Assembly: GCA_011033025.1 (NCBI GenBank)
Contig: WFMF01000006.1
Location: 992,001 to 1,056,000, forward strand
Length of the DNA: 64,000 nucleotides
Direction: 5' to 3'
Origin: Beroe forskalii
Taxonomy: Eukaryota; Ctenophora; Nuda; Beroida; Beroidae
The notes under the pieces are model-generated. The model searched no databases and was not told the DNA's origin. It was given only the letters and a program-made list of their open reading frames with translations. The translations under genes and the position numbers were made by a program. Positions 1 to 64,000 of the stretch are shown piece after piece (position 1 is the first letter of the stretch; every line of letters starts with the position of its first letter).

Positions 1-954
1 CCTCCATTAGCCTCCATAGTGGAGGCTATTTGGCTATTTTTCAAAAAATTAGCTTATTGCATAAGCCTCCATGGATACTAATTCTTGACATTAGCCTCCA
101 CTCAGCCTCCATGGAGGCTAATGGATCAAGCTTATTTTGGTCCATGCATGTATTCCTGTGGTAAAACTTTGCCTTTTGACTCAGACAAAAATTAAATAAA
201 ATTGCCAGTGAAAGTTCACAATATGCAGTTTGAAAACAGCAAAAATAGTTGTTCATATCGGGGGATATAAATTAGGTGATTTTTTGTCTCAACAGTGAAC
301 AAATACTAGATGAAATTTGCATTAAAATTTGTCTGTGAAAATAAATTGTTTGTTTGTAAACCCACGGTGGGGCTGGCAATGTGCCAAAATATTAATAATA
401 ATATACATCAACAATTACAGGAGTAAAAATACATAACTTAAAGCAAAAATGTAAATCAATGTGCTGATCACCCTATTGGAATAAATTGAAGGGCTATATA
501 CTGGGTGAACTGCAGTTCATATGAAGTCGCCGCGCACTTCATATGAATTCATATGAATTCATATGAGTTCATATGAATGCGTTTACCAGTTCAATAAATT
601 TTTATATGAATGAACTTCATATGAACTTCATATGAATTCATATGAACTTCATATGAACTCCACCAAGTTCATATGAACTTCATATGAATTCATATGAATT
701 CATTAAACACGGATGAACTAGTTCACCAAAATTTAGTGAACTGAGATGCATATGAATTCATATGAACTCATATGCATTCCAGTTCGCCTTGAATTCATAT
801 GAACTAGGAAGTTCATCTCGCGGACTCCAGTTCAACGGAGTTCAACGCAGTTCAACGCAGTTCAACGCAGTTCAACGGAGTTCAACGCAGTTCAACGGAG
901 TTCAACGAATTCATCTCGAAGTTCATCTAGAAGGTCAAAAATGATAACTTAACT

Positions 955-1290
955 ACTTAACATATATTTCGGGCATGGATCAAAACATGGAACAGCGACG
1001 CCACGAGGGCGGCACCGCAGTGCCGCGGTGACGCCAGGGCAGTGCCATGGTGAAGCCACGAGGACGCCACTACTGGGCAACGATGAAGCCACGAGGGCGC
1101 CCACGGTGACATCATGGCAGTCAGCAGTGCCACTGTGAAGCCATGGCGTCTTCATGGATTCGTCGTGGGCGCCGAGTGGCGCCCTCGTGGCTTACACCAT
1201 AGCACTGCCCTGGCGTCAACGTGGCGCTACCAATACCATGGGGCCCTTGTGGCGTTGCTGCTCTGATCTATGCCCGATAAGTCTCTATCT
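955..1290. repeat. GC-rich inverted repeat inside the 492-3099 element
   Basis: The left side TCGGGCATGGATCAAAACA with GACGCCACGAGGGC is mirrored on the right by GCCCTTGTGGCGTTGCTG with GATCTATGCCCGATAA. The centre repeats GCCACGAGG and GCAGTGCCA in both orientations. It is a palindrome nested in the larger foldback element. No coding potential is evident. Confidence 0.6.
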
Positions 1291-1539
1291 GCCGTGACTG
1301 CTGAGTGACGTCACCTGTTGAAAGGCTTTTTTCAATCTTAAAGAGGCGGTTAAACTTCACCAAATTAGCTGCATCTTGATCCATTTCACTAAAAGGGGCT
1401 TCCAAAATCAAATATTGGTCATTAAATTTAAACCCCTCTTTAAATAGTTAAATCAGACTCAAGTCTTGAGCTCTTCCATAATAACGGTTTTTCGTATTCT
1501 TGTTAAGTGTACAGTCACGTGACAACTAAAAATTTCACT

Positions 1540-2400
1540 TTTTTACGTCATGAATTAACTCGAGTCACTCTACAGCAGTTTACGACGACTCAAATCAACT
1601 CGATGACTCAACTCGACGACTCGATTTGACGACTGTCTGACTTGTCTCGACGACTGGCACAACCACTGCCTCGAAGACCAACGAATAATGTAAATTCTGC
1701 TCCTTCATAAACTTTTTTGATGATTATTATTTGACTATTATCCTTGAAGACCGGACTCGACGACTGCTGATATAAAGACTAGACGACCCGTTGGGCCTTC
1801 AAATACAACTCGACGCTGTTACGCAGCACCTCGTTCGCTATTTTTACGACCATGTTAAATTCATATTGATTGAATACCATTTACCGCATCAAAAATTCAA
1901 TCAGATCCAAAAAGTCGGTGGACTCGTCGAGTCGACCGAAGTCGCCGAGTCGTCAAGTCGCCGAGTCCGCTGGTGGACTCCACCTGTGGATCTGCTGGTG
2001 GGTTTTGTCGAGTTCGAAGTTGAGTTGTCGAGTCGGTCGTCGAGTCCGCTGGTGGACCAAGTCGCTGAAGTGGATTCAAGTCGAGTGAAGTCCTTCGAGT
2101 CGAAAACTCGAAGCCGACTCCATTCCACGGCGGACTTTTCGTCGTGGACGAGTCGCCGAGTCGCCGAGTGGACTGTCCGAAGTCGAAGCGCAGTCGCCGA
2201 ACCCGAAGTCGCCGACCACGCCAAGTCGAAGTTTCGAGTCGTCGGTCGCCGTCCAGTCGAAGCCGAGTCGTCGGGACTTTTCGAGTTGAGTCGCCGAGTC
2301 GAAGCGGGTCGAGGGTCGCGAGTCGAGTCGAAATGAAATCCAGCCGAAGCCGTCAGTCAAGTCGAGTCAAGTCATAAAGTCCAGTTGTTGAGTCAAGTCA
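1540..2400. repeat. TCGAGTCG-type degenerate tandem array
   Basis: Dozens of GTCGAGTCG / CGACTCGA words occur in irregular spacing, which keeps long open frames on both strands. The frames are low-complexity serine, arginine and valine and are not genes. Bases 1774-1915 match a dispersed repeat seen again at 52392-52520 (shared CCCGTTGGGCCT and ACGCAGCACCTCG). Confidence 0.75.
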
Positions 2401-3509
2401 TTGACCACCTGGCACCTCAGCTGTCAGATAACATTTCTATTTACATTATTATTTTGTCATTCCTAATGAGCTAATGGAATTGGAAATTTGGAAGGACGCA
2501 TGCGAATATATGCCGGTGGAGGGTAGGGGGGTAACACTAACAGTAAGACCTAAACGACTGTATGTTACTGTACTTTTTTACAGCAACATACAGTCGTTTA
2601 GGGTCTATTCTGTTGCAAAGCTAAGTTTTTCCAAAATAACATATGTTCAACATTGAGTGACATGAACTCAGGTGAACTCAATGAACTCAGGTGAACTCCA
2701 GTTCAACGCAGTTCAACGCAGTTCAACGCAGTTCAACGCAGTTCAACGTAGTTCAACGCAGTTCAACGCAGTTCAACTTGAGTTCATCTCAAAGTTCATC
2801 CCGTAGTTCACTTAGATGAACTAGTTTATTCTATATGAATTCATATGCATCTCAGTTCACTAAATTTTGATGAACTAGTTCATCCGTTTAATGAATTCAT
2901 ATGAATTATATGAAGTTCATATGAACTTGGTGGAGTTCATATGAAGTTCATATGAATTCATATGAAGTTCATATGAAGTTCATTCATAAAAATTTATTGA
3001 ACTGGTAAACGCATTCATATGAACTCATATGAATTCATATGAATTCATATGAAGTGCGCGGCGACTTCATATGAACTGCAGTTCACCCAGTATATAGCCA
3101 ATTGAAGAGCAGAAGTTTGGTAAGGTTAAACAGGCGATCAAATATTGATTAATCATTTTCTCAATCCTGTATGTGGAAAATTGATATCAAACTGGAAAAC
3201 ATAAACTCTTACAAGATACAAAATAGGATTGAAACTAACATAAAATACATGTTCATATTAGGCATGAAAATTGGGCAAGATTTTGCCTCAAATAGGCCAT
3301 ATGCCAAGTGGCACCAAGAACAAAGAAAAGTTTTCAGTCCAAATTTTCAATAAACTAGATTGAAATTGTTCATATTGGTCAAAAAAATTGGAAATGCTAT
3401 TATTGCCTCAAATAGACATATCAAGTGGCACCAAAAACTAGGTAAGCTAGGTGAAGGATAAAATCACATACCTAAAGCTAGTCTTCTACTCTTCTTAGTA
3501 GAATAATGT

Positions 3510-3601
3510 AGACCATGGATGGAGCTGTTGGAAGTTTTCTGGCTTGACTTCTTCTTCTGAAAGTCAAGCCACATAACCTCCAACAACTCCATCCATAGTC
3601 T
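3510..3601. repeat. 92-bp hairpin, copy 1
   Basis: AGACCATGGATGGAGCTGTT at the start pairs with the reverse complement near 3580-3601, and GGCTTGACTT pairs with AAGTCAAGCC, leaving a loop of about 10 bases. The arms are about 41 bp with several mismatches. The second copy is at 12694-12785. It could be a small palindromic MITE or a hairpin-RNA source; the sequence alone does not decide. Confidence 0.6.
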
Positions 3602-4674
3602 TGATGGAATCCATGAAAGAGTGCCTTCATCAAACATCTAGGCAGATCCAAATAAAGCATAATGAGACACCAAAAATGATATGGTGTATAATGAAGGCTA
3701 TAAACACTGAGCCACCTGAACTTCAAAAACTTTAAAAAAGTGAAAACATGGCGGAAATAAATACATGTTCATATTGGGCATAAAAATTAGCAAATGATTT
3801 GCCACAAATAGGCATGTCAAATGGCACCAAAACTATGTCAAGTGTTCACTGAAAACTTGCATTAAAATAGATAACAATATAGATATATACCTATGTTGAT
3901 ATAGTGACGGATAAAGTAGGAAATAGTTTGCCTCTAATAGCTAAAAAAGTAGTGAAATTTTCTGTATAAATTTGCTTACCAATTGAAAATGACAGAATAT
4001 AAATTTTGTGGAGAATGAAGAGGGCAATATTTCCCTCAGATAGACATATCAAGTGGCACCAAAAAAAGCAAAACTAGATTTTAAGGCTTACTACAATATG
4101 AATAAGGCATCAAGAGGCATTTATAGCTTCAAAGGAATAATCAAATTCATGGACTCATGGAAAGTATTTTGCCTTAAATGAGCTTATTTCGTATAGAAGG
4201 ATTATTGAAAAAATATTTACATTTAAAGAACTACCAATAAAGCTGGCATCCAAGGAATAAAACTTGGAAAGGAAAACCTGTAAATGATAACATATTAAAA
4301 GGAGATCTTACAGCTGACCAGAACAAACCGACCAACTGTTCTTTTAATGGCAAAATAGCGTGATGTAAACAAGCATAAAATTCAAACAAGCATAAATGTT
4401 TCACTTTTTTAATTTTAAAGTATATAAACACAAAACAATGGTGATTCGTCACCACAGAACCTTGGTAAGGCATTAAAAGACTTGGTAAAGACTTAACAGA
4501 AACTAGAAAGCAAGAAGGAACAGTGTATGAAGTGCTTTGCTGGTACTTCATATGAAACCGGCTATCCAGTTCTGACAAAAATTGGTCACTTTCTGGATGA
4601 ATGCTGAGAAAATACTATGAACGTAGCGCGCGGCGCCATTTTCCTGGATGGTCGTTTTGACGGTTCAAATCGAT

Positions 4675-4945
4675 CAGTACGGTGTTCTAAAAGGGCCAAA
4701 TTGAAAATAGTCATATGGAATATTTACTATTTGATACCTATTCAATACCTATTTGATACCTATTTTTTCGTTTGGCCCTTTTGGAACAGTATCCGTGTTC
4801 CAAAAAGGGCCAAATTGGCCCCGGAATAGCTTCGTGTTCCAAAAGGGCCAAAGATGGCCTTTTGGAATAGCTTCGTGTTCCAAAAGGGCCAAATTGGCAC
4901 TTTTTGGAACATATTCGTGTTCTAAAAAGGGCCAAAATGCTACGC
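4675..4945. repeat. Palindromic GTTCCAAAAGGGCCAAA array
   Basis: About five copies of GTTCCAAAAGGGCCAAA, or its inverse TTTGGCCCTTTTGGAAC, alternate with GGAATAGCTTCGT. It lies immediately beyond the end of segmental duplication copy A. Frames here are open on both strands because the unit is nearly palindromic, and none is a gene. Confidence 0.7.
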
Positions 4946-5986
4946 GCGGCTTAGCGCGATATTTTCCAACAATATAACTTCGCGCATTACAGTTTTTCCG
5001 ATTTTGACCCATTTTTCACCAAAATTGCGACCGATTGAGCACCTGGCACGAACCGCATTTCCCAGTGAAAATGACAGCAAGGCGAGGAGCGTGCTGTGAA
5101 ACAGTATCGTTAAAATTCATAAAAGTCTGTATACGAGACTAGATTTAGTAAAAAGAGAGAATCAATTTTTTGAGGGATGAAGGACTGTTGTTCCAGGAGG
5201 AATTGCTAAATATAGAATTCATGAATGGTGTAACAAGAACAGAGAAACGCCGTATTTTAGTTGGAAATATGATGTTATTCATGAACATAACAATTTGACA
5301 TATTTGAAAATCCCGATGCCTAGGTTTTTAAATACCTAATTGGCCGTAATTTTTGTCCAAAGGGGGGTCAAAACGCCAGTTAATTTACGTTAAATAAATC
5401 TTTTATCACTTGGTTCATACAGTGTTTAGATAACGTAGTTATAAAACACGTAGATAACGATCTAAATCGTGATGAAAGACTGGGAATTTTGTTTTTGATG
5501 CAATTCATTGACTTTAAATTGGTTTCCGTGGCTATTTTGAGCAAAAATTCCTTGCTTTTGGCAACTGCTTGAAAAAAGTTTTGTCCAAGGGGCCGGTCGG
5601 AGATGATTCAAAAATATTTCGATGTTTTTCCATTGGGCCGGTTAAAATTGGCCGGCTAAATAAAGGCCAATAAGGTGTAGAAATTGAACATTTAAATTGA
5701 AAGACTTATTCTAAGTTAATCAGAGAATAAGGATCTATAAACACCTTAAAAAAACTTTGATATAAAGCGAAGTGAAACTGCACGATAATTATGTCTGTTT
5801 GTGCCGCCGTATACAAACAACCTTGCTAAACTTTTGTAAAACAAATATTGACCAGAACTTTGCTTGCTCTCAACTTTTTATTGCTTCAATTTAATCGACA
5901 TGATTAATCATTTTATAACATCCAACCCCATAAGCACATAACATAATTTTAATGGATTAAAGATAACAAAGTACATAACACTCACG
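4946..5986. other. Intergenic; dispersed repeat piece and 3' UTR candidate
   Basis: Bases 5575-5690 (TTTTGTCCAAGGGGCCGG ... GGCCAATAAGGTGTAG) match the reverse complement of 34066-34175, so this is a dispersed repeat. From about 5860 to 5986 the minus strand could be the 3' UTR of the terminal exon at 5987-6074. Nothing else is recognised. Confidence 0.5.
5877..5882 (-). promoter_or_regulatory. Candidate polyadenylation signal AATAAA
   Basis: AATAAA on the minus strand, about 105 bases past the stop codon of the candidate terminal exon at 5987-6074. Confidence 0.35.
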
Positions 5987-6074
5987 TTATAATATATTGG
6001 TAATATCGTCAATCCAATGCTCTGCTGTTTCCGGCGTGAAATCCAGAAAGTAGTCAGCAATCACAGGCCCATGC
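5987..6074 (-). CDS. Possible 3' terminal coding exon, unidentified gene
   Basis: On the minus strand an acceptor ATTACAG is followed by 88 bases open to TAA, encoding 28 residues. They start HGPVIADYFLDFTPETAEHW and end in an acidic and aliphatic tail. Composition looks protein-like rather than repeat-like. A canonical AATAAA lies about 105 bases downstream (minus strand, 5877-5882), as expected for a last exon. I do not recognise the family. No upstream exon could be placed between 6075 and the foldback element at 7245, so the gene may be split by repeats, be a remnant, or not be real. Confidence 0.35.
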
Positions 6075-7244
6075 CTGTAATGATATGTTTTAAAAGTTGA
6101 AATATGCCTTAGAATTCAGAATAAAGTCAATTTTTCAAAATGGTCAACTTATATCTGCAATGTACAAAATAGATAAGTAGTAAATATGAAATAACTGGGC
6201 TTAATAAGTATTTTACAATCTGCAATCTTCATATTTACATAATTATAATCCAGAAGGAAGTGGATCATGAAATCGACAATCAAATGGCATCTGGAAACGA
6301 GACGATATATGCAACGAATGTTAGGCAAAGTGTCAGATAGCGACAGTGATTAACATTGATTGACATTCATTGGCGACACTCACTGTCTACAATATAAATC
6401 ATGATCTCCTAGCGCCCTTGAAGATCGCCAAACACCCATAATAGGTAATGGTGATTGAATATCACCAATTTCGACGATGATCCACTACATTCACTGTCGC
6501 CACTGTCCGCAATGAATACGTGAATTTCCATAATCAGCGATGGATTGGCTGCATATCACAGTCGACTATGAACCCTAATCCAAACTCTAACCCTCACCAT
6601 ACCATTACCAAAACCTGTGCTATGGCTCAAAGAGGTTGAAATTTAAACGTTATAACTCATGAACGATAGTGTTATCATCTGAACGATAGTGTTATCATCT
6701 GATCATGTGATTATCATCCACAGCTACATTGGCAGGCTACAAGTGAGGTTTAGTTAGGGTATGGATTATTCATTAGGATTCATTGGCGACTGTGGCGATA
6801 CATTTGGGCAGATATTAAAAGAGCAGAATTATAAGTAATATTATAGAAGAGGTAATATTATGGAGATAAGTAAAATCTGGAATCAGATGGTCTCAAGGGG
6901 CAATATTAAGGAAATCGCCACAGAGACCTACAAGGAATGCCCCATACCTACTGTGCCCCACTATGACTGGACGAATCTATGACCAAAACCTGACATATTT
7001 GCAACTAGAAATTCAAGTAAAGTTAAAGAAACATAATGAAATTTCAGAAAAACAAAGTTACACGTTATAGAGTAAAAAGTGAACAATACTTTGTCTAAAT
7101 TGGATCTAGATTAATTTGCCATTGAAAATTAGTACAGAAACCAGAATCGTACTACTGTATCGAGACATTATTACTGCATTTAGGCAAGAGCCTGCCAAGT
7201 CTAATATTTCTAAATCCCCAAATCTTTACACAAATTTGTGCTGA
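6075..7244. other. Non-coding, diverged short repeats
   Basis: Contains repeated ATTGGCGACA / CGACAGTGATT words around 6340-6560 and 6780, and a 22-bp tandem duplication with core GAACGATAGTGTTATCATCT at 6660-6705. No gene or RNA is recognised. Confidence 0.5.
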
Positions 7245-9793
7245 TAGTAAGGGATTGACCCGTAACCCCTGTGAACTAAATCCTCCCAAAGATGTTAGAA
7301 CGTTTTTCGGTAGTTCATAGGTCATAGAAACCCCCTAAGAAAGTTATCCAAAAAATTCCTTGGGGAACCCTGATTTTTTACCCCTTTTTTACCCGCGTGT
7401 GGGTTAAAACTTTGGATGGCGATATCTCAGCGTCCTTTTGAGATACGGAGCTCAACAACCACACTAAAATATGCGCAATGGCCACATTTAGTTGGGCGGG
7501 TCATGGTCCCAGGTCACTGTTTTGAACCGTTTTCGAGATAATCGCCAAAAAACCCTTTTTCGCTATCTTGCGAAGGGGGTAAAAAAAGTGGTCCCGGTAA
7601 ATACAGCTGTTCTGTGGGTAAATTGGCACTTATTATGATCACAGACACGTCTATCAGTTCTTCATAGACTAAAGTAACACCAGAAAAAAGTTATCCAAAA
7701 AATTCCATAATTTAACCCCCTTTTCACCCCTTTTTCAAACCCCCGCGTAAGCCGAATTTTCAAATGGGGATATCTCGGCTTCCTTTTGAGATACGGAGCT
7801 CAATAACCACTTTAAAATATGCACAATGGGCACATTTGGAGGCGGGTCATGGTCCCAGGTCGATATTTTGAACCGTTTTCGAGATAATCGCCAAAAACCC
7901 CTTTTTTAGCTATCTGTGAAGGGGTAAAAAGTGGTCCCGGTAAATACAGCTGTACTGTGGGTAAATTGGCACTAATTATGATCATAGACATGTCTATCAG
8001 TTGTTCATAGTCTGAAGTAACACCAAAATAAAGTTATCCAAAAAAAATTCCATAATAAAACCCCCTTTTCACCTCTTTTTAAACCCCTGTGTAAGCCAAA
8101 TTTTGAATTTGGGATATTTTGACTTTCAATTGAGATATCTACAGAGGTCAACAACCACTCTATAATCTCATATCGATTTGATGGAATTTGGAAATTTTTT
8201 ACCAAATTCAGGGGGCTAAACGTATGAAAGAGGTCAAAATACGTCTCAGGCGAGTCATCACTTTGACATATAATGACCATTTCTGATTGACCATTCGTGG
8301 TATTCAGGTAGAATATTAGAGCTGGCCATACCATAAAGCAAATCCACATAAAAACCCACATAGAGCAAACCCACCCATAAAGTAAACTGCATAATATTTT
8401 GGATGAAAATTCTGTGAAAGATGTACAGTAATCATGGAAAGTATGGATACTCTAAATGAGACCATTTATCATAATGACACTTCAAAATTTTTGACCTGTG
8501 CCAAACAAACACTGTTGAAATGAAAATACAAATACGAAGATAAAAGTTCCACTTGCATTTTAGGAAGATTTTGTCCCAACATATATGGTTTTTCAGATTG
8601 GATTCATTCCTTCCGGTATGAGGCTTATCTGATAAAGAGAGAAGCTTTGGCAAACTGTCAAAGAGGACATAAATTTCCTTACTGGCAGCACTTATGTTGT
8701 TTATTGTTGCAAGCATGATTCTGTGTGCTTTCTGCTGGAGAAAGAAGTTCAGAAACACTGCTATTTCAAACCTCATGGGTTTGAAAGATAAGTAGCATCT
8801 AAATCTGAAGGACCCTTATAAGATGAAAAGAAGTGATTGCTTATTTTGTAATATCGAATATAATTTATAATATAATTTATGGATTATAATAGTGTTTTAT
8901 GTTTTGTTAACAATCAGAAATGGTCATCTTATGTGAAAATGATTACTCGCCTAAGACATATTTCGACCTCTTTTATACGTTTAGCCCACTGAATTTGGCA
9001 AAAAATGGGGTTTTTAGAAATGAACAACTGATAGACATGTCTATGATCATAATTAGTGCCAATTTACCCACAGTACAGCTGTATTTACCGGGACCACTTT
9101 TTACCCCTTTGCGCATAGCGAAAAAGGGGTTTTTGGCGATTATCTCGAAAACGGTTCAAAATATCGACCTGGGACCATGACCCGCCCAACCAAATGTGCC
9201 CATTGCGCATATTTTGAAGTGGTTATTGAGCTCCGCATCTCAAAAGGAAGCCGAGATATCCCCATTTGAAAATTTGGCTTATGCGGGGGTTTGAAAAAGG
9301 GGTGAAAAGGGGGTTAAATTATGGAATTTTTTGGATAACTTTTTTCTGGTGTTACTTTAGGCTATGAAGAACTGATAGACGTGTCTGTGATCATAATAAG
9401 TGCCAATTTACCCACAGTACAGCTGTATTTACCAGGACCACTTTTTTACCCCTTCGCGCATAGCGAAAAAGGGGTTTTTGGCGATTATCTCGAAAACGGT
9501 TCAAAATAGTGACCTGGGACCATGACCCGCCAACCAAATGTGTCCATTGCGCATATTTTAGAGTGGTTATTGAGCTCTATATCTCAAAAGAAAGCCGAGA
9601 TATTGCCATTTAAAGTTTTAACCCACACGCAGGTAAAAAAGGGGTAAAAAATCAGGGTTCCCCAAAGGAATTTTTGGATAACTTTCTTAGGGGTTTCTAT
9701 GACCTATGAACTACCGAAAAACGTTCTAACATCTTTGGGAGGATTTAGTTCACAGGGGGTTACAGCCTGGGGCAGATACATCCCTTACTATGA
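7245..9793. mobile_element. 2.5-kb foldback element
   Basis: The left arm (7245-8285) and right arm (8918-9793) are inverted copies around a roughly 630-bp loop. The outermost match is ATAGTAAGGGAT at 7244-7255 with its complement at 9781-9792. Each arm is itself about 2.5 tandem copies of a roughly 370-bp unit carrying TTTTGAGATACGGAGCTCA, CATGGTCCCAGGTC and CCCGGTAAATACAGCTGT. No transposase is visible and no clear target duplication was found, so classification is open. Confidence 0.75.
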
Positions 9794-10018
9794 TCGCTCG
9801 ATTGATATATAGGGCTCAATAGGGACATGATGCAAATTTGTATGCTTTCGATAAAAATCTATTTAGAAAGTTTCCACGTGAATAGGAAAACCATGCATCT
9901 TTTCAAGTCCTCCGGTAATTGAATGATCTGCACACATAAAGATGCATTTGGCTCTTTTAGACCCCTTATTAGAATGTTTAATTCTTTGTTGTCTTTCAGG
10001 GCGCTCCTCCGTTCCCCC
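9794..10018. other. Spacer between two foldback elements
   Basis: AT-rich, with no feature recognised. Confidence 0.4.
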
Positions 10019-10022
10019 TTAA

Positions 10023-10546
10023 TGGGGGGAGTGTCACTGTCCCAATTGTCCCAATTTACTTTTTTTTTAGTTTGGGACTGGTTTTTGGGACAATTGGGAC
10101 AACTGGGACATCTGGGACAATTGGGACAAACAAAAAGTTGAAAAAAATCAGTCATTTATCATTTTTACATTGATCCAAGTTTTTCTATCATTGAAATGAA
10201 AGTTATATTCCTACTACTATACTAAGTACGTATTTTGGTTGTGTTTGTTTGCAAAACAAAATCATTTGAGCCCCAGTTGTCTCTGTCACTTTTGTCCCAA
10301 TTGTCCCAAATGTCCCATTTGTCCCAGTGCGTTTTCACGTTTTTGAGTCCCATTTTGTCCATTTTCTCTGTCACATTTGTCCCAATTGTCCCAAATGTCC
10401 TAATTGTCCCAGTCCCAATTCACTGTTTTGAGTCCCATTTTTTCCATTTTCACTGTCCCATTTGTCCCAAATGTCCCATTTGTCCCAATTGTCCCTGTCC
10501 CAATCCACTTTTTCTTGAGTTTGGGACAGTGACACCCCCCCCCCCC
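10023..10546. mobile_element. Short TTAA-flanked inverted-repeat element
   Basis: Flanked by TTAA (10019-10022 and 10547-10550). The termini are inverted: GTGTCACTGTCCCAA after a G-run on the left, and TTGGGACAGTGACAC before a C-run on the right. The interior is GTCCCAATTGTCCCAAAT-type repeats, with the strand sense flipping between left (10080-10135) and right (10280-10505). TTAA duplications are typical of piggyBac-like and Kolobok-like DNA transposons. There is no coding sequence, so if mobile it is non-autonomous. Confidence 0.6.
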
Positions 10547-10638
10547 TTAATGGAATGAAATCAATGGAATGGTCATAGTCTGGAGTTAAAAGTGGACAAC
10601 ACTAACAGTTTGTATAAAATAGACACATCGGTAAAAGG

Positions 10639-11237
10639 GTCACAAGAGTTTTGAATTTTGTCCAATGGATGCATTGGATCCATCATGTCCAATGGACGTC
10701 CATTGGACATCCATTGAACATTATGTCCAATGGATCCGATAGATCCATTGGGTCCATTTTTTGATGATCAATGGACATGTTCAATGGATCGAATTGACAC
10801 AATCACCAAACATGGTTTGGTAGATGGGCATCAGTCTGGTATTTTTGTTCAATGGATCCATTGTGTCCATTGAACACCATTGGATTGGATCCATTGACAT
10901 TGTGCAATTGGATCCAATGCAATGTAATCCAATGAAGATGTCCAATAGTGTTCGATGGACACAATGAATCCATTGGACGCAATGGATCCATTGAACAAAA
11001 ATACCAGACTGATGCCCATCTACCAAACCATGTTTGGTGATTGTGTCCATTCGATCATTGAACATGTCCATTGAACATCAAAAATGGATCCTAGGTTCAT
11101 AGGATCCTTTGAAAACCATTGGACAATTTTACTGATGGACATCATGTTCGATGGATGTCCATTGGATGTCCAATGGACATCCATTGGACATGATGGATCC
11201 AATGGATCCATTGTACAAAATTCGCAACTCTTGTGAC
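10639..11237. mobile_element. 0.6-kb near-perfect palindrome
   Basis: GTCACAAGAGTT at 10639 mirrors AACTCTTGTGAC ending at 11237. The arms are filled with TCCAATGGATCC-type units. Near the centre roughly 60 bp, including TTTGGTAGATGGGCATCAGT, are nearly identical on both arms. No target duplication was found and there is no real coding sequence. Confidence 0.7.
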
Positions 11238-11782
11238 ATATCAATTGAAACCAAAAACTATTGGTCTGGAGTCAAAAGTTGATCTTTATTTTGCCTCAAA
11301 ATTCTATTGTCAAAGAGCAAAGAAAGCTCACAATGAAAGGAATTAAATATTACATAAATCCAGGTGGACCATCTTGCCTCAAATAGGCATGCCAAGTGGA
11401 ACCTAAGTAAACTTTTCAGTGAAAATTTATAGTAGACTAAATTGATTCAATTCAATTCATGAAAATGACATAAAATGTCATGAAAATGACATAAAATAAA
11501 TGTTTATATTGGGTAAAAAATTGGGCAATGCATAGGCACTGAATACATGTTTAAAATTGTGGAGTATAAAGTGGGCAATATTTTGCCTCAAATAGACAAC
11601 AAAAACTTGATGAAATTTCTAGCAAAGCTTACAATAAACTTACAACTGACTTCATAGGAAAATTACAATTTACTTGATAGGAAAATACAGAAGACACAAG
11701 CTAATATTGTGAGATTGTGCAGAATAAAGAGTGTTATATTTTGACTGGCAAAGTTTTACCACAGGAACATGACCAAGATTAG
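11238..11782. other. Diverged repeat block between palindrome and duplication copy B
   Basis: Contains further degenerate units with the core CCTCAAATAGGCATGCCAAG, the family that builds the duplicated segment. A tandem ATGACATAAAAT duplication is near 11465. No gene is seen. Confidence 0.5.
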
Positions 11783-13834
11783 CCTCCATTAGCCTCCATA
11801 GTGGAGGCTATTTGGCTATTTTTCAAAAAATAGCTTATTGCATAAGCCTCCATGGATACTAATTCTTGACATTAGCCTCCACTCAGCCTCCATGGAGGCT
11901 AATGGATCAAGCTTATTTTGGTCCATGCATGTATTCCTGTGGTAAAACTTTGCCTTTTGACTCAGACAGAAAAATCAAGTGGCATCAAAAATTAAATAAA
12001 ATTGCCAGTGAAAGTTCACAATATGCAGTTTGAAAACAGCAAAAATAGTTGTTCATATCGGGGGATATAAATTAGGCGATTTTTTGTCTCAACAGTGAAC
12101 AAATACTAGATGAAATTTGCATTAAAATTTGTCTGTGAAAATAAATTGTTTGTTTGTAAACCCACGGTGGGGCTGGCAATGTGCCGAAATATTAATAATA
12201 ATATACATCAACAATTACAGGAGTAAAAATACATAACTTAAAGCAAAAATGTAAATCAATGTGCTGATCACCCTATTGGAATAAATTGAAGAGCAGAAGT
12301 TTGGTAAGGTTAAACAGGCGATCAAATATTGATTAATCATTTTCTCAATCCTGTATGTGGAAAATTGATATCAAACTGGAAAACATAAACTCTTACAAGA
12401 TACAAAATAGGATTGAAACTAACATAAAATACATGTTCATATTAGGCATGAAAATTGGGCAAGATTTTGCCTCAAATAGGCCATATGCCAAGTGGCACCA
12501 AGAACAAAGAAAAGTTTTCAGTCCAAATTTTCAATAAACTAGATTGAAATTGTTCATATTGGTCAAAAAATGGGAAATCCTATTATTGCCTCAAATAGAC
12601 ATATCAAGTGGCACCAAAAGCTAGGTAAGCTAGGTGAAGGATAAAATCGCATACTTAAAGCTAGTCTTCTACTCTTCTTAGTAGATCAAATACAGACCAT
12701 GGATGGAGCTGTTGGAGAGTTTTCTGGCTTGACTTCTTTCTGAAAGTCAAGCCAAAAAACTCTCCAACAACTCCATCCATAGTCTTTGATGGAATCCATG
12801 AAAGAGTGCCTTCATCAAACATCTAGGCAGATCCAAATAAAGCATAATGAGACACCAAAAATGTTATGGTGTAATGAAAGCTATAAACACTGAGTCACCA
12901 AAACTTTAAAAACTTTAAAAAAGTGAAAACATGGTGGAAATAAATACATGTTCATATTGGGCATAAAAATTATCAAATGATTTGCCACAAATAGGCATGT
13001 CAAGTGGCACCAAAACAATGTCAAGTGTTCACTGAAAACTTGCATTAAAATAGATAACAAACAAAATAGATATATGTTGATATAGTGAAGGATAAAGTAG
13101 GAAATAGTTTGCATCTAATAGCTAAAAAAGTAGGTGAAATTTTCAGTATAAATTTGCTTACCAATTGAAAATGACAGAATATAAATTTTGTGGAGAATGA
13201 AGAGGGCTATATTTCCCTCAGATAGACATATCAAGTGGCACCAAAAAAGCAAAACTAGATAGATTTGAAAACTTACTACAATAAGGCATCAAGAGGCATT
13301 CATAGCTTCAAAGGAATAATCACATTCATGAACTCATGGAAAGTATTTTGCCTTTAATGAGCTTAAACTTATTTCGTATAGAAGGATTATTGAAAAAATA
13401 TTCATATTTCAAGAACCAACTACCAATAAAGCTGGCATCCAAGGAATAAAACTTGGAAAGGAGAACCTGTAAATGATAACATGTTATAAGCAGATCTTAC
13501 AGGACCAGAACCAACAGAAAAACTGTTCTTTTAATGGCAAAATAGTGTGATGTAAACAAGCATAAAATTCAAACAAGTCTTAAATGTTTCACTTTTATAA
13601 TTTTAAAGTATAGAAACACAAAACAATGGTTATTAGTCACCCCAGAACCTTGGAAAGGCATTAGAAGACTTGGTAAAGACTTAACAGAAACTAGACAGCA
13701 AGAAGGAACAGTGTATGAAGTGCTTTGTTGGTACTTCATATGAAACCAGCTATCCAGTTCTGACAAATATTGGTCAATTTCTGGATGAATGCTGGGAAAC
13801 TACTATTAACGTAGCGCGCGGCGCCATTTCCCTG
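11783..13834 (+). repeat. Segmental duplication, copy B (uninterrupted)
   Basis: Matches 1-491 joined to 3100-4645. The empty target site of the 492-3099 element is at 12284-12291. Relative to copy A it has an extra stretch near 11967-11985 and small indels. No gene. Confidence 0.9.
12694..12785. repeat. 92-bp hairpin, copy 2
   Basis: Same hairpin as 3510-3601, but the stem here is more regular, with about 3 mismatches in 42 bp, because both arms carry GAGAGTTTT / AAAACTCTC. Confidence 0.6.
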
Positions 13835-14045
13835 GGTTAGGGCAAGAAAAAGCGCGACGCGTTGTTTGACGTTGACAGACCCTCTTGCATCTCGCGAATC
13901 AGCGCCGCGCGCGTGGCTCGGCGCTGATTCTCAATGGCTAGCTGACGCGACGCTAGTCGCTTTGCGGCTTGCGTCAGCGGGTCATGCATCGTACGACAAC
14001 GCGCCGCGCAACGCAAATAGGGGTATATGCGTTTAGCAATTAAAA
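13835..14045. promoter_or_regulatory. GC- and CpG-rich island upstream of CFAP36
   Basis: Many CpG dinucleotides in a neighbourhood that is otherwise AT-rich. It contains an 11-bp stem AATCAGCGCCG / CGGCGCTGATT. It lies about 1 kb upstream of the CFAP36 start codon, so it could be the promoter or an untranslated first exon. It could equally be a repeat fragment, because the GCGCGCGGCGCC motif also sits at the edge of duplication copy A. An open minus frame here (about 13837-14061) is not recognised. Confidence 0.3.
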
Positions 14046-15040
14046 AAAAAAAAACTGCCAAGTTTATTTTTTATAAATTTTATTTAATTTGAAATGAACA
14101 ATCCTTCTTTACTTTTGTTTTTAAACTTCAATATGGTATAAGAGGCTGGAAAATCCAGTAAGAGGTTGAAAGTTGGAGATAATTGAGTTCTGAGAACAGT
14201 GTTGATGTATGCATTGCTAAACACTTATATCCCTGTTTTCCTTGCACGTACACACACCTATGCTAGCTTAGGAAATGTATTAATTAGAATTGTTTATTTT
14301 ATTTTATTTTAAAGAAATCTTCGTTCTAGACATCAATCTGCAAGACTTTTCTCCAACTCCATAATTGAACGCCAACATGAACCCATCTATTTAGGGATAC
14401 TGGTAACTCTATCCCATGCCAAACACACCAAATCAGTGTGCCACTTACCCAATAGTTTGCAGATGATTCAGAGTTTGGCACTCCAATTACTACACAGTCA
14501 GAGATCAAATTTTATTATTATTACACTTATGTGTGCAGACTGCTTGATTGATAGTTGCCTCAATGAAGAGGCACAGTTTTCCTCTGTGGGCTTCAACTTT
14601 CTATACACATTCCATCAAAAGCACACAAATTCACAGGTCCTTATTGGAACCTTTTTCAATCAGGCGATGTGCACACATTACATATGGGTAATAATTTTTG
14701 GCTGTTCATTCTTCTTTCTTTTTCTTCTTGTTTTATTCATCTAAAATTTATTTTACTCATGAGGTCAGTTGACGGTTGTCTGTTGTCTTAGTGTAGCCAT
14801 AATATGTTGTAGCATTTGAAACTTGTCATCAAGTTACAATCTGTGGTGTCAGTTTGAACTGCACATCTTTTGCATGAAAATCGTTTTTTGTGGGCAGCTT
14901 AAGCTTGCACAGTGTTCAGACATGTTATTCATATGTCTATATGCTGTGAAAACTTACACTGCATGCACAAAGATGCACAAAATGAAGTTTGAACTGCCCC
15001 TGTTAGAACTCAAGCCTCTTGCTATTATGAATTAGGTGAA
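14046..15040. other. Upstream of CFAP36 start; no exon identified
   Basis: AT-rich, with no recognised repeat or coding exon. A minus-strand open frame at 14326-14508 weakly resembles a LamG-type strand (W-V-H-V pattern) but is unsupported. Confidence 0.35.
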
Positions 15041-18000
15041 ATGGGTGAGGATGATGATTCATGGATTTATGACTCAGTTGTTGGGTTCCTCAACTCTCCC
15101 ATATGGATGGTCCCTATTGAGTCGTTTGTGGATCAGCACTGCTTAGGTTGGTATTAAATACGGAGTCCCTGTTCTTACTCTAATAGGCACCAGCTGGTGC
15201 ACCAGTGTCTTTCCATCCAAAACAACAATAATAGGTACCTAGGTATTATAGATGCATCAAATAACTTGAATGATGTGTATTAAATTCTAATATATAAATT
15301 CATTTCATATTCTCTCAGCTTTAATCTCTGAATCTCATTACCTGTTATCTTATCTCTCCAAATTTATTTGTCAGTGTTTGATGGCTCTTCTCCGGACACC
15401 AGTGAGTACACAGAAATCCACACAAGGTACAAAGATCTCGTGGAAGAGCTGCTGGAAAGCTTTACCAACGACCTCCACATTACATCCAAGCAGTTCATTG
15501 GAGGATGTCAGAAAGGTCGAGCAGCAACAGGCAATTACACCCAGGTATACTTCCTTTGATAATTTAATATCCACATTGTAACCAATTTCAATCATTGCAA
15601 TGGTGTCTTTATAATTGCAAAATGCACATATTGGTAGGTAAGCGATTCTGAAAAGCATTTGAATCATGTGGGAAGTGGGAACAAGTAGTCTCGATTGCAA
15701 TATGTTTTCTCCAGATATTGAAGTTTAATTTTCGTTTTTCCAATACTGAATTCTAGAACTTAGGATTTTTAGAAATTGTGTGAATGTTTTGAGGATTTAT
15801 AATTGGTAGTCGGACATTTGTCCGACACGGACATTTGTCCGACACGGACAGTTGTCCGAAACCCAGTACGAAATTTTGCGGACATTTGTCCGACACGGAC
15901 ATTTGTCCGAAAATCCCATTACAATTTTGTCAAACTTATTGGAAGGAGCCTATCACTTGTCCGACACGGACATTTGTCCGAATCAGACACAGTGTTAATG
16001 AGGTAATCAATAGTCCTCAATAATCGTCTGCGGGCTCTGATAATATCTGACCCACTTGGCTCTGGGTGGCTCTGGGTTCAGATGATTGACGCAGCTGTCT
16101 CCTGGTGAGTTTGAGGTCTGTTAGTGCCTGCTCTGCTTTCGGGGCGTCCAGGAACTTCCAGAGAGTGGGTTTGGAGCATGACAGCATGGGGTTCAAGCCG
16201 TAGTGCCAGCCTTCCGCAATGTTGGAGGAGCGTGGAAGGAGACACAGGGAAGCGTCGTGCTGGTTCCACATGTCGTGACTGAAGGTAGGAGGTGTGGTCG
16301 AACTCGAGGTCCCAATCCAGGTTTCGACTTCATCGAAGAAGTTTCTGTAGAGGGTGGTGGTCTTTCCAGGAAGAAGTCCGTAGAACAGAGGGAGATGAAT
16401 AGTGTTGGGGAAGAGCCCGTGTCGCATCATGATCACATTACATCTCGTCCGATCTTGTTAGTATCGGGTCCCATCACTCCATCACCCCGCATCAGTGATG
16501 GGGTGATGTAAAACCTAGGACTGGTTCCACAGTAAACACAGCAGTTCCCCTTTCCTTTTGAATAAAATTGTGTCTGACTTTCGGACAAATGTCCGAATTC
16601 GGACAGTTGTCCGACACGGATATCTGTCCGAATAGCTAATTTCAGGTGTCGGACAAATGTCCGTGTCGGACAAATGTCCTAGAATCTTTATAATTTACCT
16701 TTTCTAGGGCATGTTCGAGTACGTGTTTGCCTCAGTCAACTTTGACCTCTTCAAAAGTATTATGGTGCGGCACAATGCTTCACTGTCGCTTCAAGCATTG
16801 CAGATGATTCGTGGAGGTGAGTGATATAGACAGCATATGTTACCTTACCCACACTTAGTCCAATTAAATTGACCAATCAGCTTGATTGTTGACCGTGAAC
16901 TCGTGCTCTGTCGCTCTGATTTGGTTAATTTCAATAATGCACTAATGCAGTGATGACAGTTCATTAATCGAAAATCACAATGAGGTTATTTGAGTCGGCC
17001 TACCATGTACTTCTTAACCTGGCAATATGTTATCAGGTAGTGCTGAAGGCGCAGAAGATCTCGAGGCAGAAGTCATGAAATTGTAAGTTTGTTTAAATAG
17101 AGTTATGTGCATTGCAGAGCTTGGAATCGTTTCAAATGTAAAACGTGCCATATATCGTACATTTGTCTCATGAAAATTCCCCCCTTTAACGCGTCGAAAT
17201 TAGTGATTTGACCCATCAAATGTCATTGCATGCCCCATGCCCATTGTATTGTATTGTATTGTACTGTATTGTACTGTAATGTTTTTTATGCATGGCATCA
17301 TCTATATTATTCTTCTTTCAGTTCAGAGCAGGAGTTCCAGGCGTATGTTATTTTCTTGATGATATTACACTTCTCTAATTGATTAAGAAACTACGAGGAC
17401 ATCCTAAAAATCAATTAAATATGAACCACTCGCATATTTATCAATTTAAAATTATCGTATCATACTTTTTTCAATAATATTCGATAACTTCCAGCGATTC
17501 TATTTAAAATGTCTGAACTGCCCTTATTCAGCCACCGTATAGAGTTTGACGCCAACACGGTCAAGGAAATGGCTGATCTCGAGGCAGCCCTGGTTAAGTC
17601 CCGCATAGACTGCGAGACGTTGCTCAAGGACATTGAGAAGGATAAGAGTAACTTGGTGTCGACTCTTGAGGAAGCTAGGTCGTTGTCAGCAGCTGGGACT
17701 AGTGACGGGGGAGTGCCTAACTTGTACCCAGAAATACCTGCAGGTTCGACTGATATCGGTATCTGAATTTTTCCACAAAACCGCCATTTGTACGTGCGCG
17801 ATCGGAAATTTGAGAATGATTCTTGTTTCTCAAGGTCGCGACACCTGCGTTACACAGGTTGCTGGCAGTGACACAGGTGTTGCGAGTAGAGTAAATTAAA
17901 AGAATCATTCTAAAATGTCACATACCTGGATTAATATGAATTAAAATAAGCGGTGCGAACGGGGTCGAACTAACGATAACTGAATATTGATTGTAATTCG

Positions 18001-21000
18001 CGATAACATGTGTATCAGAGTATCAGCTGTCATACTGCTTCATATATAAAAACAAAGTCGGTTAAACTTCCCTCCATATTCTGAGGAAGGCTGCACTACT
18101 CCATCCTGACTCCAAAGTTTCAGCTTATTTCGTTGTTCTACGCAGGTAGGTTAGATCGCGTGTCGGTTCAGCATTGGTCGCGTTCTATATCCGGATTTAT
18201 GCGTCCCGTAGGTGGAACCGGCAGTTTACCATAACGCCATTATCAGGGTTTAACATGTTACGTTGATGAAATCACAGCGCCTGTTTCCCTCTACGTCTGC
18301 TGTATTTACCCTCCAATTACGTTATTAGTCGAGAGCTGCAATATGAGATATGTTCGCTGATTGCTGAGCAGTATGTTAACTTCGGTACTCATTCCCATTC
18401 GAGACCAGGTATTATCCTGCTCTCTTCAGGATAAGGATAACATCCCGGCTCTAGGGATAATATATATCTATATATGTATAGCTAAACCTCTTCCTCTGTT
18501 TTTACATTTCCTTCGGATATTTCTTTTATCATTCGTACCGGACTTTAGTGTAATAAGTCTTATCTTACAATATTATACCTTGCGAGACATCTTTATTATT
18601 TCACAATAAATTCATAATATATTCTGGAGATCAAGATTTTGGGGGTTCGAAAATATCGGGATTTTTCAATATTACCCTTGTTGACGTACTATGATAAGTA
18701 CTATTCCGTCGTGCTGAAATTTCCTTTAGGGCTCAGAAAATGTTTCGTTCCTCATAATTTATATCTCGTAAGGTATCGTACCCATGTTTTGAATTCGGTA
18801 AGAAACAACGGTCGTTCGTGCAATCAGTCTCACAATGAATATCATTTATTAATTCGTGATTTAAAATTGAAATGATCCGGAAATGATATTACGGATTCTA
18901 TTGAGATGCAATTTAAGGCCGATAATTTTATATTACCAAACCAGCACTTTTCAAAATCTTATTTCCTTATGCTCCTAGTTTTCCATCTGAAATGTTTAAT
19001 TTGATAACAGATGACAAATTTAACAATTAGCTCTACAAAATATATACTTCACACGGAATTGTAAAATGAAGCTACATCCGGTCAAGAACACGAAATAGCA
19101 CAGATATAAATAATCATGATCGATATTGATCCTTAAGAAATTAAGATCTCGGAGAGGGGCGATATTCATGAGTCGCATGTTTTACGATAAATTTGTGATA
19201 AATTCTGATTTGTGATAAATTTTAAATATTGATTGATCTTGTCTCCCAGATGAACCGATAGTGAGACCGCCTGGTTACCCCCCTCGACCTCCCAATACCT
19301 CCACAGCTAGCATAGAGCCCGACCACGCCCAGGTGAGTAGAACCAACTCCAGGTGTTGTAGGGGGTCGGCGACATTTTCCGTTTTAAATTTTTTTGGCAT
19401 TTTTCTGCACGCTTTGATGCTTTCCTGGGCGCGTTTTCGACTCTTTTTGGCAGTATCGTCGCCGTCCCCCAAGAAATGGTGAGTAGAGCTGTAGAAATGG
19501 CTAAATGGTGCAGAAACATCTCCTGGTGGATCCAAAGTGGTCAAGGGCGTGTACAGAGAAATGAGACGAACTTATTTGCTTGGCAACTTCAATTATCGTC
19601 TCATTTCACAAATAAACAGTAAAATACCCAGTACATCCCATTCAAACTTATGATGAATCTATACACACTGAAATGTATTGATATTCACCCACCCTACAGG
19701 TGCCAGCCCCCACCACCTCGGTTCAGGTGCACACAGAACTCGCCCGCACAGACTCCCTTCCTCCCCTAAAGAAGGTGCCGCAACCTCAGGTATTTTTCAA
19801 ACGCAAGGAAATGTTTTGTGCTTCAGGCATTTCAAACGCAAGGAAATGTTTTGTGCTTCAGGCATTTCAAACGCAAGGAAATGTTTTGTGCTTCAGGCAT
19901 TTGAAACGCAAGGAAATGTTTTTGCTTCACGCTGTTATCTTCCATGATCCATTTTTAGTAACTCAACATTCAACAAAATACACATGATTCTATGATTACT
20001 TTTTCATGCAATATCTCGCTATCTCCGCATGTACATGATGCTTTTACACAAATTATCTAAATTTTGTGTGAGTTGCTGTGCAGTCGCCATGTCACAAATA
20101 TTGTACGATGATGCAACGTTTTATGTTGCTTTATTGACATGCAGCAGCTAGATGCTGTGCAACTCCTTCAATAAAATATAGCAAGCGATGTACAATAACT
20201 GCACTGCATGAAACGTGGATATTAAGCTTTATTAAACTAATTTTATGCTACCATCGAGACTTTTATTACAATACTCGTGCATCACAATATGAGGGCATAT
20301 AAGGAGTTCAGGTGCCAGTTTTCAATAGCTATCTCACCGCTGAGTACTTAATAATATAGGGTTAGTTATGCGAACTCATGGGAAAGTTGTTGAATAACAA
20401 ATGATATTATGGGTCAAATCTAGCAAAATAATCAAAAATACAGCATAAAAGCACAGCAAAATAAGTGTAGAGTGACTTTAAATGCTTTATTAGTAAGAAA
20501 AACGTATTCTGACGAAATGCTGTCAGAGACACGTAGTTTTATTTATATAAGTGTCAGAACACGTTTCCTGACATATTGTTAAACCTTTGTATTTGTGTCT
20601 GAGACACCAAGTCTGACGCATTGGTCTTGGAGATACGCAGTCTGACGTACTGGTTTCAAAAAACGTAATCTGACGTTCTTCTGTCAGAGATACGTACTCG
20701 GTATTACGTAGTCTGACGTACCGGTGTCAGGGACACACATTGGTATCAGAGACACGTAGTCTGTCGTCTGACACGCCGGTGTCAAGGATATGCTACGCAC
20801 ATTACAGGACTTTCAATTTGATAAATATTCTGTACCCTTCCATGACTTCACGTTAAGAATTTAATGTTAAGAATTTGTTTTTATTAATGGGGGTTTGTGA
20901 ATAGTGCGGTGGGAGAAATAAATATTAAGTAATGGAAGGAAAAGTGAGACAAACTAATGTGAAATTCAGTATTGTGATTCATTCATTATCTACTCCTTTT

Positions 21001-24000
21001 TAAAAACACACGTTGAAATTAGTGACAGTTGAATTTAGAAACTTTTTTAGAAACTGTAGCCACGTAGCCAAAATTTAAGGTCAGGGCTGGCACTGCCTCA
21101 CCACAATTAAATATTATTATTTTGATAATCTAACAACGGTACCAAATTCACAACAGTCAACAATACCTTGTTAACAACGGTACCTCATTAACAACGGTGC
21201 CTTATTAACAATGGTACCTATTTAACAACGGTACCTAATTAACAACGGTACCACGTTAACAAAGGTACCTCGTTAACAGCGGTACCTTATGAACGACGGT
21301 ACCTTATGAACGACGGTACCTTATTTACAACGGTACCTTTTTAACAACGGTACCTTATAAACGACGGTACCTTATTAACGACGGTACCTTATTAACAACA
21401 CTACCTTAACAACGGTGCCTCGTTTACAGCGGTACCTCGGTAACAACGGTACCTCGTTAACAACGGTACCACGTTAACAACGGTACCAACGGTACCACGT
21501 TAACAACGGTACCACGTTAACAACGGTGCCTCGTTAACAACGGTACCACGTTAACAACGGTACCACGTTAACAACGGTACCTCGTTAACAACGGTACCTC
21601 GTTAACAACGGTACCTCGTTAACAACGGTACCTCGTTAACAACGGTACCTCGTTAACAACGGTACCTTGTTAATAACGGTACCTGTTAACAACGATACCT
21701 TATTAACGACAACTCTATTAACGACACAACTTTATTAACAACATTACCTTATTAACAACATTACCTTATCAACAACAAATTAAGCAAGACTAGACAAGCG
21801 TACAAAAGGAAACTCATTGAACTAATGACGAGAACTGCAATGCATGCCGTTATATAACAACTGACACCACTCTTCAACAACAGTATTCCACATACCAACA
21901 CTATGACGTTGACACCACTCTGTACCCAATCAACATGACGGAATCACGTTGCGTACACCGACCAACTCTATGACGTTGACACCACTCAAACAACGAGCTA
22001 ATACCAATAGACATATCACTGAATTAGGTTTTGAAACTTCAACCCTTGGTCTGTGTGATCTATAATCATGCCTCACTGGTAATTATAAATGTTACTATTG
22101 ACAACGGTACCTTATTAACAATGGTACCTATTTAACAACGGTACCTAATTAACAACGGTACCACGTTAACAAAGGTACCTCGTTAACAGCGGTACCTTAT
22201 TAACAACGGCACCTTATTTACAACGCTGCCTTTTTAACAACGGTACCTTATAAACGACGGTACCTTATTAACAACGGTGCCTTTTTAACAACGGTACCTT
22301 ATAAACGACGGTACCTTATTAACGACGGTACCTTATTAACGACGGTACCTTATTAACAACACTACCTTATTAACAACACTACCTTAACAACGGTACCTCG
22401 TTAACAACGGTACCACGTTAACAACGGTACCTCGTTAACAACGGTACCACGTTAACAACGGTACCACGTTAACAACGGTACCACGTTAACAACGGTACCA
22501 CGTTAACAACGGTACCACGTTAACAACGGTACCACGTTAACAACGGTAACACGTTAACAAACAACGGTACCTTGTTAATAACGGTACCTGTTAACAACGA
22601 TTCCTTATTAACGACACAACTTTATTAACGACACAACTTTATTAACAACATTACCTTATCAACAACAAATTAAGCAAGACTAAACAAGCGTAAAAAAGAA
22701 AACTCATTGAACTAATGACGAGAACTGCAATGCATGCCCTTATATATGTTGGCTGACACCACTCCGACATCAGTGACGAACAGCGACGTATGCACATTCC
22801 ACATACCAACTCTATGACGTTGACACCACTCTGTACCCAATCAAGCATGACGAATAGCGCTACGTGCACATACCAACTCCATGACGTTGACACCACTCAA
22901 GCTAGTGAGCCTAGCTTGAGGTTTGTTGACACAACTTAAACCAATAGACATAATATCACTGAATTAGGTTTTGAAACTTCAACCCTTGGTCTGTGTGATC
23001 TATAATCATGCCTCACTGGTAATTATAAATGTTACTATTGAAATGTGCACCTGTGCAGCCGGAGGATTCTTACGTATTCTTTTTCAACCAATGATGACAG
23101 ATGATTGAAATTTGAAGGGACTCTGGGACTGTCCACAAAATATTAGACTTGTTTTTGCGGTGCTCGTCGGTCCACATCTTGATCGTTGTTTGCAGAACGC
23201 GCGATTTCAAAATTGTAATGTTCTAAACTACGTTGCGCATTGTGTTTAATATTTTCGGCGCGCGGCGCGTCGCATTAAATTAAAACAGTCAGCTTTCATT
23301 GTCTGATGTAGCAGTATACTGGCAATGTTGCACAGTAAACGAAACTAAAAACCGACAAATTTACGGCCCCTCAAATCTGTCGCTTGCTCACTTGTAAGAG
23401 TTTGATTTAACGAGTCTTTACGCAATACAAATCTTTTGCTACGCGGCAATTCAGCAATTCTGCCATATGACAGTGACGTAGTATGACGTAACTTAATCAA
23501 AAACTGCCAATTTCCAGAGAAGTGTGGAGATAACAGTAGAAGGACCCAGTGACTCGGCCGCAGAGAAGTGGATGGAAGAAGCCAAGACGAGCGAAGCTTC
23601 ACAACCGACTGAAGCTGCCGTAAGTTATTTTTCGTTAAATAACTTTTTAAGTTTTGAGTCTTTGGCGTTGATCAATTGCACAATCTTAGCATTGGGTGGT
23701 GCGGATCTGCATTTAACATTCAAGGAGTTAACTACTTATGCCACTCAAATTACACACTTTCAGCAATTTTCAAAATTGGAGAGGCTTAGAATTTTGGTAG
23801 ATTCCCGTCTCCCGAATCGCCTTTGCAGAGATCGTGATGGATTGGGGTTGAGTGTATACTATCTTATGTATCGGACATAATCACATAATTATCATGAAAT
23901 TTCCAAATTTTTAGGGCCCCTCTCTACCTACCTACATAAGTGCATATACTGATATAGAAGACAAGTGGTTTGGTTTGCAGTTTCCTGAGGCTGGCCCGTA

Positions 24001-27000
24001 TGGCAGGATTTTTGAGGTTAGGGTCCTGCAAAGTGAGCAGCCTACGACAGGGCTCTGGTGACGCAGCCCAGCAGGGTCCCGGGGCCCACGAAAAATGTGA
24101 GAATAGGGTGTTCTAGACTGTTTTTTGCAATAAAGAAATAGCCAAGAGCAGAAAAATTGAGTTGAAATATATCAAGTCTATTCCGAGGGGGGCCGCAGCC
24201 CCGACGGCTCTCCCCGCAGGTCACAGCCCCTGCTAGTCCTTGTCAAAGCGCCTGTCTTCGTAGCAGACAGTATTTGTTTCTTCTAAGCAGGCAGTAGTTC
24301 TGTCTTCTGAGCAGGCAATAGTTCTGTCTTCTGAGCAGGCAGTAGTTCTGTCTTCTGAGCAGGCAGTAGTTCTGTCTTCTGAGCAGGCAGTAGTTCTGTC
24401 TTCTGAGCAGGCAGTAGTTCTGTCTTCTGAGCAGGCAGTAGTTCTTTCTTTTGATCATGACTCATGACTCTTTCTCTGGGTGTAATATTGGAGCCTATCT
24501 GCTCCTCAGAAATTTAGGCATTGATGAAGAAGAATAACGTAGAATAAGTCCACCTGAGACAACGGAATTTGGAAGGATTTTTCGCCCACTGAAAAGTAAA
24601 TGGTTTTGGAATCTGCGGTGGTAGAATGAGCTGTTGAATAATTGTAAACAACAGCAGTTTCAGTTGGAGGAATGGTGGGCAGGGGAGCACAAGGCAGGGG
24701 TCTGGAGGAGCTGCTGTGACACGTGAAGATTTGGGCGCGAGAGTAGTTGAGGGGCGGCACCCCATACCCCTGACTACATGTTATTGTAACCTCCCTGCCT
24801 GCCATGAAGTAAGGCACGTTACTGGGGTTGTGGAATGTTCCCTGACCCACTTGGAGGTGCTCTAGCTCACATACATCTCCCCATGCGTGTGGCTCAAAGA
24901 TCCGGAGATCACTAAACATGTCCAAGGCGACCGGACGCGAGAAATCTGAGAAATCCGAGCTCTCTTGTCCGTAAGAATAGCCCCTATTTCGAAATCTCTT
25001 CAAGCTATACCCGAACCATCCATCCCAATCATTGTAATCTCTGTAGATTGCGTAAGATTGGTTGAATAATTCGTCACTAAACATAGTGCTGCTCACTGAC
25101 TTTAATCCGTACTGGTTTTCGACCAATGTTGGAGACTCGTTGCAGTTTTCACGTTCCGAGGATAATTCACGGCCAGCTGCCATGCATGCGTGCAACGGGT
25201 GTTCTGATACGATGCTCACGACATTATCCTCTCCCCGGTAATTAGCGATGTCTGATCGTGCTATCCTCCACAGTTGATCTGATGACCCGTTACATGTTGA
25301 CCAAGTGAGACTTGGCAAGTTCCTTGAGTCAGACTGTCTGACGCACGTTGCTATGGAGAGGCAGCTGGACCAATCGCTCCTGTTAGAAATCATGAGAGTG
25401 TTTGATATGTGGTATCCTTGATCTCCAAACTTGTTTCTAACGAGATCGCTCAGATTTTGATGGTATTCCATTTCCATGCAGCCCCGATGAAAACTAACCA
25501 CTCGTCCACCTGTGTGCCTGCCCCTCAACATAGATCCAGCACCAGTGTCATTGTAAAGTAAACATTCCCATATTTCATTCTCGAAATAAGATATATAATC
25601 ATAGGTGAAGACTTTGCAGCTCCAAAAGTATGTACAGTATTCCCAGCAGTCTGTAAGTTCATACGTTATTATGCGATTAAAGAAGAAAGGAGCCTTTGAT
25701 ATAACGTAGGGGTAGGAGTCTGATTCCCATATCCACCCACAGTGAGCGAATTCTTTGATAAAATCCCTTCCACTCATGCTCTTGATCGGGTTGGATTTTG
25801 GAAAAGTTGGTGCGTTGCAGAGAGTCATGTTACCTGCTGCACCATTCTTACCTTCCCCCAGATTCTTGGGATGTAGTCGGACCGACTGATCCTTATCAGC
25901 ATAACTCAAGGACAAACACGAAAGGATCAACACTACATACATATTCAGGATCAAATTCTTATTGATGGTTTTCGTGTGACGAACGATTGCATTAAAAATA
26001 GAATAAGAAAATGAAAACGAGAGCTTGATAACGCGAATGAGAAATACAATTAAAAAGCTACTCAAAATCAAGTTGATTTTGATTAGCTTTTTAATTGTAT
26101 TGCTCATTCGCGTTGTCCGAAGCTGAGATCATCATCATGGGTTTTGCAATTTGTAATGTTATAGTTAATCAAAAAAGGGTAAAGTAGTTTAATATGATAT
26201 TTTTATTCGACAGAATAGAGACCCGCACTTGAATTTCTGCGTAACAACGTCTTTGAAGGACTTTGCCCCTGTCCCCTGCTGGGGCTCTACCCCTGACCCC
26301 TGCTGGGGCTGTACCCATGTCCCTTGCTGGGGCTGTACCCCTGACCCCTGCTGGGGCTGTGCCCCTGACCCCTGCTGGGGCTGTACCCTGTCCCCTGCTG
26401 GGGCTGTACCCCTGACCCCTGCTGGGGCTGTACCCCTGACCCCTGCTGGGGCTGTACCCCTGTCCCCTGGTGGGGCTCTGCCCCTGACCCCTGCTGGGGC
26501 TGTACCCCTGTCCCCTGGTGGGGCTATGCCCCTGACCCCTGCTGGGGCTGTACCCCTGTCCCCTGGTGGGGCTCTACCCCTGACCCCTGGTGGGGCTATG
26601 CCCCTGACCCCTGCTGGGGCTGTACTCCTGTCCCCTGCTGGGGCTCTACCCCTGACCCCTGGTGGGGCTATGCCCCTGACCCCTGCTGGGGCTGTACCCC
26701 TGTCCCCTGGTGGGGCTCTACCCCTGACCCCTGCTGGGGCTTTGCCCCTGTCCCCTGCTGGGGCTGAACCCCCGTCCCCTACTGGGGCTGTACCCCTGAA
26801 CCCTGCTGGGGCTGTACCCCTGACCCCTGCTGGGGCTCTACCCCTGACCCCTGCTTGGGCTGTGCCCCTGACCCCTGCGGGGGCTGAACCCCTGCCCCCT
26901 GCTGGGGCTGTACCCCTGACCCCTGCTGCGGCTGTGCCCCTGTCTCCTGCTGGGGCTCTACCCCTGACCCCTGGTGGGGCTGCCCGGCTGCGCCCCGAAA

Positions 27001-27646
27001 ACAGGTGTTTGATTAATTGGAGCACGTGCCAAAATGCACGAGTTTTTTTCTTTTTTTTCGGGTGGGATTTTGACCGGATGTGAATTCGTCCGGGTGGGCT
27101 TTCGTAAGGGTGGGCTGCACCATACACGCCCATTCCTCGCGGGATTTACTCCACTTCATCCGTTGGTGGGCGTGAAACTAATTTCAGCCTGCAGCTCCCT
27201 CAGGGTCCAAGTGAACAGACGTTAGAAGAACGGAGACAATACTGGCTGAAGAGAAAACAGGAAATCGTGGAACTCAAGAAGAAGGCTGCTTTAGAAACGC
27301 TTCAAGTTCAAGAGGTATTATCCGACCATTTGAATATTGAGTTGGTTTATTTGATCCATTATACTTAAATTACATATGTGCAATTTGATGATTACCGCAT
27401 CTATGTTTATTTAAATTCTTTTTATCGTTAATTAAAAAAGACCAAATAAGAGAGGGCTTTATGGTGACATATGCGTTGCATTCCCAGGAGTCGATTGGGC
27501 GTCCTAAGTCTGCCCGCGTAGCTAAGCGAGTGCTGAAGGAGGGCGAGACTCCGACGGACCAGGCGGACGATGAGAGTCCGGACAAGTACCCTGCCATGAG
27601 TCAGGCCTTGGCGGACGCTCTCAGACGCGAAGTTGTCAACAGATAA
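15041..27646 (+). CDS. CFAP36: Cilia- and flagella-associated protein 36 (CFAP36/CCDC104), 11 exons
   Basis: Exons: 15041-15146, 15375-15544, 16708-16816, 17037-17082, 17322-17342, 17532-17743, 19250-19332, 19700-19789, 23518-23619, 27195-27314, 27488-27646. Together they make 1218 nt, 405 residues, in frame across every junction with GT-AG introns. The N-terminal exons encode the BART-like domain: WIYDSVVGFLNSPIW, then VFDGSSPDTSEYTEIHTRYK, then NFDLFKSIMVRHNASLSLQA, all close to human CFAP36 as I remember it. The middle is acidic and proline-rich. The end has a charged helix (EERRQYWLKRKQEIVELKKK) and finishes ALADALRREVVNR, like the vertebrate C-terminus. The family protein sits in cilia and binds ARL3 through the BART-like domain (established knowledge). 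The vertebrate protein is about 340 residues; the extra length is in the linker. The acceptor of exon 10 could instead be 27204, and exons 6 to 9 are the least conserved. Confidence 0.9.
15805..16686. mobile_element. Small Mutator-like (MULE) element in CFAP36 intron 2
   Basis: Flanked by a 9-bp direct duplication TTTATAATT (15796-15804 and 16687-16695), the length expected for Mutator-like elements. The ends hold inverted arrays of CGGACATTTGTCCGACA. The core (16020-16436) carries a degenerate transposase fragment on the minus strand. The element ends 21 nt before CFAP36 exon 3. Confidence 0.65.
16017..16436 (-). pseudogene. MULE-type transposase fragment
   Basis: The 139-residue frame shows two blocks in family order. 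One is LPLFYGLLPGKTTTLYRNFF, resembling the conserved leucine-proline-K-T segment of MULE catalytic domains. The other is IAEGWHYGLNPML followed by EQALTDLKLTRRQ, resembling the family's C-terminal N-x-E-x-W/F-H-x-x-L block. The region between them is much shorter than in intact transposases and the DDE catalytic set is absent. It is an internally deleted, inactive remnant lying between the inverted arrays of the element. Recognition is from memory, without a search. Confidence 0.5.
17744..19249. other. CFAP36 intron 6
   Basis: Holds a 99-bp mini-palindrome at 17813-17911 (AGAATGATTCTT ... AAGAATCATTCT, with a CACCTG / CAGGTG stem inside) and a dispersed repeat piece at 18630-18785. No other exon is supported. 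Confidence 0.5.
18630..18785 (+). repeat. Dispersed repeat (three copies in window)
   Basis: The word set TTCGAAAATAT, CAATATTACCC and TTTCGTTCCTCATAA with ATATCTCGTAAGGT recurs, diverged, at 57300-57475 and partly at 59155-59235. The family is unknown. Confidence 0.5.
19784..19927 (+). repeat. 35-bp minisatellite starting at the CFAP36 exon 8 donor
   Basis: Four copies of a unit containing CTTCAGGCATTTCAAACG and AAGGAAATGTTTTGTG. The first copy begins inside exon 8 as CCTCAG|GTATTTTTCAAACG, spanning the splice donor. Copies 2 to 4 carry GC at the equivalent position, so only the first donor looks functional. Confidence 0.8.
20490..20800. repeat. Degenerate array of GTCTGACG / GTCAGAGACACG words
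   Basis: Roughly 30-bp units with cores AGTCTGACGTAC and TGTCAGAGACACGTAG, strongly diverged, in CFAP36 intron 8. Confidence 0.6.
21130..23040 (+). repeat. GGTACC satellite with 940-bp higher-order period
   Basis: The core unit is about 17 bp, TTAACAACGGTACCACG with variants, in two arrays (about 21135-21780 and 22098-22670). Each is followed by the same non-repeat tail (AAATTAAGCAAGACTA ... CATGCCTCACTGGTAATTAT), so the whole array-plus-tail is tandemly duplicated with a 940-bp offset (22100 against 23040). It lies in CFAP36 intron 8. No coding sequence. Confidence 0.85.
23620..24242. other. CFAP36 intron 9, proximal part
   Basis: No exon is convincingly supported. An exon-like stretch after CCCCGCAG at 24220 runs into a minisatellite and lacks a donor, so I left it out. 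Confidence 0.4.
24245..24451. repeat. 24-bp minisatellite
   Basis: About eight copies of a unit with core GCAGGCAGTAGTTCTGTCTT, just downstream of the 3' end of the nested minus-strand gene. Multiples of three keep the frames open, producing spurious minus-strand repeat peptides. Confidence 0.85.
24506..26107 (-). CDS. Intronless PAN/lectin-like/sushi protein, nested antisense in CFAP36 intron 9
   Basis: A single open frame of 533 codons. The likelier start is the internal ATG at 25942 (residue 56). It opens MYVVLILSCLSLSYA, a good signal peptide, whereas the upstream part lies in a hairpin and is Lys/Ile/Phe-rich. Seen in order: a PAN/apple-like region (about 118-212, with CWEYC, SCKVFTYD and ECLLYN); a cysteine- and tryptophan-containing segment (about 228-330) with SLTWSTCNGSSDQLWRI, resembling a ricin-type trefoil lectin repeat with Q-x-W; and a sushi/CCP-like domain (about 412-473, AGREVTITCSQGYGV). 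Several N-x-S/T sites fit a secreted or surface protein. There is no membrane helix at the C-terminus; a downstream exon after the CAG|GTGGAC near 24555 cannot be excluded. It is paralogous to the gene at 34895-38496. The family is unrecognised and function is not shown. Confidence 0.75.
   Translation of the reverse strand: MSNTIKKLIKINLILSSFLIVFLIRVIKLSFSFSYSIFNAIVRHTKTINKNLILNMYVVLILSCLSLSYADKDQSVRLHPKNLGEGKNGAAGNMTLCNAPTFPKSNPIKSMSGRDFIKEFAHCGWIWESDSYPYVISKAPFFFNRIITYELTDCWEYCTYFWSCKVFTYDYISYFENEIWECLLYNDTGAGSMLRGRHTGGRVVSFHRGCMEMEYHQNLSDLVRNKFGDQGYHISNTLMISNRSDWSSCLSIATCVRQSDSRNLPSLTWSTCNGSSDQLWRIARSDIANYRGEDNVVSIVSEHPLHACMAAGRELSSERENCNESPTLVENQYGLKSVSSTMFSDELFNQSYAIYRDYNDWDGWFGYSLKRFRNRGYSYGQESSDFSDFSRPVALDMFSDLRIFEPHAWGDVCELEHLQVGQGTFHNPSNVPYFMAGREVTITCSQGYGVPPLNYSRAQIFTCHSSSSRPLPCAPLPTIPPTETAVVYNYSTAHSTTADSKTIYFSVGEKSFQIPLSQVDLFYVILLHQCLNF
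26022..26113. repeat. Near-perfect 42-bp-arm hairpin
   Basis: AACGCGAATGAGAAATACAA reads inverted as TTGTATTGCTCATTCGCGTT, with AATTAAAAAGCTA/TAGCTTTTTAATT inside, centred near 26070. It overlaps the 5' end of the nested minus-strand gene. It may be a small MITE or part of a promoter. Confidence 0.8.
26242..26990. repeat. 24-bp CCCCTGCTGGGGCTGTACCC minisatellite
   Basis: About 31 copies, GC-rich and itself palindromic (CCCC...GGGG). Because the unit is 8 codons, long frames are open on both strands (plus strand LTPAGAVP repeats, minus strand RGTAPAGV repeats). They are a by-product of the repeat and are not annotated as genes. It lies in CFAP36 intron 9, upstream of the nested gene. Confidence 0.85.
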
Positions 27647-27944
27647 GATAGCTGAGGGAGGACGCAGGGAGACTATTAGAGACGGGATTTGGTGCGCGAT
27701 CTGATATGATCCGGCAAATATTATTATTGTTATACCAGTTGCTAAGATGAGATATACTGCCAAAGCATGTCATTTTGTCACGAAAACGCTCTCATCCATA
27801 TTTGAGTTTCACTTAAACCCCACTACCACGTTTACTTTTTTAGTATGCATTTAGTCTTGATCACGTTGCTGCAATTGGGTAATAGCGATACAATGGAACT
27901 GAGCCGTATTTGTTGCGTTGTTGACACATGGCCCCTTAATCATA

Positions 27945-27950
27945 AATAAA
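27945..27950 (+). promoter_or_regulatory. Candidate CFAP36 polyadenylation signal
   Basis: AATAAA about 300 bases after the CFAP36 stop codon at 27646, a plausible 3' UTR length. Confidence 0.45.
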
Positions 27951-29040
27951 CTTTCCAATTCAAATCATACTGCATATGAACATTATTTAACCATTATTAA
28001 AGTTAATATTGATATTGATCAGTTTAAACTTGACTTTCATGAAGCTGCTCGGCCAGCATTGCCAAACATATGCTCATATGGATCGATCGATAAAACGTCT
28101 AAAATACTGTTCTTTCGATAGAAATTCTATGAACAGTAACTGTAAATTGTGGGCAAATTGTGGGCAATATGAAATGTGTAAAAATATCGATCCCTTCTTC
28201 GATCAATCCATCTGCACACATATGCGGCCATGGTTAAACGTCTGATTCAACGTCAAGATCATTACAAATTTCAATTTGAATTTGCTGTGAGCAGGGTAAT
28301 CTCTAAAATGTTAAAATATTTGTCTGTACAGTAATTTTGATAATGATAAAATATTTATTACGTACCTTAAATTAAAACAGAACACCAACTTATGTTTCAA
28401 GCCGTCATTCCAATTCCAATTCCATGAACGATGAAGTGCAAATATATGCAATTGCAATTCGATCAATTAAATTTAATAGATTATAATTCACCCTTCATAT
28501 TTTGTAAAACACGAATTTGAGATATGAGTTGGCCAGGACGTGTATTAACGATTGACGGTGGTCTTGAGTCCGTAGGTCCCGTGGATTTTGCTCCGATGGC
28601 CATAAAAATTTTAAGGGGGCCTTCCTCGAAATTTCGCTAAGTAACTTAGTGACAGACATACAAGTGACATTCAAAGTGATTCTGAAAATGCCATGCAGAA
28701 ACATTGAAAACTGGCGGAGGTATGATGAAAAGTCCACTTGCTCATTTTGGCAAAATGGCAAACTGAGATATAAGCGATTTTGCGTATTTTTGCTAACTTA
28801 AAGTTAAAGGAATGACGGCTTTGCTGAGACTTTTTTTGTAAATTAATACATTACATTTCAACGAAATCAGGGAGTTTTTAGTTTCAAGTTTTAACTAAAG
28901 GAGTAAATGATTCAGCTGTGAGAAATCAGAAATAAAATGATTCACTGGTCAGGTTCTGTCGTTGGCAGTCCCTCGTGAGCTTGAAAATTGAGTTTGATGC
29001 ACCGTTCGTGATTGTCAGACGCCCGACCAGCTGACAAAAG
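27951..29040. other. Intergenic between convergent CFAP36 and RSPH14
   Basis: Contains a possible small inverted-repeat element bounded by AAGCCGTCATTCC (28399-28411) and GGAATGACGGCTT (28809-28821). No target duplication was found. Nothing else is recognised. Confidence 0.4.
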
Positions 29041-29044
29041 CTGG

Positions 29045-29825
29045 TCGGAGAGCTCGTGTAACGCTGCGTTACGAGCTCGTGTAACGCTACGTTACAAGCT
29101 CATCTAACACCGCTTTACGAGCTAGTGTAACGCCGCGCTACGAGCTCGTGTAACGCTACGTTACAAGCTCGTGTAACGCCGCGTTACGAGCTCGTGTATC
29201 GTCGCGTTACGAGCTCGTGTATCGCCGCGTTACGAGCTCGTGTAACGCCACGTTGCGAGCTTGTGTAACGCTGCGTTACCGGCTCGTGTAACGCTGCGTT
29301 ACACGCTCGCGTAACGAGCCGGTGTTACGCCGCGTTACGAGCTGGTGTTACGCCGCGTTACGAGCTCGAGTAATGCCGCGTTACGACTTTACGAGCTCCA
29401 GTAACGCCGTGTTACGAGTTCCTGTAACGCCGCGTTACGAGTTCCTGTAACGCCGCGTTACGAGTTGGTGTTACGCCGCGTTACGAGTTGGTGTTACGCC
29501 GCGTTACGAGTTGGTGTTACGCTGCGTTACGAGCTCGTCACGCCGCGTTACGAGCTCGTGTAACGCTGCGTTACAAGCTCGCGTTACGAGCTGGTGTTAC
29601 GCCGCGTTACGAGCTTTGGTGCTACGCCGCGTTACGAGCTCGTGTAACGCAGCGTTACGAGCTCGTGTAACGCTGCGTTACGAGTTCCTGTAACGCCGCG
29701 TTACGAGCTCCTGTAACGCCGCGTTACGAGCTCCTGTAACGCCGCGTTACGAGCTCGTGTTACGCCGCGTTACGAGCTCGTGTAACGCTGCGTAACAAGC
29801 ACGTGCAACGCCGCGTTACGTGCGC
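29045..29825. repeat. 23-bp palindromic GTAACGCCGCGTTAC minisatellite
   Basis: About 34 copies of GAGCTCGTG plus GTAACGCCGCGTTAC. Both parts of the unit are palindromic (GAGCTC, and GTAACGC/GCGTTAC around a C). It sits between the 3' ends of two convergent genes. Confidence 0.85.
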
Positions 29826-30036
29826 GACACATAAAAAATGTGGTAAGAGCGAGTCAGACACAGACAAAGACTGGAGAAATTGCGCAAAGTGACTACCCCA
29901 CCATTGGTAAAGGTTCAAACTTGAAGATCAACCTTGAAGTTGAAGACTAAGCTAATAATCAGATATTGAGATAACCATTTTCATTTTTGATCTAAATACC
30001 ATTTTCACATCGATGTATATTTACATAAAATCATCA

Positions 30037-30067
30037 TTTATTTTTGCAATTGCTAATGAAATTTATT
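30037..30067 (-). promoter_or_regulatory. Candidate RSPH14 polyadenylation signals
   Basis: Two minus-strand AATAAA hexamers (30037-30042 and 30062-30067), roughly 200-230 bases past the RSPH14 stop. Confidence 0.4.
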
Positions 30068-30267
30068 TTTTCTTGTAAGAGGGGATAGGGGATGGGGGGT
30101 TGTGGGACGTCTGGGAGTTATAAGATCAAATAAGAGTTCTGAGTGGGGAGTTCCTAATTTCATGTTACTGTCTCTTTACAAAATTACAAGGGTGTATTGG
30201 CAATGGCATGGAGTACCACTACCAATGTCTGTGATCAATATTTTCAGTGAATCAGAAAAAGAAGTGT

Positions 30268-33200
30268 TCATGGCTTCCACGTGATCACTTTGATTGCAGT
30301 TGTTGTCACCTTCTCAATCATCGGGCCTCCTTCAACATGAATCTTCTCCAGCTGAAAGGTGGGCTCAGGTTTACTGTTTATTGTTTAATTTACACTCTTA
30401 TGGTATGGTATGAAACCATGTAAGCATGGCATCAGCTTATGACCAAAAATAATATATTCATTGAGTTGGGCATGGAAGTTCTACCCTGATCCCTGGCATA
30501 AATTTGTTACAAAATATAATTACAATCTAATAACTCAATTACAATAGATTTATAGAGTTAACTTTTACTCACAATTGGTACAATCTCTGCAAGTTGTTTC
30601 CTTCCTTGAGGAGCTTCTGCCAGCATAGTTATAGCCTGAAATCATGGTAGATAAAGAAGCAGAATTCTACTTATAATCACATCAAAATGAGAAATCTGTC
30701 GAAAATCGCTTTTATGACGATAAGCTAACGACTCAGTGCTTCAGTGTTTTTGGACATTCGGAATTAGAATTTTATAGAATGACCTTATATCTTTTAGTAA
30801 AAAAACCCAAATAGTCTTTAGAAAAAAAAACTGTAACAGGTAAACTAAAAAAATAGTTGTTCTGAGAAAATTGTTCAACGCCATAGTCCATTGTCTATTG
30901 ATATATCCACAAAAAATAGCCAAAATCCGGGGAGAAACCCCTTTTTTGGACCCATTTTCTCCCGAATTGGGGTACAAACTCCAACCGGCAATATCTCAGT
31001 TTGTGATTGAGATGTAGGTCGAATAAATACACTAAACCTTCAGGTACCAGGCTGATGACGAACATTGCGCAGGAGTAGCTACTTTCTCAAAATTTGCGAC
31101 TTACCGCTTTGTCTAAAATCTGTACATATCCGCCCTGATGCAGCCTTCATGCTTCAATAAAGAATAAACGAACTCTAAACTCTTTTCATTGGATGCAACT
31201 ATTCAATATGTCCTTTTAGTGCAATTTGAATGCCTTAGAACTGGCAAGAAATCTCCAGAGGGGGCTAGGAAGGTGGAAGAAGTTTCACATGATCAGGAGT
31301 GTTCTAGATTTATCATTCGCTCCTCTGAAATGCCCACATTAGTAGATTCTTTTCACAGCAGCTGTTCTCTCAACGAATATCAGGTTACAATTTGTTTTCT
31401 TCTTAGTCTCAGCCGTAATTTTCTGAGCATATCATATTATCATTTCTACGCAATTTTTTACGCAATTGGTTTCGATTTTGGTTCTCGATTCAATTGAATA
31501 TTTGGGATTGTTTGTGCCGCCTGGGGTTCTATGACATTCTATGGCTGCCGTCTGAATTAAACTTACGTCTCATGGGCATCTATCTGAGAGGCGTCTGTTT
31601 TATCAGGGGGCATCTGTTTCATCACAGACATCTGTCATGTCCTCAGATGTATCAAGGCTGCCGATAACTTTATTGTGACAAGAACTGCAGTTGCTCTAAA
31701 AAAGGGTATTTCAGTGTCAAGCACCATTTTGGGGAAGGACAAATAAAATACCAACATGTAGCCAAGTATCAAAGGAAGATAAGATATTGCAGTAAACTAC
31801 TACCCAGCCGGGACATGCAATATAGAATGCATCCCAGAAGATAGCAAATACACCTGCAAAGAAGATGGGAGTAAGGAATGCCGCTACAACTGGCAGGGAG
31901 AGGATTGCAACAATTGCTTTAATTAAGGGTATTTTGGGGAGCAGTGTCAAACACCATTTTGGGTAAGGAAACACATTAAAACAATCAGCAGATACCAACA
32001 TCACAGTCAGGGAATCATACTGCGTATCAAAGTAGAAGAATATCAGCACGACTACAGAGGAAGAATATACTCCAGTACTTACTGGGTTGAGGAAATTCTC
32101 CTTCCTCGACCCAGTGATCAGTCGGAGTGATGGCAGAGAAATTTACTGCCAGGGAAAGCATAAGTGCTTGTGACAAGTACTGCAAACCAGTTGAAGGTAA
32201 ATACACCTGTTGTTCAAAGGGAGATAAGATATGTGGCGAAAACTATTACCCTGATGGAGTCTGTAACAAATACTGCAAACCAGTTGAGGGTAAAGATCAT
32301 GTAGCCAAGAGGGAGATAAGATATTGCAGTAAACTACTACCCAACCGGGACATGCAATATCGAGTGCATCCCAGATGACCGCAAATACACCTGTAAAGGA
32401 AGATGGAAGTAAGGAATGCCGCTACAACTGACAGGGAGAGGATTGCAACACCTGCTCCAAAGGGTATTTTGGGGAGCAGTGTCAAACACCATGTTTTCCC
32501 AACAGAAAATTATTACTGTAGCGAAACAGGTGAAAAGGTGTGTATCGATAAGAGAAGCAATCTTAATAAGCCCTTAGGGTCCGGAACTGCTTCTATGATA
32601 CTTAGCGCTAATGAAATTTAACTAGTGGAGTAGAAAATGTAGCCGAGCAAGAAATTAAAGGATTTTCCTTGAGCGTCAGTTGTCAGGAAGAGATATTGAA
32701 TAACTGTTTCAATTGTAAATATATATTCTTTATTTTGAATTGATTGTAGTTATTGTAACTTCTGTTATTTAATTTATTTGATTTTGTATATGCTAGTTTC
32801 ATGACTCCTATGTTCAATCCAAAATCTAAAATTACAAAATAAAGTGATTCAACACCCATTTTTATAGTCCTGGGCCTTTTGGGCTGAACTCATACCCAAA
32901 ATTAGCATCAAGTTGTAAAGTATTTTTTTTGTTTTTTTATAGTATAGGGAAGGTTGTAAGGAACCCTCGTGTGGCCCTATCCTATAAGGTTAAGGGAAGA
33001 GCCCATTTCATAAAACGGGTAAACTCAATGAATGCATGATCGACGGGCGACGTCCGACACTCCGACGGGCGATGTCCTTCCGGGGCGATGTGCCGATGTC
33101 CTTCCCTTCATCGAAGGCGCAAAGGTGACGTCCAAATGTGGGACGTTGCGCCGCGCGCGCGAGGGCAGGGTAACATCCTACGAATTACGATAACGAAATG

Positions 33201-36200
33201 GATGATGGTTACCCCTTGGATTTGTTTCCCAAATGGCAAATTTGAGGTAATGGCTGAGCACTCAAGCAAGGGTTATTGTTTTCGTTGATGTCTTTACGAC
33301 CTTCAGATTTCATTCATTACGCATCTAAGTGTATTTCATCCATACCTGACTGAAAAGCGAAAAGAGTTAGGACTTTGGAATCATTTTATACTCCCAAGAA
33401 TATGCTGATTTGGCATGGTTTACTGCCCTCGTTGAGTTCTTTACGGGATTATGCATAGATCTTAAAAAGGGTTTTTCGTCCCTAACTCAAAAACGAGAGG
33501 TTAGGATGTAACCATGGTCTACCCCCCATAATGTGCTCATTATTTATGGTATTAATTATAATTATTTGGCATGGATCTCAATCAGAAGCTGAGATATTGT
33601 CGGTTGGAGTTTGTGTCCCAATTCGGGAGAAAAGGGCCCAAAAAAGGGTTCCCCAACTCTGATTTTTATTTTGGGAAATCCCGAAAAACGTTAGTAGACC
33701 TTTTAATTAACCTATTTAATTCACAGTCTGTTACAGTAGTACTCTTACTATTTGGTGATGGGTGTTCCACGATGAACAAAATACAACAAAGAAGAATTGA
33801 TGAGTACTGAAGCCAACAAACCTTGATGACGTTGAGTCTGACATCGTCAGTATCATCAGTTTGTAGGAGAGACATGAGAGCATCCACCGCACCTGCTTTG
33901 ATAGATTCCTGCTTACCCTCCGTAGTGATGCCGATACTGAAAACGGTCATTGATAAGGAAATAAATCTCAATTTGTCCAAATCTCACCTTGAAATTTTTC
34001 AGATAATTTGAAATCACCCGTTAATTAGAAAATAAATCATAGTTTTGGTATTTGTAACAAACTTATACCTTATTGGCCTTTAGTTTTCAACCGGCCTTTT
34101 TTAAACGGCCCTATGGACAAAAAACGAATCATTTTTGAACAATTTTTAGCAGCCCCCTGGACAAAAATTGTACGATGTAAAACGTAAACTGTGATTTTAC
34201 TTTTATTTACAAGGTTCCAACTGGACAAAGCCAGCAGTGTCCATATACTGGACACAGCCCTGAAAAGTTTTCAAGTTTTCAGTGCTGGAATCCTCAACGA
34301 CCTTCGTACCCATTGTCCACTGTTTCAGTGAAAACAGTGAAAATCCGGACAATGATGAAGGTCGTTGAAGATTCCGGTTGGGAATACTCAATTATTTTCT
34401 GATTTTCATGCAGTTCCCTGTAAGAATTTTTCTTTGGAATTGAAAATACTTTTTACTTCCAAAACATAAATATAAAAATAATTTCAGCAGCAAAAAACCA
34501 GCGTCAGAGTTTTAGTCACAATAAGGCTATTAAGAGTAAGGGTGAACTATAAGATCGTGAGAGCATGAAATGACAAAATGCAAAGGATTTGATTAAAACA
34601 CGCATGTTTAATGAAATTTTAATTGCATACTGTGGGAAAGAAGTCCTAACAATGAAATGTTAGAATCTCGACAGACGAAACGCAAATGGTACACGAGTAA
34701 TAGGTGGCTGAGACGGTGCCACTTTCGTAGCGCAACATGGTCAATTGATGACTTCGAACTGCCTATTTTTGAGCAAAATGCGTTATAACAGCTTGCATTG
34801 TAACCACAACCACGCTGCACCACGAATATAACTTCACAGAACGCCTGTTCAATCTTTATGTACGTTTAAACTCTCGCCTGTTGGATATTGAAGCATGTTT
34901 AAAACTTGTCGTACGCTAAGAACTGCGCTATTTATTTGCAGTGCCCTTCTCGGTTCAATCCGTTCCAGGAACCCAGGCAACCTTCAATTCAAGAAGAATC
35001 CAGGCAACAAGGTGCCGGGCGGCAACCGCATCCACAGCCACCATAACATGAACAACTTTCCAAACCACCACGACAGACTACAGAAGGAAAACAACGACAA
35101 CAAAAACAACAACGAGGCTCTGGCTCCTCTGCCGCACAAAAACATGGACATCCTCAACGACCACGAGCACTCCTCGCACTTCAAGTTCACCTTCACTTCC
35201 AATACGTAGGTGTCTCAAGTTCACCTTCACTTCCAATAGGTAGGTGTCTCAAGTTCACCTTCACTTCCAATAGATAGGTGTCTCAAGTTCACCTTCACTT
35301 CCAATAGGTAGGTGTCTCAAGTTCACCTTCACTTCCAATAGATAGGTGTCTCAAGTTCACCTTCACTTCCAATAGGTAGGTGTCTCAAGTTCACCTTCAC
35401 TTCCAATAGGTTGGTGTCTCAAGTTCACCTTCACTTCCAATAGGTAGGAGTATCAAGTTCACCTTCACTTCCAATACGTAGGTGTCTCAAGTTCACCTTC
35501 ACTTCCAATACGTAGGTGTCTCAAGTTCACCTTCACTTCCAATAGGTAGGTGTATCAAGTTCACCTTCACTTCCAATAGGAAGGTTCTCAAGTTCACCTT
35601 CACTTCCAATACGTAGGTGTCTCAAGTTCACCTTCACTTCCAATACGTAGGTGTCTCAAGTTCACCTTCACTTCCAATACGTAGGTGTCTCAAGTTCACC
35701 TTCACTTCCAATACGTAGGTGTCTCAAGTTCACTTTCGCTTCCAATAGGTAGGTGTATCAAGTTCACCTTCACTTCCAATAGATAGGTGTCTCAAGTTCA
35801 CCTTCACTTCCAATAGGTAGGTGTCTCAAGTTCACCTTCACTTCCAATAGGTTGGTGTCTCAAGTTCACCTTCACTTCCAATAGGTAGGTGTCTCAAGTT
35901 CACCTTCACTTCCAATAGGTAGGTGTCTCAAGTTCACCTTCACTTCCAATAGGTAGGTGTCTCAAGTTCACCTTTACGTCCAATATAATAGGTAGATGTC
36001 TCAAGTTCACCTTCACTTCCAATAGGTAGGTGTCTCAAGTTCACCTTCACTTCCAATACGTAGGTGTCTCAAGTTCACCTTCACTTCCAATACGTAGGTG
36101 TCTCAAGTTCACCTTCACTTCCAATACGTAGGTGTCTCAAGTTCACTTTCGCTTCCAATAGGTAGGTGTATCAAGTTCACCTTCACTTCCAATACGTAGG

Positions 36201-39200
36201 TGTCTCAAGTTCACCTTCACTTCCAATAGGTAGGTGTCTCAAGAGGTTGGAGATTTACCTAATGGCAGGAAGTTATTATCAGAAGCTTTCGAAAATCACG
36301 TGATTAATTGACCATTACTATTAGCACATGCTATTTGAAAACTGCCAAACAATCAGCCTCGTGTCGATAATCCAATATAGCCTTAACCCTCCACGATTCA
36401 CCAGCATCAGTTCTACAACACAACAAACACCACTAGGATTTTATCCTACCCTCCGCCGCGCGCACTTTTTTCCTCCAAATGTCCGAGTGTTGCGCGCAAA
36501 GGATGGGAGAAATCCATCTAAACAGCCCCCCTCCACCAGCATCATTTCTAAGCTTTTAGTCCTTTGCTGGCACCCTGCTCCGCTAAACAAAGTCTCAGAA
36601 GACTGAGGAGCGGTCAGTAGACTGCTACTTTCCACTGGTATTCTACCAAAAATATAGTCTAAACAAACACCCCTCCACCAGCATCAGTTCTACGTCCTTC
36701 TGGGTGGCAGCAGGGACGGCGTCCTCACGGATGCCAGCTGAGATGAAGGGGCAGCTTCTCCCTCACGTGGGGGACGAGAATATGCTGATTGCAGGGAGGG
36801 AGGTCACCGTGCCCGCTACCTACAAATTCTCAAGCACGGTAACTGTCTTATTCTTAGCACTGCTTACGTATGGTTCGTGGTCTGTAATTCAGAATTCTGG
36901 GATAATATTTTAATTCATCCGCATAAATTCTTTGGTTTTGGACCTGTTTTTTTTTTAATTCGAGCTTGACAAACTAATTGAGTAATTGCTAATCCCTGGC
37001 ATCTCAGGAACCCCCAAAAGACGAAGAGCCGGCTGACCCCATCATTTCCAGGCTGCTGGATTGCTACACTATCGGGGAGCGACCTCCACTCCGACGCTTT
37101 GCCCTTCGCACCGTCCCTTCTGACACTCTTCAGAGGTGCTGTTTTACTGTTTTAGAATATATATCTTAGCAATATGTGCTAAAAGCATAAGGGGTATGTA
37201 TGACCCTAATCGAATTGGTCGATCGATCAACTTCACTCGATGGACTAATGTGTTATACAGACCCCTTATTTTAAGCAAACTTTTACAATTAGCGACGAAA
37301 ATGATGCAAATTGCGGTTTTGTAAGTTTTGTAAATTTTGTAAGTTTGTACGGACTTTTCATCACGTATTTACCCAGGTGCTGGTACTACTGCAAGTTTAC
37401 GGAGAAGTGCCAAGTGCTGTCCTACAACCTGACGAGCGCCATGTGCCATCTCTTCCCTCGGATTAGGGAGCAGAATCACGTGAAGTTCGTTACTGCTGAC
37501 ATCCTCACTTTCTCCCGGCACTGCGTGGAAGGGCGACTTTGCAGGGATAAGCTCCTCGAACGAATACCCCAGAGAAACTCTAGTTTCTACATACAAAACA
37601 CCACCACACAGGACTGTTTGGGGGTAAAGACAAAACCGTCCAGCCTCACCTGGGGGCCGTGTCAACAGGCAGCCAGATGGTTCATTACTCTGGACTTGAA
37701 GGGTGATGACCTCTTGGAAAAGGAGGAAAGTGTCATGATATCTCAATACGGAGTCCCTAGAGCCAGTGGGGTGTGCTTGGCATGGTCCCACGAGCAACAG
37801 ACCTTCGTTCCAGCCCCTTCCACGGGCCGAATCACAAAGTTTATGATCGTGCAGCTGGGACTAGCTGAGTTCCCCTTCGAGGATTGTGACATCACCCTAT
37901 CCCCTGCAGTACCCACACTTAAGGAGACCAGCCTCACTGTAGCGCTGAGAGAAGAACCAGCTCCTCTCGCAGACCTGGCGAAGCCTTGCTACATCTTCAG
38001 TATTACCATCCCACACGGCTGGGTGGTGCCGGACCCAGACCTGCCATTCAGACTCTCCGGTGACAATGTTACCATCCAATGTGAGGAGGGCTACGGAGTG
38101 GAATCCCTCGACTTCGCCTCCAACTTCTCCGCAACCTGCTACTCCAACACCACCCTGGACCTGCACTCTGGGTGTCAAGAGATCCCAGCAGCAGCAGCAG
38201 GGACTCTCAGCTCCACCCTGCTCCCCACCACAGCTGCTCAAGAAGCACGGAGCCCAACTCTACGCCTGATCCAGGGAAGTGATGCGGTGACACAGGTTCT
38301 ACCCAAACACAACCCCTTCGTCCTGTCCACCATAGGACTGGGGGTGTGTGCCATGCTGCTGACTGGACTCCTGGTGCTTATTGCCAGGTATACGGACTGG
38401 CTGCTCACCCTCCTGCCTAAGAGAAAGATGGAGAAGACACCCTCTCTTACTAACATTATAGTGGAAAAGATAGAGTACCGTAGCCGGGGGATTTAGGAAA
38501 GTAGTTATCTGACTGGCAAGAGTGTGAGAACATTATTCCTCGTGTTTCAAAAATAACAAAAAAACATTAATTGACCCCACTTACTGAATTCGCTTAACAT
38601 TTGATTATCGCTGCTTTTGAATTATTCATGTGTATCAGTGTACTCAAAAAAGTGGATATGTCTAAGACATGATGATACGATAGCTGTCTTGTGATTTGAT
38701 ATTACAACTGATTACTGATAGCTGATAGCTGATTACTGAATACTGAGATTATGCCTTCAGAAATCACAATGAAACACACAGATATGAACGGATCAAATCA
38801 CAGCACTTCTGCACTTTTTGTTTGTAGATTAAAATACCTCATAAGAGCTCCGGCAGCTTGAGCCTTGACGTGTGAGCTGGGGTCGGCGAGTAGACTCACT
38901 AGCACGGGGACACACCCCACTTTCACTGCAGTCTTCTTACCGTCCAGCGGGAAACTGGGAGGGGAATGAGAGGTTATCAATGAGTGGGTTACCGGTTCTT
39001 ATCCCACAAGGAGCCAGCCGAGTGGGATAAGTTACTTATTCCACGAGGGGGAGCCGAGTGGAATAAGTCTAAGGTAACCTACTATGGCACTTTCACGGTA
39101 CACTTCTTACCGTCCAGCGGCAAACTGGGAGGGGAAAAGTGTTTTTATAGCGTTGATGTAGAATAATACCGTTGATATGTAGAATATTTGGGACGGTTTG

Positions 39201-40212
39201 GGATAAAATTTGGAAATACTTCTTGATGATCCTAAAGAATATTTTAGATTAGCCGGCACTTTTCGATAAGCAATGCTTCCTCGGCAGTAGGTTTATCCAG
39301 CTACGGTGATTGGGGTAGAGATACAGGGCTAGGGTTTGGCAACTATGGGGTGAGGGGTAGCTGGTGAAGAAAGGGAAAGTGGAGCTGATGATTTGAGACT
39401 ATTCACTTTACCAACTCACCTGATATCCATGATATCTCGTGCAGCCTTGCCTCTGATCTGCCAGGATTCATGTTTGAGTAGGGTCGTGAAGACCTCAATT
39501 CCACCGGCTTTGAGGGCCTGGTCTGTGTCTACCTTCATGCAGTAGTGCAACGTGTCCAAAACTAGCTCCTGCGAAGTTCCGGTATTTGATTAAAGACTTC
39601 AAATTAGACATTTGTTTTCAAAGAAAGTAAACTGATTTACTTCTTAATTTCATTTAAAATTTTAGTCATTCTGTCAAACCATTGAAGAAAATATCTCCCA
39701 ACTGAAAGAAAAACACCACTTCACAGAACAGACCTTGATATCGTCTGTTTCCGTTTTTAGCTTCTCTACTAACTTCGCTATAAGGTTAGCAGAAACTATT
39801 CCTTGGGCGCCATTCACAGTGTGGCTTACACTTTCAATAGCCCTGTGAGGGGAGTTATTCAGAAAATTCCAAAAAATATTCAACCTATTCAACTTTCTAT
39901 GAAAGTAATTTGGTTTGTAAAAACATTTGATAAGTATGATACTCTACGTTCATGCGTAGAATAATGCCAAATATTGAAAGCCTTGTGCCACTGCCGTGCT
40001 TTTCCTGCTTTACCTAACATACCTATGAGACATATGTCTAGCATCATCGTGCTTATCATCGAACAGAGCTGATATGGGCTGAATAAGTCCGAACTCTAGG
40101 ATTGAGTCACGGCCGATTGCGTGATTTGAGCAAATGAAGAGCACTTCCGTTGCTTTCCACCGCACTGTTCCGTCCCCATCGGCAAGCAATTTCTTCAAAC
40201 TCTTTGCCATCC
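30268..40212 (-). CDS. RSPH14: Radial spoke head 14 homolog (RSPH14/RTDR1), 5'-incomplete, 7 exons
   Basis: Minus-strand exons in transcript order: 40023-40212, 39734-39842, 39420-39568, 38838-38954, 33822-33936, 30573-30635, 30268-30351. All junctions are GT-AG and in phase, giving about 275 residues. Armadillo-type repeats are visible: TVRWKATEVLFICSNHAIGR, NGAQGIVSANLIAKLVEKL, GGIEVFTTLLKHESWQIRGK, VPVLVSLLADPSSHVKAQAA, DALMSLLQTDDTDDVRLNV. The end, AITMLAEAPQGRKQL then AIKVITWKP-stop, parallels human RSPH14. Known role of the family: armadillo-repeat protein of the axonemal radial spoke. The first residues (roughly 70 by comparison with vertebrates) are missing. Exon 1 here starts in phase 1 after an acceptor and lies 46 bases from the homopolymer-run block that begins at 40259. 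One intron (33937-38837) contains a plus-strand gene. Confidence 0.9.
30930..31060 (+). repeat. Dispersed repeat, inverted partner at about 33555-33690
   Basis: TTTCTCCCGAATTGGGGTAC with ACTCCAACCGGCAATATCTC matches the reverse complement of 33570-33680, so the two flank the DSL-like fragment as inverted copies about 2.5 kb apart. The words about a pale first line of AGATATCTC-type sequence resemble those in the 7245-9793 element, but I could not establish a relation. Confidence 0.5.
31750..32590 (+). pseudogene. Decayed DSL/EGF-type cysteine-rich repeats
   Basis: Two partial copies (about 31790-31960 and 32165-32560) of a Delta/Serrate-like DSL pattern: YYPAGTCNIECIPEDSKYTC, then DGSKECRYNWQGEDC, then GYFGEQCQTP. 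The second copy adds ACDKYCKPVEGKYTC and KGDKICGENYYPDGVC. Each needs frameshifts, and in-frame stops occur (a TAA directly after the 31918 region and others). No intact frame exceeds 83 codons. It lies in an RSPH14 intron on the opposite strand. Spacing and the internal duplication suggest a piece of a tandem DSL/EGF gene. An expressed multi-exon gene is possible but unlikely given the breaks. Confidence 0.6.
32600..33821. other. RSPH14 intron, non-coding
   Basis: Contains CpG-rich GACGGGCGACGTCCGACA and a GACGTTGCGCCGCGCGCGCG stretch (33040-33180), similar to 49940-50040, and the inverted repeat partner at about 33555-33690. No gene is seen. Confidence 0.5.
34066..34175 (-). repeat. Dispersed repeat, partner of 5575-5690
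   Basis: The reverse complement shares GGCCGGTTGAAAACTAAAGG-type and GTCCATAGGGCCG words with 5575-5690. Confidence 0.5.
34895..38496 (+). CDS. PAN/lectin-like/sushi transmembrane protein, nested antisense in an RSPH14 intron
   Basis: Proposed exons: 34895-35205, 36682-36838, 37008-37135, 37377-38496. They total 1716 nt, 571 residues, and all phases fit. Exons 3 and 4 are well supported; exons 1 and 2 are less certain. Exon 1 starts with a signal-like helix (TALFICSALLGS) then a His/Asn/Lys-rich stretch. A PAN/apple-like region follows, with RCWYYC, KCQVLSY and MCHLF. Then come a trefoil-lectin-like segment (DCLGVKTKPSSLTWGPCQ), a sushi-like domain (GDNVTIQCEEGYGVES), a Thr/Ala-rich linker, one membrane helix (LSTIGLGVCAMLLTGLLVLI) and a tail of about 37 residues with basic residues. 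The predicted topology is type I. It is a paralogue of the intronless gene at 24506-26107. The family is unrecognised; a surface recognition role is inferred only. Confidence 0.65.
35183..36243 (+). repeat. 34-bp minisatellite containing a splice-donor motif
   Basis: About 31 near-identical copies of a unit holding AAGTTCACCTTCACTTCCAA, then TA(G/C)GTAGGTGTCTC. The first copy is the last 23 bases of the proposed exon 1 at 34895-35205 plus its donor (AATAC|GTAGGT). Later copies mostly read AATAG|GTAGGT, an equally good donor. The unit is not a multiple of three and carries a TAG, so it is intronic. Confidence 0.9.
36385..36700 (+). repeat. Three spaced copies of a CCCTCCACCAGCATCAGTTC motif
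   Basis: Copies lie near 36390, 36528 and 36671, roughly 140 bp apart. The third contains the acceptor proposed for exon 2 at 36682, so acceptor-like sequence is repeated upstream of it. Confidence 0.5.
38986..39140. repeat. Small palindrome plus partial duplicate of RSPH14 exon 38838-38954
   Basis: GGTTACC ... GGTAACC (38987-39079) encloses inverted TTATCCCAC/GTGGGATAA and TTATTCCAC/GTGGAATAA pairs. Right after it, 39088-39138 repeats the acceptor and first codons of the neighbouring RSPH14 exon (CTTCTTACCGTCCAGCGG then CAAACTGGGAGGGG). Confidence 0.75.
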
Positions 40213-40258
40213 CTGAAATAGTTGCATTTCAGGTCATAGCGAAATATGCCAATCTGCC

Positions 40259-43200
40259 CCCTTTTTTGGGGGCCTTTTTTTTTTTTCCCCCCCCCCTTTT
40301 TCCCCAAAATTTTTTAAAAAAGGGGGTTAAAAACCAAAAAAAAAAAAAAAATTTTTTTTTAAAAATTTTTAATTTTTTAAATTTTTTCCCAAAAAAAAAA
40401 AAATTTATTTCCCAAAAAAAAAACCCCCCTTTTAAAAACCCCAAAAAATTTTTTTTTTAAAAAAACCCCCAAAAACCCTTTAAATTTTTTTTAACCCCAA
40501 ATTTTTTTAAAAACCCCTTTCCGGGGGAAAAAAAAAAATTTAAATTTTTTTAAAAAAAAAAAAATTTTGGGAAAAAATTAATTTTGAAAATTTTTTTAAA
40601 TTTTTAAACCTTGCCCCTTTTTTTTGGGGTTTAAAATTTTCCCCCCTTTTTCCCCTTTTTTTTTAAAAAAAAATTTGAAAGGGGGGTTAAAAAAACCCTT
40701 TTAAAATTTTTTAAAAAAAAAAAAAGGGGTTTTTTTTCCCCCCCCCAAAAAATTTTTTTTTTTCCCCCTTTCCCTTAAAAAAAATTTTTTTTTTCCCCCC
40801 TTTTTCCCCCCCAAAAAAAATACCCCCCCGGGAATTTAAAAGGGGGGGGGCCCCCCGGGAAACCCCTTTTTGGGGGGGCCCCCAAAAATTTTTCCCCGGG
40901 GGGGAAAATTTCCCCTTTAAAAGGGGGGGCCCCCGGGCCCTTCCTTTCCTCCAAAAAAAAAAGGGGAAATTTTTCCCCCAAAATTTTTAAAAATTTTTTT
41001 TTTAAAAAAAATTTTTAATTTTTAAGTTTTTTTTTTTTTTTTTTTTTTTTTCCCCCAAAAATTTTTTAAAAGGAAAAAGGCCTTTTTTTGGAAAAAACCC
41101 CTTTTTTTTTTTAAAAAAACCCCTTTTTTTAAAAACCCCCCCTTTTTTAAATTTTTTTCCCCCCCCGGGGGGGGTTTTTTTGGGGGGGGGTTTTTTTTCC
41201 CAAGGGGGAAAAAATTTTTCCCAGGGGAAAATTTAAAATTTTAAAAACCCTTTTTTTTTTTTAAAAAAGGGTTTTTAATTTTTCCCCTTTAAAAAATTTT
41301 TTTAAAAAAAAAAAAAAGGGGGGGGGGCCCCCAAATTTTTTTTTTAAAAAAAATTTCCCTTTAAATTTTCCCCCCAAATAAAAAAAAAGGGGGCAAAAAA
41401 AGGGGAAAAATTTTTTTTAAAAAAAATTTTTTTTTAAAAATTTGGGTTTTTTTTTGGGGCCCGGCGGAAAAAGGGGGGGGCCCCCCCAAAAACCCCCTTT
41501 TAAAAAAAAATTTTTTTTTTAATTTTTTAAAATTTAATTAAAAAAATTTTTTTTTTTAAAAAAAAGGGGCCCAAAGGGGGGGAAAACCAAAAAAGGGGGG
41601 GAAAAATTTTCCCCCCCCCGGGGGGAAAAAAAGGGGAAGGGCCCCTTTTTTTTTTTAATTTTTTTTTAAAAAAAAAAACCCCCCAAAAACCCCCTTTAAA
41701 ACCCCCAAAAAGGGGGTTTAAATTGGGGGGGAAAAAATTTTCCCGGGTTTTTGGAAAAAAATTTTTTTTTTTTGGGGGGGCCCCCGGGGGTTTTTCCGGG
41801 GAAAAAAAAAACCCCCCCAAAAAAATTTTTTTTAAAATTTTTTAAAAAGGGAAATTGGGGAAATTTTAAAAAAAAACCCCCCCCCCCAAAACCATTTTTT
41901 TTAAAAAAAATTTTTAAAGCCCCCATTCCCCCCCCCTTCCCCCCCCCCGGGGGGGTTACCCGGGGGAAAAAAAAAAGGGGGGGCCCCGGGGTTTTTCCCC
42001 CCGGGGAAAAAAGGAAGGGGTTTTTTCCCTTTAAAAAAAACCCCGGGGAAAAAAACCCCCCCCCCTTTTTCCCCAAAACCCCCGGGAAAAAGGGGGGGGG
42101 GGTTTTTTTTTTTTTAAAAAAAAGGGGGGGGGAAAAAAAAAACCCCCCAAAACCCCCCCCTTTCCCCTTTTTTAAAAAGGGGGCCGGGCCGAAAAAAATT
42201 TTTAAAAAAAACCCGGGAAAAAATTTTTAAATTAAAATTTTGGAATTTTTTTTGGGCCCCCTTTTTGGGGCCCCCTTTTTGGGGGCCCCAAATTTGGGAA
42301 AAAAAAATTTTCCGGAAAAAAAAAAGGGGGAAAATTTTTAAAAAAAAACCCCCAAAACAAAAAATTTAAAATTTTTAAAAAAAAAAATTTTTTTGGGCCT
42401 TTTTTTTTTTTCCCCCCCCAAAATTTTCCCCCCCTTTTTGGGGGGAAAAAATTGGGGGGGGCGGGTTTTTTGGGGGAAAATTTTAAAACCCTTTTTAAAA
42501 AAAATTTAAGGGGGAAAAACCTTTAAAGAAACCCCCCCTTTTTTTTTCCCCCCCAAAAAAAAAAAAGGGGGCCCCGGGCCCTTTTTCCCCCCTTTTTTTT
42601 TAAAAAAACCCCTTTTTTAAAAAAAAAAATTTTTTTAAAAAAAACCCAAAAATTTTTTTTTTTTTTTTTTCCCCTTTTTCCCCAAACCCCCCGGGGGGGG
42701 GGTTTTTTTTTTTAAAAAAAAAATTTTTTTTCCCCCCCAAAAACCCCCCCAAAAAAAAAACCTTTTTTTTTAAAAGGGAAAAAATTTTTTCCCCCTTGGG
42801 GGGTTTTATGGGGGGAAAAAAAATTAAAAATTTTTTCCAAAAAAAAAAACCCCCCGGGGAAAATTTTTGGGGTTTTTTAAAAAAATTTTTTCCCCCTTTT
42901 CCCAAAAAGGGGGGGTTTTTTTTCGTTTTTTGGGTTTCCCCTTTTTTTGGGTCAAAAAAAATTTAAAAAAAACCCCCCTTTTTTTCCCCTTTTCCCCCGG
43001 GGGGGAAAAAAAGGGGGGGGGGTTTTTTTTTTTTGGGGGGGTTCCCCGGGGGGGTTAAAACCGGGGGGAAAAAAAAAAAAAATTTTTTTGGGGGGTTTTT
43101 TTTTTTCCCCCCCCCCCCCCCCCCTTTTTTTTAAAAAGGGGGAAAAAAGGGTTTTTGGGGGGGGAAGGGAAAAGGGAAAAAAAATTTTTAAAAAAAAAAA

Positions 43201-43740
43201 TTTGGGTTTACCCCAAAAGGGGTTAAACCCAATTTTTCCCCAATTTTGGGAAAAATTTGGGGTTTTTTAATTTTTCCCCCCTTTTTGGGGGGCCCTTTGG
43301 GGGTTTTTTTTAAAAACCCCTTTTTTAAAAAAAGGGGTTTTGGGGGCTTTTTCCCTTTTAAAAATTTTTTTGGGGGGGGGGGAAGGGGGGGGGGGTTAAG
43401 GGTTGGGGGGTTTTTGTTCCCCAAAAAAAAATTTTAATAAAAAAAAATTTTTAAAAAGGGGGCCCCCCCCTTAACCCCCCCCGCTTTTTGGGGGGGGGGG
43501 GGGGGGGTTTTGGGGGGGGTTTCCCCAAAAATTCCTAAAAAAAATTTTTTTTAAAAAAGGGGGGGGAAAAAATTTCCCCCCCCAAATTTTTTTTTTTGGG
43601 GGGGTTTTTTTGGGGGGGCCCGGGGGGGGGGGGTTTTTAAAAATTTTAAAAATTTTTTAAATAAAAAAATAAAAAGGTTTTAATTTTTTAAAGGAAAACC
43701 CCTTTTCCCCCCCCCCCCCAAAAAAAGGGGGGGGGGGCCT
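40259..43740. other. Homopolymer-run block, probable sequence artefact
   Basis: For about 3.5 kb nearly every base belongs to a run of two to twelve identical bases, with abrupt edges into normal sequence at both ends. Natural simple repeats have a unit; this has none. It looks like a badly called consensus or assembly fill. Open frames in it (poly-Phe, Lys, Pro, Gly) are meaningless. True sequence here probably includes upstream RSPH14 exons. Confidence 0.85.
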
Positions 43741-43742
43741 TA

Positions 43743-43863
43743 AACATGATACCTAACCATAGCAAGTCATATCAAGCACATTTGAGGCCTTAAAATACCA
43801 CGTCGCCTCAGGCGACTTTTGTCCCTTTTTTGCCACCCAGCTAGCGACTTTTCGCGCATTTAT
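43743..43863 (+). repeat. Direct repeat, copy 1 (left half of interrupted unit)
   Basis: AACATGATACCTAACCATAG through GCGACTTTTCGCGCATTTAT is repeated at 45662-45783. The unit continues after the insertion at 45432 (ATGGGGCGTGAAATCTGGGT). The second copy continues uninterrupted across 45783, and a third partial copy is at 53764-53880. Confidence 0.85.
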
Positions 43864-45431
43864 GGACACCTTCATGTAAAAGTGGCAATTTTGCCTGATT
43901 CCAAGTTTTGTCAGAGAATGTGATTTTATTATCATTAGACAAAGTTTACACAATAATTGACCTTGACCTTCGTTAAATAGAGTGGTGGTGGCATACAATG
44001 TCGAAAAAATCAAAAACCAAAATTGATCTGTAGAAAAGAATTAAAACTAAATTAATCTTGGCCATTTTAATGATAACAGAAACACAGGCCTCAAGCAATG
44101 ATGATGATAACGTGGTCTATAATCCGAATTTCAACCACTTTTATCAATATCTAACTACCAGATAATTGAAGCACTGGTACACTGGACCATATCTACTGAA
44201 AATTGTATTGATTTATTAATCATGATAACAAAAACACGAGTTTAAAGTTGATACAAGCCTCTTCTTAGAGAGACTGCAATTCCAAGCCAGGCCTGAATTG
44301 AGGCTTCCAAGGCTGGTAAAAATGTGAGGCACTACATAATTGATGGCTTAGCTAGGATAAAAAATTCATATCATTAGCCAAAAGGGAGCATTAAGACACA
44401 TTTCCCTGTGGTACAACTTGCTTCTATTGCTAGAACGTGTTTTTGAAACCTCATTTTCGATCTTTTTAGTGATTTTCGGTTATTTCTTGGTTACCAAATG
44501 CTTTGGATTGATCTTGCAGTGATTTTAAGGAATTATAGAATACAGAATATTCATTATCTGGCCGAATTTGGATAATTTTGTCACTATCATACCGAAGTGT
44601 GTGTAAATTATCAGTTTTTGAGCACAAATATAAAAATATAATCATTAGCCACATTTCAATGAATGGGATGACAAGAGTAACCCTTTTACAATCATCTTGA
44701 CAGGAGTTGCCAATCCTATAGCCAAAGCTTATGGTTATAAAGACACAATTCTATTATTTTCTCTCCAGAATTCACAACTTTGTGTTCTTTAAACCTATGT
44801 AAGTGGTTGATAGTTAAATCTTCACTTTATTTGGCGAGAATTTTAGGTACTGCTATGCAATAAAGAACCAATTAGTAATCATATCAAAAAGAAAGGTAAT
44901 GTTAGTTGGCCAAAAAATGGATTAGAATATCACAATTGTGTATAAATTATCATTTTTCGGCCATTTTAACTAATTCAGATAAATTTTTGATTTGTATGCG
45001 ATAGCAAACATTTTCACTATCTCTTATGTACAAGAAAAAGGCATAAATGCTGCTAAATTAGTGATAATAACAACATTTAGCTTTGTGTGTTGAAACTACC
45101 ATATTGAGGCGATTTATGCGTGTTTCCATGACCCCAGATCAGCCACATATTGAGAAGTGACATCAACAGGGCTAGTTACCTCCTTTAGCCTCTATGGTTA
45201 TATTCAGTGTTCCAATGGATAGCAAAGTCACAAAAGTGTTTTTTGTAGCAAATCAGGCCTTATTAATGAAATTTTGTATTTTTAGTGATTCCATTATCCT
45301 CAAATTACCCACTTGCTGATATCTGAAAAATTTCAACCGATTATCATGTTAATTGTCAAAGATATTCGACATTTTCGATTTTAACCAATTTCTGAAAAGC
45401 GGGAAATTGCCACTTTTACATGAAGGTGTCC
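43864..45431. mobile_element. 1.57-kb TIR element, non-autonomous
   Basis: The ends are inverted: GGACACCTTCATGTAAAAGT at the left and its complement at the right, with about 30 bp matching. It is flanked by TTAT (43860-43863 and 45432-45435). Uninterrupted sites CGCATTTATGGG(G/A)CGTG at about 45777-45793 and 53796-53812 show the pre-insertion state. The interior is AT-rich with no long frame. The superfamily is not assigned. Confidence 0.8.
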
Positions 45432-45661
45432 TTATGGGGCGTGAAATCTGGGTGTGGCCAAGGGTTGGGAATGGTTGATTTAGTGTCTAAAAACCCAAAA
45501 ATAACTTTTATGATTAAAAGAAAATGATTTGGAGTGATTTATCGGCTGAAATCGCCATGTCCACACTTATCCCTTTTTTGCCACCAGATTGGCAGGAAAG
45601 ATGGGTCTTTTGGGCGTGGCTCAAGGTTGGGCGTGGCTCCTATGATGGCCTGGCAACTCTT

Positions 45662-45819
45662 AAACATGATACCTAACCATAACCAGTCATATCAAGCACA
45701 TGTGAGGCCTTAAAATCCCACGTCGCCTCAGGCGACTTTTGTCCCTTTTTTGCCACCCAGCTAGCGACTTTTCGCGCATTTATGGGGCGTGAAATCTGGG
45801 CGTGGCCAAGGGTTGGGAA
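45662..45819 (+). repeat. Direct repeat, copy 2 (empty site)
   Basis: Same unit as 43743-43863 plus 45432-45475, but without the 1.57-kb element. Confidence 0.85.
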
Positions 45820-46990
45820 ACACGGTACCCCGTCCACTTTTTGATGGACAGGTTGTTGACAGGCGAATGCCAGGTTCGCAGACAGGTCAGGGACAGGTTC
45901 TGATCTGAATTAAAACAGGTTTCAACATTTTTTTAAAAAAATTCCGACGGGTTCTTGACGGGTTCTTGACGGGTTTTGGACAGGATTTAGACAGGTTCTT
46001 GACGGGTTTTGGACAGGTTCTCGACAGGATTTGGACGGGTTCTAGATAGATTTGAAAGAAATTCTAGACGGGTTTTGGACGGGTATTTATGCAAGTTTGG
46101 ACGGGTTTTGGACGGGTTTTGGAAAGATTTAGGACAGTTTTTTGACAAGTTTTGAACAAGTTTGGTCAGGTTTTGAACAGATTTTGGACGGTTTTTGGTT
46201 CATTTGATGTAATATTAATTGAATGTAATTATATTAATTTTGTTACACACTCGAGTTACATTCTCCATGCGCGGGCTATTTTTCTTCAATCCTGTGGAGC
46301 TGTACAGGAGATTTTGAAGTCGTTTCATTCCACGACAACAAGCAATAATGCGAAAGAACAGGAAGACAGGACATATCTACCTACATATTATAAAGTTATA
46401 ATATACGGGAAGAAAATGGAGAGGATCTGAAGATGATTTTTTTCTCTCCCCATTGGCCTTTTTGTGTATACAAAAAGGCAATGAGGAGGGTTGGCAGAGA
46501 TCGTGGTTTAGGAAGGTGAGAAATAGGATATGTGTATATCAGGTCCAGGTTTACAATACAACTACTGTAATTTCTTGAAAGTGTCCGGATTGCTCCTTTA
46601 TAATATCAGTCGCGAAAATGTCCCTCCTTCCGTCCTTCCGTCCGTCCCCTTATCACAAATCTTCAATTCAAAATCACGAATTTCTTAATTCTTGGAGCTT
46701 TCGGTTGTCAAAAATTTTAATCTTATACGTTGACCAGGCCCATCCGTGCCACATTCCCAGTGACTAAAGTTTTCATATCGACTAATGTCCTGGAAATTGA
46801 TCTTCATTTCAAATACTAAAACACGATTTTTTCCTTCAAAAAAGATATTGACCGAGGAAATGTGAAGAAGGCTTGCCAAATTTGACTAGTCTTTGAGAAT
46901 TGATGAGGAAAATTGAATCAATATCACAATAAAACACTGAAATTTTACATGTATTATCACACATAATTAACATGACACTTCATGACTTTG
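45820..46990 (+). repeat. 1.2-kb dispersed repeat, copy 1
   Basis: Matches 62837-64000 with only scattered differences and indels. It starts ACACGGTACCCCGTCCAC, then has tandem GACGGGTTTTGGACAGG words for about 300 bp, then unique sequence including a CCTTCCGTCC run. Open frames of about 92 codons in it come from the array and are not supported as genes. Confidence 0.85.
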
Positions 46991-47062
46991 TAGTGCAATT
47001 GGCTAGTGTGTCGAAATTGGCAGTGCTGTCACGCTCAAGGTCACAGGTTCTGGCCCCACTAT
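46984..47062 (+). repeat. tRNA-derived SINE-like head
   Basis: TAGTGCAATTGG (46991-47002) fits a pol III A box and GGTTCTGGCCC (47047-47057) a degenerate B box at tRNA-like spacing. The 5' and 3' ends do not pair as an acceptor stem, so it is not a functional tRNA gene. Confidence 0.4.
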
Positions 47063-47399
47063 ACTCAAATTTCACATTTTCATTTTCTTAGCTTATCTTC
47101 AGTTTTATGATAGCAAAAGATGATCCTACAGCCCAATCAGTTCATCAAAAAGATTTTAAATCATGTCACAAAAATTTATAAGTAATAAGTTTAATTCAGC
47201 ATTTGGATTTCGAAATACACGATGGCACGATACTAAAATTAGCATGTTGTCCACTGCCCAGGTCGTTTAAACTATTATTTCCATAATTTTGAGTTTCAAG
47301 ACATCAAGCATCACGGGGGAGGGAAATTAAGCGCCTGCAAACGGCCTACGGAAACAACGGACAAACAACAATAATTTTGTCGGCAGGCGCAATTCTTGT

Positions 47400-47860
47400 T
47401 AATATATTTAGTGAAATTGTGTACAACAATGATGGAGCTGTTGACATGAAAACAATGCAAAAACTCTATTGAGGCGACATTTCTTTTAGCTCCAGAGCTC
47501 TGGCATCTGGGGGCTGCCGCCCCAGACCCCTGCTCTTCTTTATTCCTTTTGATTGTTTATTTATTTAGTAAAATTGTGCACGACAACAATGGTGGATCTG
47601 TTGACTTGAAAACAATGCAAAAATTCTATTGAGTTGACATTTCTTTTAGCTCCAGAGCTCTGGCATCTGGGGGCTGCCGCCCCCAGACCCCTGCTGTTCT
47701 TTCTTTCCATTTTTAATATATTTAGTAAAATTGTGCACGACAACAATGGTGGATCTGTTGACATGAAAGCAATGCAAAAATTCTATTGCGTTGACATTTC
47801 TTAAAACACCAGACCTCTGGCTTCTGGGGGCTGCCGCCCCCAGACCTCTGCCATTACTAA
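47400..47860 (+). repeat. Three tandem copies of a roughly 150-170-bp unit with a GC hairpin
   Basis: Each copy has TTTAGTAAAATTGTGCACGA, ACAATGCAAAAA(T/C)TCTATTG and the palindrome CTGGGGGCTGCCGCCCCCAG. Offsets are 168 and 146 bp. Stable hairpins near a unit end resemble 3' ends of some rolling-circle transposons, but no other Helitron signature was found. Confidence 0.7.
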
Positions 47861-47978
47861 TACATAATTAAATTACATTTATATTCAAAAAACGTCCTTT
47901 TTGCGGATGAGGCGCCGCGAGGTGACACCAAGTGACCTTAAATTTGCACGCCCCCAAAAATTGTGGGCTGGATCCATA

Positions 47979-48420
47979 CCTGATCGGACAAAATTATCAC
48001 GGAAATTGAACTCACGCTGAGCACATCAGCGTGAATATTAAAATGTCTGTGAAAATTTTGTCCGTGATAATGTCCGTGATTTTCAGGTACGTGAAAATTA
48101 AGTCCGGTATTTCCTCTTAAAATTTCTAGGGTAGAGACGCAAAATTTCTGACTTTATCTCTTTAAACGCAATAATAAAATTTTTAAGGAAATTATACTTC
48201 TTTTTTATGCTGAGAACGTGAAATATGGAAATTAATCATATTAATTAACGAAATATATTGAAAAAATCTTGAAATCAAGTATTCAAATCGTGGAAAAAAT
48301 CGAACCGAAAATTTCGAGATTTTCTTGAAATTTGAAGTGGCAGGATCGAGCGTGAATATTAATGTCCGTGTAATTTTAGGTCCGTGAAACTTAAGTCCGT
48401 GATAATTATGTCCGATAAGG
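47979..48420. mobile_element. 442-bp TIR element with TA target duplication
   Basis: The ends CCTGATCGGACAAAATTATC and CCTTATCGGACATAATTATC are inverted, and each flank is TA (47977-47978 and 48421-48422). The subterminal regions repeat GTCCGTGATAAT words. No coding sequence. A TA duplication is typical of Tc1/mariner-type MITEs. Confidence 0.7.
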
Positions 48421-48422
48421 TA

Positions 48423-49230
48423 CTTCAACCTCCTGAGAGTATGGAGAACTTAAGTTATTTATGTCAGAAATTCACTCTACTGTTCGGGTCATATGTTGCG
48501 GTTTGGGAATTGCAAATTTTAGGTTTTATTATTCTCGTAACTATATGTTCATTAATTATTATACTCTGTTTAGAAACCCTCCGCGGTACCCTTCGTCCCT
48601 TCATGAGTTTACAAACTAATTGTTTACTTTTCGAGTAACTGTCGGGTCAATACCTACTTATTTACTTCAAAACTCGAGAGCTACTTTGAACAGTTCCACG
48701 TTTCCAACACCATTTACTTATTCAGACGTCCTCTTATAATCTTATAGATGAATGTGAAGTCACTGAATTTGAATTGCATGTGCTATGTCGGATTGTCGGC
48801 CCCTGGGACACATTTTTAACACTTTGGGTTCACTTAATGATAATTTGGAATGATGCCAAGCCAAGGAAGCAGGGACGAATTATAATTCGCCGATCTTTTT
48901 TATAATTATTTACTTATATCAGTTCCTTGCTTTACTAGAGCAATACCTATTTACTTGGTACTAAGTATTTTTTATCATTATTTATTGTTTAGAATGATCA
49001 AAACGTCTTGTCTTAACGAAGTACAAAATCTTAACAGCAACTCATTGCTTCACTTCTTTACTGCCTATAATCATAAGGTATAACTGAGGTTCAATTACTT
49101 GACAGTTGAACGACGTGTGAACTGTGATGAATCAATCTGTTCAGTGAATATGAAGTTGCTAGGTCCAATTATAATTAAGCTTTGAAAACGAAGCAGAAAA
49201 TATAGTATCTTCATTTTTCGGCAGATGTTG
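48423..49230. other. AT-rich, no feature seen
   Basis: No coding or repeat structure recognised. Confidence 0.4.
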
Positions 49231-49239
49231 AATTTGCAA

Positions 49240-51510
49240 TCGGCGCTGATCAGCGCCGATTCACCGCCGATCGGCGCTGATCAAATGATCAGCGACACCC
49301 CCGATCAGCGCTGATCAGCGCCGATCGGAAATTTTCAAATTCTCATCGGTGGCCGTCGGCGCCGATCAGCACTGATGGCCTTAAATCAGCGCTTAAATCA
49401 GCGCCAACCAAAAACACCTGAATAAGAGCCTTTGTAAAAAACGCCATTTTCCTCATCGGCGCCGATCAGTGCTGATCAGCGCCGATCGCTAATTTTCAAA
49501 TTTGAACTGATATGGGCATTTGGGCGTGTTTCCCTCAAAATATAATTCCTGCTGGCCGTGCAGGTGATATTTTACGGTAATTCCTCGCATAGGTATGTCA
49601 AATTAACACTAAACAGCATCAACAATCATAATCAACAACAACATGAAACGGTTTTAAGATGCAGTAATGCCTTCACGTGACAATAGAACCGTTACAACAC
49701 AGTTTCATTTCTACGGCACAGTGACACCGTTATTACACAGTAGAACCGTTATAACGACACAGTGACGTCGTTACGACACATTAATAACATCATTACGACA
49801 CAGTCGCAGTTAATCATACTGTTATGACACAGTTTCCTTGTTACGACAAAATAACACCGTTACAACACAGTAACGCAACATCACGACACAGTAACACGAC
49901 AGTCACGCAGTTACGACACAGCAACACCGCTACAACGAAGTCGACGGGCGACGGGCGTCCGACCCGTCCCTGTCAGCAATTCTGAGTTCAAGCTATGAAA
50001 CGTTGCGGTGCGCGCACGAGGGTAAGATATCATAGTCATACAACGACGTAACGCTGTTATTACTGTGCCTTTGTAACTGTCATAGTGTCATGACAGCGTG
50101 ACTAGGATAGGACTGGTTAACCGAACAGAAACCGAATACCGGTTAACCAAGTGTTTTAGCCAACCGAAACCGTAACCGAATATTTTGATCTCGCAATTAA
50201 CGGTTTCGGATTAGGTTATAACAGTCGGATTAGGTTATAACAGACGGTTAACAGAACTATAGAACAGAAATATCGGTTGACTGGGCGACGGGCGTTTTCA
50301 GCCAACCGAAATTCCGTGACCGGAATTATTGAGATATGGTTTAACCGGTCGTTTGCTAGTCGTAACAGTGTTATTGTATACTTGTATTGTAACTGCGTTA
50401 CTCTGGGGTAACAACGTTACATGCGTCGTAACTGCATGTCGTAACAGTGTTACTGTGTCCTAACGCCCTTACAATTACTGTATTGTAAAGGTGTTACTGT
50501 GTTGTTACAGTGTTATTGTATCATAACTGCGTTACTCTGGGGAAGCAACGTTACTGTGCCGTAACACTAACAGTGTTACTTTGTCGTAACGGCATTACAC
50601 TTGCAATGTCGTAACAGCGCTTCTTTAGCACTGTTTATTACGGCCTGAATGTGTCGTTTAACGGCCGTACTGTGTCGTACTGCCTTACTGTGTTGTGACG
50701 GTTTTACTGTGACGTAACAATGAAACTGTGTCGTAACTGCGTGACTGTGTCGTAACTGCGTTACTGTGTTGTAACTGCGTGCAGACTGTGTTGTAACTGC
50801 TTGACTGCGTCGTAATGGTGTAACGTGGTATCGTCCTTACTGTGTTGTAACGGCGTTACTGTATCCTTGTATCGTAACTGCGTGACTTCGTCGTAACTGC
50901 GTTACTGTGTAGTAACTGCGTAACTGTGTCGTAACGGTGTTATTGTGTCGTAACGACGCTACTGTGCTGTTAAGGTGTTACTGTGTCGTATTAACGGTGT
51001 TACTGTGTGGTAACGGTGTTACTGTGTCGTTAAGGTGTTACTGTATCGTAACGGTCCTACTGTGTCGTAATGGTGTTACTGCTTTACTGTGTCCTAGAAA
51101 TGAAACTGTGTTGTAACGTTCTACTGTCACGTCAATGCATTACTGTATCGTAAAACTGGTTCATGTTGTTGTTGATGTGATTGTTGATGCTGTTAAGTGT
51201 TAATGTTACAGCCCTGTGCGAGGAATTGCCGTAAAATACACCTGCACGGCCAGCAGGAATTATATTTTTAAGGGAAACACGTCCAAATGCCCATATCAGT
51301 TCAAATTTAACAAGTTAGCGATCAGCGCTGATCGGCGCCGATGAGGAAAATGGCGTTTACAAAGGCTCTCTTATGCAGGTGTTTTGGTCGGCGCTGATCA
51401 GCGCTGATTTTAGGCCATCAGCGCTGATCAGCGCCTACGACCGCCGATGAGAATTTTTAAATTTCCGATCGGCGCTGATCAGCCCTGATCGGCCACGATT
51501 TACCCACTTT
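49240..51510. mobile_element. 2.3-kb foldback element
   Basis: The arms (49240-about 49900 and about 50700-51510) are inverted copies. The outer part is GATCAGCGCTGATCGGCGCC palindromes. Next is a conserved unique stretch (GCTGGCCGTGCAGGTGATAT against its inverse), then GTTACGACACAGT tandem words. The centre has GGTTAACCGAAACCG repeats and a CpG-rich GACGGGCGACGGGCGTCC segment. No transposase or clear target duplication. Confidence 0.75.
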
Positions 51511-52025
51511 AAGCTATCATATATACCTATATACGTAGTATGAAGCGCCTATCGTATGATTTACTATCAAAATAATACAATAATATTTTAGCCCTTGACA
51601 TTCTATCGCATGTACCCTATGGCCAGTAACTTCTTCTATACGGATTCTATTTTTTATGCGGGGAATGACCGCCCTGGCCAGGGCGGGAATTTCTATATCA
51701 GCACATACACTTTTTATTTTTTTCGTTTAGTAATAATGAGAACTTTCGTTTAGCAAAAATGAATACTATAGATAAGTTTTGAATTTTAAAAGGCAAGTAA
51801 AAGAAGATCATTGATCTCATCTAATATAAATTTAGTTAGTTTAACTGCAATCTGAGAACCGGAAATGCATACTAAACGTTGAATTGCGCATTGATTTATG
51901 CCAAGATTCCAAAATTCGCAATAATATATGCCATGCCCAATTTGATCAATTTGATTTTGCCTTGGTTAATCTTAAATTTCTTTCAAGAATTGCTCCATTA
52001 ACATTATTTAGTTGAAACCATTTTA
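51511..52025. other. AT-rich, no feature seen
   Basis: Only a short CGTTTAGTAATAATG duplication near 51725-51760. Confidence 0.4.
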
Positions 52026-52029
52026 ATCA

Positions 52030-52400
52030 TCGATTTAATAAATTGACCGACCATTGCCACTGATTCATAAAGGGAATTCTATCGCTTATAGCCTCCCCGA
52101 TGCCAGCCATACCCATTCACTATATTGAGATCTTCAATTTTAAATGTAGAAGACATAAAATTAACAAAAACCACGACGCAGCAGTTAGCAACGGATCAGA
52201 AAGCACTCGCATACAACTGATCATAACCTGCACGTGCAGTTTCCAGTGACCATGACAACGGCACCATCAAGCACATTTTCCCCGTTCGTTTCTCTTGATA
52301 AGTTGATATTTTCTTGGCAAGCTCAAATTTAAAATGTGCGCCCGCACAGACAAACATAATTCACGTGCCATCTCCAAATTATATATAAGACTAGCAGGCC
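52030..52400 (+). repeat. Roughly 360-bp dispersed repeat, copy 1
   Basis: Shares GAAAGCACTCGCATA, ACTGATCATAA, CTGCACGTGCA and ATTTTCTTGGCAAGCTCAAA with 52840-53200 in the same order. It is followed at 52392-52520 by the repeat piece also found at 1774-1915. Confidence 0.7.
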
Positions 52401-52520
52401 CGTTGGGCCTGCAAACACACAGCTCACTCGGCGCTGCTACGCAGCACCTCGCTCGCAAATTTCAAACATGACCATTCAAATTGATTGTATACTTTTTACC
52501 GCATCAAAAATTCCAATCAG
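52392..52520 (+). repeat. Dispersed repeat shared with 1774-1915
   Basis: GACTAGCAGGCCCGTTGGGC, CTACGCAGCACCTCGCTCGC and TACCGCATCAAAAATTC recur in order in both places. Confidence 0.7.
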
Positions 52521-52839
52521 ATCCAAAGTTTTAGTTACATGAGTAACAAAATGTAATATTCAATTTTATGAAGGAGCAGGGTGAAAAAATAGTTCGACGG
52601 TAAGTCTCAGTCGTGCTAAACCATGTGACTTTTATTCCGTTTTGATTGCAAGATGATGTTAATTCTGACAACTTATTCTCGTACTGAAATTGTACAATTT
52701 TGTTTTGGTCACATTTATTTAGGCCAGGAACTGTCTTCGTAATCTGCTTCGCCTATATTTGACTAAATTGTACACTTTTGTAAACCATAGATTACTCTAA
52801 ACATTCAATTTCAAAACTACTGTTACTACTGTGGTCACT

Positions 52840-53200
52840 GACTAAGCATTGATCATCGACCGACCTCTGCCACAGTTTTATGAAAACTATCCATCTAAAA
52901 TATCCTCCGTTATTCAAGTTATGCCCATTCTACATCTTGAGATCTTGATCTTGAAGTAAAGAAAACGTCAAATTTTCAAAATCTACTGTCCAGCATTAAA
53001 CAGTAGAAGCGTAATAGAAAGCACTCGCATAGAACTGATCATAATCTGCACGTGCACTAAAATTGGTCTCCATAGCAACAGCACCAATATGCACCACTGC
53101 GCCTTTGTTTCTCTTGATATTTTCTTGGCAAGCTCAAATTCAATTGTGTACGGAAGCACAGACATACATTATTCACGTGCTCTTACGAAATTATAAGTAA
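52840..53200 (+). repeat. Roughly 360-bp dispersed repeat, copy 2
   Basis: Second, diverged copy of 52030-52400. Confidence 0.7.
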
Positions 53201-53280
53201 GATACTGTATTATAAACATCTTTGTTTTTGATAATACTACAGGCTTTACCAATATTAGCATATTATTAGCATATTATTCA

Positions 53281-53763
53281 ATGAAATTTGACGGGTTTTG
53301 GACGGGCTTTGGACGGGCTTTGGACGGGTTTTGGACCAGTTTTGGACGGGTTGATGACGGGTTTTGGACTGTTTTTGGACGGGTTTTGAACGGGTTTCGG
53401 ACAAGTTTTGGACGGGTTTTAAACAGGTTCATGACGTGTTTTCGACGGGTTTTAAACAGGTTCATGACGGGTTTTTGACAGGTTCATAACTGGGTTAAAA
53501 CAGGTTTCGACAAAGATTTCGACAGTTTGTGACAGGTTGTGAACGGGTTCGTGACAGATAAAGAAAATTTTATGGGCAGGTTCTCGACAGGTTTAGGCCA
53601 GGTTATTGACAGGTCTTGAACGGGATTTCAATTTACTTATTAGAAGATTGGGACGGGTTCCCAATAGGTTTTGGACAGGTTTGTGACGGTTTTAGACGGG
53701 TTTAGGACCGTTTTCAACTCAATTGAGACAGGTTTTGACGGGGTACCGTGTGTCAGGAGGCCT
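53281..53763 (+). repeat. GACGGGTTTTGGACGGG array ending in an inverted terminal motif
   Basis: The same word family as in 45820-46150, on the same strand, but the right end carries the inverse of AGGCCTCCTGACACACGGTA (53737-53763). That 27-bp motif begins the copy at 62825. It may mark the right terminus of the element whose left end is at 45820 or 62825. Confidence 0.6.
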
Positions 53764-56700
53764 CCTTTTTTGCCACCCAGCTAGCGACTTTTCGCGCATT
53801 TATGGGACGTGAAATCTGGGCGTGGCCAAGGGTTGAAAATCGTTGATTTAGTGTCTAGAAACCCTAAAATAACTTTTATGATCATGCTAACAATGGAAAT
53901 TATTGAGACTTAAAGCAGTTTGAATAGATTGCGTAAGCAGGAAATTAATGTAGGATCATGGAAAACATTTTTTTTCATGTGCCCCAATTACGCAAGCACG
54001 AGGTTCTTTTTACCAGATTTTTCATTTTCGATTTTAGGCTTATTTCTCATTTTGATGTTTTTTACGTTTTTCTCATTTTTTCTATTTTTAAAAAAGTAAC
54101 ATTGTCATTGGTCAATTATAATAACCGTCATGCACACTCACCCAACTCGAACCTCGGAACACTTGCGTGAAAAACTCAAATTATGCCATGTGAGGGAAAC
54201 CAAATAAATCACTTCTAAAACTCAATGATTGAAAAATCTATTGTGGCCTCATATAATTCAATGAGTGGGGGGTTTCTGAATGAAGCCCCGTTTTTTGTCT
54301 TTTCAGAAGCTGATAATTCAAAAATATGGGCTTTTATCCCCTTCTGAAACTGAAAATTACATTACATGTCTCGTAATAATTAGGGTTTATGAAATGAAAA
54401 TAATTCAAATTTTTGTGTCATTTATTCAATTATTCCATCATCAATTGAATTCAAGAATTCCACGGCATTCCAGTCAAAACACACCTAAATCTCACTTTTT
54501 GGACCATAAAACTCGCCTCTTTACAAAGTCCATTTACAAACATTAATATATTGAGGATACGTCATTTCCAGGATTTTGTATGGCCACTAGATGCCGTGAA
54601 GCTACAGTCTATTTCACGTGAGCGCGGCACGAAATTAGGACCTGTTTTATCGTAATAATACTCCCCCACGAGAATAATAGGCGGATGAGATGACGTCATT
54701 ATCATAGCTTAATGTACTAAGTTGATGACGATGAACCGCCTATTTTTCGCGCGCGGGGCTTACATATAATATGTTGTATACGTCAATACGTCAAACGAAA
54801 ACCACTATTGTATCCACTACACTTCACTGAATACCTTTGTGCTTCTGGGAGGGTTAAAGTGGCTAATCATCTAATTAATGAATTAGATCATTATATATAT
54901 TTTATATGCGTGTACCTAATTAGACTTGAATTTTATATACTGATCTTGATCGTTAATATAATGTACGACGAATTAATAAATGAATTACAAAGCATGAATT
55001 TGAATTGATATACACCTACTATTGACAGTAAATAAGCTTTTACCCATTAAGGTTTGACATTGGCCAATCAGCGCTTGGGTTGACCGTAAACTTGCGCACT
55101 GATTGGTCAATGTCATGAGGATCCTATGGTTCAGCTAAAATAAACCTCTGATTTTGTATTTGTATTGGAAACGAAAAAATTTGCCTTTTCTTGAGATTGG
55201 CAGATTTTCTTAGGCAGATTTTCTTTCTGATAAAGCAACCTTTGGGACCAAAACCCAAACAAATGAATAACTCTTCATCAAACACGACATCTAATAAATC
55301 GGTTAATATTGATCACGATAAAGGAAAAAAATTCTGGAATTAAATTAAATATCTCCTAGACAACGAGACTTGAATTAGTATTGCGAGGCACTTCATCAAT
55401 CTCATATCCTCACCAATATCATCATATGGTCCATCGTCTTATATTCTAGTCTCTCAGTGGACAGAAATTCCGTATTTTATAGGCATTAACGAGGACCAGC
55501 CGCACGAACACATCTATTTCCTGTAAGAAGGGTGGCGGATAGTTTTATCGTCATCATCAAGATTTGAAGTGGTCAATAGATGAAGCTGGACCACCTATCT
55601 TTCTTCCATGTCCGATGATTTTTCATACCCATACCAATATTTTCCTACATTTTATCTCCCCATGCTCACTTTATATATAGCTTTTTTATTTTTATTTGTA
55701 TTTTTATCGTCATGTAAAGGGTTAAAGGATCAAATATTTAGCATCTTGGTTCGTGCAGGCTCTAATTGACGTGGTATGTTGTCTTCATATGATTTATTGA
55801 CTTTATATTGACAGCACCTTTCCTATCGTTGTAGAAGTTTAGGCTCATATGACATATGCTGCATGTCTTGTGTGATTTCAGGTTTGTTTAATAATAATGT
55901 AAAATTTTTCACTCTAATTATCTGATTATTGAATCAATTTTTTGGTTTAATTGATGCTTTGTTGTCTAGCTGACATTTGAGTTTAGGTTGAAAAGGTGCG
56001 AGAACAACTATTTTGTTGTCAGGTTTGTGCAATTGTTTTCTATCAATGCACGGGAGCTTCCAAACTTCTTTTCCAATATTTATTCTGATTCCTGATTTAT
56101 TTTCTTTAAAAAAGTTTTGATTCTAATCTTTTTTCTAATCTAGCTGGGCACAGGCGAGTGTTTTTACCAATATGGATTGTAGACCCGATCAGGCAAGGTT
56201 CTATCTATCATAAACACCGATGAAAACGTTCTATTAGAATACCCATATTATGCACGGAAAATTATTGAAAATTCTCAAATTATCTAAAATAAGTCGGGAT
56301 AGTGTAGTCTTTTTTAACTCTGAACGGAATAAATTACTAATTATCTTACATAAAGTATATTTCTCATACCATGCATTTTTGTACTTAACAATAATGTTTA
56401 CAGTATGTAAATTATAGATATTTCACCATGCTTTGTACATACATATATAAAAATATATAAATTTATTGCCCCATGCAATCAGCAATTTATATATACTACT
56501 TTTTTAAAACGAAATGTTTCAACAGCTTTACAATATTTTACAATATATTTTGCATTATATATATTTTCAAATGAATGTTTCTCATGCAAGCTTTCGTCAG
56601 ACGGTAGAAGGCAGGAATGGGCGTAGAGAACGCACGAAACGTTGAAATGAAACACGTTTTTCTGAGCTACGTGATCTGACATACATATGATAAGTTGTAA

Positions 56701-57299
56701 AAATACTGCTAAATTTCGCTTTGTTCAACGTCGATGCTGCGAGCAAACGAGTTGTGGAGGCCACGTGAGCAGTTTCTTGCGTCAAAACTCGAAAAAAAAC
56801 GGGGCGTGAAGAGCGGTTGAAGATGGTTCCTTAGAATAAATTTACGTCGAGCTGACATCAATCTGAAATAAGTTTTTGAAGAAAAAATTATTCAAAAATG
56901 AAAAAAAACGTTTTGAAAGACACATCAGAATATACTAATATACGATGGTTATCATTAAGAATCCACAACCATTGATTGCAATCAGATAATTATGATTTTC
57001 CACTGTGTGGAAACTCGCGAGTCTCATTGTGGTTTTAAATTCTCAAAATTATCGAAACGACCTAGTCATAAAGTCATAAGTAAGTCGTATTTTTGAAAAA
57101 TACCGGTATTTTGATGATGAGCTGCAGTAGAGTATCAAGTGGTTATATCATCTACGTCTCAATGATAATAAGTGAAAGCTAAGTGAGTCAGAGTTGCAGC
57201 TCCCAGATATACGTTATAGCTCGAATTTGTGCTTTTCCAAAGAAACCTTATATTTTACGATAAATATTTGGGTGGGACAATAATTAATGGGATCAAAAA
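53764..57299. other. Non-coding; partial unit copy then AT-rich sequence
   Basis: 53764-53880 is a third copy of the 43743/45662 unit. Beyond it no gene, RNA or long repeat is recognised. Confidence 0.45.
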
Positions 57300-57475
57300 T
57301 GTGTTGTGGGGATACGAAAATGCACTGAGATTTTTCGATATTACCCAGGTTAACGCATAATGATGATGACGTGATATTGAAATTTTACGGTGTTGGAGAA
57401 TGGGCCAATATGGGGATTTTATTGTAAAACCACCAAATTTCGTTCTTCATAAATATGTTTCGTAAGGTGTAAACG
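57300..57475 (+). repeat. Dispersed repeat, copy of 18630-18785
   Basis: Shares TTTTTCGATATTACCCAGG-type and TTCGTTCTTCATAAATATG-type words. Confidence 0.5.
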
Positions 57476-58089
57476 TTAAGTTTTGCCTGAACTGGTGATT
57501 ATGAAGAATGCAGATTACTGCGCATTCACGGATTTTTAAATGAGAAATAAAAACTCATAACATGAGACATTTTTGTTCGGTTCATTTCAAAATTTGGGGG
57601 AGACTGAATAACAGAACAGCTTATCCTATTATGTAGGTCCCCTACCATTTAAACCTATTGGCGCTGGGTAGGAATAAAATGGGAAAATGTGATGCACCAA
57701 TGCGCATTGGACAATGCAAAACCTAAAATCGTCATCAGGATATTTGAGGTTATTATACCCCACATTTTCCAGGTTTTCTATTTATTTTTACTCACATAAC
57801 TCATATAAAATGAAACTACGTCTCTCTCTCCCTGGGCATGCAGGTCTCTGGATTATGTATGTGCATCAGGGATTTCTCTTTGTTTTCCACGTATTACACA
57901 AGCTTACACAGCTTGGAACTCCCCTTCTGCCACGGAACTTCACCCTGTGTACCCTATATTTTGGTTCAATTCTCGGCCAAATACCCAGCACATTAGTAGG
58001 TCCCTGGAGCCTTATAAGGATACGTTGCCATGGTAACGGGACACGCAGCTGTAGCCGTGTCTCTCTTGGCGAGCTCGCAGCTGGATCTT

Positions 58090-58320
58090 TGCCAGTCACG
58101 TGACCTGCCCGCGCGTTACGTCACGTTACACACGGCCGTCACGTGACGTAACGCCATACCTTTTGATCCTTGGCCCTTCCCAGCTGAACGTGGGTCACGT
58201 GATGCGATCCTCGGACGCTGATTGGTCGGAGGTGGAGCAGCTCGGACGCTGATTGGTGCAGCGGGAGGACTGCTGCCGCAGCCACCCATTTGCTGTGCAC
58301 GCGGCCTAAATAAACGATCC
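58090..58320. promoter_or_regulatory. GC-rich cluster of CACGTG, CRE-like and CCAAT motifs
   Basis: GTCACGTGAC (58094), GTTACGTCAC (58115), GTCACGTGACGTAAC (58138) and GGTCACGTGAT (58193) lie within about 110 bp. Two copies of TCGGACGCTGATTGG (reverse CCAAT) follow at about 58211 and 58242, and TAAATAAA near 58307. It looks like a compact promoter or an LTR/element promoter. No recognisable gene follows on either strand. Confidence 0.35.
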
Positions 58321-59690
58321 TATAATGCGCCCTGGGAGACCGAGGGTACTTTTTTATAAAGTATATTTGTGAGTAACAACAACAGCAGCAGGCTTAGGAA
58401 GCATAACGTAATAATACGTAAATTACAGACCTTTATTAAGGGCACAAGCAACATGGGTAATTGCCTGTAGGGTACTTTAGAATGTTTTATGTCTGAATAT
58501 GAAATATAATTAACTAGATTTAATTTGTCAACAGAAAGGCATTGTGTTGGCTTAATCAAGCAGCCAAGGTACCTGGCTATAGTCGCGTCAAATTCGCGTC
58601 AAAAGTTTCAATGTAACTTTTGTTTTTTAATTCACGTTTATGTGCGTTCCGCTGCTGCATATATGCATTATATGCGGCATTTCCATAACTGCATTCAGAA
58701 AATAATGGTGGGAGAAACCCTGGAGCTTTGTTTCGTCCCGTTTCAGGAACTCGAAACAAAATAGAAAATATAAAAAGTCAATTTCGGACACACAAAGAAA
58801 GAAATTGACTTTGAGCATTTTATACCGTGGAAAATGGAAACGGGGCAATATTGCTCAATATATTGAGCAATATATTGTACTGGCACGAGTGCATGATTTT
58901 CAATCGTTCTCAACTATAAAACTCGGGTTTAAGCAGAACATTGAACAGAACGCAATGCTGCATTTCCAACTTTATGCTCATCTCGTGAAAAAGTGGATAT
59001 GTCACCCTTTATAACTCCCACAAAAAATGGTGTAAATCTTTGAACCTGGTTAGCCTCGATTGCTGTGAAGATAATGATTCTGAATCGGTCATACGGACAA
59101 CCTGCATACCACAAAGTTGCCTCATAATACGAGACATATTTTTGTGGGAAATAATGCTTGGATCGAAATTTTGGGACTTCGAAAATATGGGAATTTCCCC
59201 AAGTTTCGTTCCACATAAATATGTCCCGTGAGGTAGACCCTAGACAGTGTCTGACTTTGTCTAGACACGAAGTGACTCTGTAAAAGACGCGATATATGTG
59301 GATTGTGGCTGACAAGGCCACTTGGGGCTATGATAATGACGTCATCACATAGCTGCATGAGTTCATGTTCATATATTAATTCTGCAGAAGTAGAAGGCAA
59401 TTTACGAATCTTCTCTTTTTCTTCTTTATTGGAAGCACGTCCTATACGTCTAACCCCCGCGCAGACGAGATTTTGCTCAGCGTCATTAACCTACTACATT
59501 GCGCTATGACAATGACGTCATTTTGTGATACACTTTTGTCTCGTACATTAGAAGCGTCTGGTGAATATGCTCCTAAAGATACTGGGATTTTAGACAAAGC
59601 TCAGGGCAAGGACCGAAGGAATGTTCATATTATTACGGGCATCATGACCGAATATTGCTCAAAACCCAGTCACGTTCTACACGACCAGTG
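58321..59690. other. Non-coding with small palindromes
   Basis: Contains AAAGTCAATTTC/GAAATTGACTTT (about 58776-58812), TTGCTCAATATATTGAGCAA (about 58850-58869) and a partial dispersed repeat (59155-59235). No gene is seen. Confidence 0.45.
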
Positions 59691-59697
59691 CGCATGT

Positions 59698-59845
59698 GGG
59701 GAGAGCAGAATTTCTGTTATCCATTCCAAGAATTTGGGGAGAGAAGGATTTCTGTTATCCATCCCAAGTATTTGGGGAGAACAGAATTTCTGTTATTCAT
59801 CCCAAGAATTTTGGGAGAGCAGGATTTCTGGTTTTCATCCCAATA
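59698..59845 (+). repeat. 38-bp minisatellite, four copies
   Basis: The unit includes GAGAGCAGAATTTCTGTTAT and CCATCCCAAGAATTT. Frames open across it are repeat artefacts. Confidence 0.8.
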
Positions 59846-61780
59846 GAATATAATGCTGAAAAAGCTACCTTGGCTTTATGATGCAGTGGATTTTTGATCG
59901 ACTGACAGATATCAGTTTGTTATTCTCTCTCCGGGCAATATATGTCAGAGAATACTCAGAAACTATCAACTAAAACTTTTGCCCCCTTAAGGTCCGATGT
60001 AGAATGAAGGTTTTCCTTTAGAAGATGGCAGAGACCCAACATAAGATTTTTTTTAGTAATTATTAATTTCTTCCAGCTTTCCAGATGAAAATTTCAATTT
60101 ATTTTTGGTTTTCAATTAAATTTACATTTATATTAAAACACTAGATTTCATATATGTTCATCATGCTATTCATGAAATTAAATTTAAAACACTAAGTTTT
60201 TACTAACAGTTAAAACATTAAATCATTGAAATGCATCCTAAGCTTGTAACTTCTGGGGCTCCTAATTTCCACTTTTAATCGGAACAATTTAGGTCCTTGT
60301 CAATGATCTTTAACTCAAAAGTGTCATTTCTGATAGACTTCTGCTGTATAGAAGCTATAGAAACCATCACTTTCTCACTTTCCACTCACGATTGCCAATT
60401 TTTGACGATTTCTGCACGTCGCTTGCTATGCAGAATCATAAAATTGACAAGTATGAAATATAATTTTTGTATGCTAAGACAAACTTTTTTTTCTTACTAG
60501 AGCACAGTCTTCCGAATATAAAGCATGTGTGAGAAATGAGAATTACGTAAAAATTTAAAATACAGTGTTTTTAAACATTTATTATGGTATTTGAGTGTGA
60601 GGAGATATGTGTATGCAATAACTCAATAAGTACGTTTATTAAAATTCCTTCTTTTAAAAAAGCGTAAAAAGTGCTTGCATTTTCATGGTTGAATAGTATT
60701 GCCAGCATTAAAAGTTATTATATTTCCACGTAAGCTATACCTTGCATGTGGATACATTTCATATTCTGGATAGGAATTTTATCTCCAAACTTTCACAGTT
60801 CACACATTTTGCTTTTAACTGTAGTAAAACCCAAGGAATTTTCGGCGAGTAAATTGTTTAAATATTTGATTTATCGGCTTCCTTCGCGGTAATGAGAATT
60901 CAGGCGCATACTCGGGATTTTTCGCACCACCTTACTGTTTATTACTTTATTTATTGCACCCCAGGAGCCTCAAAAGTGATGAATGAAGCTGTATAAAAGT
61001 TTAACGGCACGCGCACAAAGTTTTCTCCAGTGCCGACAATTTACAACATGTAAACTTGCAGCGTATATTTATGTGTGTAGTATGACATAATGCCAGCAGC
61101 AGTTGAGGGTATCTCCTGGAAAAGTTGGCAAATGTTTGCAACTCGCTCATATGTCCCGTATAACACGCGGAAATGTAAGCGTTCTGACATCATCAACTTA
61201 CCATTGTAATTCATGATAATGACATCATTGTCAAGTGCCAACTGTTTGAGATATGAGCATGCTCCATTGGCTGGATGAGTCATAACAGAGCTCTGAAATG
61301 GCCAAAACCTGGTGGTCGTATATATATATAGATATATATCACATCCATGTTTGTCTTAAAACCTGGCACATGACAAAGTGGAAACATGTCTGAGGGGTTA
61401 TGTAATGCCCTCCTGAGACTCAGGGATGAGCGAATATGGTTGCATGATTCTGAAAGTTGGCATTGGACTCTCCCCCAGAGCCTCGATGGTTTTATGTACA
61501 TTCCAAAGCTATGTAATATATTTATATATAGTGGCAGATGACTCTAATAAACATTGAAAACTTGGCAGATATACCTACGTAAACATATCATAAAACTCTG
61601 TATATTTGCAACCCTGCAGCAGGGCTAGGATTGTGTCCAGTGGTAAGCCTTCTGCACAATATGCTGTCCGAACTGACCTGCATAAAACAAAAATATACTC
61701 GACTAATGCTGTTAGATATATACGTTAGAGTTACGACTAGTGAGGTATATTTATACTCCGGTGAACGAGCAATACGTCAT
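59846..61780. other. AT-rich, no feature seen
   Basis: Only a short TA microsatellite near 61319-61340. No coding exon recognised. Confidence 0.45.
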
Positions 61781-61794
61781 ATGATTCCCCTTTA

Positions 61795-62200
61795 TTCTGC
61801 TCATTTGTTCCGAGGTTCTGCTCATTTGCTCCGAGGTACTACTCATCAGTTTCAAGGTTCTACTCATCAGTTTCAAGGTACTGCTCATCAGTTTCAAGGT
61901 TCTACTCATCAGTTTCAAGATACTTCTCATCAGTTTCAAGGTACTCAGCTCATCAGTTTCAAGGTACTTATCATCAGTTCTCAGTTTTGCTCATCAGTTT
62001 CAAGTTTTGCTCATTAATTTCAAGGTTCTGCTCATCAGTTTCAAGGTACTGTTCATCAGTTTCAATGTATTGCTCATCAGTTTCAATGTATTGCTCATCA
62101 GTTTCAAGTCAGTTTCATGGTTTTCATCACAGCTCATCAGTTTCAAGTTTTGCTCATCAGTTTTAAGGTTCTGCTCATCAGTTTTAAGGTTCTGCTCATC
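61795..62200 (+). repeat. 19-bp CTCATCAGTTTCAAGGT minisatellite
   Basis: About 20 variable copies of (TA/TG)CTCATCAGTTTCAAGGT, opening frames of repeated His-Gln-Phe-Gln that are not genes. Confidence 0.85.
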
Positions 62201-62204
62201 ATTT

Positions 62205-62824
62205 CAGGACAGATCGCTCTTAAGTTCACACTTGTGCTCTGTTCTAGCTAATGCTCAGTCCTGAACAACTGCAGGTCACTATAGACCTGTGAAAGTTTGA
62301 CAACTAAACCGGACTAAAGACGATTAAACGACACTTATGAAAAGTGTTGTTTTTAATGCTGTTTTTAATGGAAACTCTACTAAAGGTGTGAGTTCTTTAG
62401 CCCTTTTATGTTCATGTCATCAGTCAGAGAGTTTAGACAAAAAGCGAAAAAGACTGATGTTGTTCGCTGAGACGGGACATAATGAAATTTCTCTTCTCAG
62501 GAATAAAGCGAGTCGTCTTTTTCGATCTCAAATTATACCTAGTCTGCCTAGCCGTGGTGAGAATGGGTCAGACAGTTAAAGGTTTAGTATTTTTCAAACT
62601 TTGTAGAGACAATTGGCATGGGGGAATATATTTTTCTCACCAGGTTGGTGGGAAATAAGTCGGGGTTGCATTGTCCGTCCAAAGTTGTTATCGGCGATTG
62701 TTTTTCATAAATCATCGGCGATAATTTTATTCCAGTGATATCAGTTTGCCAACCCTATGCATTGATGATCCAGAATTCTTATAAGAGGAAAGTTTTCAAC
62801 TTCAACATAAGATAAAAGTTCCTT
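62205..62824. other. No feature supported
   Basis: An 80-codon frame at 62337-62579 is not recognised, has no domain and no flanking support. Confidence 0.4.
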
Positions 62825-64000
62825 AGGCCTCCTGACACACGGTACCCCGTCCACTTTTGATGGACAGGTTGTTGACAGGCGAATGCCAGGTTCGCAGACA
62901 GGTCAGGTACAGGTTCTGATCTGAATTAAAACAGGTTTCAACATTTTAAAAAGAAATTTCCGACGGGTTCTTGACGGGTTCTTGACGGGTTTTGGACAGG
63001 ATTTAGACAGGTTCTTGACGGGTTTTGGACAGGTTCTCGACAGGATTTGGACGGGTTCTAGATAGATTTTAAAGAAATTCTAGACGGGTTTTTGGACGGG
63101 TATTTATGCAAGTTTGGACGGGTTTTGGACGGGTTTTGGAAAGATTTAAGACAGTTTTTGACAAGTTTTGAACAAGTTTGGTCAGGTTTTGAACAGATTT
63201 TGGACGGGTTTTGGTTCATTTGATGTAATATTAATTGAATGTAATTATATTAATTTTGTTACACACTCGAGTTACATTCTCCATGCGCGAGCTATTTTTC
63301 TTCAATCCTGTGGAGCTGTAAAGGAGATTTTGAAGTCTTTTCATTCCATGACAACAAGCAATAATGCGAAAGAACAGGAAGACAGGACATATCTACCTAC
63401 ATATTATAAAGTTATAATATACGGGAAGAAAATGGAGAAGATCTGAAGATGATTTTTTTCTCTCCCCATTGGCCTTTTTGTGTATACAAAAAGGCAATGC
63501 AGAGGAGGGTTGGCAGAGATCGTGGTTTAGGAAGGTGAGAAATAGGATATGTGTATATCAGGTCCAGGTTTACAATACAACTACTGTAATTTCTTGAAAG
63601 TGTCCGGATTGCTCCTTTATAATATCATTCGCGAAAATGTCCTCCTTCCGTCCTTCAGTCCGTCCCCTTATCACAAATCTTCAATTCAAAATCACGAATT
63701 TCTTAATTCTTGGAGCTTTCGGTTGTCAAAAAATTTTAATCTTATACGTTGACCAGGCCCATCCGTGCCACATTCCCAGTGACTAAAGTTTTCATATCGA
63801 CTAATGTCCTGGAAATTGATCTTCATTTCAAATACTAAAACACGATTTTTTTCCTTCAAAAAGATATTGACCGAGCAAATGTGAAGAAGGCTTTGCCAAA
63901 TTTGACTATCCTTTGAGAATTGATGTGGAAAATTGAATCAATGTCACAATAAGACACTGAAATTTTACACATATCGTCACACATAATTAACATGACACAT
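62825..64000 (+). repeat. 1.2-kb dispersed repeat, copy 2 (runs off window)
   Basis: Starts AGGCCTCCTGACACACGGTA and then parallels 45820-46990 to the window edge at an offset of about 17 kb. Confidence 0.85.

Follow-up and report, generated by a model that had tools for sequence, protein, structure and literature searches.

Two antisense intronic genes of Beroe forskalii and a dispersed family of predicted PAN–sushi surface proteins

Introduction

Two genes with similar predicted products lie antisense inside two convergent ciliary genes of Beroe forskalii, gene 1 in CFAP36 and gene 2 in RSPH14. Both are found in a 64,000-nucleotide stretch of DNA (hereafter the window), which is part of contig C691 of the assembly. 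How did such a pair arise? The original prediction described the genes as paralogues with the domain order PAN, lectin-like and sushi, which could encode a secreted and a surface protein, and proposed that their mirror-image layout may reflect an inverted duplication or a favoured insertion context. Here, we argue that gene 1 and gene 2 are instead distant members of a family of some 70 or more dispersed, mostly one-exon genes in Beroe forskalii, an explanation that we consider fairly probable when all of its parts are taken jointly.

Two nested genes and their hosts

The features of the window on which the analysis is based are as follows.

15332..15553, plus strand: open frame containing the BART-domain exon of CFAP36, the host of gene 1 (Pfam, PDB)
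24506..25942, minus strand: gene 1, which encodes a PAN–middle–sushi protein of 478 aa in one exon, antisense in CFAP36
27108..27643, plus strand: two open frames beyond gene 1, taken as the putative last CFAP36 exons (from the CFAP36 C-terminus)
33830..33937, minus strand: RSPH14 exon that follows gene 2 downstream in the host direction, ends approximate
34895..35205, plus strand: possible first exon of gene 2 with a signal-like start, obvious donor leading to the wrong frame
37008..37135, plus strand: gene 2 exon carrying the first cysteine of PAN (LLDCYTIGERPPLRR...), from in-frame AG/GT junctions and the C183 relative
37377..38496, plus strand: last coding exon of gene 2, with the rest of PAN, the middle, sushi, a membrane helix and a cytoplasmic-like tail, antisense in RSPH14
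38840..38957, minus strand: RSPH14 exon that precedes gene 2 upstream in the host direction, ends approximate
39419..39589, minus strand: open frame containing a further RSPH14 exon (part of the PDB query)

Gene 1 consists of one open frame with a signal-peptide-like start (MYVVLILSCLSLSYA) at the Met at 25942. The gene had been placed at 24506-26107; its minus-strand frame stands, and its start is most likely this Met and not 26107. A 45-nt palindrome, with arms that are 93% complementary, is found upstream of the Met. The host was identified through the BART exon at 15332, which matched Pfam (E-value of 2.2 × 10−10) and CFAP36 in the PDB (E-value of 7.8 × 10−7). The frames beside gene 1, at ~23.5 kb and 27.1-27.6 kb, are presumably CFAP36 exons, as judged from the C-terminus of CFAP36; they had no match in Pfam, and their best PDB match was a designed protein (E-value of 0.038). 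The predicted host is upheld by the BART exon, and gene 1 is presumably nested in one CFAP36 intron, in part on the basis of this C-terminus.

For gene 2, the predicted location inside RSPH14 was borne out, as host exons flank it on both sides and its coding exons lie within one host intron. A query of three joined RSPH14 exons, taken from both sides of gene 2, matched PDB entry 8j07_T with an E-value of 3.8 × 10−22, the best natural match, with an engineered repeat protein scoring above it. Both genes are antisense to their hosts, which converge, as had also been proposed. The coding core of gene 2 is formed by exon 37008-37135, which has in-frame AG/GT junctions and is similar to the relative on contig C183, spliced in frame to 37377-38496. 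Of the predicted extent of 34895-38496, this core is retained, while the proposed first exon at 34895-35205 is unproven because splicing from its obvious donor would not keep the frame.

Contig C132 holds another copy of gene 2. This second copy encodes a protein that is 95% identical, and its DNA match spans window positions 37435-40238, including the RSPH14 exons located there. This match begins beside homopolymer-rich sequence. The dS of 0.21 is high for an allele (dN/dS of 0.09 over 338 codons), and the C132 copy may be either an allele or a segmental copy of gene 2.

Gene 1 and gene 2 are distant paralogues

Gene 1 and gene 2 align by BLASTP with an E-value of 6 × 10−11 and 20% identity. 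A profile HMM constructed from 54 other family ORFs, which excluded both window genes and counted a tandem double unit and an N-terminal piece among them, matched gene 1 with an E-value of 7.5 × 10−101 and gene 2 with an E-value of 1.3 × 10−34. Profile alignment therefore corroborates the predicted paralogy.

Phylogenetic analysis of 73 family ORFs placed gene 1 with its nearest kin, L010 on contig C850 and L011 on contig C305 (support of 0.98 and 1.0). Gene 2 grouped with L100 and L104; this three-member group had a support of 0.86, with L104 as the partner of gene 2 at only 0.04, in a tree that did not include the relatives on C132 and C183, the closest of the listed search matches to gene 2. 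The two window genes fell in separate clades, at a distance greater than that of 88% of all pairs. They are not each other's nearest relatives, and their closest kin are on other contigs, which speaks against a local inverted duplication as the origin of the pair. The C850 copy matches gene 1 from ~80 nt past the stop codon to ~220 nt before the ATG, and the CFAP36 flanks of gene 1 are unmatched there.

A dispersed family of mostly one-exon genes

Protein searches of the 216-Mb assembly (1134 contigs) yielded at least 85 matches for gene 1 and at least 56 for gene 2, and a PAN_1 search yielded at least 140 matches of all kinds. We analysed 92 stretches, consisting of 90 fetched stretches and the two from the window, which were chosen non-randomly from search hits and a pattern search; further matches from the gene 1, gene 2 and PAN_1 searches lie outside this set. 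The family HMM matched all stretches except one (L108), i.e., 91 of the 92. PAN to sushi was contained in a single frame in 75 stretches, representing 73 distinct ORFs on 63 contigs. Clustering at 90% identity reduced these 73 ORFs to 69 groups; alleles or duplicates created by the assembly may be among them. ORFs were counted as full when the profile match ran from position ≤110 to ≥395 of 455, a definition under which some may miss the first PAN cysteine, as the frame of gene 2 does.

The remaining 16 of the 91 matching stretches were interrupted or incomplete when read in a single frame. L095, which is one of them, as well as L085-L089 from outside the 92 stretches, matched the family in PAN only, and we take these to be other PAN genes. 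No intron was visible between PAN and sushi in 72 of the 73 ORFs, gene 2 being the exception. The PAN–sushi family is real and, by limited literature searches, so far undescribed: no description was found in the literature searched, which was small in scope, with few subscription papers and no preprints.

Domain architecture

Family members share a layout that begins, in most, with a hydrophobic N-terminus and continues with a variable linker, PAN, a middle domain, a sushi-like module and, in most, either a terminal hydrophobic tail or a membrane helix followed by a tail. Most contain one copy of each module and not long repeats. Of the predicted order of PAN, lectin-like and sushi domains, the first is the part that clearly stands. 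Pfam PAN_1 was detected in 43 of 49 members at E ≤ 0.01, and three of four chosen members exceeded the curated cut-off; the window proteins alone scored below it (13.4 and 14.6 versus 21.4 bits). When compared to solved structures, the family profile matched microneme PAN domains with an E-value of 7 × 10−6. Cysteines C97, C101, C107, C125 and C153 are invariant, and C66 is present in at least 90% of the 49 members, with any disulfide pairing putative. The predicted PAN module is well supported.

The evidence for the other two domains is weaker. Pfam Sushi was found in one of 49 members at E ≤ 0.01, and the family profile aligned in register with sushi domains of the GABA-B receptor and factor H at E-values of 0.17-0.29. 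Among the 49 members, C356 and C387 are invariant and C406 and C416 occur in at least 90%. A putative sushi module near the C-terminus is moderately supported. In the middle domain, a single pair of cysteines and a Trp are invariant and form a C...C...W core. Its matches to RicinB_lectin_2 in two of 34 members (best E-value of 0.0012) weakly suggest a ricin-type trefoil. Unrelated Pfam families also matched the middle of single members (e.g., PH_SLA1 at 0.0054), and a middle-domain profile searched against the PDB returned nothing convincing and no lectin. Gene 1 alone had no relative in the PDB (best E-value of 0.92). A structure prediction for the two window proteins together reached a pLDDT of 29, and both the trefoil and the spatial order of the modules are putative.

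Predicted membrane anchors and selection

A hydrophobic, signal-like N-terminus follows a Met in 60 of the 73 ORFs, with 13 lacking a clear one, and C-termini comprise 32 terminal hydrophobic stretches (GPI-like), 22 helices with a tail and 19 with neither, all as judged by a hydropathy window and not by a predictor. Tail-class labels on the tree were set by eye, and these counts were computed separately. Many tails are preceded by Thr/Ser-rich stretches. The termini suggest export of the family proteins, with either a GPI anchor or the helix as their tether. Gene 1 belongs to the terminal-hydrophobic class and gene 2 to the helix-plus-tail class, so the pair samples both. By hydropathy, gene 2 has the helix and tail that had been predicted for one of the two proteins. 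As the C-terminus of gene 1 is itself a terminal hydrophobic stretch, its protein may well be membrane-tethered rather than freely secreted, which argues against the proposed secreted/surface pair.

Ratios of dN/dS over 15 pairs ranged from 0.14 to 0.98, with 14 pairs at or below 0.63 and one close pair at 0.98. By region, from the N- to the C-terminus, dN/dS was 0.84 in the linker, 0.60 in PAN, 0.47 in the middle, 0.29 in sushi and 0.58 in the tail (pooled over 13 pairs, some of which share a member). From these values and that of gene 2 against its C132 copy, family genes are under constraint, which is strongest in sushi and in gene 2. The gradient from linker to sushi would fit surface proteins under selection whose outer part is variable.

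Genomic context

In the assembly, the mitochondrial gene COX1 lies on a contig of 13.3 kb, the first 10 kb of which have a GC content of 17.4%. COX1 is open under translation table 4, and ARAGORN, with the bacterial code, detected no tRNA in this sequence. These features fit a ctenophore, perhaps a beroid: table 4 and a lack of tRNAs are described for ctenophores, and a GC content of 17.3% for Beroe forskalii (PMC6991124). For Hormiphora, a total of 2357 genes nested in introns of 1654 host genes is reported (PMC8527503), which suggests that nesting is ordinary for a ctenophore. We surveyed the flanks of 29 loci representing 27 distinct genes and queried ten frames against Pfam, a small sample that is biased to recognisable exons. 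One locus (L032) is a third nested member, situated antisense between two PLAT exons. Elsewhere, L013 adjoins the end of an amidase gene and L023 a Nup160 exon (both by Pfam), L011 adjoins a DEAD helicase exon with a match below the Pfam cut-off (E-value of 4 × 10−4), and the C850 copy sits beyond the end of a DDX21-like gene recognised by eye. With the exception of the helicase by L011, these neighbour genes are antisense to the family member. Half of the ten frames matched nothing in Pfam. Because nested genes are frequent in a ctenophore and other family members are situated within or next to unrelated genes, the ciliary context of gene 1 and gene 2 is probably incidental, contrary to the favoured insertion context that had been suggested. 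The family illustrates that paralogues may be nested in unrelated genes without a link to the function of those genes.

Discussion

In the explanation that we favour, the sushi module would form a conserved stalk near the membrane, and the faster-evolving PAN and trefoil-like middle would form an outer surface that binds a putative glycan or protein ligand. Candidate sources of such ligands are microbes, prey, other cells or the animal's own matrix. The repertoire may have grown by duplication of gene-sized units, and copies in large introns may have survived best when antisense, since we propose that host splicing is least disturbed there. The anchors, modules and selection gradient, all read from sequence, are consistent with a role as a recognition repertoire. 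A more specific version, in which the family represents ctenophore-specific PAN/trefoil/sushi receptors of two classes (GPI-like and transmembrane) for recognition of non-self or kin, spread singly and at times antisense in introns, seems doubtful to us.

PAN and sushi modules are also known from structural and adhesive proteins. Family members might accordingly be secreted or surface structural proteins without a recognition role, such as mucus, egg-coat, cuticle-like or adhesive components, whose diversity would lie in the number of genes rather than in the choice of ligand. The Thr/Ser-rich stretches before many tails would suit such proteins. However, membrane-type C-termini in 54 of the 73 ORFs, the presence of each module only once in most proteins of the family and the faster evolution of PAN relative to sushi make this rather unlikely.

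Another possibility is that the family is mobile cargo, i.e., single-exon genes spread by retrotransposition or LINE capture. This would account for the scarcity of introns between PAN and sushi in ORFs on 63 contigs and for the match of gene 1 to its nearest copy over a gene-sized unit only. Moreover, just 3′ of three of the 29 flank loci (27 distinct genes) are same-strand frames that we read as LINE ORF1. None of these three frames matched Pfam, however, and the one beside L020 is absent at the near-copy L022, indicating that it arrived later. No poly-A run was present within 130 nt after the stop codon in the 24 members inspected. The intron positions of gene 2 differ from those of its C183 relative, which makes the gain of introns no less possible than their loss. 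Spread as mobile cargo is, in our estimation, distinctly unlikely.

That an inverted local duplication or favoured insertion into ciliary genes made the pair is very improbable: the mirrored arrangement within a convergent pair of ciliary genes speaks for it, as does the third nested member in a PLAT-repeat gene (LOXHD1, a PLAT-repeat protein, is a stereocilia protein), but the tree, the nearest relatives on other contigs, the DDX21-like, amidase, DEAD helicase and Nup160 neighbours and the commonness of nested genes in Hormiphora speak against it.

Ctenophores branched off among the first animal lineages, and their means of recognising microbes or one another are little known. If the favoured recognition reading is correct, the family matters in this respect: it would supply concrete candidates for testing, namely ~70 or more predicted surface proteins that have a domain order of their own, are under selection and vary more in the outer part.

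Comparison with known systems

The family shares its PAN module with PAN/apple proteins, including micronemal protein 4, microneme antigen L2 and microneme protein 5, as well as coagulation factor XI, plasma kallikrein and HGF; of these, only the microneme matches have profile E-values below 0.01. Named PAN/apple proteins have other domain layouts, whereas most family members have one PAN followed by the middle and one sushi-like module. With complement-control (sushi) proteins such as factor H, the family would have in common a putative four-cysteine module in the right register near the C-terminus. Unlike factor H, it has only one such module, which is recognised by Pfam Sushi in 1 of 49 members and reaches E-values of 0.17-0.29 in the PDB.

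Like gene 2 and, presumably, gene 1, the nested genes of Hormiphora lie inside single introns of other genes; the part of that account available to us gives gene counts and does not mention a PAN–sushi family (PMC8527503). The main text of a study of Mnemiopsis immune-type gene sets (PMC11797021) contains 'PAN' once, as an author name, and not 'apple'. The sets named in the part of that study available to us (SRCR, CTLD, TIR2 and NACHT) resemble the family in that they, likewise, are expansions within a ctenophore of multidomain proteins that are exported or of receptor type.

Repeats around gene 1 and gene 2

Immediately upstream of gene 1, the single-exon PAN-to-sushi gene antisense in CFAP36, lies a 45-nt palindrome (93% complementary, window positions 26027-26117), and 24-bp minisatellites were found on either side of the gene, at 24252-24454 (8.5 copies) and 26266-26982 (30 copies). 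The alignment of gene 1 to its closest copy, on contig C850, omits most of one arm of the palindrome. At its 3' end, the C850 copy also carries one unit of the 24252-24454 minisatellite.

The presumed intron of gene 2, the family gene antisense in RSPH14, contains a minisatellite of approximately 31 copies of a 34-bp unit (35181-36243). As this unit repeats the end of the possible first exon including its GTAGGT donor-like site, some 30 donor-like copies are present inside the presumed intron. Further downstream, homopolymer blocks form a long run at about 40250-43600, which looks like an assembly artefact. The match to the second copy of the gene 2 region, on contig C132, ends next to this tract at 40238, and sequence similar to the tract is found at the opposite end of the match.

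Family members and other PAN genes elsewhere in the assembly

Outside the window, the contig to which it belongs (C691) contains more family matches at 440 kb, 960 kb and 1082 kb. The first has internal stops, and that at 1082 kb (L109) is broken across several frames. Close family pairs in inverted orientation, each on a single contig, were found among the stretches fetched from search matches: L020/L022 (C132), L049/L050 (C110) and L091/L092 (C425). These are either real inverted copies or joined haplotypes. Tandem arrays of PAN domains in long open frames, on C438 (L085/L086/L089) and C216 (260-291 kb), are taken as a PAN gene type distinct from the family within the same genome.

Three fetched stretches have a further frame directly 3' of the family gene:

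LINE-like frames beside family genes
L014 2830-3657, same strand as the family gene, LINE ORF1-like frame
L020 2689-3642, same strand as the family gene, LINE ORF1-like frame
L018 2664-4004, same strand as the family gene, LINE ORF1-like frame

L022, a near-copy of L020, is without this frame. A Pfam search of the three frames returned no match; we take them to resemble LINE ORF1.
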